The position numbers were made by a program, and so were the translations under genes. Positions 1 through 48,970 of a stretch of 48,970 nt of DNA are shown in pieces. Origin of the DNA: Candidatus Geocrenenecus dongiae (GTDB lineage Archaea; Thermoproteota; Nitrososphaeria_A; Caldarchaeales; Wolframiiraptoraceae); assembly GCA_023267855.1 (NCBI GenBank), contig JALNLN010000013.1:1-48970 (forward strand). Direction: 5' to 3'. Positions within the stretch are counted from its first letter, which is position 1; each line of letters begins with the position of its first letter. The notes under the pieces were generated by a model. It was not told where the DNA came from. It did no database searches and saw nothing but the letters and a program-made list of their open reading frames with translations.

Positions 1-90
1 GATGTTTGACTTATCCCAGACGTAGAACTCGTGGAATTCCTGGGCGATAATGTATTCAAGAACCCCTCGCATAAGTAGTTTATGTTTCAT
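1..90 (-). CDS. Partial ORF at left edge, function unknown
   Basis: An ATG at 88-90 on the minus strand opens a frame that stays open to the window edge (30 codons). It has an aromatic, acidic stretch (EFHEFYVWDKSNI). The gene is cut by the edge, no Shine-Dalgarno is obvious, and it is too short to place in a family. It follows another gene remnant by about 20 bases, so it may itself be debris. Confidence 0.25.
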   Translation of the reverse strand, partial: MKHKLLMRGVLEYIIAQEFHEFYVWDKSNI

Positions 91-108
91 TTTAAGATCC
101 CTGTCTTT

Positions 109-345
109 CTAGATGACGGGTGAGCCCGCCTCTGGATATATGTTATTAAATATATGAGGTCCAATCGAGGCTCCATTCCTGTATTTTGTTGCATAGAACT
201 TGGCGCGTTCCAATACATCTAGCGGGCTATCGAGTATCGGTTCTATCCCGCATCTCCGCTTAGCTATAAAGCCCTCTTAAACGACCCCTTAAAGCCCTCT
301 ATTGTCATCTCCTCGACGCTCGGGACATGTAGAAACCTCTACCTC
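109..345 (-). pseudogene. Decayed gene fragment of unknown family
   Basis: Minus-strand reading gives a plausible protein C-terminus containing PLDVLERAKFYATKYRNGAS and ending NIYPEAGSPVI before a TAG at 109-111. The upstream part continues only after a shift of frame, and a short motif (gagggcttta) occurs twice around the break, which looks like a small duplication that disrupted the gene. I do not recognise the family. This is what fills the roughly 350-base stretch before apbE. Confidence 0.3.
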
Positions 346-357
346 TAGCCGCATTTA

Positions 358-1299
358 TCATGTACACCCTGTGCACTCATAAGCCGCAAACTTACTCGTT
401 CTCAGAATCTTCCTGTCCGACATGATGAGCATAGCCTCTGCATTATCTAATTTTTCCACGAGATCTATGCCCTGTTTTGGATCCATAAGACACAGGCTAG
501 TTGCAAGGGCATCAGCAACTAGTGTCCTCTCGCATATTACAGTAGAACTGATGACTTGCTCAGATGCTAGTGGTCTCTTTGGGTTGACGATGTGGCTCAA
601 AATTCCTTGCGCTATTCTGCGTTCATAGCTCCCACTGGTTGCAACAGCACCGTCGTGAAGCTTTATGATCGTTATATTCTGTTCTTTATGAAACGGGTCT
701 CTTATTCCAATTCTCCAGGGTTCTTTGTCCGTCTTCCCACCAATAGTCCTGATATCTCCACCTGCATTGATTAGTGCGTTCCTAATTCCGCACTTTTTTA
801 AAGTCTCTGCCGCCAAATCTGCCGCATAACCTTTAGCTATAGCATTTAGAACGATCTTCATACCTTTTTTCAAGAACCTTATACGTCTCCCTTCTACCTT
901 CACAGACGAATAATCAACGAGCTCCAATATGCTTCTTAATCCCTCCTCAAATGACGTCCGATCTTTAAGAAAATTCTTATCAATGTATTCTATTAAGGGA
1001 GCCACCGTTATGTCGAAAATACCATCCGTTAACTTGCTTATCTTCTCTGCTTCTTTGATAATCCATATCAATTCCTCGGAAGCATTCTCTAAATAGCCTT
1101 GTCTGTTAAGTCTGCTAACCTCACTCTCTTCATTAAATACGCTCATCATAGCCTCAACTTTCTTGATTTCGTTGAATGCGTTATCCATTACTTCCTCAGA
1201 ATACTCTATATCTCTGGAAACGATCATAATCGTAACAGAGGTTCCCATTAAAATCTTCGACTTTTTTACAAGAAGGTGTTTTTCTTCTGATACCATCAT
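358..1299 (-). CDS. apbE: ApbE, FAD:protein FMN transferase
   Basis: ApbE moves FMN from FAD onto a Thr (or Ser) side chain of FMN-binding domains. Family signatures seen: MGTSVTI near residues 18-24, IAKGYAAD near 154-161, the metal-site region NAGGDIRTIGG near 178-188, SHIVNP near 235-240 and ADALATS near 262-268. The length of 313 residues is normal. I see no signal peptide or lipobox, although many ApbE proteins that act on exported targets have one, so how it reaches its target is unclear. The obvious target is the FMN domain encoded at 3785-5233, which has an intact acceptor motif. The gene lies downstream of a decayed and an intact fumarate-reductase-like gene on the same strand. The family call is secure; the partnership is inferred from the genes lying together. 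Confidence 0.92.
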   Translation of the reverse strand: MMVSEEKHLLVKKSKILMGTSVTIMIVSRDIEYSEEVMDNAFNEIKKVEAMMSVFNEESEVSRLNRQGYLENASEELIWIIKEAEKISKLTDGIFDITVAPLIEYIDKNFLKDRTSFEEGLRSILELVDYSSVKVEGRRIRFLKKGMKIVLNAIAKGYAADLAAETLKKCGIRNALINAGGDIRTIGGKTDKEPWRIGIRDPFHKEQNITIIKLHDGAVATSGSYERRIAQGILSHIVNPKRPLASEQVISSTVICERTLVADALATSLCLMDPKQGIDLVEKLDNAEAMLIMSDRKILRTSKFAAYECTGCT

Positions 1300-1342
1300 A
1301 AAGAATAAAGATTATGAGAGGTTTAAAAATAATATTCTTAAT

Positions 1343-1975
1343 CTAATGGTTCCTTAGTAGCTTCCTTTCCAGTTGTCCTACCGAATACTTAGAGTCTGTT
1401 ACTGCGAAGCTACCCGGTCTACACGCCCCATGAACACCGCTAGTTATTTTTCCAGTAGCATAAAGTTTCGGTATGAGCACACTGCTGTCATCTAGTACTT
1501 GTGCCTTAATATTGATTCCTGTACCGCCCATGGTATGACGTACGGCAGGCCATTGTGGTGCTGCATAAAATGGTGGCTTCTCAATCTTCGCTAATAATCT
1601 TGGCTCTCCAAAGTCCTCATATTTCCCCTCTTCTACGAACCTGTTATATCTTTTAACGGTTTCAGCAAGCCCTGCTGGATCCATGCCTGCCTTTATGGCT
1701 AACTCTTCGATTGTATTGCCTACTATGATTCTGCTCCTCTCTATGAACTCCAGCCTGATCTTTAGTTTTGGCGGGAACTCAACGCCGAGACCTATTAGCC
1801 ATCCAAAAACGTCACGAGACTTTATCGCAACTTTCTTAGCCAGCTCTACATAGTTCAGATACGTCTTAAAGTTAGCATGTCCTTGACAAATAACTCGACA
1901 CCATCCACTTCTTAATTGCATTAAATATTTGTGGCACTTATTTACACTTTTCGAAAAATCGGCATCGGTGTGCAA
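1343..1975 (-). pseudogene. Internally deleted fumarate-reductase-like flavoprotein
   Basis: The C-terminal two thirds aligns by eye with the intact neighbour at 2038-3642: HTMGGTGINIKAQVLDD matches HTMGGLHINSKAQVLDT, and the segments around GLAETVKRYNRFVEEG and YATGKITSGVHG also match. The N-terminal part resembles the neighbour's middle (FGWLIGLGVEF against IDFLVDIGVPF), then jumps about 200 residues. The FAD-binding N-terminus and the catalytic core are therefore missing. The last motif is also ruined: the family's RxGGNALxD is replaced by RPGSFAVTD. The frame is still open (210 codons), but the product could not bind FAD normally. It is most simply a duplicate of the neighbour that lost its middle. 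Confidence 0.75.
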
Positions 1976-2037
1976 TCATGTAACATTATGTAGACGTTTA
2001 AAAACTACAAAAAGTAAAAAATAATAAAGGTTTTTCT

Positions 2038-3642
2038 TCACATAGAAACTTCGCGGACGGCATTTCTACCGGCTATTCTTCCGAAAGCTATTATGTCGAG
2101 TAAGGCGTTTCCGCCGATCCTATTCGTTCCGTGGATGCCGCCAGTAATTTCTCCGGCTGCATAGAGGCCCGGTATGACTTTACCCTCTGTATCTAGTACT
2201 TGTGCCTTGCTGTTTATATGAAGACCGCCCATTGTATGGTGGAGCGAAGGTCTTCCTTTTATGGCATAGAAGGGCGGTGTATCTATTTTCAGCATTGGGT
2301 CACCTTTTCTCATAGACAAATCTCTTCTCTTGAACTCTGGGTCATGTCCTTCGTCAACGTATTTGTTCCAATTGTTTACGGTTTCTACCAAGTTATCTGG
2401 ATTTATTCCTGCTAGCACAGCAAGCTCTCTTATGGTATCGGCCTTAAAGGCCACGCCCCTTTTTAATTGATCAGCGATTATAGTTTCAGGATCCCCAAAT
2501 GCTTTAAAATTCTTTAATTGTTTATCATCTACGATTGCAAAAGCAAAACCTCCAGGTTGTGCTAAGACAGCATCTCTCCTTACGTCCCTCCTTTCCAGCT
2601 CTTCAACAAATCTTTTACCATCAGTGTTTACCATGATCCCGATGCCGAGCTCTGTTGCGGCTGCTATCGTAACTAGACTGCCCGTTTCGTAATCACACAT
2701 AGGCCACAACTGCACATAATCCATGCCCCTTATAGCGGCACCGACATCCATCGCCGCTATTAATACTTCACCAGTAGTTGTTCCCGGAACGTTTGTGGAC
2801 GGGAAACCGACAAACCTCGGAGCATGTCTCCTTATTAGTAACTCACTCTGGCAGAATCCACCGGCGGCTAATATCACAGCCTTCTTAGCCCTGATGTACT
2901 TGATCTTACCATCAGCAGTCTCAGCTTTTACACCAAGAACCCTACCGCTATTAGCTTCTTCTCTGATTATCTTAATAACCTTGTGTTCTAAGAGTACTTT
3001 AATGCCTCTTTTCTCAACTTGTTTCCTTAGCGCAGCATGTAACGCCGCTCCTCCGCCTATTACAGAATGCGTTCTCGGGACACTCTGTCCACCGGACATC
3101 GTTAGTGTGTCAGCAAAGGGTACACCAATATCAACCAAGAAATCAATAACTGATGGCGCATTTTCGACTAGAGTCCTTATAAGCTCTGGGTCACCCATGT
3201 AATCTCCGGATTTAAGTAAATCGTTATACTGCAATTCAAACGAATCCTTTATTCCTTGCTTTTCTTGTAATTTAAGCTTCGAAGACCATGCATTTATAAT
3301 TCCGCCAGAAACAGCAGTGTTACAAAGTCCAAGTTGTGGCATCTTTTCAATTATCAGCACGTTTGCACCTTCGTCATGGGCCGTTATCGCGGCAGCAAGA
3401 CCCGCACCACCGCCACCTACTATCACGACGTCAGCTTCTACATCCCATTTCTCAGGCAACCACGGCTTTACCTCTTCCACCTTAGTCTCAGTCTTAGTAG
3501 TAGTTACCGTCTTTTCTACTTCTTTTATTACCTCCCTCGGAAATGCCTGACTTCCAACAATACCTCCTACAATCAAACCGATAATGCCGGCAGCAATTGT
3601 TCCTGCAACAGTTCTTCTAGATACTTTCTTTTCTGCACTCAC
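2038..3642 (-). CDS. Tat-exported fumarate-reductase-like FAD protein
   Basis: Soluble flavocytochrome-c/fumarate-reductase superfamily (FrdA-like FAD subunit), about 534 residues. I start it at GTG 3642: the frame is open 15 codons further, but this start puts the twin-arginine SRRTVAG at residues 8-14, followed by a hydrophobic helix, a clear Tat signal. The dinucleotide-binding VGGGGAG lies near 75-81. Family catalytic positions appear intact: HTMGG near 469-473, ERRD in the middle, and the closing NRIGGNALLD near 507-516. No heme-binding CxxCH is present, so electrons must come from another protein; the divergent membrane cytochrome/FMN protein is the natural donor. Substrate is unknown; fumarate, urocanate or another activated alkene would fit the fold. 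A TATA-like box 26 bases upstream suggests a leaderless transcript. Confidence 0.85.
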   Translation of the reverse strand: MSAEKKVSRRTVAGTIAAGIIGLIVGGIVGSQAFPREVIKEVEKTVTTTKTETKVEEVKPWLPEKWDVEADVVIVGGGGAGLAAAITAHDEGANVLIIEKMPQLGLCNTAVSGGIINAWSSKLKLQEKQGIKDSFELQYNDLLKSGDYMGDPELIRTLVENAPSVIDFLVDIGVPFADTLTMSGGQSVPRTHSVIGGGAALHAALRKQVEKRGIKVLLEHKVIKIIREEANSGRVLGVKAETADGKIKYIRAKKAVILAAGGFCQSELLIRRHAPRFVGFPSTNVPGTTTGEVLIAAMDVGAAIRGMDYVQLWPMCDYETGSLVTIAAATELGIGIMVNTDGKRFVEELERRDVRRDAVLAQPGGFAFAIVDDKQLKNFKAFGDPETIIADQLKRGVAFKADTIRELAVLAGINPDNLVETVNNWNKYVDEGHDPEFKRRDLSMRKGDPMLKIDTPPFYAIKGRPSLHHTMGGLHINSKAQVLDTEGKVIPGLYAAGEITGGIHGTNRIGGNALLDIIAFGRIAGRNAVREVSM

Positions 3643-3657
3643 ATATACTATATATTT

Positions 3658-3695
3658 GTAACGATTATTTATGTATTTCTGTAACAATTATTTAT
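3658..3695. promoter_or_regulatory. Direct repeat over flavoprotein promoter
   Basis: GTAACGATTATTTAT at 3658-3672 and GTAACAATTATTTAT at 3681-3695 are 15-base direct repeats with one mismatch and a 23-base period. On the minus strand the first copy supplies ATAAATAAT, centred 26 bases before the GTG start at 3642, so it doubles as a probable TATA box. The second copy could be an operator half or a duplicated promoter. Confidence 0.5.
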
Positions 3696-3750
3696 AATGT
3701 CATACAAATATATACAAAAGTCACGTAAGTATATACAAAAAACAAAAAAC

Positions 3751-3760
3751 TAAAATATAA
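3751..3760 (+). promoter_or_regulatory. TATA-like box before the cytochrome b-FMN gene
   Basis: The sequence taaaatataa is centred about 29 bases before the ATG at 3785, leaving almost no room for a 5' leader. This fits an archaeal leaderless promoter facing away from the flavoprotein promoter in the same 142-base gap. Confidence 0.4.
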
Positions 3761-3784
3761 CAAAGTTGTTAGTCTACATCTAGA

Positions 3785-5233
3785 ATGAAAGAGGTAGAAT
3801 ATGTAAAAAGATGGTCAATTCTTGATAGGTTTACGCATTTACTAATATTGCTTGGTGTCGTAATTGGAGTGGTGTCTGGTATTCCGGAACTCCAACTTGA
3901 AATTCTAGGATACAATCTTGGAGATAACTTCCGTTGGATTACCGATGTGATAGGTGGAGAAAGTATCCGCCGTTTACTCCATAGATATGTTGTAACGGTA
4001 CTGATTGGGATTGCAATAGTTATACACACGCTGAGCTTCAGTCTCAGAAGCAAGAAGAGCAATATACTGTTTACTTATAAGGACTTAAAGGACCTTGTCT
4101 TATACTACAAGTTTAGGTTCCTAAAGGCTCCTGAACCTGAGCTCGGATTCCACATGCCTGGTGAAAAGCTACTCTATTGGATCGCCGCTATCTCATTGCC
4201 GATTCTAGGACTAACCGGCATTATGATGTGGACGAACTACTTACCTATTGAATACGAAGTCTTAAGACTTCTACATAGAGTGTTCTTCATCTTGCTTACA
4301 GTTTTTGTAGTAATCCATTTCATATTGAACTTAGTTCTGCGCGACCAGTGGCCTGCATTAAAGTCCATGTTCCTGACGGGCAAAGTGCCGAGTGAATGGG
4401 TGAGAAAACATCATCCAAAAACGTTTGAAGAAGAAAAGGTTGTTTGGATCGGAAGACGGAGAGTTATGAAAACACTTCTTACGGTAATTCCGGCCGTAGC
4501 TCTAGGTTACGTATTAAACGAATTGTTGAAACCACCGAGATATATAATTAGAAATATTTACGTTGAACCTTCAAAGGTTAAGTCAGGCGATCCGTTTACA
4601 GTACACGCCGAGATAGCAAACATAGGTTACAGGGAAGGAACATTTAATGTCCAACTTTTCATCGACGGTAACTTGGTAGACGAAAAGAGCATTACATTGT
4701 TAGATGGTGAGACCAAATTACTATCGTTCCAAGCAAAATTAAAGGAAATTGGCAAGCATGTCATAACTGTAGATAGTGTCTCAACTTCAATTGAGGTAAC
4801 GGAGGCACCTCCACCTATTGCGCCTGAACTCGCAGAAAGATTCAAGAAGTTGGTACCCGAAGCGTATGACTTTGTACCAATTATAAAAGAAGGAAAGATC
4901 GCTTACTATGAAATATATAATGCAATGGGAAACCTAATAGCCTACGGATTTTACACCAGAGCTTATGCTCCCACAGATAGGCTTCAGATAATTGGAATAG
5001 TTGACCTAGATTACAAGATAAAGTCTATAGACATAGATAAGATAGAGCCGGGAACTAGGTTGCATAATGAGATGATAATCGAACCAAGCTTTGAGGAAAG
5101 ATTCATAGGGCTAACTGTGGATGAGGTTGGATTATCTCCTGAGGGAAAAGTGGATGCTGTCAGTGGTGCAACGATCTCTTCAGCTGCAGTAGTTAATGCC
5201 ATTAAGAATGCGCTAAGTAGCATAACGTCTTAA
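3785..5233 (+). CDS. Cytochrome b / CARDB / covalent-FMN fusion protein
   Basis: A 482-residue membrane protein with three recognisable parts. Residues 1-220 resemble the formate-dehydrogenase gamma type cytochrome b: four hydrophobic helices with histidines at 18, 66, 164 and 178 (and 81), fitting two b hemes. Near 224-226 an RRR is followed by a hydrophobic helix, like an internal Tat-type export segment. Residues about 256-340 form a CARDB-like beta domain (YVEPSKVKSGDPFTVHAEIA). The C-terminus is an FMN_bind domain whose DAVSGATISS motif matches the ApbE acceptor consensus, with Thr463 as the predicted FMN attachment site. Inferred role: quinol to heme b to FMN to the exported FAD reductase encoded divergently. 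The cytochrome and FMN domains are usually on separate proteins, so the fusion is uncommon. Assignment of parts is firm; the electron route is inference. Confidence 0.88.
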   Translation: MKEVEYVKRWSILDRFTHLLILLGVVIGVVSGIPELQLEILGYNLGDNFRWITDVIGGESIRRLLHRYVVTVLIGIAIVIHTLSFSLRSKKSNILFTYKDLKDLVLYYKFRFLKAPEPELGFHMPGEKLLYWIAAISLPILGLTGIMMWTNYLPIEYEVLRLLHRVFFILLTVFVVIHFILNLVLRDQWPALKSMFLTGKVPSEWVRKHHPKTFEEEKVVWIGRRRVMKTLLTVIPAVALGYVLNELLKPPRYIIRNIYVEPSKVKSGDPFTVHAEIANIGYREGTFNVQLFIDGNLVDEKSITLLDGETKLLSFQAKLKEIGKHVITVDSVSTSIEVTEAPPPIAPELAERFKKLVPEAYDFVPIIKEGKIAYYEIYNAMGNLIAYGFYTRAYAPTDRLQIIGIVDLDYKIKSIDIDKIEPGTRLHNEMIIEPSFEERFIGLTVDEVGLSPEGKVDAVSGATISSAAVVNAIKNALSSITS

Positions 5234-5418
5234 TGTTAAGAAGCGACTAAAAATCTGATATTTTTAACGCTACAAAGACCGTGAAAGTTATACTAATAGT
5301 GTAGAATTATTATACAACGATATCTTTCAATTCTATTCTCTTTTTAAATTCTGAACCTAATTCTCCGATTTTTCCGGGAATTGGGTATCCTGAGAATTTT
5401 CGAGACATGCGGTATCAC

Positions 5419-5746
5419 TTAAGACTGTTGCTTCCTTAATTTCATACTCCGTCTTAGGCTTTTAGGCTTGCCGTCGCAGAGAAACTGGTAGACCTTCCAG
5501 GCAGGACTATTCTCCTTCAACAAAGCCAAATAAACTCCTTCGAAGGGGAAAATCGGCCAACCGAATGTCACGATATACCGATACGCTGCGATGACGGTAA
5601 ACAAAAATATTCCTTCAATCGATCGAGCATAGTATAGAGCAAGAAATCGAAGAAGATACTCTCTTTTAGCAAAAGGAGCTGGAATCAGGGAGAACTGCGG
5701 CGGGAGGATTGGGGTCGGCTCGGCTCTTCCACCATCATCAAGTCAG
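5419..5746 (-). pseudogene. Open frame without a proper start, possibly a decayed gene
   Basis: The minus-strand frame is open for about 109 codons but holds no ATG; the only usual start is a TTG at 5604, giving 61 codons. It contains a hydrophobic stretch (FLFTVIAAYRYIVTFGWPIF) and ends with a basic segment (WKVYQFLCDGKPKSLRRSMK) that could be the beginning of a DNA-binding domain. Proline-rich, GC-rich sequence precedes it. I do not recognise the family. Missing start and abrupt end suggest debris at the border of the accessory region. The rest of 5234-5971 shows only AT-rich sequence plus the GC-rich patch listed next. Confidence 0.3.
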
Positions 5747-5772
5747 TCTGGGGCAGCGGCCTCATCCCCAAA
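5685..5772 (-). ncRNA. GC-rich patch behind a TATA-like box, candidate RNA
   Basis: About 90 bases are far richer in G and C than anything nearby. In AT-rich thermophiles such islands are often structured RNAs. On the minus strand an archaeal-like TATA box (ACTTATAAAC, 5793-5802) lies at the right distance to start a transcript near 5770, where the patch begins. GGGG and CCCC blocks could close a hairpin, and CTGA and TGATGA boxes occur but not with normal C/D spacing. It also overlaps the open frame described above, so coding debris is the main alternative. Confidence 0.25.
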
Positions 5773-5941
5773 ACCTGAGTCTGTACATAATCGTTTATAA
5801 GTATTTGCCTAAACAGTTTATTTTTCTGATGCCTCACTTCTCTACGATGCTAAGATTTTTCTTAATCATTTTTCTCTGATTTTCCAGTAATTCATTCTGC
5901 TAATAGTGTTTGTCTTAGTTTTAAGGAAGAATAGCTTATAA

Positions 5942-5949
5942 TTTAAATA
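5942..5949 (+). promoter_or_regulatory. TATA-like box of rps11
   Basis: The sequence tttaaata is centred about 29 bases before the ATG at 5975, the spacing expected for a leaderless or very short-leader archaeal transcript. Confidence 0.45.
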
Positions 5950-5974
5950 TAAGAGATAGGAAGAGATTATCGTG

Positions 5975-6436
5975 ATGAGTGATAGAGAAAGAGAAGAAGC
6001 TACCACACAGTCAACAGAAGTAGCTAAGCAGGTTACCACACCTTCTAAGAAAACATTAAAGTGGGGGATCGTCCACATATACTCTAGCTACAATAATATC
6101 ATAGTCCACGTAACAGACCTGACTGGTGCTGAAACTATAGCTAGAGCTTCGGGAGGAATGTTCGTAGATGCGGGAAGACTTGAACCAACACCATATGCAG
6201 CTACGAGAGCTGCAACATATGTTATGGAGATAGCTAAAGCTAAAGGTATAAATGCCGTACACATACGTGTAAGAGCTCCGGGAGGTGTGAAAGCTAGAAC
6301 TCCTGGACCTGGTACCCAATCAGCTATAAGAGCCATAGCGAGGTCAGGTGTAATGATAGGTAGAATAGAAGATGTAACACCGATACCACATGATTCTGTA
6401 AGAAAGAAGGGTGGAAGAAGAGGTAGAAGAGTCTAG
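5975..6436 (+). CDS. rps11: Ribosomal protein uS11
   Basis: Small-subunit protein uS11 of the 30S platform, which binds 16S rRNA. The core matches closely: [13 protein letters not shown] near 29-41, a conserved [23 protein letters not shown], and the C-terminal [11 protein letters not shown]. The start is GTGATG; I use the ATG at 5975, though the GTG at 5972 is possible. The N-terminus carries about 28 residues rich in Thr, Gln and Glu before the core. In many archaea this gene sits with uS13, uS4 and an RNA polymerase subunit; here it stands alone between debris and a CPBP protease gene, which may mean that the ribosomal cluster has been broken up in this lineage. Confidence 0.97.
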
Positions 6437-6511
6437 CAGATAATAGTGACTGTTAAGAACATTTATCTAAATAACTATCTACTAACAATCTTCATCATCA
6501 GCTTTTTCCCA

Positions 6512-7357
6512 TCAAGCATACTTTATCCTGATCCTATATATCATGTACATCGCTATAGAGAATATTGTCCATGTAGTGATAGCTATTATTCCTAGACCAC
6601 CTATTTCTCTCGGCACATTTGTTATTAATAGTGTTATCCCCCACAGAGCATTCATAGATCCATGTAGAGAAGCAGTAGGTATAATGCTTGATGACATCTT
6701 TCTGACCAGAATATATGGGGTCGTACAAGAAATCGTGAATAATGTAAAGAGAAACACTCCTAAAACTCTATTCTCAGGATAATTGTATCCAAGTAGCAAG
6801 ATTGCTGGAGAATGCCATAACCCCCAGATTACACCAATTACAATAACACTCTTAAACAAACTCAAACCCATTGATTCCAGCTTATCAAGTAGAAAACCTC
6901 TCCACCCAACTTCTTCACCTATAGCATACAGAGTATTAATCGTTAAACCATTAATGTAAGAATTTATGAACGTTAGAATCATAAATGTATAAAAGTCTAG
7001 GGAAATATTCTCCGCCATACTCTTTAACTGATCAAGAAAGAATACTCCAGAAAACATTGATACCGCTACGTACATTGATACTACAGTATAAACGATCAGT
7101 GGAGATAAAAAGTAGACTAAAACAACCTTACCACTAAAATGGAAGTACTTTCTAACTGTAGATAGACCACCAACAATGATTACAGCTAACATTGGAGTAT
7201 ACATTCTCAGAAACCCCCACACCATTACATGTAGAACTTCTTGCAAACCTCCTATGAGATAGAAGACAGCATCTACGAGAGTTGCTGAAACGATTGATAT
7301 TACAGAGAATAACACTACTTCTCCACTTATCTTCCTAGACATATGGCGAATACTCAA
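6512..7357 (-). CDS. CPBP-family intramembrane metalloprotease
   Basis: A polytopic membrane protein of 281 residues with the CPBP (CAAX-protease and bacteriocin-processing) motifs: EEVGWR at 148-153, a His at 182 in GLWHSPA, and HGSMN at 232-236. These form the metal and catalytic site of Rce1-type glutamic proteases. About seven or eight hydrophobic helices are visible. Substrate is unknown; archaeal members may process prenylated or small membrane proteins. It converges on rps11 and has no obvious operon partner. A second in-frame ATG (residue 6) could be the real start. Confidence 0.88.
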   Translation of the reverse strand: MSIRHMSRKISGEVVLFSVISIVSATLVDAVFYLIGGLQEVLHVMVWGFLRMYTPMLAVIIVGGLSTVRKYFHFSGKVVLVYFLSPLIVYTVVSMYVAVSMFSGVFFLDQLKSMAENISLDFYTFMILTFINSYINGLTINTLYAIGEEVGWRGFLLDKLESMGLSLFKSVIVIGVIWGLWHSPAILLLGYNYPENRVLGVFLFTLFTISCTTPYILVRKMSSSIIPTASLHGSMNALWGITLLITNVPREIGGLGIIAITTWTIFSIAMYMIYRIRIKYA

Positions 7358-7514
7358 GTAAAGCTATTTAAGCTTTGACAATTTAATTGGACAGACACAT
7401 TTTCAGTAGGCATCATGACATGCTGTATAATACGATTAGCTTCAAATCTACCTATAATTCTTTGAAGGGGTATCAGAGAAATGGTTATCTTTTTGGAAGA
7501 CTATGTGATCTTCT

Positions 7515-7805
7515 ATGGATCTAAGAGAATTGCAGAAGATTATGGCTGAGATATATCTTGAGAGAGATCTTAAAAGAGGAGCTGAAAAAACATTGTTATG
7601 GATGCTCTCCGAAGCAGGTGAAGTTGCGGACGCATTCTTAAAAAACAGTATGGAAGATTTAAAAAAAGAAGTTGCAGATCTACTTGCATGGCTTCTAAGT
7701 TTCTGTAACGTAGTCGGAATAGATCTAGAAGAAGCAGTAATAAGTAAATATGATTCTAACTGTCCAGAATGTAGACAGAAACCTTGTAGATGTCCACAAA
7801 AATAA
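7515..7805 (+). CDS. MazG-like nucleotide pyrophosphohydrolase with Cys-rich tail
   Basis: A 96-residue all-alpha NTP-PPase. The metal-binding pattern is visible as EAGEVADAF near 34-42 followed by [10 protein letters not shown] near 51-60. Such enzymes hydrolyse (d)NTPs to monophosphates and clear damaged nucleotides. The C-terminal tail has four cysteines in [11 protein letters not shown], which could bind a zinc ion; this tail is additional to the minimal fold. The gene lies about 80 bases before superoxide dismutase on the same strand, so the two may be co-transcribed as a stress pair. Confidence 0.85.
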
Positions 7806-7885
7806 TTTCTTCAAATAGAAACTCTGAACAAAATATTTTGAGTAAGAAAATAAGAGTTATTACCTTCGAGCATAATTATTTTAAT

Positions 7886-8506
7886 ATGCTTGAAGAGAAG
7901 TCTAGGTTCTATTCTCTCCCAAGTCTACCATACGCTTATAATGCTTTAGAACCATACATATCAGAACAACAATTAACGATACACCATCAAAAACACCATC
8001 AAGCTTATGTAACTGCTGCGAATCAGATCCTCGAAAAGCTTGATAAAGCTAGAAAAGAGAATTCGGAGATAGATATGAGAGCAACTTTGAAAGCACTTTC
8101 ATTTAATATTGGAGGTCACTTGCTTCACTCACTCTATTGGGGTAACATGGCTCCTCCTGGAAAGGGCGGTGGTAAGCCTGGGGGATTACTAGCAGATATG
8201 ATTGAGAAAGAGTTCGGTAGTTTTGAAAGATTTAGAAAAGAAATGAATGATACTGCTTTAACTGTTGAAGGATCTGGATGGGCTGCTCTAACACTTTGCA
8301 GACAAACAAATAGGCTGATACCTATGCAGATAGAGAAACATAACGTACACGTTTACCCAATGTTTAGAATATTATTCGTCATAGACGTCTTTGAACATGC
8401 ATACTATATTGACTACAAAAATAATAGAGGAGAGTATCTAGAGAAGTTCTGGAATATAGTAAACTGGGATGAAGTAAATAGAAGACTTGAAAACGCATTA
8501 AAGTAA
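7886..8506 (+). CDS. sod: Superoxide dismutase (Fe/Mn family)
   Basis: Converts superoxide to oxygen and hydrogen peroxide. With the ATG at 7886 the protein has 206 residues, the normal length, and begins just before the family N-terminus ([16 protein letters not shown]); the frame is open upstream into mazG, but that extension matches nothing in the family. Metal ligands by position: His33, His81 ([10 protein letters not shown]), Asp167 and His171 ([11 protein letters not shown]). I did not try to decide between Fe and Mn. Presence of SOD means that the organism meets oxygen at least occasionally, despite several oxygen-sensitive enzymes nearby. Confidence 0.95.
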
Positions 8507-8527
8507 AACGATGGGTCGAGAGGAGAA

Positions 8528-8555
8528 CTAAAGTACTTTAGAAAAATTTTTAATA
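8528..8555 (+). promoter_or_regulatory. Promoter of the first AOR gene with a 14-bp palindrome
   Basis: A perfect palindrome CTAAAGTACTTTAG (8528-8541) abuts an AT-rich TATA-like stretch (tttttaata, 8547-8555). The TATA centre is 26 bases before the ATG at 8577, so the transcript is probably leaderless. The palindrome covers the place where TFB or a regulator would bind. Confidence 0.5.
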
Positions 8556-8576
8556 ACCTAATTCTATTTTTTTCAT

Positions 8577-10421
8577 ATGTATGGTTATGGTAAGATTGCG
8601 GAAATAGATCTCTCAGAAGATCGTATTCAGATTAGAAACATAGATGATTATATGGCTTATGAGTGGATTGGTGGAAGAGGGTGGACATCATACATAATCT
8701 TCAAAGAACTCGACAAGATAAAAGATGCGTTAGATCCAAGCAATGTTTTGGTGGTTGCTGCAGGTCCACTAACAGGAGTATTCATAAGTGGTGGTAAGAC
8801 TTCCTTCGGAGCTTTAAGTCCTCAAACAGGAATTTACGGTGATAGTAATGTAGGAGGGTTCATAGGATACCGTTTAAGAAAGACGGGTATAGACTGCTTG
8901 GTAATTAGAGGGAGAGCGCAGGTCCCTTCATATCTTTACGTTGAAGATGGGAGAGTTGAGATTATAGAAGCTCCAGAATTATGGGGTTTAAAGTCGAGTG
9001 AGGTAGATGGAAAGCTTAGAGAAAAGTATGGTGAAGAATGTTCTATTGCTAGTATAGGGGTTGCTGGAGAAAAGCTAGTGTCTTATGCATGTATTAATGT
9101 TGATTGGAATTTGAGAAAGTATAGGCATGGTCAAGCTGGTAGGACTGGCATGGGTGCTGTAATGGGTTCTAAGAATCTTAAAGCTATAGTTGTCAAGGGC
9201 ACTGGAGAAGTAAAGATAGCTGATCCAGATAGGCTTAGAGAAGTTTCTAGAAAATTACAGAAACAAGTTCTCGAAAGCCCCACCTACGATCTCTGGAGGA
9301 GGCAGGGAACTATGCTTACAATAGAATGGTCAAATAATGCTGAAGCTCTTCCAGTCTACAATTTCCAGAAAACTAGATACGAGTATGCAGATGATATAAG
9401 TGGATATGCTTTAGAGAAGATTAAAATCTATAGTCGCCCATGTTCAAACTGTATAGTTCCATGTGAACACGTAGTACCCTTCAGAATCATGGGTAGAGAA
9501 GGGGCTATAGGTGTAGAGTATGAAACAGCTGCGATGCTTGGATCCAATATAGGTCTCAGAAACCTAGAAGAAATAGCTTATGCTAATTATCTTTGCGATG
9601 ATTATGGAATAGATACCATAACAGCGGGATCTGTAATAGCATTTGTAATGGAGTGTTTCCAGAGAGGAATACTTTCAGAGAGAGACGTAGGATTCAAGGT
9701 GAATTGGGGAGATATAGAAGCTGTTGCTAAGCTAATTGAGATGATAGCTAAGAGAGAAGGATTTGGAGAATACATGGCTCAAGGTGTTAAGAAGCTTGCT
9801 GAAAAAATTGGTAAAGGTTCTGAGAGGTTTGCTATGCATGTGAAAGGACTCGAGATAAGTGCTTATGATCATAGAGCTGCCCCAGCAATGGCCTTAAGCT
9901 ACGCTACTTGTGATATAGGAGCACACCATAATCGTTCATGGGCCATAACATACGATCTACAGGTCGGACGATATAGTTATGGAGAAGACAAGGTGGATAG
10001 AGTCATATACCTACAACACATAAGACCATTATTCGATATGCTTGGAGTGTGTAGACTATACTGGGTTGAACTAGGCATAGATCCGAATTTTTATGCTGAA
10101 GCATATTCCGCCGTAACGGGTAGAGAAGTAACATTAGAAGAATTATTGAAGAAGAGTGAACGTGTATGGAATCTGAATAGAGTTATGGCGATAATCAGAA
10201 AGAATATTGGTATGAAGGATGATATGCTTCCTGAACGTGATTTCGTAGACGCTGTACCAGAAGGCTCAACTAAAGGTTCAGTTCTCTCAAGAGAGAAGTT
10301 CATAGAAATGTTGAAGACGTATTATAGAAAACGTGGATGGGATGAGAATGGGTGGCCGACAAAAGAGAAACTAATAGAACTAGGTTTAGAAGAAGCTGCA
10401 AAGAAGCTTTACAGAACTTAG
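8577..10421 (+). CDS. aor: Aldehyde:ferredoxin oxidoreductase (tungsten family), copy 1
   Basis: AOR-family enzymes oxidise aldehydes to acids with a tungsten bis-pterin cofactor and one [4Fe-4S] cluster, reducing ferredoxin in the cytoplasm. The 614-residue length is typical. Cluster cysteines are visible at 289, 292, 296 (CSNCIVPC) and 492. The N-terminal GGRGWTSYIIF and GPLTGVFISGG are family hallmarks. The usual DxRG pterin-binding motif reads DHRA here (431-434), and the motif following it, GAHH, also differs from copy 2 (GACH), so this is a divergent subfamily whose substrate cannot be named. It is monocistronic, with its own palindrome-bearing promoter, and is followed by a convergent gene after 23 bases. 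Confidence 0.92.
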   Translation: MYGYGKIAEIDLSEDRIQIRNIDDYMAYEWIGGRGWTSYIIFKELDKIKDALDPSNVLVVAAGPLTGVFISGGKTSFGALSPQTGIYGDSNVGGFIGYRLRKTGIDCLVIRGRAQVPSYLYVEDGRVEIIEAPELWGLKSSEVDGKLREKYGEECSIASIGVAGEKLVSYACINVDWNLRKYRHGQAGRTGMGAVMGSKNLKAIVVKGTGEVKIADPDRLREVSRKLQKQVLESPTYDLWRRQGTMLTIEWSNNAEALPVYNFQKTRYEYADDISGYALEKIKIYSRPCSNCIVPCEHVVPFRIMGREGAIGVEYETAAMLGSNIGLRNLEEIAYANYLCDDYGIDTITAGSVIAFVMECFQRGILSERDVGFKVNWGDIEAVAKLIEMIAKREGFGEYMAQGVKKLAEKIGKGSERFAMHVKGLEISAYDHRAAPAMALSYATCDIGAHHNRSWAITYDLQVGRYSYGEDKVDRVIYLQHIRPLFDMLGVCRLYWVELGIDPNFYAEAYSAVTGREVTLEELLKKSERVWNLNRVMAIIRKNIGMKDDMLPERDFVDAVPEGSTKGSVLSREKFIEMLKTYYRKRGWDENGWPTKEKLIELGLEEAAKKLYRT

Positions 10422-10444
10422 CAAATCACCATTTTTCTAGATTT

Positions 10445-11608
10445 TCAACAATACTTTATATTTTGGAATTTCTTTGTGAGAATCTTTACTTCTTTCTTAA
10501 TCTTCGCTGGATCCTCTCCTTCTAGTAGCCTGTAGATTAATTTCGCTATCTTTTCCATTTCTCTCTTGCCCATTCCTCTCCTCGTAACTTCATTTGTGCC
10601 AAACCTAACACCTGCATCTGCTATTATTCCACCTTCCTCCAACCTATTCCTAACATTAATTCTAGCTTCCTCATCTGGAATATCCAAGATTATTTGATGG
10701 GATTCTGTATAACCTCTATCTCTAGCCTTAACAGGTACTCCCAGTTTATCGAGACTAGCACCTAGAGATTTAGCATTCTCAATCATCTTTCTAGCGTATT
10801 TTTCCCCCCACCTAAGCATTTCTTCAAGAGAAACTGCATAAGCAGCAATCCTGTTAAGATGTATATTATCTACGAGTTTATGAAAGGTGTTTGATGAAAG
10901 TATTTTGTAGATTTCTGGATTGTTTGTCATTATAACTGCTCCCTGAGGTCCTGGAAAAGTTTTGTGTGTAGATGCGTAAACTATGTCTGCACCTTCTCTT
11001 ATTGGGTCTTGGAACGTCTTCCCAGCTATCAGACCTAGTACGTGTGATGCATCGTAAGCTAAAATCCCTCCATACTCATGAACTATTTCAGATAATTCTC
11101 TAACAGGATGTGGGAATAAAATCATGCTTCCACCTAAAACTACCAACTCCGGTTTTTCTTTCTCAATAATTTCTATAGAAGCATCTACGAGAGGCGTTAG
11201 ATATTCTCTAGAAGTTGGGAGTTTGACTAATCTAGCTCCTATCAGATCAGGTATCTTATCTTCACAGTAACCTGGATATCCGCCTGAAGAAGGCTCAACC
11301 GCTGCAAGTACTTTATTCTTAGCGAAAGTATAGGAGACAAGTATAGCTGCAATATGACCTGACAATGCTTCAAGAACCACATACTCTACATTAAATAATT
11401 TACGTGTAAGTTCTTCTGAGTAATTCCATAATTCATGGAAGTATCTTGTTCCAGCATAGAACTCTGGTCTAGCAGCATACCTACCTGCGAGATCTGTTGA
11501 TAATGCTTGCAGAACCCTCCTACTAAGAATATTCTCGCTCGGAATCAGGTTTAACGTTGTTCTACGATATTTCTCATGCTCTCTTATAATACTCCACGCA
11601 TCAGTCAT
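10445..11608 (-). CDS. glyA: Serine hydroxymethyltransferase-like PLP enzyme
   Basis: A fold-type I PLP enzyme most like SHMT, which interconverts serine and glycine using a one-carbon carrier. Seen: LIPSENILS near 21-29 (SHMT ASEN region), YFHELWNYSEELTRKLF, the cofactor Asp in YDASHVLGLIAG, and the Schiff-base Lys in STHKTFPGPQGAVI, which parallels SHMT THKTLRGPRGG. At 387 residues it is somewhat shorter than most SHMTs (about 420-430), and GPQG replaces the common GPRG. It may be archaeal SHMT or a related threonine/serine-acting enzyme. No operon partner is evident. Confidence 0.78.
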   Translation of the reverse strand: MTDAWSIIREHEKYRRTTLNLIPSENILSRRVLQALSTDLAGRYAARPEFYAGTRYFHELWNYSEELTRKLFNVEYVVLEALSGHIAAILVSYTFAKNKVLAAVEPSSGGYPGYCEDKIPDLIGARLVKLPTSREYLTPLVDASIEIIEKEKPELVVLGGSMILFPHPVRELSEIVHEYGGILAYDASHVLGLIAGKTFQDPIREGADIVYASTHKTFPGPQGAVIMTNNPEIYKILSSNTFHKLVDNIHLNRIAAYAVSLEEMLRWGEKYARKMIENAKSLGASLDKLGVPVKARDRGYTESHQIILDIPDEEARINVRNRLEEGGIIADAGVRFGTNEVTRRGMGKREMEKIAKLIYRLLEGEDPAKIKKEVKILTKKFQNIKYC

Positions 11609-11712
11609 ACCATCACTCCACCTATATGCTCAATAAAAATATTTTTAAAGAGTAGCTCTTAAAGATGATACTGTGTCCAATATCGTCTGATAAATCTTGT
11701 TTTCTCTATCCT

Positions 11713-11961
11713 CTAAGAAGAGATAGATTGCGGTCTTATACTTTTTCCAATCTTCTCTAAAAACATTCTCAGAAATTCTATATTCTCTTGTCTAACACTT
11801 CTCCTCCTCTCATCAACATACAATCCAATCTTCCTAGCTTCTCTTACACTTAAACCAACTTTCTTTAACTCATTTAGAGAGAAACCTCTCCCAACCCTAG
11901 TCTTTAAGACATCTTTATACTTCCTTCTCACAATAGCTTTTGGAATGTCTACTACATTCAT
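11713..11961 (-). CDS. rpl13e: Ribosomal protein eL13
   Basis: An 82-residue protein matching the large-subunit protein eL13 (L13e): [20 protein letters not shown] near 24-43, then [20 protein letters not shown]. The basic RRRSV and the GRGF turn are characteristic of crenarchaeal and eukaryotic members. The protein binds 23S rRNA. It is present only in some archaeal lineages, which supports a TACK-type assignment. It is divergent from the secreted coiled-coil gene, with a palindrome-rich gap between them. Confidence 0.85.
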
Positions 11962-12048
11962 ATCTATCTTTTTGAAATTAAGTTTAAGGTTTCTAAAATA
12001 CTATGCTTCTTAAGATGAGGAAAGATAGAAATATGGCTGAAAAGAAAC

Positions 12049-12080
12049 TCGAATATATTCGAAAATGTGTTGGAACGTTC
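12049..12080. promoter_or_regulatory. Palindrome cluster before the coiled-coil gene
   Basis: A 14-bp perfect palindrome TCGAATATATTCGA (12049-12062) is followed ten bases later by GAACGTTC (12073-12080) and then TCGAA. These lie 55-85 bases before the start at 12134, between divergent genes. A TATA-like element and a strong Shine-Dalgarno (ggtggaggt) follow. This is a good operator candidate; the regulator is unknown. Confidence 0.4.
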
Positions 12081-12133
12081 TCGAACTGAAAATTTATCTT
12101 TCTATAAAAGTGAGGTTTATTTAAGGTGGAGGT

Positions 12134-13510
12134 ATGATGTCAAGTGGAAATGTTCTGAAAAATATGATAACAGTCGTAGTGATCTTAGCATTATTATTCT
12201 CTGTCAATAGACCATATGTATTAGCTCAAGAAAATGATAGCTCTGAAAATATACCTCTAGGATTAGAATTGTCTGCACAAATCAGAGAACTAACTTTACA
12301 GCATAGGTATCACGTAATGCAGCACATAGCAGATGTAAGAACAATTGTAAAGAAATCTCAGGAAGAACGTTTCCAGATATTGAACGCATATCACGAAGAA
12401 TTAAAGCAGAAGCTTGAATCACTTCTCGAAGATAGACTGAGACTTGTAGAAAGCCTTAGAAGTGGAAATATAACACCTAAAGAATTTACTCTAGAGATAA
12501 GAAGATTGAATACAGAAATATATGGTTTAGGAAGATTTGCTGAGAAGCTTGGATGGAAACTTGGAGAAGTCGGCAAAAACCTTTCCCAAGAATTAAGAGA
12601 GAAATCTATAGAAATAGTTGAAATGAATAGATTGTTCTCGGAAGAGATGAAAAATCTCCACATTCATTTACAAACAGAGCTGATGATAGGCAAGTACTTC
12701 ATGGATATAGAAAATTTAACGGACTGTGAAAAACTACAGTTAATATTAGAGAAGCTGAATGAAGCGAAATCTCGATTAACAACTCTAAAAGAAAACTTAC
12801 AAAACAAGTATGAAGAGATACAAAACCAGATTCAATCTCTAAAAGAGAGTATAGAGAGTAAATCACAGAATTGTGAAGAGTGCTTGAAGCTAATAGCAAA
12901 CCTTACCACAAAACTAGACATTCTAGATAAAGAGATCCAAAAAATGAATACGACCTTAGGTAATAAAAAAGGATACCTTGAAAAATTTGAAGAAACATTG
13001 AAGAAGCTTAAAGAAGAAGAAGCAGGACTTGAGAAAAGAAGAGGAGATATAGAAGATAAGATAAAAGGTCTTGAAGAAGAAAAGAGACAGCTTGAGAAGG
13101 GAGGTGTCAAAGCTAGAGAAAGACTTCAAGAAATTTCAAAACTTTTAGATAATCTCTCCATAGAGAAGAAAGCTTGCCATGAAGCTATGAATAGGGTAAG
13201 AGAGAGAATTGAAAATCATCTTAAAGAGATGATGAAAGTTATGAATGAAACACACCAGCTTATGGAGAAGATTAGAGAGAGGATTAGAGAAAGATTAGAA
13301 CTGTATAAGAAGTTGGAAGAACTCAAGGATAAATGTAGAGGAGAATGTAAAGATGTCGTAAAAGACTACTTTAAACAACAACTTCTAGAGAAGAAACTCA
13401 AATTCCTCGACATAGAGATTCAAGGAATTGATAAAAGGATTGAAATAATATCTAAGCTAATAGATAAGATTAATGAGAAATGCCCTCAATTAACTAGCCA
13501 AACTGTATAA
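12134..13510 (+). CDS. Secreted long coiled-coil protein
   Basis: A 458-residue protein with a Sec-type signal peptide (hydrophobic core around residues 11-25, likely cut after YVLAQ near 27-32). The rest is almost entirely charged heptad-like sequence rich in Glu, Lys and Leu, predicting long coiled coils from about residue 45 onward. Cysteines occur in pairs (CEECLK, CRGECKD), which suggests disulfides outside the cell. No enzyme motif is seen. A ggtggaggt ribosome site just before the ATG supports this start. The next gene, 98 bases on, encodes a membrane protein with an outside domain and an inside DNA-binding domain, so the two may form a surface structure or sensing pair. Function unknown. 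Confidence 0.7.
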   Translation: MMSSGNVLKNMITVVVILALLFSVNRPYVLAQENDSSENIPLGLELSAQIRELTLQHRYHVMQHIADVRTIVKKSQEERFQILNAYHEELKQKLESLLEDRLRLVESLRSGNITPKEFTLEIRRLNTEIYGLGRFAEKLGWKLGEVGKNLSQELREKSIEIVEMNRLFSEEMKNLHIHLQTELMIGKYFMDIENLTDCEKLQLILEKLNEAKSRLTTLKENLQNKYEEIQNQIQSLKESIESKSQNCEECLKLIANLTTKLDILDKEIQKMNTTLGNKKGYLEKFEETLKKLKEEEAGLEKRRGDIEDKIKGLEEEKRQLEKGGVKARERLQEISKLLDNLSIEKKACHEAMNRVRERIENHLKEMMKVMNETHQLMEKIRERIRERLELYKKLEELKDKCRGECKDVVKDYFKQQLLEKKLKFLDIEIQGIDKRIEIISKLIDKINEKCPQLTSQTV

Positions 13511-13608
13511 ACATTCTTCAAAAACTTCTACATAATTAGTATTTTTAATCTATTTTTATTTTTAGATAAATAATTTTTTATTTTAGATTTAGACGTCATC
13601 TATGTAGA

Positions 13609-14676
13609 ATGTTTAGAACGAAAACTAGAGATAATTTTACTTTAATACTGATTACTATCTTAATGTTTCTGCCCCTCATAAATCATGTTAATTCTATTAA
13701 TGTTGAAAGTAATAGCTATACCATAACCTTGTATGAAAACGGAACTGCAACATGGATCATAGAATCAAAGATACCTTTGAACTCTGAAGAAGAATTAGAA
13801 GCTTTCCTAAACTATATGGAGAATTTCGATAAGTATCGTGGAGAAATTTTAGAAAACTTTACAAAACGTATTTCTAAGATAATCCAAGATACTTCATTAC
13901 AGGTTGGTAGAGATATGAGAGTAGAGAATATAGAAGTATCTGCCGATACTCTAGAATCGATTACAGGTAAGCTTGGTCTCATTAGATATGAGTTTAAGTG
14001 GATTGGATTTGCACATGCTGCTGATGATAAGATTATCGTTGGAGATGTCTTTATCGGAGGATTCTATCTATACGATGGTGATCTCTTAATAGTAACAGTC
14101 CCGGTTAATTATACCATCTCAGAAGTTTATCCAACACCAGATATAACTGGAGAAAACTATGTGATATGGTATGGGAAGAAAGTTTTTCCAGATAGAACCC
14201 CAGCCCTCATACTTTCAAAGAAGAAATACGTGGTAGAAGAAACGATGACTATAAGTAAAGAGACAACATTGAAAACAGAAACTTCGTGGAGTCAAACAAC
14301 TCTAACATCACCCACGCATGGAATGATGACTATAAGTGGAGAAACGATATTAACATCACCCATACACGGCTTAATTTACATGTTACCCATAACGATAACC
14401 GTAATTCTCTTCGCAACCCTTCTGGTAATGGTAGCGTTAATCTTCTTGAGGAAAAAGACTAGTAGAGAAAAGTTTACTGTTAAAGATGCAGAAATAGTTG
14501 TGAATGTAATTAAAGAACTTGGAGGTACAGCATACCAGAAGAAGATAGTTGAAAAAACAGGGTTCTCTAAATCAAAAGTTAGTGAGATACTTAAAGCATT
14601 GGAGAAGAATAAGATCATTGAGAAAATAAAAGTTGGAAGGGAATACTTAATCGTATTGAAGAAGAAAGATTACTAA
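13609..14676 (+). CDS. Membrane-anchored winged-helix protein with external domain
   Basis: A 355-residue protein. Residues 1-30 form a signal or anchor helix; about 31-205 are a beta-rich external domain; 206-254 are a Ser/Thr-rich linker with an imperfect internal repeat; 256-281 are a transmembrane helix followed by RKK; and 290-350 are a winged helix-turn-helix (AYQKKIVEKTGFSKSKVSEI, then a basic wing). The layout places the external domain outside and the DNA-binding domain in the cytoplasm, a one-protein signal transducer plan known in archaea. It lies directly after the secreted coiled-coil gene on the same strand. DNA target and ligand are unknown. Confidence 0.75.
   Translation: MFRTKTRDNFTLILITILMFLPLINHVNSINVESNSYTITLYENGTATWIIESKIPLNSEEELEAFLNYMENFDKYRGEILENFTKRISKIIQDTSLQVGRDMRVENIEVSADTLESITGKLGLIRYEFKWIGFAHAADDKIIVGDVFIGGFYLYDGDLLIVTVPVNYTISEVYPTPDITGENYVIWYGKKVFPDRTPALILSKKKYVVEETMTISKETTLKTETSWSQTTLTSPTHGMMTISGETILTSPIHGLIYMLPITITVILFATLLVMVALIFLRKKTSREKFTVKDAEIVVNVIKELGGTAYQKKIVEKTGFSKSKVSEILKALEKNKIIEKIKVGREYLIVLKKKDY
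14244..14362 (+). repeat. Imperfect internal repeat in linker
   Basis: GATGACTATAAGT occurs at 14244 and 14325 (27 codons apart) and TAACATCACCCA at 14303 and 14351. Together they show a duplicated linker segment (TMTISKET / MMTISGET; TLTSPTHG / ILTSPIHG), with part of the second copy lost. It lengthens the Ser/Thr-rich stalk next to the membrane. Confidence 0.6.
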
Positions 14677-14800
14677 AGAATGGTTTAGATTACTTATCTG
14701 TGATATGCTTTGAGTACCCTCTACATATGTTGGAGGAATTATCTCTAAGAAATGTTTACTGAATCTTAATATCTAGTTTTCTTATTCTTTAGTGTAGTTG

Positions 14801-15307
14801 GTGGTGGTTGTGCCGAAAGCTCCGAAAGCTCCTAATTCTGCTAAATATAAAGCTAGGATAGGATATGAAGGAGAGTACTATCTGATACAGAGATTCCTCA
14901 CTTCTGGAGAGAGATGTTATGCTGTTAGAACTCCTGGAAGTGGTTCGGGGAAAATGGTTAAACCAGATATAATTGCTGTTGATGATGGTGAACTTCTGGC
15001 AATAGAGGTAAAGTCGAGTAGGAAGAATTACGTTATGCTTAACAAAGATCAGCTTAAAAGATTAACTGAATTCTGTAGGAGATTCGTAGTTAGATGTCCT
15101 GAATGTGGTAAAGAAATTAAGCCTAAACCTATTTTAGCAGTTAGATTTCTAAATAAAGGTTGGAGATTTATAGAAGTACCTGAAGATTGGGATGGTCCGA
15201 TTATCGTGAAGTTTTATCAATCTTCTCTAAAACGCCTAGAACCTTCTTCTTCTCCTGCTGTGGACGTGCATAAAAAGTTTTCTCCAAAGAAGAGAGTTCA
15301 AGTATGA
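14801..15307 (+). CDS. hjc: Holliday junction resolvase Hjc
   Basis: An archaeal Holliday junction endonuclease of the restriction-enzyme fold that cuts four-way junctions during recombination. Active-site pattern: GYEGEYYL (early Glu), KPDIIAV (Asp) and LAIEVKSS (Glu-x-Lys). The N-terminal GSGSGKMVKPD loop is typical. An uncommon insertion, RCPECGKEIKP, sits after the catalytic core and has a CxxC pair. Start is ambiguous among GTG codons at 14801, 14804 and 14810; a TATA-like box near 14764-14772 makes a leaderless start at any of them possible. The 3' end overlaps the convergent winged-helix gene by 107 bases. Confidence 0.9.
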   Translation: MVVVPKAPKAPNSAKYKARIGYEGEYYLIQRFLTSGERCYAVRTPGSGSGKMVKPDIIAVDDGELLAIEVKSSRKNYVMLNKDQLKRLTEFCRRFVVRCPECGKEIKPKPILAVRFLNKGWRFIEVPEDWDGPIIVKFYQSSLKRLEPSSSPAVDVHKKFSPKKRVQV

Positions 15308-15596
15308 ATTGATTTAAGAAATGGCTTAAGCTAGATGCATTCTTAACCCATTTCCTCTCACTCGGTTTAGACAAGTATCCTATCTCTGAAAGATTTTTAA
15401 GTAGTGTTCCTACACACCTCCTCTTCTGCCGATTTTGAGAAATCTCTTTTGGAAGTTCATCTACAATATCTGTTAATGTGAATACTCTATCTTGAAGAGA
15501 GGCTATGATTGAAAGTACTTGAACAACTTCTTCAGTTTTGAGTTTTCTAACCCTCCATAGAAGCATCTTGATTATAGGGTTATCAGTCTTATTCAT
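15201..15596 (-). CDS. Small winged-helix-like protein, function unknown
   Basis: A 131-residue protein. Its middle (VFTLTDIVDELPKEIS, then VGTLLKNLSEIGYLSKP) has the pattern of a winged helix with a recognition helix and a C-terminal wing. It starts three bases after the stop of the coiled-coil/zinc-ribbon gene upstream, so the two are almost certainly co-transcribed. Its last 107 bases overlap the end of hjc on the other strand. I do not recognise a named family; a DNA-binding partner of the coiled-coil protein is plausible. Confidence 0.6.
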   Translation of the reverse strand: MNKTDNPIIKMLLWRVRKLKTEEVVQVLSIIASLQDRVFTLTDIVDELPKEISQNRQKRRCVGTLLKNLSEIGYLSKPSERKWVKNASSLSHFLNQFILELSSLEKTFYARPQQEKKKVLGVLEKIDKTSR

Positions 15597-15599
15597 AGT

Positions 15600-17237
15600 C
15601 TACTCGCCTCTAATCCTCTTTAAAATAGAGTCTGGAGATACATCGTAAGTCTTACTACATCCACTACACTTAAACCTTAATTTGAAATTTCCAGAAGAAA
15701 GTTTTTCTAACTCTTCTTCTGAGGGAAGAGCCACAACTGTAGATTGCTTGCAGTGAATACACGTTATTCTAGCCTTCCTGCCTTTCCCAATTGTTTCTAA
15801 TTCGCGTAGTGATCCATCTGACGCTATAGCTTGGAGTTCTACTCGAGTTTCACTAGGCTTTACTTCAAGACTAGGTGCTGGAGTAGGTCCTGTACCTCTA
15901 CTCTTCTCTTCAAGAACTCTTCTCAGAGAAGCTACCTCTTCTTCAAGCATTACTCTCTTCTCATTCAAATTCTTCAATTCTCTTTCAATCCTCTCAAAAA
16001 CCCATTTAGGAACAAAATCTTTCTTCACGTAAGGCATTATCAAATCTACTATTAAACGTCTAGTCTTCTCAAGAAAGTATGGTTCAAGAGATTTCTGAGC
16101 AATTGCTTCTCCACGTTTTATCTTTATCAATTTCTGAATGTATTGTGCGAGAGTTTCTAGATCTTCTACGGTGCCTCCCTCAGGATCTTGTAAGAGTCTA
16201 AGTATAGAATAGGCTGCAGCCATTTCATTCTCCAACAGTTCTAGATACTTTTCTTTTTCTTCAATCTGGTTCTGAAGTTTCCTTAAGTTCTGGGATAACT
16301 CTTCATGTTTAGCGATGATCTCTTCTATGGATTCACTTACCTGCAATAGCTTTGATAGAGTCTTCTTTAATTCCCCTATCTCTGCTTCAATACTACTTAA
16401 TTCTGATCTCTTTTTTTCAAGAAATTTGTTAACTTCAGAAATATCAAACTTCATTTTCGTAAGTTCTTCAATCTCCCTTCTCAGACTATCTACATCTTCT
16501 CTATACTTTGATATCTCTTGAAATAGGTTGCTTCTTTCTTCAGACAATCTCTTGACGGCTTCCTCCAATTCTTCTAAATTTTTAATATGTCCGTATGTCT
16601 TCTGAACGATTTCTTGTAGAGAGTTCTTTTCTAATTGAAGTCTTCTGAGTTCTTCTTCAGCTTTGCTTACTTCTCTGTTTAACTCATCCATCTTTTTTGA
16701 CAGATCTTCATATTTGGAGATTATTGAGATTATCTTATCTACGTCGTAGTTATTCTGTCTAAATTCTTGGAGGACTCTAACAATCTTCTCTAGTTCTTCT
16801 AATCTTAATCCATGTTCTCTTAAAGCTTCTAGTAAAGAAGATATCTTCTTAACACTTTCTAGAGTTAAGTTGTACTGAGACATATAGATAGATAAATCTT
16901 CTTCAATCCTCTTTCGCTTCTCTTGTAGTTGCTGGATCATGTATCTAGTTTTAACTTCTTCTTTGGTTAATTTCTCATATTCTCTAAGAAGTGAGTGGTA
17001 ACTCTTACCATACTCTTTCTCAAGTTTCCTTAAACGTATAGCATAATTAATGTACCGGATAAGAGTCTTCTTATCCCACTTAAGAGAATCTATTATTTCT
17101 ATCAACTGCTGGATTTTCTCTCTAGGTAGACCTATCACAAGTTCTTCTTTTTTCTCAGGTATAGCTATCACTACCTCAAATTCCTTCATAATATCATTAC
17201 GGATTATATTCTTCTGAGATTCTTCAGCTTCGCTCAC
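15600..17237 (-). CDS. Coiled-coil protein with C-terminal zinc ribbon
   Basis: A 545-residue protein with no signal peptide, beginning at a GTG. Residues about 60-350 are long coiled coil, with a break near 340-420 (LQDPEGGTVEDLETLAQYIQ, then LIVDLIMPYVKKDF). The C-terminus carries a zinc ribbon: CIHCKQS and, about 36 residues later, CSGCSKTY. It lacks Walker motifs, so it is not an SMC ATPase. It is followed within three bases by the winged-helix gene and then, convergently, hjc. A DNA- or RNA-organising role is a reasonable guess but is unsupported beyond the neighbours. Confidence 0.65.
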   Translation of the reverse strand: MSEAEESQKNIIRNDIMKEFEVVIAIPEKKEELVIGLPREKIQQLIEIIDSLKWDKKTLIRYINYAIRLRKLEKEYGKSYHSLLREYEKLTKEEVKTRYMIQQLQEKRKRIEEDLSIYMSQYNLTLESVKKISSLLEALREHGLRLEELEKIVRVLQEFRQNNYDVDKIISIISKYEDLSKKMDELNREVSKAEEELRRLQLEKNSLQEIVQKTYGHIKNLEELEEAVKRLSEERSNLFQEISKYREDVDSLRREIEELTKMKFDISEVNKFLEKKRSELSSIEAEIGELKKTLSKLLQVSESIEEIIAKHEELSQNLRKLQNQIEEKEKYLELLENEMAAAYSILRLLQDPEGGTVEDLETLAQYIQKLIKIKRGEAIAQKSLEPYFLEKTRRLIVDLIMPYVKKDFVPKWVFERIERELKNLNEKRVMLEEEVASLRRVLEEKSRGTGPTPAPSLEVKPSETRVELQAIASDGSLRELETIGKGRKARITCIHCKQSTVVALPSEEELEKLSSGNFKLRFKCSGCSKTYDVSPDSILKRIRGE

Positions 17238-17400
17238 AATCGAACTCGATAAATGATTATACTCCGACAGATATATAGGTTATGGTGCTGTACGATACAT
17301 ATATTTTCCGTAAAAATACCAAAAATATAGAAGAAAAATACTAGTAGTAAATCTATCTCTGAGAACTCTATTTTATGTGTTTTAGTTTTATTTTTTATAG

Positions 17401-17832
17401 TTAGGTTTCTCTTCTACTTGTTCTTTTGAATCTTGGTTTACTACCTGTTCTTCTGAAGCTTCCGCCAGTTTGACCTACCTGTCTTTCTGAAAGATTGTTC
17501 TCTACGTTTACTTCAGGGATATTTAACTCTAAAGATTCTACTTTACCAAATCTACCGAGATTTAACTGCATTCTTCCTCTATAGAGTTTTATGAATGCGT
17601 TCGATATCTTCACCGTATCTCCTTCATTTATCTCATCTACTCTCTCATCCCATAGAACAAGACTTATAGCTCCAGTTTCATCTGCTATCAATGCTTCACT
17701 CAATCTATGTTCCGATCTATCATATTGAGATGAAACAACTCTTTCTGGCTTTTTACTAACAACTTTTGCAATAATATTTACACCACGGGAACGTGGTGTA
17801 AGATCTTTTATTTTAACTAGGTTTTCCACCAT
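17401..17832 (-). CDS. ssb: Single-stranded DNA-binding protein, crenarchaeal type
   Basis: A single OB-fold SSB of 143 residues like the Sulfolobus protein. The pattern VNIIAKVVSKKPE, then SEALIADETGAISLVLWDER, GDTVKISNAFIKLYRGRMQL and NLGRFGKVE follows the fold strand by strand. The tail after about residue 110 is disordered and basic (RRTGSKPRFKRTSRR), where the Sulfolobus protein has a Gly/Arg-rich segment ending in acidic residues, so partner binding through the tail may differ. A 41-codon open frame overlaps the start (see findings). Confidence 0.9.
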   Translation of the reverse strand: MVENLVKIKDLTPRSRGVNIIAKVVSKKPERVVSSQYDRSEHRLSEALIADETGAISLVLWDERVDEINEGDTVKISNAFIKLYRGRMQLNLGRFGKVESLELNIPEVNVENNLSERQVGQTGGSFRRTGSKPRFKRTSRRET

Positions 17833-17928
17833 TTTCTAACTCCTCATTTAGTTGCTTAATCATGTTTCTAATACTATTTAAGTATTCATTTTCTAAAGAG
17901 TATCGTTTATAAGATTGTTGATCTTCAG

Positions 17929-18687
17929 TTAGATTGTTTTAACATGTTCATAGAAAGCTATTGTTAGGTAGATGTAAGAATATAGGTATAAAAGTTCTAG
18001 TGGATGTCCTTCCCAGAGAATCCCTATTAGATCAGCATGATAGTATGTTAACTCAGCTATTCCGATAAATATGAATCCTATTGAGATCATTAACCAAGAT
18101 GTTTGTAGTTTTCCACCTATGAAAACCGATAATGTCATTAAAGCTACCACTATCAGTATCGTGTCTAACAGTGGGTAAGCTGTAGAAAGAAATGCCGTAA
18201 TTACATCTACACTAGAAAAGAATGCTTCGGGAATTATGTAGAATCCAGCTACTGTAGCCACTATAAAACCGGCTAAGAAACTGCATAATACAATCCTTTT
18301 ACTTAATGCTATTTTAAAAATATTTAGATATATGAATAATCCCATGAATAATGGTATGTATCCAGCTAGATAGAAAACATCAGCGATAGATGGAAATGGG
18401 ATCTCTATACTAAACCACAATACGTATAAAGTCCATGCAAGCTCTCCGATAAACCATAAAAATAATCCAGTAAAAAATATGAAGAACAATATACCTAACG
18501 TACTTTTTAATCCATATCTTCTAGTAAGATGTAAAGCTGTGAGAGAACATAGGAGAGCTAGAATAGGAAATAATATGTTACTTACAACTAGTATGAAATA
18601 TCTATCAAAATATCCATAGATGTAGATTAGGGTAATCAAAATTGTGAGTAAGATAATAAATGGGTAAAACGGGTTTGAGATTTTCAT
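17929..18687 (-). CDS. Multi-pass membrane protein, function unknown
   Basis: A 252-residue protein with about eight hydrophobic helices and short loops. The motif FIGELAWTLYVL, then IPFPSIADVFYLAGYIPL, resembles the N-terminal membrane input regions of some archaeal and bacterial signalling proteins, but no kinase, PAS or cyclase domain follows here. Loop residues such as Glu, Trp and Asp within helices suggest a ligand or light/redox input rather than transport. Lies upstream of ssb on the same strand. Confidence 0.65.
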   Translation of the reverse strand: MKISNPFYPFIILLTILITLIYIYGYFDRYFILVVSNILFPILALLCSLTALHLTRRYGLKSTLGILFFIFFTGLFLWFIGELAWTLYVLWFSIEIPFPSIADVFYLAGYIPLFMGLFIYLNIFKIALSKRIVLCSFLAGFIVATVAGFYIIPEAFFSSVDVITAFLSTAYPLLDTILIVVALMTLSVFIGGKLQTSWLMISIGFIFIGIAELTYYHADLIGILWEGHPLELLYLYSYIYLTIAFYEHVKTI

Positions 18688-18742
18688 AACATTTAACTCA
18701 TGTCATAGTCATTCATAAACCTTAACTTTGATGATTCTTCTG

Positions 18743-20356
18743 TCAGCATGATTTCGATCGCAGAGAACTTTCAATCGTTTCTCCAATAATCTTTACAACT
18801 TTATCTAAACCGATGTCCCAAATGTAGGGGCCAAGTCTTGGGCCATAGTCTCTTGATAGAAGAATTTGGTAGAGTTTCTTAAAGAATTCTGGTGGAGGTA
18901 TGCCGTGTTTTCTAGCTGTATTGAAGATCATGTTCTGGATATCTGTTGGTGATGAAGCATTCTTTATTTCTAAAATTAATTCTCTTAAAGCTTTTATCTC
19001 AGCATCATTCAGTGGTACTGGCTCTCTCGCAATCTTTCCGAAATCTCTCGCATAGTTTAATGCAAGTTTTATTTTCACCAAACTTTTATCATCTATCTTG
19101 TATCCATAACGTTGGATTCTACTGATAACGAATTCTTCTCTCTTATCTTCTGGAGCTACTTGGGATAATTCAACTATTAATGAATAGGGTATGTGGGTTG
19201 AAGGTTTTTCAGGAGGTTTAAGGAGGTGTGCGTAGAGATAGAGTCCACGTAATTTTTCACGTTCCATTACATTATCTATCTTCACTTTATTAAAGTAGAC
19301 ATCTTCTAGAAAGTCTAGCTCATCCATAATCTTCGGTATAATCTCATACGATATCGTTCTAGTCCCAGTAACCCGTTTAAAGAAGAGTAGTAAGAGACTT
19401 TCAGGTACGCCATACTTATACCATTCCTGTGGTGTGAAGACGTTTCCAGCAGATTTAGAAATCTTCCTACCAGATTTATCTAGGAATAGTTCATATTTAA
19501 CATGGAATGGAGGCTCAAACATAAGTATCTCTCTACAAATTATATCGTTAACTTTGACTGAATCTGCTATGTCCTTACCGTAAGCTTCAAATCTTATATC
19601 TAATGTACTCCATCTAGCAGCGAACTCTGTTTTCCATGCTAGTTTTCCATCATCTCTAGATATATCTGCTACGCCTTCATATCCACATCCATTAATCCAG
19701 TTTCCTCTAATCTCAACACCAGTACACCGATAGTGAACTATATTCTTCTCCGGATCATATCTATATGATTGTGTTGTGTATATCCTACCACAATTCTTAC
19801 ATACAGCAAAGTATGGCAACATATTAAGATACTTTTCTTGACCTGTAACATCTTTTATTATCTTTCCAACAACTTTAGCATTTAACAATATTTTATGTAT
19901 TGCATCACGCATCACACCACTCCTATAGGTTTCTCTACCAGATTTGAATACGTATTCTACTCCTGCTCTATCTAAAGCATCTCTGAGCATACCGCTCATA
20001 TGATCTGAGTAAGATTTATGGCATCCAAATGGGTCAGGTATACTCGATACAGGCATAAGCAGATACTCTTTAAGTTCTTCTGGAAAACCTAAAGGAACTT
20101 TTCTGAGACCATCCATATCATCACAGAACGCTATTGTCTCCGATCTATATCCAAGTTCTCTTAAAGCTAGAGTCACCCCATACGCTCTTATAGCATCCGC
20201 CATGCTTCCAATATGAGGTATCCCTGAAGCTCCTAAACCACTCTCAGTTCTAATTAAATCGAGACTTCTACCTAGCTTCTTCTCTCTTTCTACAAGTTCG
20301 TAGGCGACCTTGTCAAGCCAAGTCCCATGACCTATAATTTGTTTTTCCTTCTTCAT
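18743..20356 (-). CDS. lysS: Lysyl-tRNA synthetase, class I
   Basis: Charges tRNA-Lys. This is the class I form common in archaea, unrelated to the class II enzyme. The HIGH equivalent is HIGS at 48-51 and the KMSKS equivalent is KISKS at 298-302. Cysteines at 186, 189, 211 and 224 form the zinc-binding insertion. Length (537) is normal. Upstream on the same strand, 83 bases away, is a predicted methyltransferase gene. Confidence 0.96.
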   Translation of the reverse strand: MKKEKQIIGHGTWLDKVAYELVEREKKLGRSLDLIRTESGLGASGIPHIGSMADAIRAYGVTLALRELGYRSETIAFCDDMDGLRKVPLGFPEELKEYLLMPVSSIPDPFGCHKSYSDHMSGMLRDALDRAGVEYVFKSGRETYRSGVMRDAIHKILLNAKVVGKIIKDVTGQEKYLNMLPYFAVCKNCGRIYTTQSYRYDPEKNIVHYRCTGVEIRGNWINGCGYEGVADISRDDGKLAWKTEFAARWSTLDIRFEAYGKDIADSVKVNDIICREILMFEPPFHVKYELFLDKSGRKISKSAGNVFTPQEWYKYGVPESLLLLFFKRVTGTRTISYEIIPKIMDELDFLEDVYFNKVKIDNVMEREKLRGLYLYAHLLKPPEKPSTHIPYSLIVELSQVAPEDKREEFVISRIQRYGYKIDDKSLVKIKLALNYARDFGKIAREPVPLNDAEIKALRELILEIKNASSPTDIQNMIFNTARKHGIPPPEFFKKLYQILLSRDYGPRLGPYIWDIGLDKVVKIIGETIESSLRSKSC

Positions 20357-20439
20357 CCCACCTGTACCCTACGTTCTAAACAACAATACGTTCTTCTCTG
20401 TATTTAACAATACGCCCAGGTAATGAAGACAGCTGATTG

Positions 20440-21324
20440 TCATGGTATCTTTTTTACTCCATAAACACATCTTGATCGTGGATCATGTTTTACGTGGAAG
20501 CCTGCTTGCCTCATTCTTTCTAATACTCCTCTCCAAATCTTCTTACCTGAATGTATTCCAGGTTGACCAATATAATGAACTATTCTACCGTTTTTTCTTA
20601 ATACCTTGAAGAGTTTTTTATAGAATTCTAGACTGTATAGTTCTCCAGCTAACGATATTCTAGGTGGATCATGTATAATTACGTCGAAATATTCTTCTCC
20701 ACATTCTTCTAGACCTTCATATACGTCTACGTTAAATATTTTTATCTTATCGTTCTCTAGTTCTCTGGACCAAGGATTTAGACATGAAAGTTCTAGAACA
20801 TTTTGATCTACTTCAAATGAAATAATGCTACATGCACCTTTCTTTAAAGCTTCTATGGCCGTGTACCCTAGACCTGTGCATGTATCTAGAACTCTACAGC
20901 ATTTCAAGTTACCGAGTAGAGATATCTTCATCTTCGTATCAATATCTGGTGTAACATCTTTTACACGATGCATATGTATTCCATCTATCTCTAATGTTGG
21001 TGGTTTGCCCCACTTCACAAAGACCAACTTATAGAAATGTTCTCTAGAAATACTTGCAGAAAAGATTCTACCACCATCTATAAAGAATATATCTCTAGGT
21101 TTCTTGGAGATTATTTCAAGTTCACTCCAATCAACTAGTTCTCCTCTAATCTCTACACCTTCTTCAGAGAGTTTAACGTATTCTTGAGAAAAACCTAGAT
21201 CAAGAGAGATAGAAACTTCTCTTAAACCCATCTTCCAAGCTCTACTTAACTCAGAAAATATATGGTAACAGAGAACAGGTTTACCTTTCCATCTATATTT
21301 GAATAATTTTTCTTCTAGCTTCAT
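20440..21324 (-). CDS. Predicted archaeal SAM-dependent methyltransferase (COG2521-like)
   Basis: A 294-residue class I methyltransferase. SAM-binding motif I reads VLDTCTGLGYTA, followed by an acidic strand end (ISFEVDQN) and motif IV DPPRIS. An N-terminal domain of about 125 residues precedes the catalytic fold. DPPR/DPPY-type motifs often go with N-methylation of nucleobases or amides, so an RNA or protein target is likely, but the substrate is unknown. It resembles the conserved archaeal family COG2521. Faces away from dtdA, sharing a 73-base promoter gap. Confidence 0.82.
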   Translation of the reverse strand: MKLEEKLFKYRWKGKPVLCYHIFSELSRAWKMGLREVSISLDLGFSQEYVKLSEEGVEIRGELVDWSELEIISKKPRDIFFIDGGRIFSASISREHFYKLVFVKWGKPPTLEIDGIHMHRVKDVTPDIDTKMKISLLGNLKCCRVLDTCTGLGYTAIEALKKGACSIISFEVDQNVLELSCLNPWSRELENDKIKIFNVDVYEGLEECGEEYFDVIIHDPPRISLAGELYSLEFYKKLFKVLRKNGRIVHYIGQPGIHSGKKIWRGVLERMRQAGFHVKHDPRSRCVYGVKKIP

Positions 21325-21397
21325 CCGACAACCTAACTTTATACAATATCTATATAGGTATTAGAGTCAGTTTTCAGATTATTAGTATCGTTGAGAG

Positions 21398-22198
21398 ATG
21401 AGGAGAGTTATCATTATCTCTAGAGTTGATGATGTATCTATGAGTGTTGGAGATGTTCTGGTAGAATCTTTTGGTTTTAGAGAAACGGGGGAAGGAAGAT
21501 TCTCGAGAGGGAAGGTTGAGCTAGTGTATATCGATGAAAAACACATTTTTGCTGAAGAAATTGGGGAGAGGCTTAAAGCAGATCTAGTTATTGTTCCTTC
21601 ATCACATAGATCTGAGAAAGGTGTACAAGCATTCCTCACACATCCTGTAGGCAACTGGACGGAAGATTCTTCATACGGTGGTAGACCTAGACAACTCTCA
21701 GCCACAAGCGCATTAATGCTTAGAGAATCATTAAAAACACTCTGGGAGGAATCAAACAAACTAGGTATAGATGATCTAGATGTTAGACTAGAAGTCACTC
21801 ACCATGGCCCATACACAACGGTTCCAATAATATTCATTGAAGTAGGTGGAAGTTTTGAGAAAATTGTTTCTAGAAGAGAGATAGAAGTTGTAGCTGCTGC
21901 TTCTCTCAAAACTGCAGAGATAGAATTACACAGAATCGAGAATACGGCTATAGGGTTCGGGGGAGGACATTATGCTCCATCATTCACGAAAATAGTGTTA
22001 GAAGGAGATTATCTAGTTGGACATATGTGTCCAAAGTACGCTCTACCTATAACGTTAGAACAAATAAAACAAGCTGTAGAGAGAACATACGAAAAACCAA
22101 GGATAGCTTTGATAGATTGGAAGGGAATAACATCTAATAATAGGAAAGAGCTAGTTTCTCAGTTAGAATCTTTAAACTTGGAAATCATTAAGATTTAG
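21398..22198 (+). CDS. dtdA: D-aminoacyl-tRNA deacylase DtdA
   Basis: Archaeal/plant-type (GEK1) enzyme that hydrolyses D-amino acids from mischarged tRNAs. Seen: SSHRSEKGVQAFLTHPVGNW near 68-87, VTHHGP near 129-134, and GFGGGHYAP near 186-194; these hold the zinc and phosphorylase-like fold residues. Length of 266 is typical. The gene begins a plus-strand run with the HTH regulator, moaD and moeB. Confidence 0.95.
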   Translation: MRRVIIISRVDDVSMSVGDVLVESFGFRETGEGRFSRGKVELVYIDEKHIFAEEIGERLKADLVIVPSSHRSEKGVQAFLTHPVGNWTEDSSYGGRPRQLSATSALMLRESLKTLWEESNKLGIDDLDVRLEVTHHGPYTTVPIIFIEVGGSFEKIVSRREIEVVAAASLKTAEIELHRIENTAIGFGGGHYAPSFTKIVLEGDYLVGHMCPKYALPITLEQIKQAVERTYEKPRIALIDWKGITSNNRKELVSQLESLNLEIIKI

Positions 22199-22280
22199 TA
22201 TAGAGGGTCTAAAAAGAGTAGGGTAAAAATCGTTGTACGAGAGAAGTTCTTATATACTCGGTCTTAATATTTGCTATAGG

Positions 22281-22655
22281 ATGCAGCTACCCTCAGAGAT
22301 AGAAGCAAGATATCTCTTACCATCTCTGAGAGCGTATATTGCTAAGAAGCTTATCTTGGAGAAGGGATATACTCAAGAAAAGGCTGCGAAAGCTATGGGA
22401 TTGACACAAGCAGCTGTAAGTAATTATCTTAGAGGTGTTAGAGGTTTTAAGATAGACTTAGAAGGAAATCTAGAGATATCTAAGTATATTGAAGAGATAG
22501 TTGAGATGGTATGTAATAATGTTCCAGCTGAAGAAATAACTAAGAAGCTTAATGAACTCCTAGTATACATTAGGAAGAAGGGGATTCTATGTAATCTACA
22601 TAAAACAGTCGAACCCATCTTAAATACTAAGAAATGCGGTGTATGTAAAGAATAG
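22281..22655 (+). CDS. HTH regulator with Cys/His module, ThiR N-terminal type
   Basis: The ATG at 22281 gives 124 residues; the frame is open 16 codons earlier but the family begins with PSEIEARYLLPSLR. The HTH is YTQEKAAKAMGLTQAAVSNY (33-52). The C-terminal GILCNLHK...CGVC supplies a Cys-His-Cys-Cys set that could bind zinc or an FeS cluster. The same two parts, in the same order, form the first 140 residues of the ThiR protein at 41966-42928, but here no ThiN domain follows. The gene ends 16 bases before moaD, so it may control the molybdopterin genes; that is inference from position. Confidence 0.75.
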   Translation: MQLPSEIEARYLLPSLRAYIAKKLILEKGYTQEKAAKAMGLTQAAVSNYLRGVRGFKIDLEGNLEISKYIEEIVEMVCNNVPAEEITKKLNELLVYIRKKGILCNLHKTVEPILNTKKCGVCKE

Positions 22656-22671
22656 GTCTGAGGGTTTAGTC

Positions 22672-22962
22672 GTGAAGATAACTGTTAAAGCATTCGCAAC
22701 ATTTAGAGAAATTCTAGGGCAAACTGGACAGCTAAATATAGAGTCTCCTACCAGAGAACTAGACATAAAAACATTAATAGAATACTTAGTAGAACATTTA
22801 GGAGTAAGGTTCCGAGAAGAAATCTTAGATGAAAATGGAATGGTTAAGAAGAATGTAAAGATACTTGTAAATGGTAGAGACATAGATTTCCTCAACGGAG
22901 TTTCAACAAAACTTAAAGATGGTGACATAGTAGTCTTTGTTCCACCGGTAGCTGGAGGATAA
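22672..22962 (+). CDS. moaD: MoaD-like sulfur carrier protein
   Basis: A 96-residue ubiquitin-fold sulfur carrier. It begins ITVKAFATFREILGQ and ends PPVAGG, the Gly-Gly tail that is adenylated and thiocarboxylated by a MoeB-type enzyme before giving sulfur to the pterin. I start at GTG 22672, preceded by a GAGGG Shine-Dalgarno; the upstream extension of the frame lies in the previous gene. The E1-like partner follows at 23087. ThiS or a tRNA-thiolation carrier are possible alternatives, but the length and PPVAGG fit MoaD best. Confidence 0.88.
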   Translation: MKITVKAFATFREILGQTGQLNIESPTRELDIKTLIEYLVEHLGVRFREEILDENGMVKKNVKILVNGRDIDFLNGVSTKLKDGDIVVFVPPVAGG

Positions 22963-23041
22963 TCTAGAGAAACTCAACACAGATCTTCAAAGATACTTGG
23001 AGAAACTTCTTCTACACTTTTAACTGTAATTATTGTTAGAG

Positions 23042-23055
23042 ATTTAACGTTAAAT
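23042..23055. promoter_or_regulatory. Palindrome at the moeB promoter
   Basis: ATTTAACGTTAAAT is a 14-bp perfect palindrome 32-45 bases before the moeB ATG. Its right half (ttaaatat) could serve as the TATA box, so bound protein would block transcription. Confidence 0.35.
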
Positions 23056-23086
23056 ATCTTGTCTATGTATAGTTATCTTTGGATTG

Positions 23087-23830
23087 ATGGTGAATTTGAC
23101 TGAGAAAGAATTGGAGAGATATGATAGGCAGATTAGGATTAAAGGGATCGGTGTTGATGGACAGCTTAAAATTAAGAATTCTAGAGTTGCGGTTATTGGT
23201 ATTGGAGGACTTGGCGGTATCTCTTCAATGTATCTAGTTGCGGCTGGAGTAGGTTTCGTAAAGATAATTGATTTCGGTAGAGTTGAGTTGAGCAATCTTA
23301 ATCGTCAGCTTTTATACAGTGAAGAAGATGTAGGTAAACTAAAAGTAGAAGTTGCAGCCAGAAAACTTGAATCCCTAAACTCTGATGTAACTATAGAAGC
23401 TGTAAACGAATATGTCTCTGAAGATAATATTGGTAGACTCATAGGAGATGTAGACGTGGTTGTAGATGGAATGGATAACTTCAAGACAAGGTTTATTATA
23501 AATGATAAATGTGTAGAACTTGGGATACCGTTTATTCATGGAGCCGTCTATAGTTTTGAAGGAAGGCTTATGACTATAATACCAGGCGAGACCCCGTGTC
23601 TCAGATGTCTGATCCCAGAACCTCCACCAGAACATGAAATAGTCCCAGTCATAGGACCAGCGCCAGGAGTTATTGGATCTCTAGAAGCACTAGAAGCCAT
23701 AAAAGTAATCTTAAAGATTGGAGAATCATTAAAGAACAAGCTTCTGGTTTTTGATGGATTAAATCTGGAATTCCATACTATACCAATAGAAAAGTCTCCG
23801 AACTGCCCCACATGTTCTAAGATCAAATAA
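23087..23830 (+). CDS. moeB: MoeB/ThiF-type adenylyltransferase
   Basis: E1-like enzyme that adenylates the C-terminal Gly of a sulfur carrier. Seen: YDRQIRIKGIG near 12-22, ATP-site GIGGLG near 36-41, ELSNLNRQLLY near 66-76, and a zinc site made by CLRC near 170-173 and CPTC at the C-terminus. Length 247 fits MoeB without a rhodanese domain. Start taken at ATG 23087; TTG at 23084 is possible. Pairs with moaD about 120 bases upstream, though a separate palindromic promoter lies between. Confidence 0.92.
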   Translation: MVNLTEKELERYDRQIRIKGIGVDGQLKIKNSRVAVIGIGGLGGISSMYLVAAGVGFVKIIDFGRVELSNLNRQLLYSEEDVGKLKVEVAARKLESLNSDVTIEAVNEYVSEDNIGRLIGDVDVVVDGMDNFKTRFIINDKCVELGIPFIHGAVYSFEGRLMTIIPGETPCLRCLIPEPPPEHEIVPVIGPAPGVIGSLEALEAIKVILKIGESLKNKLLVFDGLNLEFHTIPIEKSPNCPTCSKIK

Positions 23831-23907
23831 ACATGTTCTTCTCCCTAACCTATAATTCAGCCACAATGAAATAAAATAAATTTTAGGAAAATGTATGTAG
23901 TTCCGTT

Positions 23908-25740
23908 TTAGATTATTCCTAGTTGTTTGAGACGTTCTTGCGGTACTGTTCCATCCATATTCCATCCATGTTTCTTATAGTACTCATCTATAAGTTTGTT
24001 GAAGGTTGCTTCATCTATTACATGTCCTTTCGATGGTCCACTTGGTGATGGTTCTGTCATAAACCTCTTTGGAAGTCTATCATCTTTACGTGTGAATCCA
24101 TGAAGTTGGTTGAAGTATCTTTCCTGCGTCCATATTCTCTCACCTATATTTAATACATCGTCTGATGTTATTTCCCATCCAGTATATGCTGAGAATAATG
24201 CTGCGTAATCTTCAGGTCCGAGAGCAAAAGTGCTGAACTTACACATATCTAGACTGTCGGTGAATGCGAATAATCTCTCCAATAAGTGTACTAATTCTAC
24301 TTTATTCTCTAATGTTAGTGGATCGGTTTTGTATGGTATTCCTAGAATTTCCGATGCAGGTGTGTAAGCTCTTAGATGACATGCACCTCTATTTGAGACT
24401 GAGTAGCCGATCACGAATCCTTTCAAACCTCTTGGATCATATGCAGGTATACTCATTCCTTTAACAGACATAGATATATCTGGGTCCCCGAAGATCTGTG
24501 CTGCTTTGGCCCCACCTTCCGCTAAAGTATTCCCTAGATCGTCTTCTCTATATGAAAGCCTCCTTGTAAGTTCTATGAACTTGTCTATATCACCCCATTT
24601 TACAGTCTCCTTTATTAATCCTCTTTCAGATGCTTCTGCTGCTACTGCTAATGTGTTTCCAAGCTCGATTGTATCTAATCCATAAAGATTCGCTAAATAG
24701 TTTAGGTATGAAACTGCTTCTATATGTCCTACACCTATCATTGCTCCTAGAGCCCATATTGATTCGTATTCTGGTCCTTCTGATTTATGTTTAAACTTTC
24801 CATCAAAGACCTGGACTTCTCTTTTACATGCTACTGGACATGCATGACATGTAGGTGTATCTCTAAGTATGGTTCCTCTAAGATTCTCTCCAGAGATATA
24901 GTATGCGAACTCGAACATTGTGTCTTTTGCGTTACGTGTAGGCCATGCACCTATCTCATTCACTATGTTTACGAGTACAGATGTTCCGTAAATTGATAAG
25001 CCACCTTTCTTAGGACCTGTTACAGGACTCTCACTAATCTTCTTTAATGCTTCTTGTCTAGCTTTCTCGAATGCTTGTGGATTTGCTGGTTTAGGCATAT
25101 CTTTCTCCTCACCAATTATGACTAAACCTTTCACTTTCTTAGAACCCATCACTGCTCCCATTCCAGCTCTTCCTGAAGCTCTACCCATAGAACGTTTACC
25201 GTAATGCATTATACATGCAAATCTAACTTTATTTTCTCCGGCTGGACCTATACCATAGAATTGAGCTTCATCTCCATACTTCTCCTTAATCATATTGTAT
25301 ACTTCTTCTGTTGTCTTTCCCCATAGTGTTTCAGCATCTTCTATGGTTACGGTTTTATTCTTTACGATAAGATATACTGGTTTATCGCTTGCACCTGTAA
25401 GGATTATTCCATCGAATCCAGCCCATTTTAATGTTGCTCCAGCCCATCCACCTGCATGGCTATCTCCAAAAGCTCCTGTAAGAGGTGATCTAGATACAGC
25501 ACATATTCTACCACTCATAGGTGTAAGTGTGCCTGTAAGAGGGCCGACCATTATTGCGAGAATATTTTCAGGTGATAGAGGATCCTTACCCACAGCATGT
25601 TTAAGCAGTATCCTTCCACCAAGCCCTCTACCACCAATAAACTTTCTTGCTTCTTCTTCATCAACTTCCTGGTACTCTACTTTTCTGTCAGTTAAGTTAA
25701 CCCAAGCTAAACAATTAGCATATCCTCCCGCTTTAACCAT
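23908..25740 (-). CDS. aor: Aldehyde:ferredoxin oxidoreductase (tungsten family), copy 2
   Basis: Same family as the gene at 8577-10421. Cluster cysteines at 298, 301, 305 (CHACPVAC) and 500. GGRGLGGRILLKH and GPLTGTLTPMSG are hallmarks, and the pterin-binding DPRG (435-438) is intact, unlike copy 1. The protein (610 residues) is closer to classical AOR than copy 1. It is downstream of the MoeA-PBP gene on the same strand; a 36-base inverted repeat fills most of the 66-base gap. Substrate is not known, although broad aldehyde specificity is usual in this branch. Confidence 0.93.
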   Translation of the reverse strand: MVKAGGYANCLAWVNLTDRKVEYQEVDEEEARKFIGGRGLGGRILLKHAVGKDPLSPENILAIMVGPLTGTLTPMSGRICAVSRSPLTGAFGDSHAGGWAGATLKWAGFDGIILTGASDKPVYLIVKNKTVTIEDAETLWGKTTEEVYNMIKEKYGDEAQFYGIGPAGENKVRFACIMHYGKRSMGRASGRAGMGAVMGSKKVKGLVIIGEEKDMPKPANPQAFEKARQEALKKISESPVTGPKKGGLSIYGTSVLVNIVNEIGAWPTRNAKDTMFEFAYYISGENLRGTILRDTPTCHACPVACKREVQVFDGKFKHKSEGPEYESIWALGAMIGVGHIEAVSYLNYLANLYGLDTIELGNTLAVAAEASERGLIKETVKWGDIDKFIELTRRLSYREDDLGNTLAEGGAKAAQIFGDPDISMSVKGMSIPAYDPRGLKGFVIGYSVSNRGACHLRAYTPASEILGIPYKTDPLTLENKVELVHLLERLFAFTDSLDMCKFSTFALGPEDYAALFSAYTGWEITSDDVLNIGERIWTQERYFNQLHGFTRKDDRLPKRFMTEPSPSGPSKGHVIDEATFNKLIDEYYKKHGWNMDGTVPQERLKQLGII

Positions 25741-25770
25741 AGCATCAAAAAATTATTTACCCCGGGATAT

Positions 25771-25806
25771 ATGTATTACTAGAATGTATATGTCCTAGTA
25801 ATACAT
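25771..25806. promoter_or_regulatory. Perfect 12-bp inverted repeat before AOR copy 2
   Basis: ATGTATTACTAG (25771-25782) and CTAGTAATACAT (25795-25806) are perfect 12-base arms around a 12-base spacer. The element begins one base after the MoeA-PBP stop codon and ends 31 bases before the AOR ATG. It could be an operator (two half sites about two helix turns apart, over the promoter) or a hairpin that ends or processes the upstream message. Confidence 0.55.
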
Positions 25807-27750
25807 TCAACCGAAGATCTTCTTTCCCATTTCTGGGTGGGGTCTATAGAAAGGTAGTTCTCTAAGTTTTTCTTTAAAAGTCTGTGAATTAAATGTGTTT
25901 AATATTTTCTTTACTGATTCTTTTTCTAATCTATCTTTTCTTACCGCTATATCGAATATTTCTTCTGTTAGTGGTATGAAGTCTAGTCCATAGATTTTCG
26001 CTACGTATCCTAATGCTACTCCTACATCTGCTCTCTTCTGAGCTATAGCTACTGCTACAGCATTATGCGTCTTTACTTCATACGTATATCCTCTTATCTT
26101 CTTCTCAGGCTCAGTTACACCCATCTTGCTTAACATCGTGTCTATGTATGTTCTAATGCCAGATCCTTTTACACGATTTACAAATACGACGTCATCTCTA
26201 AGAAGATCTTCTAGACTACTTATTTTCTTGGGGTTCCCTTTCTCAACTATTAAGCCTATTGTTCTAATGTATCCTCTATACAATTCTACTTCTTTCTCTA
26301 GTCCAAGTTTTTTAGGTATGTGGAGATTGTATGTCATGGTTTCTGGATCGAGTAGATGTGTTCCAGTTACGTCTGCCTCCCCTCTCTTTAAAGCTCTCCA
26401 CCCGGCTAGTGATCCAACATTAATTATCTTGAAGTTTCTTATATCTGCTTGATTGAGTAAGAGTTCAAGTGCTGGACAATTGCTTCCAATTATAGTTAGT
26501 TCTGGGAATTTTATCTTTTCGAAGAGCTTGACTTCTACTTGCTCATCTTCTTCAACATACTGTCTTTCTTCTTCTATATCTATGAAACCATCTACTAGTG
26601 ATAATGTTGTAGCAGCACCAGAATCTGAAATTACTGGATACGCTATTAAACCTGTTTTCGATGGAACTATATGTACAGGTATTAGATGTCTCTTACCTTT
26701 TCCAGTATCTATTCTGAAACCTAGTCTAGCTTTTACAGTATCTTCTACTAGTTCTTCACATCCCATAATCTTCAATATTATAGGTTTAACGAGAACTTGG
26801 AATATCATCATGGTTGAGAGAGGGAAACCTGGTAGACCTATAAACAGCTTTCCATCTTTTCCTACAGCTATTACAGTTGGTTTACCAGGTTTAACTCTTA
26901 ATCCATGTACTAAGACTTCACCGAGTTTTGCAAAAACTCTGTAAACCACATCTCCAAATCCTGCAGAAGTACTTCCAGAAGTAATGATTATATTGTATTT
27001 TTCCAGTATCTCGCTTATCTCCCGTTCAATTGTATCGTAATCATCTGGGAGGATCTTGATGAAATCTGGGTTTAATCCAAGAGCTTTCAACATAGATATT
27101 ATCGAGTACCGATTGACATCATAGATCTTTCCCGGGGGTAGGTGTTGAGACAAGTCGGCGAGTTCATCTCCAATAGAGAATACAGCAACACTAGGCTTAG
27201 AGTAAACTTTAACCTTGTTTACGCCTACAGCTGCTAATGCTGCTAGTTCTCTAAATCCTATTTTTCTACCTTTCTTTATTACTAGATCTCCTATAGCTGC
27301 ATCTGATCCTGTTTGAGCAATATTCTCTCCAGGTGCAACCGCCTTATAGATTAAAACGTGTTCGTCTTCTCTTTTTGTGTATTCCACCATTACTACAGCA
27401 TTAGCACCTCTAGGTATACATGCACCAGTAGATACTTCTACACATGTGCCGTTCTTTACTTCTATCTCAGATACTGCTCCTATCTTTACGGTTCCAGCTA
27501 GCTTTAGCTTAACAGGGTTTGCCTCATCCGCAATATAAGTATCTTCAGCGATTACAGCATAACCATCAACGGTACTCCGATCAAATGGTGGAGAATCTAC
27601 TACAGCGTATACATCTTCTGCGAGAATCCTACCGTATGCTTCATCAATGGAAACATATTCAACACCTATTGGTTTTAAGCCACCAAGCTTCTCTTCTAAG
27701 ATCTCTAATGCTTCTTCTATAGAGACGACTTTATGGAATACTAATGCCAC
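25807..27750 (-). CDS. moeA: MoeA molybdenum/tungsten insertase fused to PBP-like domain
   Basis: Residues 1-405 are MoeA, which inserts molybdate or tungstate into adenylated molybdopterin: FDRSTVDGYAV near 54-64, SGSTSAGFGD near 256-265, PGKPTVIA near 286-293 and GLPGFPLS. Residues about 415-647 form a periplasmic-binding-protein-like fold (IIGSNCPALELLL, then NVGSLAGWRALKRGEADVTG) without a signal peptide, so it acts in the cytoplasm. This two-domain form is known in archaea; the PBP part may bind an oxyanion, a pterin or another ligand. The AOR gene downstream suggests that it serves tungsten enzymes. Confidence 0.92.
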   Translation of the reverse strand: MALVFHKVVSIEEALEILEEKLGGLKPIGVEYVSIDEAYGRILAEDVYAVVDSPPFDRSTVDGYAVIAEDTYIADEANPVKLKLAGTVKIGAVSEIEVKNGTCVEVSTGACIPRGANAVVMVEYTKREDEHVLIYKAVAPGENIAQTGSDAAIGDLVIKKGRKIGFRELAALAAVGVNKVKVYSKPSVAVFSIGDELADLSQHLPPGKIYDVNRYSIISMLKALGLNPDFIKILPDDYDTIEREISEILEKYNIIITSGSTSAGFGDVVYRVFAKLGEVLVHGLRVKPGKPTVIAVGKDGKLFIGLPGFPLSTMMIFQVLVKPIILKIMGCEELVEDTVKARLGFRIDTGKGKRHLIPVHIVPSKTGLIAYPVISDSGAATTLSLVDGFIDIEEERQYVEEDEQVEVKLFEKIKFPELTIIGSNCPALELLLNQADIRNFKIINVGSLAGWRALKRGEADVTGTHLLDPETMTYNLHIPKKLGLEKEVELYRGYIRTIGLIVEKGNPKKISSLEDLLRDDVVFVNRVKGSGIRTYIDTMLSKMGVTEPEKKIRGYTYEVKTHNAVAVAIAQKRADVGVALGYVAKIYGLDFIPLTEEIFDIAVRKDRLEKESVKKILNTFNSQTFKEKLRELPFYRPHPEMGKKIFG

Positions 27751-27922
27751 GATCTTTCACCTTTTTCGTCACCATCTTCTTTAATATATTTATCTATCTA
27801 ATACCTATAATTCTCTGTCTAGTACTTCTTTTAGGTATTCTGGAAAAACATACCCTATTCTCTCCATATTTTAAGAGTTTGTGTTTATTTTCGATTGTTT
27901 GGAACACCGCTTTTACAAACCT

Positions 27923-28471
27923 TCAGAACTCTTTAGGTGTAAATTGTATTTCATCTACTCCATTTTTATGAAATAACTGAACGTCTACATACCTATACAC
28001 ATGTTTTGTAATAGATCTTGAAAGTGCATACCCATACATTCCATATCCTACGACTGGACCACCCCCTACCTCAAGGTCTACATAGGTCTCGGTCGAGAAC
28101 TTCATATCGTCTATCTTATCCCATTCAATTATCTTTTTATCTAGTAGGAGCCCATCCTCCCGCACTTCAACTCTCGACACCTCCCTATACTTGATGGAAG
28201 ATATCATAAAAACCGTTAGAGAGCCGATTAATATGATGACGATACTCAGCAGTGCATTCTTAGTTCCTTCGTCAGGGTAGCCGAATATGAAAGCGGATCC
28301 CAGCATAAATGCAAGCATCCCGAGAATTATTGATGACACTAAAGCTGAGACCATTACAATATACAATATCATTGTTTTACGAGTTCTTAGACACTCGCTT
28401 TCCTGGAAAAAGATCCTAACGTAAAGATAAGTTTTAAATGAATCCATCCTCGGAGAACATTTTGAAAACAT
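27923..28471 (-). CDS. Small membrane protein with PH-like C-terminal domain
   Basis: Up to 182 residues. Two hydrophobic helices (about 35-60 and 70-92) are followed by a beta-rich domain (REVSRVEVREDGLLLDKKII, EWDKIDDMKF) of the kind called bacterial PH-like. The start is uncertain: ATGs at 28471, 28447 and about 28372 are all open, and no clear ribosome site decides. The gene follows the NapH-like gene by about 90 bases on the same strand but seems unrelated to it. Function unknown. Confidence 0.6.
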   Translation of the reverse strand: MFSKCSPRMDSFKTYLYVRIFFQESECLRTRKTMILYIVMVSALVSSIILGMLAFMLGSAFIFGYPDEGTKNALLSIVIILIGSLTVFMISSIKYREVSRVEVREDGLLLDKKIIEWDKIDDMKFSTETYVDLEVGGGPVVGYGMYGYALSRSITKHVYRYVDVQLFHKNGVDEIQFTPKEF

Positions 28472-28564
28472 TTATTGTAACTGCAACTCTCGAGCATACA
28501 AATAAAGAAGCTTTAAGAACATTTTATGGAAGCATCACTTAGTTAGGATAATATAGATGAAGAA

Positions 28565-29503
28565 CTAACTATTGAGCTGTAAAGATCTCCTGAAGAACCT
28601 ATAGATAAAAAAGAAGTCATCAGAATATATAGGGTTAAGGGAGAATTTTTTGTAGGTTCTCAGAGATGTAAAGGAGAGTGATAATGCATTTGTTGGGCAG
28701 ACTTCGATACACTCAAAACACTTAATGCAGTCTATGTCCCTTATGCTGTCTTTCCCCATCTTAATGTATTTAGATATTATTGGTATAGATGTTCTGCAGA
28801 CTTCATCACATCTCCCACAGAATGTGCATAGTTTATCATTTATCTTTAGTGTTAAGAGTGAAAGCTTGTTAAATGTTCCGTAAAGTATTCCGGTTATGCA
28901 TATCCGTCTACACCAAAATCTTGGATAAACCGTAGATACAATAATGTCTAGAATGAACGTTAAGAGTATTACTATTATTGCATATTCTATCTTAGCGGGG
29001 ATAGCGATAGTTGGAGAGAATATTTGACTGAGCAAGTTTATGATTACCGAGAACATGGTGATAACGTTTAGGTAGTTTGTGTAAATTGGAATGTACGCAA
29101 AAATGCTCATTCCAAAGATTACAACAAACATTGGTATATAGAATTTTAGAGAAAAGTATACGATTCTACTGTGGCTTGAACTTCTAGATCTTCTTAGGTT
29201 CCTAAAGTATGAGTAGAAGATATCCAGTGGGCATATCCATCCACAGAAAACTCTACCTAGAACAAGATACAGGACTAGGGTGGTTAGAAAAGCTATTGTT
29301 GGAAAAACGATTGGCTGTTTGTAGGCTAGGAGTTTCTCTATAGCTGCTGTAGGATCCACAAACCCTATTATGTTTAATACTTTTGATGATACTAGTGATC
29401 CAACTATTATTGGGATATTATATATGATGAGTTGATGCTGCATCATGAATAGCAAGACTGTTGCGACTTGTAGTAATCTTCGCAGTAGATTGAAAGGTTT
29501 CAC
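28565..29503 (-). CDS. NapH/MauN-like membrane ferredoxin protein
   Basis: A 312-residue polytopic protein with about five helices. A cytoplasmic-loop motif CGWICPLDI near 86-94 and two C-terminal [4Fe-4S] motifs (CTFCGRCDEVC and CIKCFECIEVCP) define the NapH family, which passes electrons from quinol towards exported molybdoenzymes or helps mature them. The start overlaps the end of the TorD-like gene by four bases (ATGA), showing translational coupling. It would give this operon a second membrane electron entry besides the NrfD subunit. Confidence 0.88.
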   Translation of the reverse strand: MKPFNLLRRLLQVATVLLFMMQHQLIIYNIPIIVGSLVSSKVLNIIGFVDPTAAIEKLLAYKQPIVFPTIAFLTTLVLYLVLGRVFCGWICPLDIFYSYFRNLRRSRSSSHSRIVYFSLKFYIPMFVVIFGMSIFAYIPIYTNYLNVITMFSVIINLLSQIFSPTIAIPAKIEYAIIVILLTFILDIIVSTVYPRFWCRRICITGILYGTFNKLSLLTLKINDKLCTFCGRCDEVCRTSIPIISKYIKMGKDSIRDIDCIKCFECIEVCPTNALSLSFTSLRTYKKFSLNPIYSDDFFFIYRFFRRSLQLNS

Positions 29504-30132
29504 TTCTTCACTTCTCCTTTAATGAATTCTTCAATCTCCATTACTAATTCGTAATCTTCTTTTACGTAGTTGTCTGTTAAGCTCGCTAAAATTCTGTAAA
29601 AACGCTGAACACTCTTGTTTTCTATCTTCCAGCATACGTTGGGTAGCCATGTTAAGAGATGATTCTCTAGGAATCTCCTCTGTCTTGTTAGCAAACGTTT
29701 TACTTCTCTGAGATCCCCATTCCTCAGAGCTTCAAGAGACATTATACACATCACTAGCATGTATTCCAGTTCTACTCCAATATGGTCTTCTAAGACACTA
29801 TTATTTTGAAGTATTATTCCATCATCAAGCATCCAATCTCTAACTTCAAGCCACATTTTGCCTTTGAGGGTTCTCTCACCTCTATTCACAGATTCATAAG
29901 GAGTTACTAGTGGTACCGGAGTACCTATGAAAAGTCTTACATATTCAGCCCAGACATCTGTTGGGTAATCTTTGTCTCTACTCAACTTCTCTACTTCTTT
30001 TAAGAGTTCAGCGATGAGTTCACGGATATTCTTCTCTGGATAATTTTGAGATAAAGTTCTTAGGACTTCATTATTGAGAATGTCGTGTAGGAATTTTTCA
30101 GAAGGTTCTTCAAGAAAAAGGGTCATAAACAT
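29500..30132 (-). CDS. TorD/NarJ-type redox enzyme maturation chaperone
   Basis: A 210-residue, all-alpha protein. The family signature is visible as YVRLFIGTPVPLVTPYESV near 66-84, then EDHIGVELEYMLVM near 115-128 and LENHLLTWLP. Such chaperones bind the Tat signal of a molybdoenzyme and hold it back from export until the cofactor is inserted. It sits directly downstream of the catalytic subunit (23-base gap) and overlaps the NapH-like gene. Confidence 0.9.
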   Translation of the reverse strand: MFMTLFLEEPSEKFLHDILNNEVLRTLSQNYPEKNIRELIAELLKEVEKLSRDKDYPTDVWAEYVRLFIGTPVPLVTPYESVNRGERTLKGKMWLEVRDWMLDDGIILQNNSVLEDHIGVELEYMLVMCIMSLEALRNGDLREVKRLLTRQRRFLENHLLTWLPNVCWKIENKSVQRFYRILASLTDNYVKEDYELVMEIEEFIKGEVKK

Positions 30133-30155
30133 AAAAAATTATGAGGAGATTTGGT

Positions 30156-33077
30156 CTATATTATTTTCCACTCTCTTCTATAGTATTCTGCTATAATCCC
30201 TCGCGTCTCTTCTGGGGTTGCTTTTCTCACTTTTACTATCATGTCTGCGAAGACTGGTTGACCCATGATAGGCGACATGATGTAGTCTAATAATTCTGAA
30301 TGATTTGGCGTATAAGTTCTATGGGCATATGTTCCTCCAAGTCCTGGAGAGAATCTTCCTCCAGTTGCAAACCCCATCCTTATTACTCCAGGTCTAACAG
30401 TCTCGCATACGTAGGCTTTTGATAAGACTTTTCTTCCGAGCGGGTTTTCTATGATTATTAGGTCTCCCATCTTTATTCCTAATCTCTCTGCATCGGCAGA
30501 ATTTATCTGGACTGTTCCTATACACCACAGGTTTTTTGGTATAGTTTTCTCTACGTGGATTATCTCCATTCCTCCTGGGGATGTTTCAGCCATCTTTAGT
30601 GAGAAGCTTTCATTCATCGGCATCCATAATCCTTCAGCGGGTGTTTGTGCCAACCACTCACACATATGGGTCCCGCTCATCGCATGATGTACCCTCGCAG
30701 AGATCAATTGGAATGGATATTCATCTCTATACTTAACGTACTCTGGATTCGTATAGTAGTTCCAAACAGTCTCAAACCAGTAGAATGAGGTAGGCAATTC
30801 TTTCCATCCTAGTTTTCTCCAACTTGGTGGGACTACTCCGCTTTCTATTACAAGCTTGTTTATCCCTTCATACGTATAGAAGTGTAGCTCGAGCTTCTTC
30901 GTTTTCGTCTTAATAATTCCGCCCGGCTTCCAGTCTTGCTTCTCTTCATCCCATTCTCTGTACCTATACCAGCTCATAGGCCAGAATGCTCCGCCATAAT
31001 GTTTTCTCAGATACTCAACTGTTACATACTCGCCTGTTACAGTCTTCTTTTCATCGTCTATCTTTACTCGTCCTTCTTCGAGTGATTCAGGTGTACCGAT
31101 AAGGGTGTATCCCTCCGGTAGGTTAGGATAGGGTAGAGGTCTACCAACGTTAGGTCTGCCTGGAGCGACTCGGAGCATCTCATTTACGAAGTCTTCTTCT
31201 GTCTTATATTTCTCCCAAAATTCTTCTGGCATTATATCGCTCTTTCCAAATTCTTTCATTTCATATTCGTAGATCTTCTTAGCGAGCATGTTCATAATGT
31301 CGGTAGGTTTTTTACTCTCGAATAGTGGTTCTATTACTGCGTCTCGTAGGAATATTATCGGATGGGTCGGATATATGTCTGAGAGGCTCATCCTCTCCAG
31401 GTAGCTTGCTTCAGGCAGAATGTAGTCTGCATATAACCCGGATTCTAGTAGGATTGTATCAATGTAAACGTATAGTTCAAGTTTGTATTCTCCATCGGGT
31501 TTCTTTGCCGTGAATGCCTCAATAAACTTGTATACCGGTCCAGCAGTTATCAACGTATTACCAGTTCTCAGAATATATGCAGCCAGTGGGTACTTGTGCC
31601 CTTTGAACGGTCCATACTTTAACTCTATTCCCTCCATGATCATTCTCGGCAGGTCTCCTACTACATCATCCCATGCAGCGGGCCAGTCCCCATATCTAGC
31701 ATAGTGGAGTTTCTCTTGTTCTGCCTCCACCTCGACACCGTTTATAATCCTCTTTACTTTTCTTGTGTTGAACCATCTTCCAGTCGCTGTCCCTCCTTTA
31801 CTCGACTTAACGATTTCTGTATCTATTACTCCTCCACGTGCCTCGAAGTTCCCCGTGATTATGTTTAATACGCATCCGAGAATTGATGCTACATATCCAT
31901 TGTAGTGATGACCTGGCGATTGCATACCCCATATGAGTGCGGCCGGCTTAGTTATACCGAAAACATGTGCTAGGTACTCAATCTTCTCTTTTGGAAGACC
32001 TGTTCTCGCTTCAGCCCACTCCAAGGTAAAATACTTAAAACCATTTACAGGATCTACTTTATCCCACCAACTCTTGAAGTTCTCTAAGAATTCCTCCCAT
32101 CCTTCAACATATTTTAGTACACTATAATCGATGTAATTTCTTGTAGGATCGGCTGGATTATTATGTTCAAGGATGTATCTGAGCATAGCAGCAAACAAAT
32201 CGCCATCCGTCCCTGGTCTAATCGGGAACCATTCATCGGCTAGTGATGCCGTATTGCTGAAGCCTGGATCTACAACGAATACTTTGCATCCATTTTCTTT
32301 CTTTGCTCTAACGGTTCCAACAGTCTCCCAAACGATTCTAGTAGCTGTGAATGGGTTCCAGCCAACGTATATTATCAGTTTCGCATCGTGTTTATCATAC
32401 CATTTAAGACTGCCGTCAGGCATTCTTATAGGTACAGGTCGCAGAATGTCTGGCTCCCATCTCTTTCCATTTACTATAAGCTTCGGCCCGTGTCTCCTGG
32501 GAGTATCACATATCGCTCCATGCTCTACAGCGTTTGGTGAACCGAAGGCAAAAGTCAACCTCCAGTATTGGTCTCTATCTGTTACATCTCCAGTATCGGT
32601 TAATAGTGCCTCTGGACCATATTTCTTCTTGATCTCAACGAGTTTCCGAGCTATCTCATCTATCGCCTGCTCCCAAGAGATCCTAACGAATTTTCCTTCA
32701 CCACGTTCACCCACCCTCTTCAATGGATACTTTATTCTATATGGACTATAAACTAGCTGTAATCCAGCTATGGCTTTAGCGCAGGCTGCGCCTCTACTAT
32801 TGTAGGTTAAATGAGGGTTACCGTAGACTCTTACCACTCTACCATCTTTGACCCACACTTCAAGAGCGCACTCGGCTGCACACATTACACATGCCGTATA
32901 TTTCACTTGTACATCTCTCTTCTTTATCCTCTGCTTGACCGCTCTAAGGTTCTCAGCAGGTATTTGAACTAGATGCATTTTTTCATAGATTGCTGGTCCT
33001 AGGGTTGCACCAGCAATTACGGCCAGAGATGCCAGAGATCCTAACTCTATAAACTTTCTTCTACTTAACTTACTCAT
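30156..33077 (-). CDS. Tat-exported molybdopterin oxidoreductase catalytic subunit
   Basis: DMSO-reductase-superfamily catalytic (A) subunit, 973 residues. Tat signal LSRRKFIELGSLA at 4-16. An [4Fe-4S] cluster is held by Cys63, 66, 70 and 99 (CVMCAAEC, then a later C). The probable metal ligand is Cys190 in HGAICDTPRRHG. FVRISWEQAIDEIARKL and PGTDGDLFAAMLR are superfamily hallmarks. With B and NrfD-type C subunits it belongs with the polysulfide, thiosulfate, tetrathionate and arsenate reductases. The length exceeds Psr/Phs (about 750) and is nearer TtrA or ArrA. The substrate cannot be chosen from sequence alone. Mo and W are both possible. Confidence 0.92.
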   Translation of the reverse strand: MSKLSRRKFIELGSLASLAVIAGATLGPAIYEKMHLVQIPAENLRAVKQRIKKRDVQVKYTACVMCAAECALEVWVKDGRVVRVYGNPHLTYNSRGAACAKAIAGLQLVYSPYRIKYPLKRVGERGEGKFVRISWEQAIDEIARKLVEIKKKYGPEALLTDTGDVTDRDQYWRLTFAFGSPNAVEHGAICDTPRRHGPKLIVNGKRWEPDILRPVPIRMPDGSLKWYDKHDAKLIIYVGWNPFTATRIVWETVGTVRAKKENGCKVFVVDPGFSNTASLADEWFPIRPGTDGDLFAAMLRYILEHNNPADPTRNYIDYSVLKYVEGWEEFLENFKSWWDKVDPVNGFKYFTLEWAEARTGLPKEKIEYLAHVFGITKPAALIWGMQSPGHHYNGYVASILGCVLNIITGNFEARGGVIDTEIVKSSKGGTATGRWFNTRKVKRIINGVEVEAEQEKLHYARYGDWPAAWDDVVGDLPRMIMEGIELKYGPFKGHKYPLAAYILRTGNTLITAGPVYKFIEAFTAKKPDGEYKLELYVYIDTILLESGLYADYILPEASYLERMSLSDIYPTHPIIFLRDAVIEPLFESKKPTDIMNMLAKKIYEYEMKEFGKSDIMPEEFWEKYKTEEDFVNEMLRVAPGRPNVGRPLPYPNLPEGYTLIGTPESLEEGRVKIDDEKKTVTGEYVTVEYLRKHYGGAFWPMSWYRYREWDEEKQDWKPGGIIKTKTKKLELHFYTYEGINKLVIESGVVPPSWRKLGWKELPTSFYWFETVWNYYTNPEYVKYRDEYPFQLISARVHHAMSGTHMCEWLAQTPAEGLWMPMNESFSLKMAETSPGGMEIIHVEKTIPKNLWCIGTVQINSADAERLGIKMGDLIIIENPLGRKVLSKAYVCETVRPGVIRMGFATGGRFSPGLGGTYAHRTYTPNHSELLDYIMSPIMGQPVFADMIVKVRKATPEETRGIIAEYYRREWKII

Positions 33078-33083
33078 GTACCC

Positions 33084-34100
33084 TCACCTCTTATACTTAA
33101 ACTCTGGGATGGGGAAGATAGTTAAGCCAAGCACATACAAGAATAAAGATAATGATATTACTCCAACGGTGGCTAAAATCTCTGTCTGTGTTGGCATAAA
33201 ACTGAGGAGCGAGTAAAGTTGTGGCGAGACTTCTACAATCTGCTGTCCGCCGATTATAAGATTCCACTTATAAGAGTAGACTCCAGCTAGAATTAGAATA
33301 GATGTAGCTATCGACCCGATTGTCGAGGTCCTCACCTTTTCTGTCACCAACATGAAGATCGGGAGTAATCCTCCTAGAATGTATTGCACGCCTATGAAGC
33401 TTAGTGCTAAGTAGCCGAATAACAAGATTGAAAGCTTAGTCCATATTAATGTTTCCGCATATGCAGTTATTGAAAGCTCGATCAGTGTAAAGACGAGATA
33501 TATTACTAGAAAGTAGAGAGTAAGCTTCCCTAAAGAATTCAGAGTATCTTTTCGTAATCCATCTCTTCCCAAAGTTATGATTGCTAGTAGAGTTACTAGA
33601 GCTGCTCCAGCCGTTATCCCTGAAAGTATGGCTGTTATGGGGGTTATGGTGCTACTCCAGACTTCTCTAGCTTTCATGCCACCAATTATAAATCCGAAGT
33701 ATCCGCCGAATATTAATGATATCACTAACCCTATCGCCGAGATTCCAGTGGATGCTCTCTGGAACCATACCGCTTCCCTATATCTACTATGTACGATTAT
33801 TTGAGTAGTTAATAGAATTACAAAGATCATCCAAATGTATCCGAATAAGGCCATAACTGAACTCGGCATTGGATAGAGGTAGATATTGGGAGCTCTTAAT
33901 GGAGAGCCGAGCTCTAGGACCAATGGTATAGGCGAAGCTAGCAGGAACCCCCATGCAGTCACCATTGAGAAAGTCGAGATACCTTCAAGATTTCTCACCT
34001 TGAAGAGTATTGGAGCAATTGATATAATATATGAGCCTAGCACTAAGCCTGTGATGAAAGAGTAGAGTACTATCATCGGTCCCCAGATTATATTTGTCAT
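33084..34100 (-). CDS. NrfD/PsrC-type membrane subunit
   Basis: A 338-residue protein with nine or ten hydrophobic helices and no heme-binding pattern, as expected for NrfD-family quinol-binding anchors. VTAWGFLLASPIPLVLELGS near 47-66 and PNIYLYPMPSSVMALFGYIW match the conserved second and third helices. It would exchange electrons between quinones and the FeS subunit. The start overlaps the stop of the FeS subunit gene by four bases, and the stop is six bases from the catalytic subunit gene. Confidence 0.9.
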   Translation of the reverse strand: MTNIIWGPMIVLYSFITGLVLGSYIISIAPILFKVRNLEGISTFSMVTAWGFLLASPIPLVLELGSPLRAPNIYLYPMPSSVMALFGYIWMIFVILLTTQIIVHSRYREAVWFQRASTGISAIGLVISLIFGGYFGFIIGGMKAREVWSSTITPITAILSGITAGAALVTLLAIITLGRDGLRKDTLNSLGKLTLYFLVIYLVFTLIELSITAYAETLIWTKLSILLFGYLALSFIGVQYILGGLLPIFMLVTEKVRTSTIGSIATSILILAGVYSYKWNLIIGGQQIVEVSPQLYSLLSFMPTQTEILATVGVISLSLFLYVLGLTIFPIPEFKYKR

Positions 34101-34780
34101 ATTTCTTTCACCACCCCAATCTTCGGATTTGTAACGATAACAGGAGCACCAGCTTTTACAGCCTCTTCATACCCTATGTAGTAGACTGACGGACTGTTTC
34201 CGGTTTCAGGTTTTATGACGCTTACAGACTTTCCTGCAAGTGTCTTTGAGACAATGCTTTCAGGATGGTTTATGTCTCCAAAGATTCTAGCACCACCCAT
34301 ACAGTTTATAACGCATGAAGGTACTTCACCCTCTTCTATCTTGTGAAGACAATAGTCGCATTTATCAGCTGTACCCGTATATGGGTTCCTAAATCTAGCA
34401 TCGTATGGACATGCTTGTATACAGTAACCACATCCTATACATCTATCGTAATCAATTACCACTATTCCATCATCCCTCTTATACGTTGCTCCAACAGGGC
34501 AGACAGGAACACATGATGGCGTATCACAATGGTTACATAGTCTAGGTAAGAAAACTCTTCTCACGTATGGATACTTCCCTCGCTCTATTACTTCTACCCA
34601 AGTCCTAAAGAATTCGTATGGGGTACCGTTTTCCATCTTACATGATACTTGGCATGCATAGCATCCTACACATTTATTCAAATCGATAACCATGACCCAT
34701 TTAGGTTTCATAGACTTTTTGTCAATGTATCTACCGACTATATGGGGTAATTCTTCTTGAAGTTTTAAATACTCAGACAT
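34097..34780 (-). CDS. Four-cluster ferredoxin (B) subunit of the molybdoenzyme
   Basis: A 227-residue PsrB/DmsB-like subunit carrying four [4Fe-4S] clusters: CVGCYACQVSC, CNHCDTPSCVPVCP, CIGCGYCIQACP and CDYC...CVINC. It links the catalytic subunit to the membrane subunit, and it has no signal of its own, as usual for proteins exported by hitch-hiking with the Tat-bearing A subunit. It is the first gene of the BCA-TorD-NapH operon; a short leader with GTGAT precedes the ATG. Confidence 0.94.
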   Translation of the reverse strand: MSEYLKLQEELPHIVGRYIDKKSMKPKWVMVIDLNKCVGCYACQVSCKMENGTPYEFFRTWVEVIERGKYPYVRRVFLPRLCNHCDTPSCVPVCPVGATYKRDDGIVVIDYDRCIGCGYCIQACPYDARFRNPYTGTADKCDYCLHKIEEGEVPSCVINCMGGARIFGDINHPESIVSKTLAGKSVSVIKPETGNSPSVYYIGYEEAVKAGAPVIVTNPKIGVVKEI

Positions 34781-34840
34781 ATTTCATCACTTTACTTTTA
34801 CATATTTCGTTAGTTCTAGTTTCGTAGACTTTATTAAAAC

Positions 34841-34885
34841 TTTTTTAAATTAACCTTCAATTGTTTTGGTTGTAATTAAACAATT
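34841..34885 (-). promoter_or_regulatory. Promoter and inverted repeat upstream of the BCA operon
   Basis: On the minus strand a TATA-like ATTTAAAAAAG (34841-34851) would start a transcript with a leader of about 40 bases. Directly upstream lie AATTGTTT (34859-34866) and AAACAATT (34878-34885), perfect 8-base arms with an 11-base spacer. This is where an activator of the response regulator type would bind. Confidence 0.5.
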
Positions 34886-34913
34886 TTTTACTTGCTTTTT
34901 AATATGATTAATC

Positions 34914-35543
34914 TTAACTTTTATAACACAGTAGTTTAACTACCTCAATTCCAAAAGCGGTAACTCTATAGCTTTTAGATTCATCCTGTGTTATCAACCC
35001 CATCTTCTTTAGTACACGTAGGTGGAAACTAAGTCTTGGAGGATCATCTACTTGGAGTATTTTAACTAGTTCTGAAAATTTGAGACTACGCTTTTCAGCA
35101 AGCAGTACTAGTATTTTTCTCCGGAGTTCATGAGATAAGCATGAGAAAATGTGTTCATTTAAACTCTTGCTCTTAGCTTCGGCCAAAGCTCTCTTAATGG
35201 CGATTACCAAGTCTTCAACTCTAAAGGGTTTACATATGTAATCTGACGCTCCTTTCTTTATTGCTTCTACAGCACTGGGAATACTACCGTATGCCGTGAT
35301 AATTATGACAACAGTGTTCGGAGATGTTCTCTTAATTGTACTTAATAAATCAATGCCATTCATACCGGTGAGCAGCAAATCGACAACAACCACATCAAAG
35401 TTTTCTTCTTGAAGTATTTCAAGTGCACTCCATGCATTATATGCTAACTTAACTTGAAATTTGTATCTCTCGAGCAATTCCTTCAGTATAGAGCATATTG
35501 TTTCATCATCATCAACTATAAGTATCTTGGTCAAAAGGGGCAC
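34914..35543 (-). CDS. Response regulator with ArsR-like winged-helix output
   Basis: Residues 1-122 are a receiver domain: acidic DDD at 11-13, phosphorylation Asp55, Thr83 and Lys105. Residues about 128-209 form a winged helix of the ArsR-like type (HELRRKILVLLAEKRSLKFS, then PPRLSFHLRVLKKMGLI). The receiver resembles the NtrC type, but the AAA+ and Fis domains of bacterial NtrC proteins are absent and an archaeal-style DNA-binding domain takes their place. It starts at GTG 35543, overlapping the kinase gene by 32 bases. The first operon after it is the molybdoenzyme, 133 bases on. Confidence 0.9.
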   Translation of the reverse strand: MPLLTKILIVDDDETICSILKELLERYKFQVKLAYNAWSALEILQEENFDVVVVDLLLTGMNGIDLLSTIKRTSPNTVVIIITAYGSIPSAVEAIKKGASDYICKPFRVEDLVIAIKRALAEAKSKSLNEHIFSCLSHELRRKILVLLAEKRSLKFSELVKILQVDDPPRLSFHLRVLKKMGLITQDESKSYRVTAFGIEVVKLLCYKS

Positions 35544-37263
35544 CTCTCGGCAATTTGATGGTAAAAATGCTTCCTTTCCCTAATTCGCTTTCAACAATGA
35601 TCGTCCCGCCATGCATTTTAACTATCTCTTGTGAGATAGTCAAGCCGAGACCTAGACCACCTTTACCTTTATGCTTAGAGTAAAATGGTTCAAATATTTT
35701 ATCGAGATCTTCTTTCGGTATGCCGCCGCCAGTATCTCTAATTGAGATAAGAATATTCGAATTGTCCTGTTGTACCTCTATGGTTAAGGTGCCACCGCCA
35801 GGCATTGCTTGAATAGCATTCATTATCAAGTTATCTATCACCAATCCAATAGCTAGAGGATCTATATAAGCTTTACAAGGTTTGTTATATTTCTTAATGA
35901 CTTTTACGTTATACTTATTGAATGAATATGCTTTAAGAGAATTCTCAACTATTTCGACTACGTCAATAATTCTCTTATTTATCTTTATTCTTCTTCCATA
36001 TCTTAATAAGTCATCGATAGCATGTTTAATTTCCATAACATTTGATACAACTCTTTCTAGGCTCTTCTTCGTTAATTCCTCCTTAGATTCTGAGAGTATC
36101 AATTCGCAGCCTAGCATCATCCTAGTTAAAAATGTGTTGATCTTATGTATTATGCCAGCTATCAGATACTGAATTATTGCAATTTTCTCATACTGTCTAA
36201 TCATTTTAAAGAATTCTTCTCTAGCCTTATCACTAGTTATATCTCTAACGATTACAATTTTTCTTCTCCCTTCTTTATCGAGATCCAAAAAGAACAACTT
36301 AATGTAGACAGTTTCTCCATCTCTATCATAGGATAGCTCAACCTCTCCTTTAGTTGACACCGAATCCAATCTTATGATCTCTGAAAGCTTTCTATTCACA
36401 ATATCAGATTTACTCAAGTTGAAGATTCTTTCAGAAGCTTTATTGCAAGAATATATAATACCGTCTGAAGAGATTAGTAATATCCCGTCCTGAATCGAGT
36501 TGACGAGCATCTTATATCTATTCTTTAATCGTCTAAGTCTTTCTACATAGTTTCTTATCTTCTCTCTCTCCTCTTCAAGCTTGTCCAACATTCTATTAAA
36601 GGCTGTAGATATCATACCAATTTCATCCTGAGTGTCTACTTCGACTCTAGATCTGTAATCACCTTTAATGATCTTCTTTATCGCATTTTCTAAGTTTTTC
36701 ATGGACATCGTTAAACTCGTTAGAGACATGAAAAAGGATACGGTCCCTATTCCTACTATCAGTGAACTCCACAAAAAGATTTTACCTATAATGTTGAACA
36801 TTTTCTCTTCTATTTGTTTGCTCGTAATTCCGATGTGTATCTCTCCTCCAATACCCCTGTATACTGGGACAGAGACATCGTAGATAATGCTACCATCTGC
36901 CTTGAATTTTTTTACTGACATACCCCCATTTACAGGTGGGTTAAATCCAACTAAAGCTTTAGGAAAACCGTTTGTGAAAGTACTTGCAACTATGTTTCCA
37001 TCAAAGTCTACAATGTACATGTAAGCTATGTTTGGATTTCTGGCCTTGAAGTCGTTTACCATATTATTGAGAGTTATTACATTACCTTTAGCTAGCAAAG
37101 ACAGAACTTCTATCTGGATTCTATCTAGATACAGTGCTGTGCTCTCTACTAGTTCTTCTATGAGAGATTTACTTATCTGGTTATACAGAATATACGCATT
37201 TATTAATCCAAATATCATTAAATAAAGTACGAATATGAATGTGAACTTTTTTCTAAGCTTCAT
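35512..37263 (-). CDS. Membrane sensor histidine kinase (HAMP-PAS-HisKA-HATPase)
   Basis: A 583-residue kinase. Helix 1 at about 8-28, an external domain at 30-157, helix 2 at 158-182, HAMP at 183-235, PAS at about 250-345, phosphoacceptor His373 in GIIHKINTFL, and a catalytic domain with N box (NLIMNAIQAM near 478), DTGGGIP near 510 and GLGLGLTI near 536. The H box has Lys where Glu usually follows the His (HKIN instead of HEIN), which is unusual. It overlaps the binding-protein gene by four bases and the response regulator gene by 32. The external domain probably takes its signal from the binding protein. Confidence 0.92.
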   Translation of the reverse strand: MKLRKKFTFIFVLYLMIFGLINAYILYNQISKSLIEELVESTALYLDRIQIEVLSLLAKGNVITLNNMVNDFKARNPNIAYMYIVDFDGNIVASTFTNGFPKALVGFNPPVNGGMSVKKFKADGSIIYDVSVPVYRGIGGEIHIGITSKQIEEKMFNIIGKIFLWSSLIVGIGTVSFFMSLTSLTMSMKNLENAIKKIIKGDYRSRVEVDTQDEIGMISTAFNRMLDKLEEEREKIRNYVERLRRLKNRYKMLVNSIQDGILLISSDGIIYSCNKASERIFNLSKSDIVNRKLSEIIRLDSVSTKGEVELSYDRDGETVYIKLFFLDLDKEGRRKIVIVRDITSDKAREEFFKMIRQYEKIAIIQYLIAGIIHKINTFLTRMMLGCELILSESKEELTKKSLERVVSNVMEIKHAIDDLLRYGRRIKINKRIIDVVEIVENSLKAYSFNKYNVKVIKKYNKPCKAYIDPLAIGLVIDNLIMNAIQAMPGGGTLTIEVQQDNSNILISIRDTGGGIPKEDLDKIFEPFYSKHKGKGGLGLGLTISQEIVKMHGGTIIVESELGKGSIFTIKLPRGAPFDQDTYS

Positions 37264-38222
37264 TTACTCTCACCTGAGAGCAGATACTTTTCTACTAGCT
37301 CATAATAGATCGTATAATGCTCTATGATAGGCTCAGCGAATCCTCCGGGGAACTCTGTCATACTCCATAGAGTTAGAGTAGAGTGGGAACCAAGAGGCTC
37401 AAGTTCGATCAACGCTTTCTTTACATTCTCAACCAAATTTTTGTCCACAGCTTTGTTGGCAATTATTAGGCTTCTAGGGAAAGGTTTAGAGATTGCTATT
37501 ATCTTAATTAATCCTTCTCTGGCAAGTCGAAATGCAAGCAAGTCCTGCATAGCTCCAGCATCAAATCTTCCAGAGATAACTGCTTCAGCGCATAGCTGAT
37601 GGGAGCCTAAGAAGGCATACTCTCTAAAGTCTTTAAGAGATACTCCGGCTTCTTCCAACATGATTAACGGTATTAAATGTCCCTGCGTGGAATAGTATGA
37701 CCCGAAAGCAAAACTCTTACCCTTTAGTTCCGATAAAGAGGTTATGTTTAAATTAGTTCTTGTAAAGATAACCGCTCTGTAAAACATGCTTTTATTCTCA
37801 TCTAAACCTACGGCCACAGGAACGACGTTACCGTATCTTAAGTCTGTTACAATATAACTTACAGGGCCTACTGCAGCAAATTGGGTGACATTCATTCCTA
37901 TATCATTCTGGACAAGCTCGTATGTTGGTTCGTATTTCAACCTAAACTCATACCCAGTCTTATTAGAAAGATAACTCATGAGCGGAGCATATATCCGTAT
38001 TTCAGTATCGGGATCTAATCTTGGATCAAAACCAAAATAAATAACTTTTTTACTGGAAATATTTAGAGAAGGATGTGCAGTCTTTTCACCAAGATTAATT
38101 ATAACGATTTCGTCACCATGATAGGGGTTAGTCAAAATTACAATCAATAATAAAGTAACTACGAGAGCTAGATTTAATAGAATATTCAGCTTTTTTATTG
38201 TTTTCATACCTGTTCTATCCAT
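37260..38222 (-). CDS. PhnD-like substrate-binding protein, probable sensor partner
   Basis: A 320-residue protein with an N-terminal membrane helix (about 12-28) and an exported PhnD/PBP-type domain: FGFDPRLDPDTEIRIYAPLM near 63-82, ELKGKSFAFGSYYSTQGHLI near 164-183 and SGRFDAGAMQDLLAF near 211-225. No ABC transporter genes follow; the next gene is a histidine kinase, with which it overlaps (ATGA). PhnD-like proteins paired this way sense ligands in bacteria, such as arsenite (AioX) or, fused to the kinase, tetrathionate (TtrS). The ligand here is unknown. Confidence 0.85.
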   Translation of the reverse strand: MDRTGMKTIKKLNILLNLALVVTLLLIVILTNPYHGDEIVIINLGEKTAHPSLNISSKKVIYFGFDPRLDPDTEIRIYAPLMSYLSNKTGYEFRLKYEPTYELVQNDIGMNVTQFAAVGPVSYIVTDLRYGNVVPVAVGLDENKSMFYRAVIFTRTNLNITSLSELKGKSFAFGSYYSTQGHLIPLIMLEEAGVSLKDFREYAFLGSHQLCAEAVISGRFDAGAMQDLLAFRLAREGLIKIIAISKPFPRSLIIANKAVDKNLVENVKKALIELEPLGSHSTLTLWSMTEFPGGFAEPIIEHYTIYYELVEKYLLSGESK

Positions 38223-38491
38223 GGTGTATGATTAAGAAGAATAGATTTATAGATTTTTACGATAGACGATTTAAATATAGTAGACATGCCCGCTCTATTC
38301 TTTCTAACGATAGTTACAACCTCGATCCTTTCGACCTTATGGAGACTCCTCTCAAGATATAGGTATTCGATATTCTTAAGTGTGGATCCTCCATGTTAAG
38401 CACATACACCGCCTAGAAGTACTTTCTCGATTTCTTCATTTTTCCTAATCTCTTCTACTTCTTCGTCAGCGATTATTCTTCCTTGACGGCA
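38209..38491 (-). pseudogene. Interrupted minus-strand frame, family unknown
   Basis: The minus-strand frame reads RIIADEEVEEIRKNEEIEKV, then LLGGVCA, a TAA at 38396-38398, then on in the same frame HGGSTLKNIEYLYLERSLHK and further. Sequence quality on both sides looks protein-like, so this may be a decayed gene with one nonsense mutation. Together with the TnpB remnant it accounts for most of the gene-free stretch between 38223 and 39186. Confidence 0.3.
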
Positions 38492-38570
38492 TCAATGTCT
38501 AAGATGAATTTAACGAGAATACAATTTAATACGTTATTAGCATACCTTAATTCCTCACTTTACATAATAC

Positions 38571-39110
38571 TATGTGGAGAGACATGCAAAGTATATTGCT
38601 ACAAGCTTAATACAGAGATGTCAAAGAAGATATGCTAAACAATTCAAGAAAACATGATAGGATGATAAGCAAATCTAATTAGAAGATGATAATAAATCTG
38701 ATATCCTATAAGTCAGATACCATGTTAAAAAATGCAGTAGATGTGGTAAGATCAATGAGATAAATGGATAGACATACAGGTGTAACAGATGTGGACTAGA
38801 GATAAATAGACATTTAAACTCCGCCATAAACATATGCATGAAGTCAAGAGGGCTTCAACATTCTCCAAAGAACTTCAGAAAACTAACGAAGAATCTCAAA
38901 AATCTAGCAGAACCGAGGACTATTATCATGATAAGCTATAACCTCCAATTTTTTAGATAACTTTGGATGGAGAGGTTGTAGACTGGCCCTGACAGGGAGA
39001 AAAAGTCTATGATAAGACTTCAATAAATTCCGAGATGTCTGAGACCAGTGAACTCCTGGGGGCCTAAGAGCAACGATGACACACACTTACGCTAATCGAC
39101 CTCAGCGACA
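38571..39110 (+). pseudogene. Degenerate TnpB/OrfB transposon nuclease remnant
   Basis: The zinc-ribbon and RuvC end of an IS200/IS605-type TnpB protein is recognisable on the plus strand near 38733-38853: CSRCGKINEING, a TAG stop, then TYRCNRCGLEINRHLNSAIN. Four cysteines and the NRHLNSAIN motif following them are characteristic. Upstream pieces (ERHAKYIATSLIQRCQRRYA, then stops) and a degenerate tail downstream (DGEVVDWP, then KTSINSEMSETSELLGA) extend it. Several stop codons show that it is dead. No TnpA gene or clear element ends were found. Confidence 0.7.
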
Positions 39111-39186
39111 AAAGCTTCCACAGACCTAAAACAATCTATACGTATCCATATAAGACTTGTATTAGTCTCCTCTGAAGAATATTTGA

Positions 39187-40491
39187 TTAACGATGTTCAT
39201 TATAATTTTCGCTTAAGGATTCTATTATCAGTGGGTCAAAGAGTTCTACTTCTACTTCTTCTCCCTCATCATAGCCCTCCATGTTTTCCGGTATTACTAG
39301 TAGCCCATTAGCTTTAATTAATGTAGAGAGTAGACCTGATCCTGTAAGCATTAATGGTTCTACTATATACTTATTCTCTCGGATATTCCAAGAAACTTTT
39401 ACTCTAACAAAGCATCTAACACCTCCAGGTGATGCAACCTTCCTAGCAAGAATACCTTTTACGGTAGGTTTGGGTTGAGTTTTTACTCCAAGCATACGTT
39501 CTATCGTAGGTTTAGCGAGTAGATTAAACCCAACTATCGAAGCTACAGGGAATCCTGAAAACATGAATACTATTTTTCCATTCACGTATCCGAATCCTGT
39601 TGGTTTGCCAGGTCTCATAGCTATACCGTGAACTACTATCTGTCCAAGTTCTCTAATAGCTTCTGGTACTAAGTCTCTTCTCCCAACGCTTGTTCCACCA
39701 GTAATTATTAGTAGATCACAAATTTCCAATGCTTTAATTATTTTATCTTTAATCTCCTGTAAGTCGTCTTCAACTATCCCAAAGTCTACTGGCTCTCCAC
39801 CTACAGATCTTATCAAAGCTTTAAGCATAGGTTTAGTACTATTCACTACATAACGTTCACCTGCTTCTTCTCCAACCTCGATTAGCTCCGAGCCTGTCGA
39901 GAGTACACCTACACTAGGCTTCACGACAACTTTCACTTTAGTTATGTTTAGAGATGCTAGTGCACCTATATGCCAAGGTTTTATCAACGTGCCTTTCTCT
40001 ACAACTACTTCACCTTTCTTGAAATCTTCACCTCTTCTAGAAATATTCTGGAAGGGATGTACAGGCTTAACTACTTCTATCAAGTTTTCTTCAATCTTTC
40101 TTACGTCTTCAGCCATGACGACAGCGTTTGCGCCTGGAGGTATAGGTGCTCCTGTCATAACTTCCACTGAGCATCCCCTCTTAACCTCTGGGAAAGTATT
40201 CTCTAGATCTATTAGATTCACTGAGCCGAGAACTTTTAATTCCACTGGGTTCGTTGGAGATGCTCCAAAAGTATCTTCAGCTATTACTGCATAACCGTCT
40301 ACAGCACTTCTATCGTATGGTGGAACATCATTTGGAGCAAGTATGTCTTCACCACAAACCCTTCCGAGAGAATCTAGTAGAGAAACTTCTTCTAATCTTC
40401 TCGATGTTAAACTATGTGTCAGTTTTTCCAGTAATCTTAAAGCCTCCTCTACACTTACAAGCTTCTTAAAACCTTCCATCACAACCCTCAT
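39187..40491 (-). CDS. moeA: MoeA molybdopterin metal insertase, short form
   Basis: A 434-residue MoeA without the PBP extension of the other copy. YDRSAVDGYAVIAEDTFG near 60-77, GGTSVGRRDLVP near 255-266, RPGKPTGFG near 282-290 and FPVASIVGF are conserved. Archaea often carry two MoeA proteins; in Pyrococcus-type organisms the two have been suggested to handle Mo and W or different enzymes. Start could also be the ATG four codons later. It stands alone next to the TnpB debris. Confidence 0.94.
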   Translation of the reverse strand: MRVVMEGFKKLVSVEEALRLLEKLTHSLTSRRLEEVSLLDSLGRVCGEDILAPNDVPPYDRSAVDGYAVIAEDTFGASPTNPVELKVLGSVNLIDLENTFPEVKRGCSVEVMTGAPIPPGANAVVMAEDVRKIEENLIEVVKPVHPFQNISRRGEDFKKGEVVVEKGTLIKPWHIGALASLNITKVKVVVKPSVGVLSTGSELIEVGEEAGERYVVNSTKPMLKALIRSVGGEPVDFGIVEDDLQEIKDKIIKALEICDLLIITGGTSVGRRDLVPEAIRELGQIVVHGIAMRPGKPTGFGYVNGKIVFMFSGFPVASIVGFNLLAKPTIERMLGVKTQPKPTVKGILARKVASPGGVRCFVRVKVSWNIRENKYIVEPLMLTGSGLLSTLIKANGLLVIPENMEGYDEGEEVEVELFDPLIIESLSENYNEHR

Positions 40492-40653
40492 TTCTATAGA
40501 TGTCTTTAGCTGAGCGGATATATAATTAGTTTAGACTCTGGATAGTGAGATTCATCGGAGACCATGTTTAGATCCATATTTTATGGATACTTTTTAGATA
40601 TGTGAAATATATTAATAGCTTAGTGTGTAAATAATTTTGATTAGGGTAGAGTT

Positions 40654-41196
40654 TTGAGGAAATTTAATCTTCTCGTTACAACTTTCAGAGGACAGGAGGT
40701 TGTTGCTTCTTCAGAGATTAGAGATTTACTAAACTATCTCGGGGACAGCAGTCCAGAAGTAGAGATAACAAAAGTTTCCGGCTTACTTACAGTTAAGACT
40801 TCCCTAGACCCATTCCATGTTATTGAGAGGGTTGGAGAAATTCTTTCAACAGAACCTTGGAGAGTGGGTAGCTTGCTCAGATTCATACCTATAGAAGATG
40901 TTGTTCCATCTAGGATAGAAGATATAGCGGAATCTGTGGAGAAGCTTGCAAGCAAGATTCCTGAAGACGCTTCATTCAGAATAACCGTCGAGAAGAGACA
41001 TACATCTCTCTCAAGTCAAGAGATAATAAAAGCATCTGCAGAAAAGGTTCAGAGAAGAGTTGATCTTAAGAATCCAGATTACATAGTCTTGATAGAGGTT
41101 ATCGGAGGGGTAACAGGGATCTCTGTACTAAAACCAAGCCAGATTCTTAGTACAACAAAATTCGAGAAAACAGCTCAGAAAGGCTCAGAACAATAA
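40654..41196 (+). CDS. THUMP-domain protein, Tan1-like
   Basis: A 180-residue protein beginning at TTG. The C-terminal 100 residues match the THUMP RNA-binding fold: FRITVEKRHTSLSSQEIIKA, then VDLKNPDYIVLIEVIGGVTG. No methyltransferase or thiolation domain is attached. Stand-alone THUMP proteins of this kind (COG1818) resemble yeast Tan1, which helps acetylate a cytidine in tRNA. A helper role in tRNA modification is likely. Confidence 0.82.
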   Translation: MRKFNLLVTTFRGQEVVASSEIRDLLNYLGDSSPEVEITKVSGLLTVKTSLDPFHVIERVGEILSTEPWRVGSLLRFIPIEDVVPSRIEDIAESVEKLASKIPEDASFRITVEKRHTSLSSQEIIKASAEKVQRRVDLKNPDYIVLIEVIGGVTGISVLKPSQILSTTKFEKTAQKGSEQ

Positions 41197-41479
41197 GATA
41201 ACAGTGAGATATGTAGAAAAATGTAGATTGTTAGGCCATGAAATAAGAAGACTAAAAAATAGAGATTGCCGCCTACCAAAACTCTACAAAGGTACTTAAC
41301 AATACTCCTTTAAGATCTATGTAATTCTAAAGTATTACATTCGATGTGTTATGGCCTCTCGATGGCCACTTATTGGTGATGCGTAGATCATGCTGATGAA
41401 GAATGTCAAACAAATACTACTACCAATTCTTTTTTGAATTCGATACCCCTATATATGTGATTAACAATTTACAGATTGG

Positions 41480-41971
41480 ATGAAGGAACAGTTTAGGAAG
41501 AAGCTTGCAGATGCCAGCACTTTTGGGGAGATCTTTAACTTAGTTAAGAAAGCTGTAAAGAATACTCTAGGGCTTCATAGAGCTGGTTTAGAACTGGTTT
41601 TAATGAATCTACCAAACAATATCGGAGGCCTACATGAAGTCGGAAGCAACACAATTATAATGAACAAAACACTCTTAGAAGGAGTTATAGAATTAGCTAA
41701 AAGTAAAATTGAAGTAAACTCTTACGTATTCGTAGTTCTACTCCACGAGTATTTACACAGTCTCGGATACATAGATGATGAAGAAGTATCTAGCCTAGTT
41801 AAAAAGATTGTAGCAGAATCTCTAGGTGAAGATCATCCAGCTTATGAAATAGCCTCAACCAGTATCTTCACTATATATCCAGAGTTACAGATGCTGGGTC
41901 CAGGAAAGATTGGTAGAGATATGAAGATAATAAAAGATTTCGATAAAGATAACGTGAACTATATTCTATGA
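41480..41971 (+). CDS. Predicted HExxH metallopeptidase-like protein
   Basis: A 163-residue soluble protein with a zinc-protease motif HEYLHSLGYIDDEE near residues 89-102, in which two His of HExxH and a later acidic residue could bind zinc. The N-terminal half is helical. It resembles a small conserved archaeal family of unknown function; no signal peptide is present, so it acts in the cytoplasm. Its stop overlaps the end of thiR by six bases (convergent). The 283-base gap before it holds a short hairpin (TGGCC...GGCCA, 41351-41367) and nothing else I could assign. Confidence 0.65.
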   Translation: MKEQFRKKLADASTFGEIFNLVKKAVKNTLGLHRAGLELVLMNLPNNIGGLHEVGSNTIIMNKTLLEGVIELAKSKIEVNSYVFVVLLHEYLHSLGYIDDEEVSSLVKKIVAESLGEDHPAYEIASTSIFTIYPELQMLGPGKIGRDMKIIKDFDKDNVNYIL

Positions 41972-42928
41972 TCTTACTGTGAGCTCAACGTATTTCTTAG
42001 CAATCTTTAGAGCTTTATCAACGACTTCTAATGAGTCTCTTCCAAATACGTATGTAGTCGGTTCGAATCCATATCCTCCTCTATCAAACACTACGTCTAC
42101 ATAAGGACGTTCTTTGAAGATAGCTGATATAGATTCTATTACTAGGTTTTCTAAGTTGTTTACTTCTCCAGGGAATGTGTTTGGTTTAGATGTTTCAGCC
42201 CAACTGTATCCCAGAGAGATTACAGCTTTTCTCACTAGTTCATCTAACTTGAGGTTTACTACAGAGTTTATTTCTGGAGAATGCTTCTTGACTGATAGGA
42301 GTACACTTGCAAGATGTCTAGATCCGCCGAACTCTGGTCTACTAACAGCTCTCGGTCTATCTTTTATCCTGACAATCCTTCCAGGAATACCTGCTACATC
42401 ATCTATAGTTTTAGCTTCTCTTATAGATTCAACAATATTTACAGCGATCTGAGGCATGACATTAACAAAATACCATGATTCTTCTATTATTTTTACCGCT
42501 CTACTTAATCTTTCAAGGATTTTCAATTTCTCAGTAGAGATAACTTCAGGAATTGGTTTAAGACATATTTCACATGAAGATAATTGTGGATAGAGTTTTC
42601 TATGAAGCTCGCAGAATACCCCTCTAGATAAAACTTCAGCCCAGAAAGATTCTAATGTGAGAATAGATCTTACTGGGTCTTGTTGAATATCTTTTAGTAG
42701 GAGCTTCACTAGTAGATCTACTTCATCGGGTTTTAAACCCATCTTTATAAGCGTTGTAAAATATTTATCTCGAGGTTTAGAGAGTATCTGGCTTACAGCA
42801 GACTGAGATATTCCAAGTATAGAAGAAATTTTTAATTGACTAAACCCCTTTGAATAGAGTTCATGAGATATCAGACCTCTTATGTTAGGAAGAAGATATT
42901 TAACCATGAGTTCAGAAGGAGGCATCAT
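41966..42928 (-). CDS. thiR: ThiR-like regulator (HTH plus ThiN domain)
   Basis: A 320-residue regulator. HTH at about 28-48 (FSQLKISSILGISQSAVSQI), a Cys/His module (FCELHRK...SCEICLK) at about 118-138, and a ThiN domain from about 150 to the end (IPGRIVRIKDRPRAVSRPEF and DVVFDRGGYGFEPTTYVFGR). The ThiN fold binds thiamine phosphate; in archaeal ThiR proteins it serves as the effector domain of a repressor of thiamine synthesis and uptake genes. No thiamine gene lies in this window, so its targets are elsewhere. The first two parts match the small protein at 22281-22655. Confidence 0.87.
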   Translation of the reverse strand: MMPPSELMVKYLLPNIRGLISHELYSKGFSQLKISSILGISQSAVSQILSKPRDKYFTTLIKMGLKPDEVDLLVKLLLKDIQQDPVRSILTLESFWAEVLSRGVFCELHRKLYPQLSSCEICLKPIPEVISTEKLKILERLSRAVKIIEESWYFVNVMPQIAVNIVESIREAKTIDDVAGIPGRIVRIKDRPRAVSRPEFGGSRHLASVLLSVKKHSPEINSVVNLKLDELVRKAVISLGYSWAETSKPNTFPGEVNNLENLVIESISAIFKERPYVDVVFDRGGYGFEPTTYVFGRDSLEVVDKALKIAKKYVELTVRS

Positions 42929-43024
42929 CTAAAACCATCACTCTCATGAAAACTATAGACATTCGACAATATAATATATCCATCCCATCATTTGTACTGA
43001 AAAAACTAGTGTCTCGAGAAGCCG

Positions 43025-44704
43025 TTAATGTGTGCTTAACTTATGTTCTCCGGTTTTCTTATCTTCAGAGTATTTTATTGCATTCATTATATATTGTAAG
43101 TAAATTGGGGATGGTTTATTTGGACGACTCTTGAATTCTGGATGGAATTGTACTCCAACTATCCACCCATCTCTCAACTCTATTCCTGCAATGTATCCTC
43201 CTTCCGTATATGCTGAGATAACAAGTCCATGTTCTTCACATTTCCTAGCATACTCTGGATTTATATTGTATCTATGTCTAAATCTCTCGTAGATGATTTC
43301 TGAACGATATGCTTCATACAGCTTTGTATTTTTCTTCAATAAAATTTTCATTGAACCTAGCATCATCGTTCCACCTTTAGATTTAAGACCTCTTTGTTCT
43401 TCTAGCAAGTCTACAACTGGATGAGGTGTGTATGGATTTATCTCTGTGGAGTTAGCTTCTTCTAATTTTAAGTATTCTCTTACAAAAGCTATGAAGAGTA
43501 GTTGTGCACCAAAACATATTCCTAGAAATGGAATCTTATTCTTAATTGCATATCTTGCTGAAGCAATCATTCCCTCCGTACCACGTTCTCCAAATCCTGG
43601 TGTTAACAATATACCATCATAATTAGATAATATTGAGAGTTTTCTAGAATCTTCTTCGAACATTTCAGATTCTAGGAAGTGTAGCTTAACCTTCGAGTTA
43701 TAGTAAGCTGCAGCATGTTTTAATGCTTCATTTATACTAATGTAGCTATCTACTATCTTACAGTATTTTCCCACAACCGCTATATCTATTATTCTACTTG
43801 GATTCTTGAATCTATTAACGACCCCCTCCCATTCTTTTAATTTATCTATGTGGAGAGAATCTTCTAGATTGAGTAATCTACATAAGAGTGATCCCAGATT
43901 CTGCTGCTCGAAGATTAATGGTAGCTCGTATATCGTTTCTATATCTGGATCTGATATTACTGCTTCTCTGGAAACATTACTAAATAAACTTATCTTTTCT
44001 TTAATATCTTCTGGCAGTATGGTGTTGCTTCTAGCTATTATTATATCTGGTTGCAGTCCCATGCTCTGAAGAGTTCTAACACTATGTTGTGTAGGTTTTG
44101 TTTTATGTTGTCCAACAGTATCGAGGTATGGGACTAGAGTAACATGTATGAGGACAGTATTATTTTTCCCAAGTTCTATTCTGAGTTGTCTAATAGCTTC
44201 TAGGTAAGGCATGGTCTCGATGTCTCCCACAGTCCCTCCTACCTCGATTATAAATACGTCTGGATTCTTTCTCTTAACTGCTCGAAGTATTCTCTTTTTT
44301 ATCTCATCTGTAACATGTGGAATAACCTGAACAGTCTTACCTAGGAAATCGCCGAATCTCTCTTTAAGTACTATTGCTAGATAAACTTGACCTGAAGTTA
44401 TATTATTCTGTGGATGCATATTGATATCTAGGAATCTTTCATATGTACCGAAGTCTTGGTCTACTTCAGCGATATTGTAGATGTAGCCTGGAACAGGCTC
44501 AAATTTCCATACTTCTTCACATACGAAGACTTCGCCATGTTCTATAGGGTTTAGAGTTCCAGGATCAACATTCAAGTATGGATCTATCTTCATCATATCA
44601 ACTGTATATCCTCTAAATTGAAGTATCTTCCCTATAGATGCTGCAGCAACGCCTTTTCCAAGCCCGCTCAACACACCTCCAGTAATAAATATTATTCGAA
44701 CCAT
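43025..44704 (-). CDS. pyrG: CTP synthase
   Basis: Makes CTP from UTP, ATP and glutamine. N-terminal synthetase domain ([40 protein letters not shown], and GGTVGDIE) and C-terminal class I glutamine amidotransferase domain with nucleophile Cys in LGICFGAQ, and HPEFKSRP near the end. Length of 559 is typical. I take the ATG at 44704; a TTG one codon earlier is also in frame. The nucleophile elbow reads GICFGAQ where most CTP synthases have GICLGMQ. Confidence 0.97.
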
Positions 44705-44968
44705 CAATATCCACCACTCACTCTAAATACAATCCCTCTAGATTCTCTAGAAGAATTGATGTAGATACTGTAAACATACTGATTTTCCGTAATCTCTAAT
44801 TTACTATACACTATTGCCCACTCTACACTTATCTAAAGAGATTTAATATGGTTTACTCTTTTATCTCAACTCTGCTCCGATCTAGATATTCTCAGAGTAA
44901 TTTAATGAGAAATCTGTAGCTTTATCTCTCTTTTCTTTTCTTAGATTTACTAAGACTTCCGGGGAAAG

Positions 44969-45637
44969 CTATATTCTTATAAGGTTCTGGTAGCCTAGTT
45001 TTTCAATTATTATGTATCCTGCTAGATCGAAAATATGTTTAGCTTTTAGGAGGATTGCAGAATCGCTTGTACATACTACTCCATCTACTCTTGATAAGAT
45101 GGAGTCAACTGTTTTCGATAACTCTACATAGAGATCTAGATCTAGGTTTCTCAATATTTCTTTCATCATCTTTGCTATTTCTCCACTTTTACTTACCTGA
45201 GATTCATAGAGTACAGTAATTCTAGATACATCTAATTCTTTAAGACTAGAGCCGATTAATCTAATGGATGTAGATGTGCACTCGGATATTCTGTATTTAC
45301 CGTATACTTCAGAGAAATCTCTTACTATTCCATCATCACATAATGCTAGTTCATGATTTTTTAAAGCTGCTTCAACTGTATTCAGTACGTTGAAGCCATC
45401 TATCCAAACATTCTTACCTCTAACTTCCTTCGCCGACAGCTTCTTCTTCGATACTACTTCAACTTCATACTCAGAATAGACAGATCTGTATAAGATTAAT
45501 CTCTCACTTTTATCAAGTAGATATTTATCTCCAATAATTTTTAACACAGTTTCTTTATGATAGCCTCTGTTAAGTAGATATCTTAAATCTTTCGCAGCTT
45601 CTCTCAATACGTCTATTCTACTAGAAGTTCTATTCAA
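44969..45637 (-). CDS. DUF434-family conserved archaeal protein
   Basis: A 222-residue protein matching the COG2454/DUF434 type: an N-terminal helical part (LREAAKDLRYLLNRGYHKET) and a C-terminal part starting IDGFNVLNTVEAAL that resembles a PIN- or NYN-like nuclease fold with acidic residues (LCDDG, then VCTSDSAIL). Function is not established. The start overlaps the end of leuS by eight bases, so it is translated together with it; a link to tRNA or translation is suggested by that position only. Confidence 0.75.
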   Translation of the reverse strand: MNRTSSRIDVLREAAKDLRYLLNRGYHKETVLKIIGDKYLLDKSERLILYRSVYSEYEVEVVSKKKLSAKEVRGKNVWIDGFNVLNTVEAALKNHELALCDDGIVRDFSEVYGKYRISECTSTSIRLIGSSLKELDVSRITVLYESQVSKSGEIAKMMKEILRNLDLDLYVELSKTVDSILSRVDGVVCTSDSAILLKAKHIFDLAGYIIIEKLGYQNLIRI

Positions 45638-48530
45638 TGTAGATTCCTGGTCTGAGGGGTACTGTTATCTCAGATTTATTTAATGGATCGTAGATGTCTT
45701 GTTCTCCTTCTCTATAGATCTCTACACCTAATCCTAACTCTTTCGATATGAATTCTCTAGCTTCTCTGTAGATTTCTTCTTCTCTCTCAGCTACATTTAT
45801 TATCGTTTTCAGTTTGTAGTTTGGTGTTAGAGATGAGATTAAGTCAACATATATTTTTGCAAGTGTTGATGCTATCTTCTCCTTTCCAGGTAGTTTTGAG
45901 ATTATGGTTTTTATTATTCTCCCCATGTTTTTCTGTCCTTCTTCTTCAACAATTTTGTATATTTCTTCGATTAGATCTATCTTCTCTCTCGATGAAATAT
46001 AAATTGTTAGTTTTTCCTTCTTTCCAGGAATCAGGTTAATGATTCTCCTAACGTCTTCTATCAACTTTATGATTACCTCTTCTTGTAGTTCTGCTTCTGG
46101 ACTTATCAATTCTCCTAAGACTATAGGCCAGCTTTCAATGGATACGAAACCTTCTTTTCCAAGTATGCTCCATGCTTCTTCACATGTGAATGGTATGAAG
46201 GGTGCTAGTAGCTTTACCCAGTTCTCGATAAACGTTTTCGCTTTCTTACTTATTACTCCTTCTGTTCTCCTCAGATACCATTTCCAGTCATTATACATCC
46301 CGTAGAGTGCTTCATGACATGCTTTCCTAGTCTTCAATGATTCTAGATTCATTGTTATGCTCTTGATCCTCTTCTGGAGTTTAGACATAAGCCACCTATC
46401 CATATATGTATGTTCAACAAGTTCTGCTCTAGCAACTTCTTCAACTATCTTTAAGAACTGTTCTATCATTTGTTTTACTTCCTGTACGTTCTTCTCTCTC
46501 CAGTCTGGATCATCCATATCTTCTGCTGCTAATAATAGTGTACATCTTGTTGCATCTGCTCCATACCTAGCTATAGCTGTTTTTAGTGGTATGAATTTTC
46601 CCCTACTCTTACTCATCTTCTCTCCTTCTATCGTAATCATCCCGTTTACAGCTATCCCTCTAGGCCAATGTTTTTCATCGAATATCGCTACATGATGGAA
46701 TATGTAAAAGGTTAGATGGTTTGGGACAAGCTCTTTCGCAGAAATCCTCATATCGACAGGATACCAGTAGAGAAATTCTTCTCTCATTTCTTTTAATAAC
46801 CTTAAGTCTATCTTTAATTTGTTTGAGAGTTTGGCTGGCTCTCCCTTTCCTAGAAAGACGTAGTCGAAGAACTCGTCTGTTAATTGTTCTGGTTTAACTA
46901 ATCCCTGGTTTAAGTGTTTTGATATTGTATAGAGTGCTGGATAAATGGTGGAGTCGCTAAGTGTTTCAACTATCCATTCTGGATCCCATGGAAGCCTTGT
47001 TCCAAGACCAGTCTTCCTAGTACATGCCCAGTCTTTAAGCCAATCAACTACATTGAGAAACCATTGTCTAGCTTCTTCTGGAATTATCTTCATGTTTAAA
47101 ATATGTTCTTTAACTTTAGATTTCCACTCAGGATCAGAATATGTTAGGAACCATTGATTCTCAACTATCTTGACAAGACATTCTGTTCCACATCTACATA
47201 CAACTTTCTCTGGAAGCTCCCATAAAACATCACCTAACTTCATTTCTATTAATTTATGCTTGACTTCATCTCTAGCTATGCTTACAGTTTTTCCTGAAAA
47301 TTCTCTACAATTATCTTTCATTACGCCACTATGGAATTCTTTAGAGTATATTTCTCTCGTGGCTTCTTCAAGTCTAGGATCTTTGTCATCTAATATCTTC
47401 ATTTTTTCAACTATCTCTACTGCTGGATATTCTCCATACCCTTCAACCTTAATTATAGATATTGGTTTTATCTTTTCAACTATTTCCTTGATATTGTATT
47501 TATCCCATTTGGATGAGGTTTTAAGTGTTAGTAGTCCTGCATAATCGTATGGAGCGTGTCCTGGAACGCTGTACACTACACCTGTACCAAAATCTGGATC
47601 TACAAATTCTGCTGGAAGTATTGGGACTTCAATATCTATTAAAGGTGTTTTAGCATACTTTCCAATAAGTGTGTCTGGATTTACAGCGTCAAGTATTTTT
47701 ACATTTTTCTTTTGTTCAGATAGTTTTAGAGCTGCTTTACGAGAGACGATGAGCTTCTTTCCATCTACTTCTATCAAGACATATTCATGGTTGGGGTTAA
47801 GCCAGATATTTGTTACACCGAAGATTGTTTCAGGTCTAAGAGTTGCAGCTGCAAGATATGCCCCGTCAATACTAAAGAGGACTATTGTGTATTCTTGTGG
47901 AGAAACACCTTCTCCAATAAGTCTATCGTGGTCTCCTGTTGGACTTTGACATTTCGGACACCATACTACTGGATGCTTACCTAAGGCAACATACTTCTTC
48001 TTCCTCAATGTATTGTACTGCCATTTAATGAAGTAGCTGTAGTATGGATGGAGATCGGTTGTATAGAATTCTCTTCTAAAATCTACTGAAAAACCTATTG
48101 CCTCAACCACCTTCCTATTTTCTTCAGTGTAGTATTTGCTTATGTATGCTGGATCTGTAAATTTTTCTACTATTTCTGGCGGTACTCCATCTATCTCTAT
48201 CAATACTTTTCTTATGAATTGGTCTCCTTGTTTTAATCTTTCAGATGTTCCTGCAACTGCTTCTCCCGTCCAGTGCCAAGCCCATGGAAAGAGAACATTG
48301 TATCCTTGCATTCTCTTAAATCTAGCATAAACATCCCCTCTTGTGAATGTGAATCCATGACCTATGTGAAGTGGTCCGTTCTGATATGAGTAGGGTACAC
48401 ATATCATGAACTTAGGTTTAGAAGGATCTGGATCTGCTTCAAATATTCTTGCCTGCTTCCACTTCTCCATCCATTTCTTCTCATAGGGTACAGCCGACTC
48501 AATAATTGTAGCCTTCTGCTCAACTACCAT
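45630..48530 (-). CDS. leuS: Leucyl-tRNA synthetase, archaeal type
   Basis: Charges tRNA-Leu; class I synthetase with editing domain. HIGHG at 55-59, editing-domain region around LRPETIFGVTNIW near 230-242 and GTGVVYSVPGHAPYDY, and KMSKSRGKFIPL in the catalytic core near 635. The 966-residue length and the C-terminal extension (CP1 placement and tail) are those of archaeal/eukaryotic LeuRS. It is the first gene of a two-gene unit with the DUF434 gene. Confidence 0.97.
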   Translation of the reverse strand: MVVEQKATIIESAVPYEKKWMEKWKQARIFEADPDPSKPKFMICVPYSYQNGPLHIGHGFTFTRGDVYARFKRMQGYNVLFPWAWHWTGEAVAGTSERLKQGDQFIRKVLIEIDGVPPEIVEKFTDPAYISKYYTEENRKVVEAIGFSVDFRREFYTTDLHPYYSYFIKWQYNTLRKKKYVALGKHPVVWCPKCQSPTGDHDRLIGEGVSPQEYTIVLFSIDGAYLAAATLRPETIFGVTNIWLNPNHEYVLIEVDGKKLIVSRKAALKLSEQKKNVKILDAVNPDTLIGKYAKTPLIDIEVPILPAEFVDPDFGTGVVYSVPGHAPYDYAGLLTLKTSSKWDKYNIKEIVEKIKPISIIKVEGYGEYPAVEIVEKMKILDDKDPRLEEATREIYSKEFHSGVMKDNCREFSGKTVSIARDEVKHKLIEMKLGDVLWELPEKVVCRCGTECLVKIVENQWFLTYSDPEWKSKVKEHILNMKIIPEEARQWFLNVVDWLKDWACTRKTGLGTRLPWDPEWIVETLSDSTIYPALYTISKHLNQGLVKPEQLTDEFFDYVFLGKGEPAKLSNKLKIDLRLLKEMREEFLYWYPVDMRISAKELVPNHLTFYIFHHVAIFDEKHWPRGIAVNGMITIEGEKMSKSRGKFIPLKTAIARYGADATRCTLLLAAEDMDDPDWREKNVQEVKQMIEQFLKIVEEVARAELVEHTYMDRWLMSKLQKRIKSITMNLESLKTRKACHEALYGMYNDWKWYLRRTEGVISKKAKTFIENWVKLLAPFIPFTCEEAWSILGKEGFVSIESWPIVLGELISPEAELQEEVIIKLIEDVRRIINLIPGKKEKLTIYISSREKIDLIEEIYKIVEEEGQKNMGRIIKTIISKLPGKEKIASTLAKIYVDLISSLTPNYKLKTIINVAEREEEIYREAREFISKELGLGVEIYREGEQDIYDPLNKSEITVPLRPGIYIE

Positions 48531-48558
48531 CTTCGTACATAAAAAATTTTAAAACCCA

Positions 48559-48568
48559 ATATTTAAGT
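48559..48568 (-). promoter_or_regulatory. TATA-like box of leuS
   Basis: On the minus strand TTAAATATT is centred about 34 bases before the ATG at 48530, predicting a short leader. The remaining bases between leuS and the tRNA (to 48887) are AT-rich, and I see no gene there. Confidence 0.35.
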
Positions 48569-48887
48569 AAAACAGGAATTTGAGAAAAATTGATAATCGG
48601 AGCTACGTCCTACACTATTCTCTAAAGAGATCTAGATGAGGAATTGACGTTTAGAAACGTTTATGATCATAGAATTTAATTTTTAGACCTATAGATCCCA
48701 ACATCCATCTACGGTTTTTATAGAATTCCGTTTTAGCAAAATATCAAGAAAGAGAGCTAAGCAACTCTATTACTCAAAAATCTTCAGCAATCTTACCTCC
48801 ATCTTAACCCACCATCTCGAAAATAATAACTAAGAGACAAAAATAGAAGAGTAAAACTCAAATAATCTTTAGCATAATATATAATCA

Positions 48888-48970
48888 GCGGCCGTCGTCT
48901 AGTCTGGAAGGACACTGGCCTTCCGAGAATAAAAATACGGAGAAAGCCAGTGGTCCCGGGTTCAAATCCC
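48888..48970 (+). tRNA. tRNA-Gly (UCC), intron-containing, 3' end cut by window
   Basis: Acceptor 5' strand GCGGCCG (48888-48894), D arm GTC...GAC, anticodon stem CTGGC/GCCAG (48915-48919 and 48946-48950), T arm GGG-TTCAAAT-CCC to the edge. The loop holds 26 bases instead of 7, so a 19-base intron is predicted, most simply 48926-48944, between positions 37 and 38. The spliced loop is C-U-UCC-G-A with anticodon UCC (48922-48924). U33 placement rules out the Glu reading UUC. Exon bases UUCC can pair with GGAG in the intron, leaving an AAA bulge, consistent with an archaeal splicing motif. The 3' acceptor strand lies beyond the window. Confidence 0.88.

Follow-up and report, generated by a model that had tools for sequence, protein, structure and literature searches.

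Gene content of the locus

The window analyzed here, meaning the whole stretch of 48,970 nucleotides, is the start of a contig from the genome of a hot-spring archaeon of the Caldarchaeales (Aigarchaeota); the genome is 1.44 Mb in size and 98% complete. A trio of intact genes (358-5233), encoding ApbE, a FAD reductase and a membrane flavocytochrome, occupies its first 5.2 kb, at the contig end, with the flavocytochrome gene transcribed divergently (Table 1). An earlier sequence-only reading had listed the same three parts, and matches to Pfam and TIGRFAM profiles bear out that list. Its assignment of the DNA to an archaeon likewise agrees with the named relatives of the membrane protein, which come from Candidatus Terraquivivens tengchongensis (94%), Aigarchaeota archaeon SKYB24 (60%) and Candidatus Geocrenenecus huangii (56%).

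Table 1. Positions of the genes and motifs at the start of the window.
Feature	Position	Strand	Basis or remark
PEPCK-like gene remnant	1..354	(-)	Truncated by contig end; tblastn and DNA match to G010
ApbE, FAD:protein FMN transferase, predicted cytoplasmic	358..1299	(-)	PF02424; triad S222, H236, D263
Second flavin reductase, decayed to its C-terminal half	1343..1975	(-)	48% identical to the intact reductase over its residues 417-531
Tat-exported FAD reductase, flavocytochrome c / urocanate reductase fold	2038..3687	(-)	TIGR01813; UrdA 6t85
Reductase Tat signal and anchor, SAEKKVSRRTVAGTIAAGIIGLIVGGIVGSQAFP	3538..3639	(-)	Sequence reading
Membrane flavocytochrome: FdnI-like cytochrome b (4 TM), TM5, CARDB spacer, FMN_bind	3785..5233	(+)	Pfam, FdnI 1kqf, alignments, model
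Twin-arginine motif RRRVMK directly before TM5, TLLTVIPAVALGYVLNELLK	4454..4531	(+)	Alignment, hydrophobicity, charge tally
Flavinylation motif D457-A-V-S-G-A-T463	5153..5173	(+)	Exact consensus match

The trio shares this segment with two decayed genes. The PEPCK-like remnant is frameshifted, interrupted by stops and internally deleted, as seen when the corresponding gene of the Terraquivivens genome G010 (L022:13062-14867) was aligned by tblastn to window positions 1-400; in G010 the gene is intact (601 aa), lies beside ApbE and matches window positions 39-354 at 78.8% at the DNA level. The open reading frame at 1343-1975 lacks the FAD-binding GxGxxG, has an altered active-site loop and finds no counterpart at that place in G010; since the FAD-binding half is missing, a working second reductase was ruled out. 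These two decayed genes were absent from the sequence-only reading, as were the missing export signal of ApbE and the twin-arginine motif before TM5. When the window was compared with G010, dN/dS was 0.15 for the cytochrome, 0.08 for the reductase and 0.24 for ApbE, indicating purifying selection on the trio.

The FAD reductase and its substrate

The reductase matches PF00890 with 273 bits and the flavocytochrome c profile TIGR01813 with 415 bits (cut-off 285), and its best match in the PDB is the urocanate reductase UrdA (6t85, E 5.5e-87). Its true start is likely the GTG at 3640-3642, its Tat motif reads KVSRRTVAG, and it carries neither a heme nor an FMN domain of its own; its earlier description as a Tat-exported FAD reductase without a heme domain is thereby upheld. 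Residues R367, H483 and R523 align with R411, H520 and R560 of UrdA, which provide the carboxylate and proton-donor contacts and are kept across the family (PMC7921117), as in enzymes of the flavocytochrome c type. Accordingly, the window protein has its FAD domain and catalytic residues in common with UrdA of Shewanella and the flavocytochrome c3 fumarate reductases, but its chain lacks the FMN and heme domains of those enzymes, and the electron-carrying FMN would instead sit on the membrane partner.

The remainder of the substrate pocket departs from the known models. Tyr373, Asp388 and Glu177 of UrdA, the first two of which have roles described for urocanate reductase (PMC7921117), are replaced by Trp328, Ala343 and Ile, respectively, and the Tyr373 position is held in fumarate reductases by a substrate-contacting His. 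Urocanate was rejected as the acceptor on the basis of A343 and W328, and fumarate because W328 stands in place of that His. Because of the three replacements, the distal end of the substrate probably carries neither a carboxylate nor an imidazole. The alkene-type acceptor proposed earlier fits the retained R367/H483/R523 set, which points to an enoate-like acid. Fumarate and urocanate, two of the substrates proposed with it, are made unlikely by W328, A343 and the Ile.

The membrane flavocytochrome

Three Pfam domains were matched above their cut-offs in the flavocytochrome: Ni_hydr_CYTB (55 bits), CARDB (30 bits) and FMN_bind (PF04205, 36.7 bits against a cut-off of 22). Among solved structures the cytochrome domain is closest to FdnI (1kqf), and all four of its helices carry heme-ligand histidines (His18, 66, 164 and 178; conserved without exception in four homologues and almost so in ten), as in a two-heme, FdnI-like cytochrome b. 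This part also gives a sub-threshold match (25.3 versus 26.7 bits) to DUF4405, a flavinylation-associated cytochrome family (PMC11334425). In the C-terminal domain, DAVSGAT (457-463) fits the flavinylation consensus D-x-x-[S/T]-G-A-[S/T] (PMC12052999) exactly, so that Thr463, previously named as the FMN site, is precisely the T of SGAT and the predicted attachment point by motif match.

The AlphaFold model comprises five helices and a beta sandwich and gives helix and domain boundaries; it is weak beyond residue 440 (pTM 0.47), and a fold search with it matched only the CARDB part, with no reliable match for the FMN domain, where the model is weak. The charge tally shows that the N-terminus and loops 2 and 4 are rich in K and R, and because of this distribution the N-terminus is predicted to lie inside and the C-terminal FMN domain outside.

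The best NCBIfam match of the FMN domain is Methanosarcina RnfG (NF041840, 72 bits, below cut-off), which is part of the Rnf complex and, unlike the window protein, is not fused to a cytochrome. The MsrQ-FMN_bind, PepSY and DUF4405 cytochromes (PMC8238504, PMC11334425) share with the window system a membrane b-type cytochrome that feeds an outer covalent-FMN domain, together with an apbE gene, and MsrQ-FMN_bind is a single polypeptide like the window flavocytochrome. The window system differs from these cytochromes in that its own belongs to the FdnI/cytochrome b561 type and has a twin-arginine fifth helix and a CARDB spacer, its ApbE is signal-less and its host is an archaeon.

ApbE without an export signal

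ApbE matches PF02424 with 250 bits (E 3.4e-74), covering 265 of the 266 profile positions. By sequence, the closest protein of solved structure is Listeria FmnB (7esa), whose Ser257, His273 and Asp301 align with S222, H236 and D263; these three form the catalytic Ser-His-Asp triad known from the ApbE of Vibrio and from FmnB (PMC12052999). Carriers in the family hold one ApbE per genome, and the gene at 358-1299 is the sole ApbE of the host. In the plasmid records, ApbE proteins among the matches listed are bacterial only and below 34% identity.

Most characterized ApbEs bear an export signal (PMC12052999). None was found in any of the six ApbEs of the family when their N-termini and the in-frame sequence upstream were examined: the conserved MGT comes after 10-17 residues, and no more than 14 further in-frame residues, non-hydrophobic, lie upstream (17 and four, respectively, in the window). 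An exported ApbE with a mis-called start was ruled out, since the in-frame upstream sequence is short and non-hydrophobic. The missing signal is compatible with ApbE membership, as signal-less ApbEs are already known; the cytoplasmic ApbE of Klebsiella and the trypanosomatid flavin transferases (PMC12052999) likewise act in the cytoplasm. Their targets remain in the cell, however, whereas here the sole target is predicted to be exported. One of the six, the ApbE of genome G008, additionally lacks the HxxNP histidine in the alignment.

Proposed flavinylation in the cytoplasm and export by Tat

Directly before TM5 the flavocytochrome carries an RRRxxK motif that is invariant in four homologues, with only RRR and K kept while the neighboring residues vary. 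In each of these four proteins TM5 is less hydrophobic than any other helix, and positive charges follow it. The motif is an imperfect Tat consensus, as its x position is occupied by Arg and the Phe is missing; the G008 FMN_bind protein, which has no cytochrome part, opens with the canonical Tat signal SSRRNFLK. TatA and TatC are both encoded in the host genome.

These features resemble those of the five-helix dual Sec/Tat membrane proteins described by Tooke et al. (PMC5449189), for which the criteria are an even number of TMs, a twin arginine immediately ahead of a last TM of weak hydrophobicity, and an outer cofactor domain. We counted the flavocytochrome, with its five TMs, in this polytopic class, its Tat-dependent export being a prediction. 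Sco3746-type proteins show the same four heme-type helices, twin-arginine motif, weakly hydrophobic TM5 and outer cofactor domain, but that domain binds molybdenum, Fe-S or a Rieske center, whereas here it is a predicted flavinylated FMN_bind domain; flavin and FMN are not mentioned in that work (PMC5449189).

In bacteria, ApbE acts outside the cell and for that reason needs exported FAD, while Tat substrates are loaded inside (PMC9973259). Given a sole ApbE without a signal, RRRxxK before a weakly hydrophobic TM5 and the Tat signal of the G008 protein, we consider it quite likely that ApbE flavinylates the C-terminal domain of the cytochrome in the cytoplasm and that Tat then exports the finished flavodomain. 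Attachment of the flavin inside, followed by export in the folded state, would reverse the bacterial order. Literature searches for FMN-binding domains together with the Tat pathway returned nothing, and those for Tat signals together with ApbE returned only a case in which an ApbE homologue itself uses Tat.

The alternative is flavinylation outside, as in bacteria, with ApbE leaving by some other route or the domain being loaded after Sec export, and with RRRxxK acting only as a positive-inside signal. Most studied ApbEs are indeed exported, folded apo-NqrC can be flavinylated in vitro by ApbE (PMC12052999), and Arg and Lys are common ahead of an outgoing helix. Nevertheless, none of the six ApbEs has room for a signal peptide, no residues of the RRRxxK stretch other than RRR and K are invariant, TM5 is weakly hydrophobic, and an independent protein, that of G008, bears a canonical Tat signal. 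We regard flavinylation outside as unlikely.

Linkage and modularity of the cluster

Across a sample of 398 Thermoproteota genomes, FMN_bind was found in five and ApbE (strong matches) in six, with five in common and all within one family. This co-occurrence gives hypergeometric values of 7e-11 for the 398 genomes and 2e-4 for the 22-genome family, both without correction for shared descent. Every genome with the cytochrome-FMN fusion, four in number (the host, G010, G002 and G003), has the three kinds of gene side by side, so the contrary case, in which homologues never occur together, is excluded for the Thermoproteota surveyed, and the linkage drawn from the window is confirmed. Two gene orders exist: ApbE lies downstream of the reductase in the host and G010, and is convergent to the cytochrome, overlapping its end, in G002 and G003. 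The sixth ApbE genome, G013, contributes a 5.5 kb contig that ends inside a reductase gene, and there too reductase and ApbE adjoin.

The notion of a fixed trio whose members all depend on one another is not supported as put forward, since the flavoenzyme differs between genomes. Next to the same cytochrome and ApbE, G002 and G003 each encode two Tat flavoenzymes, which share only 28-34% identity with the window reductase, lack its catalytic motifs and have different active sites. The Tat leader, ending in GGIxGSQ(A/V)FP, is almost unchanged across these flavoenzymes and an Fe-S protein, and the twin Arg and GSQ(A/V)FP are retained in reductases elsewhere that are only about 33% identical. Judged from these neighborhoods, the constant core is ApbE with the cytochrome-FMN protein, and the flavoenzyme is swapped.

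Such variation, set against the conservation of ApbE and cytochrome, could also mean that the cytochrome-FMN protein is a general electron outlet, to metals or small molecules, with the reductase as one client or an unrelated neighbor. The G008 locus would fit, as its free FMN_bind protein and ApbE are accompanied by ferredoxin/Fe-S, CCG-domain and aldehyde ferredoxin oxidoreductase (AOR) genes. We hold a general outlet to be quite improbable, however: a Tat flavoenzyme lies immediately beside every fusion gene, and in the window the reductase stays under selection while its other neighbors do not.

Origin of the trio

The trio is 88-94% identical to that of G010, which belongs to another genus, and its cytochrome is only 56-60% identical to those of its own genus. 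Other genes of the contig are closer to the own genus: LeuRS, S11 and SOD show 72-75%, 87-92% and 84-86% identity there, against 62%, 83% and 53% to G010. Because of this difference, the trio was probably gained by recent horizontal transfer. The same data could arise from an assembly artefact, with the trio joined falsely to this organism at the contig end, near 5.2-6.0 kb: it lies within the first 5.2 kb, resembles another genus, and adjoins S11 (at 5972) and SOD (at 7790), which are clearly of the own genus. Yet its DNA differs by 10% from the G010 copy, the region has decayed genes of its own, and a trio of this kind lies inside contigs of two genomes of the same genus, all of which makes a false join highly improbable. 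The anatomy and the mechanism would stand independently of the assembly question.

Proposed electron circuit

We propose a plug-in respiratory module, composed of a quinol-fed flavocytochrome and a Tat-exported reductase, flavinylated inside and then exported; on balance this seems likely. Quinol would reduce both b hemes of the flavocytochrome, from which electrons would pass to the covalent FMN of its outer domain and on to the FAD of the reductase, which would reduce a monocarboxylic enoate-type acid rather than fumarate or urocanate. For assembly, the signal-less ApbE would attach FMN to Thr463 in the cytoplasm, Sec would insert helices 1-4, and the twin-arginine motif before helix 5 would direct the C-terminal part, folded and carrying its flavin, to the Tat translocase. 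In this scheme Tat would export both the FMN domain and the reductase, each with its flavin bound beforehand, making FAD export unneeded.

The circuit as proposed is plausible. Its quinol dependence, as put forward in the sequence-only reading, receives indirect support from cytochrome bd (quinol oxidase), which is present in 6 of the 22 family genomes, close relatives counted separately, including all four with the fusion. It is weakened by the futalosine menaquinone gene MqnA/D, which was looked for and not found; no quinone synthesis gene was identified.

As to direction, reduction is favored because the active site is of the reductase type. In the reverse circuit, a substrate outside would be oxidized and electrons would run from FAD through FMN and heme to quinone, the direction taken in formate dehydrogenase (FdnI). 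This would fit the resemblance of the cytochrome domain to FdnI, the occurrence of cytochrome relatives in this archaeal order beside Tat-exported molybdopterin oxidoreductases, and the matches of flavoenzymes swapped in elsewhere to ketosteroid dehydrogenases; Meheust et al. consider reversal possible in principle (PMC8238504). It is nonetheless distinctly unlikely here, given that the window enzyme retains, in R367, H483 and R523, every residue of the carboxylate-binding and proton-delivery set known from fumarate and urocanate reductases, and that characterized extracytosolic members with this R/H/R set and covalent FMN are reductases (PMC8238504).

Implications

Exchange of flavoenzymes around an unchanging cytochrome-ApbE core suggests that this core is a general socket for reductases working outside the cell. 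In addition, the main flavinylation survey retained 63 of 238 archaeal genomes after discarding genes with no predicted signal (PMC8238504), and since such a filter excludes signal-less genes, archaeal flavin wiring could be overlooked. If the proposed order of assembly is true, covalent FMN would add a new class to the cofactors of dual Sec/Tat membrane proteins, and extracytosolic flavinylation would proceed without FAD export in archaeal genomes that surveys filtered out for want of signal peptides.

Other redox genes in the window and in related genomes

The window encodes two tungsten enzymes of the aldehyde ferredoxin oxidoreductase (AOR) type together with two MoeA-type genes, and its molybdopterin oxidoreductase cluster, neighboured by a sensor kinase, a response regulator and a phosphonate-type binding protein, probably represents a regulated enzyme that is respiratory or acts on an oxyanion.

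Coordinates of the additional features
Stretch	Positions	Feature
Window	8577-10421	AOR-type enzyme
Window	23908-25740	AOR-type enzyme
Window	25807-27750	MoeA-type gene
Window	39187-40491	MoeA-type gene
Window	28565-38222	Molybdopterin oxidoreductase cluster: catalytic subunit (973 aa), Fe-S, NrfD, Nar-delta-like chaperone, Fer4_5 membrane protein
Window	48888-48970	Incomplete Rfam match of 31.6 bits, tRNA-like, running off the right edge
L022 (Terraquivivens genome G010)	5965-8567	Cytochrome bd genes
L025 (genome G008)	8873-16221	Free Tat-type FMN_bind protein and ApbE, adjoining CCG-domain, ferredoxin and AOR genes

In G010, the cytochrome bd genes lie directly upstream of the flavocytochrome gene and, among the genomes sampled from its genus, were found in this one only; this adjacency and restricted occurrence suggest that both were transferred as one.

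Across otherwise diverged flavoenzymes and Fe-S proteins of Wolframiiraptoraceae (stretches L022, L023, L024, L025, L064, L065, L071 and L098), the Tat leader RR...GGIxGSQAFP and its Thr-rich linker are almost constant, and may constitute a sorting or anchoring module. The G008 locus would represent a distinct use of covalent FMN within the same archaeal family.

Follow-up and report, generated by a model that had tools for sequence, protein, structure and literature searches.

A cytochrome b fused to CARDB and FMN_bind domains in Wolframiiraptoraceae, with predicted export of its flavin arm

The fusion gene and its neighbors

The window, by which we mean the whole stretch of 48,970 nucleotides analyzed here, comes from the heat-loving archaeon Candidatus Geocrenenecus dongiae. 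Positions 3785-5233 of its forward strand form a single uninterrupted ORF of 482 amino acids. Upstream, on the opposite strand, lie a gene for a flavoprotein with a Tat signal and a gene for an ApbE FAD:protein FMN transferase (Table 1).

Table 1. Features of the fusion gene and its neighbors, in positions of the window
Feature	Positions	Strand	Details
ApbE FAD:protein FMN transferase without signal peptide	358..1299	-	PF02424, 3.4e-74; domain from residue 18
FAD flavoprotein with Tat signal, flavocytochrome c/UrdA-like, divergent from the fusion gene	2038..3642	-	VSRRTVAG; PF00890, 5.4e-81; TIGR01813, 3.7e-124
FdnI/Ni_hydr_CYTB-type cytochrome b	3785..4435	+	residues 1-217; four TM helices, cytoplasmic HHP tail
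RRRVMK, internal twin-arginine-like motif	4454..4471	+	residues 224-229
TM5	4472..4528	+	residues 230-248; low hydrophobicity, Lys/Arg next
CARDB Ig-like spacer	4544..4774	+	residues 254-330; PF07705, 5.6e-7, above gathering cut-off
EAPPPI proline hinge	4802..4819	+	residues 340-345; invariant in four orthologues
FMN_bind region	4820..5230	+	residues 346-482
DAVSGAT	5153..5173	+	residues 457-463; predicted FMN-Thr bond at T463 (5171-5173)

The PF01292, PF07705 and PF04205 matches of the fusion protein each exceed the Pfam gathering cut-off. Ni_hydr_CYTB (PF01292) covers residues 9-196 (8e-15, 55.5 bits against a cut-off of 30.1) and FMN_bind (PF04205) covers residues 404-478 (6.8e-9, 36.7 bits against 22). 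In the NCBIfam search, the best match was a partial one to formate dehydrogenase gamma (residues 7-218, 3.4e-19), below that model's own cut-off; the C-terminal part likewise gave a partial match to methanogen RnfG, NF041840 (residues 351-481, 3.1e-20), below the cut-off of its model. With a profile built from four orthologues, FdnI (1kqf_C) was matched over residues 1-218 and the cell-surface protein domain 2l0d was aligned to residues 261-329. The Pfam search of the fusion protein returned no match to PF01794, the MsrQ-like membrane cytochrome, and none of the Fer4 type that marks the NapH-like FeS membrane proteins of PF12801. The Pfam, 1kqf_C and 2l0d matches bear out the preliminary description of the protein as a four-helix FdnI-like cytochrome b continued by an RRR-preceded helix, a CARDB domain and an FMN_bind domain with intact DAVSGAT.

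The residues expected to carry the cofactors are conserved. The heme ligands H18, H66, H164 and H178 are invariant across the fusion orthologues, FdnI and five relatives from molybdopterin-oxidoreductase operons. R224, R225, R226 and K229 are the same in all four orthologues, as are S460, G461, A462 and T463, which complete the D-x-x-SGAT motif of an ApbE substrate. A full-length structure model computed from four sequences (mean pLDDT 52.6) predicts a helix at residues 224-248 with low confidence and gives no usable heme-FMN geometry; a fold search with it returned nothing further. Prediction of the arm alone recovered the CARDB fold confidently (pLDDT 80-90), the flavinylation loop being uncertain in the same model, and the fold search with this model gave Ig-like matches for CARDB only, among them the Foldseek match to the PF1109 CARDB structure 3idu.

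The ApbE of the window, which was the sole one detected in the genome, can be aligned with FMN transferases of solved structure. It shows no export signal, as its catalytic domain begins directly, and the ApbE proteins of the relatives likewise begin straight at the domain. The start of the neighboring flavoprotein was chosen from a 534-residue orthologue in Terraquivivens tengchongensis (locus L031). This flavoprotein aligns to the UrdA structure 6t85 (5.5e-87) and retains the catalytic Arg (ERRD) and the HHTMGG and GTNRIGGN (GTNRxGGN) motifs of UrdA and FccA. At the substrate-site position that we take to be Tyr373 in UrdA and His365 in FccA, it carries a Trp. The Trp rules out urocanate reductase as its exact identity, and since the catalytic Arg and the motifs are kept while this position is changed, the protein is probably, judging from its residues, a reductase whose substrate is some unsaturated acid, neither urocanate nor fumarate. 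The Pfam search found neither a heme nor an FMN_bind domain in it; it therefore needs an outside electron donor.

At all four loci that carry the fusion, the fusion gene is divergent from a gene of the FAD_binding_2 family with a Tat signal, and ApbE is in the same cluster. None of the four lies in an FeS/Mo oxidoreductase operon. The flavocytochrome c/UrdA-like protein is shared by the window and T. tengchongensis; the remaining loci (L032 and L033) carry two other FAD proteins, about 25-30% identical to it. The window flavoprotein is a likely redox partner of the fusion. It should be mentioned that positions 1309-2014 of the window form an extra stretch without counterpart in T. tengchongensis, and that a truncated C-terminal FAD_binding_2 fragment (1343-1975, reverse strand), 45-48% identical to the intact flavoprotein, is likely a gene remnant. 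In T. tengchongensis, a gene for a 601-residue PEPCK_ATP-like protein adjoins the ApbE and Tat-FAD genes (L031:3400-5205), and parts of it also match the start of the window.

Occurrence and origin of the fusion

Full-length orthologues are found in T. tengchongensis (94% identity), Aigarchaeota SKYB24 (60%) and Geocrenenecus huangii (56%). Together with the window they make four fusion-bearing genomes, all Wolframiiraptoraceae (Caldarchaeales). A scan of genome contigs with two peptide patterns, whose reach is close relatives, found the full fusion beyond the window only in these three, and plasmid records gave CARDB matches only, without the fusion. Because the three other assemblies carry intact copies, a frameshift or a chimera is ruled out as the source of the fusion. 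The dN/dS ratio of the closest pair is ~0.16 over the whole gene and is low in every segment; purifying selection thus acts on every segment of the fusion gene. Of 398 genomes from the phylum, five contain FMN_bind; all belong to one family, four having it fused and one (genome G008) unfused. Among 61 relatives, ApbE is present in those five genomes and in one more, G013. The contig of G013 starts inside the flavoprotein gene, so that the absence of the fusion there may be an assembly effect.

Positions 1-5223 of the window are ~90% identical in DNA to T. tengchongensis over most of the stretch, and this identity ends sharply at 5223, in the last codons of the fusion gene. The two genomes are much further apart in housekeeping genes, with CTP synthase 50% identical in amino acids, and the GC content of the cluster is 41% against 37% elsewhere. 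The flavinylation cassette has likely been transferred horizontally in recent times; alternatively, the contig may be chimeric, joined at ~5.2 kb. In either case, the fusion gene is intact elsewhere. The same abrupt boundary could mean that the fusion of the window is an anomaly of assembly or horizontal transfer without an established role in the lineage, a view that we consider very improbable given the intact fusion in three other independent genomes and its purifying selection. Just beyond the boundary, a 53-bp non-coding stretch (window 5331-5382, L031:14451-14503) is 87% identical at unrelated positions and is possibly a small mobile or RNA element.

Five unfused relatives of the cytochrome in the phylum (L059-L063) are the cytochrome subunits of molybdopterin-oxidoreductase operons. 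They stop within ~25 residues past HHP, near the point where the fusion runs on into RRR. The unfused FMN_bind protein of G008 has 244 amino acids, an N-terminal SRRNFLK Tat signal and a Thr-rich linker, and is 48% identical to the fusion over the FMN part; it has no CARDB. The preliminary description had regarded the RRR segment as the former Tat signal of a flavoprotein captured by gene fusion. The end points of the unfused cytochromes and the existence of a separate FMN_bind protein with a Tat signal agree with a gene fusion involving an FdnI-like cytochrome b. The descent of RRR-TM5 from that Tat signal fared less well, since CARDB is missing from the G008 protein and the signal regions were not seen to align. 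As for the order of events, either fusion or fission may have come about. It is noted that the G008 gene lies in an operon (L058:7208-10561) with CCG, two 4Fe-4S (Fer4) proteins and a signal-less ApbE, adjoined by an aldehyde ferredoxin oxidoreductase; this is another undescribed flavinylation set.

Topology, export and electron transfer

In formate dehydrogenase-N, the N- and C-termini of FdnI are both cytoplasmic. Because the FdnI tail is cytoplasmic and one further helix, TM5, follows it in the fusion, the CARDB and FMN_bind domains are placed outside. The preliminary description could not have stood with an FMN domain on the cytoplasmic side; the side predicted in this way is the outer one, a topology that we infer by analogy with FdnI.

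The segment that would carry the arm across the membrane was compared with a background of 400 kb of genome G003 together with the window, which holds 388 predicted internal TM segments in 407 proteins. The full xRRxPhiPhiK pattern occurs only before TM5 of the fusion and of its orthologue, and the shorter RRxPhiPhi in four other internal helices. On crude hydropathy scales, TM5 is the least hydrophobic of the five peaks in all four orthologues and has two to three Lys/Arg within the next 15 residues. In dual Sec/Tat proteins, a weak last TM helix and following positive charges release the protein from Sec (PMC5449189). The fusion has the layout of such proteins, an even number of helices (TM1-4) followed by RRRxxK, TM5 and the FMN domain, and, as far as crude scales tell, also the low hydrophobicity of the last helix and the positive charges after it. 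A TatC gene is present. We add that an RRR before a helix equally fits the positive-inside rule, and that the four orthologues are not independent observations.

Known extracytosolic flavinylation uses an exported ApbE, and a cytosolic ApbE serves a soluble fumarate reductase (PMC12052999). Considering that the ApbE here is signal-less, loading of FMN in the cytosol followed by Tat export of the folded domain would be the simplest reconciliation, with Tat dependence as its prediction. It also fits the pairing of a signal-less ApbE with the classical SRRNFLK signal of the G008 protein. The wider proposal, that these proteins form a new archaeal dual Sec/Tat family whose flavin domain acquires its covalent cofactor from a signal-less ApbE while still in the cytosol, ahead of Tat export and opposite to the exported-ApbE route, is one that we put forward tentatively, as falling a little short of probable.

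Taken together, the domains and neighbors point, with slightly better than even confidence on our part, to a membrane electron-transfer module with a tethered flavin arm that is loaded in the cytosol, exported by Tat and links hemes to exported FAD enzymes. Such a module would apparently connect the membrane to enzymes outside the cell. Residues 1-217 would form an FdnI-type cytochrome b with two hemes b, its two termini lying on the cytoplasmic side. The FMN_bind domain would fold in the cytosol and receive FMN on T463 from the nearby ApbE; the internal RRRxxK-TM5 segment would then be passed from Sec to Tat, which would move the folded CARDB-FMN arm outside. There, FMN carried on the CARDB spacer and the proline hinge could trade electrons between the outer heme and FAD enzymes that are exported on their own; the partner in the window would presumably be the UrdA/FccA-like reductase of an unsaturated acid, which has no heme or FMN donor domain of its own. 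The path from heme to FMN on the CARDB arm to the exported FAD enzyme is likely. The CARDB spacer would hold FMN far from the heme unless the arm swings. The sequences and searches show the domains, the conserved ligands and motifs, the rarity of the fusion, its co-occurrence with ApbE and its conserved neighborhood; from these we infer the flavinylation, the Tat route, the partnership and the direction of the electrons.

The same protein with the same topology could also be made with Sec inserting TM5 by itself, the RRR acting as a topology signal only and the FMN domain either crossing the membrane unfolded or receiving its flavin outside in some other way. The positive-inside rule predicts positive charges ahead of a helix, and RRxPhiPhi does recur in other internal helices of the background. 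We nevertheless hold this to be rather unlikely, considering that the genome yielded a single ApbE, which lacks a signal peptide, that the full motif is unique in the background to the fusion and its orthologue, that the unfused G008 protein uses a Tat signal, and that TM5 is the weakest helix.

The module with a Tat-exported arm leaves two directions for the electrons. They could run inward from exported FAD enzymes that are dehydrogenases, through FMN and the hemes to a carrier near the cytoplasm, with energy conserved as in formate dehydrogenase-N. FdnI-type cytochromes normally run inward, the closest relatives of the cytochrome part belong to Mo-oxidoreductases, and 3-ketosteroid dehydrogenases are also members of the FAD_binding_2 family. 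The window flavoprotein, however, is nearest to urocanate and fumarate reductases with their catalytic Arg kept, and the FMN-linked members described in PMC8238504 are reductases, and we judge inward flow to be improbable, about as much so as insertion by Sec alone. The class of the flavoprotein thus favors outward flow, whereas the FdnI heritage favors inward flow. Outward flow would cost membrane potential if the carrier site is cytoplasmic, as in FdnI. Searches bearing on the membrane electron carrier turned up no member of the MqnA/D family, nor any MenD match above cut-off. Asn110, which we take to be the quinone-site residue of FdnI, is not conserved in the fusion.

Relation to known systems

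FdnI, the gamma subunit of formate dehydrogenase-N, shares with the fusion the four helices, the four heme His and the GKVxxxWxxxHHP cytoplasmic tail. It has neither a fifth helix nor a soluble domain, and its partner is an FeS/Mo enzyme, not FMN. Fusions of MsrQ-like cytochromes and NapH-like proteins to FMN_bind have already been described (PMC8238504, PMC11334425). The MsrQ-like fusion is similarly a heme b membrane protein with FMN_bind and tied to ApbE; it differs in belonging to PF01794, with six helices and mainly in Actinobacteria, whereas the present protein is archaeal, belongs to PF01292 and has an internal RR motif and CARDB. NapH-like NosR and PceC are also membrane proteins in which an exported FMN_bind domain feeds an exported reductase. 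Unlike the fusion, they have the FMN domain N-terminal, FeS clusters in the membrane part and an exported ApbE partner. A parallel in layout is Sco3746, a dual Sec/Tat protein with heme-b-type TM1-4, twin arginines before a weak TM5 and an outer cofactor domain (PMC5449189). Its cofactor is MoCo and its Tat dependence is experimental; the paper reports no member with a flavin. The periplasmic reductases UrdA and FccA share their fold and catalytic Arg with the window flavoprotein, but UrdA has an FMN_bind domain and FccA has hemes within the same protein, whereas here the donor would be a separate membrane protein.

The passages of PMC8238504 and PMC11334425 consulted do not mention a protein that joins PF01292 to a twin-arginine helix in its interior, a CARDB domain and FMN_bind at the C-terminus, and the literature searched yielded no paper on FMN_bind with CARDB. 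The earlier impression that the domain order had no described precedent needs qualification. In the genomes and plasmid records scanned, the full architecture was found only in the four genomes, but the general concept, FMN_bind attached to a membrane cytochrome, has been published for the MsrQ-like proteins (PMC11334425). Bacteria have similar fusions, but the literature searched gives no account of this domain combination or of the likely two-step membrane insertion.

With the fusion, extracytosolic flavinylation would take in another type of membrane cytochrome and an archaeal lineage about which little is known. The protein provides a small, experimentally accessible example of a polytopic protein for which two translocases would be required, and the pairing of a cytosolic-looking ApbE with exported substrates makes the site of flavinylation directly testable. 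If true, the scheme would provide a cytosolic-loading route for extracellular flavinylated proteins. It also suggests a way in which the Wolframiiraptoraceae, which are fermentative and tungsten-dependent, might dispose of electrons on organic compounds outside the cell. Elsewhere in the window, positions 30156-34780 encode a molybdopterin oxidoreductase with a Tat signal together with ferredoxin-like and NrfD subunits.
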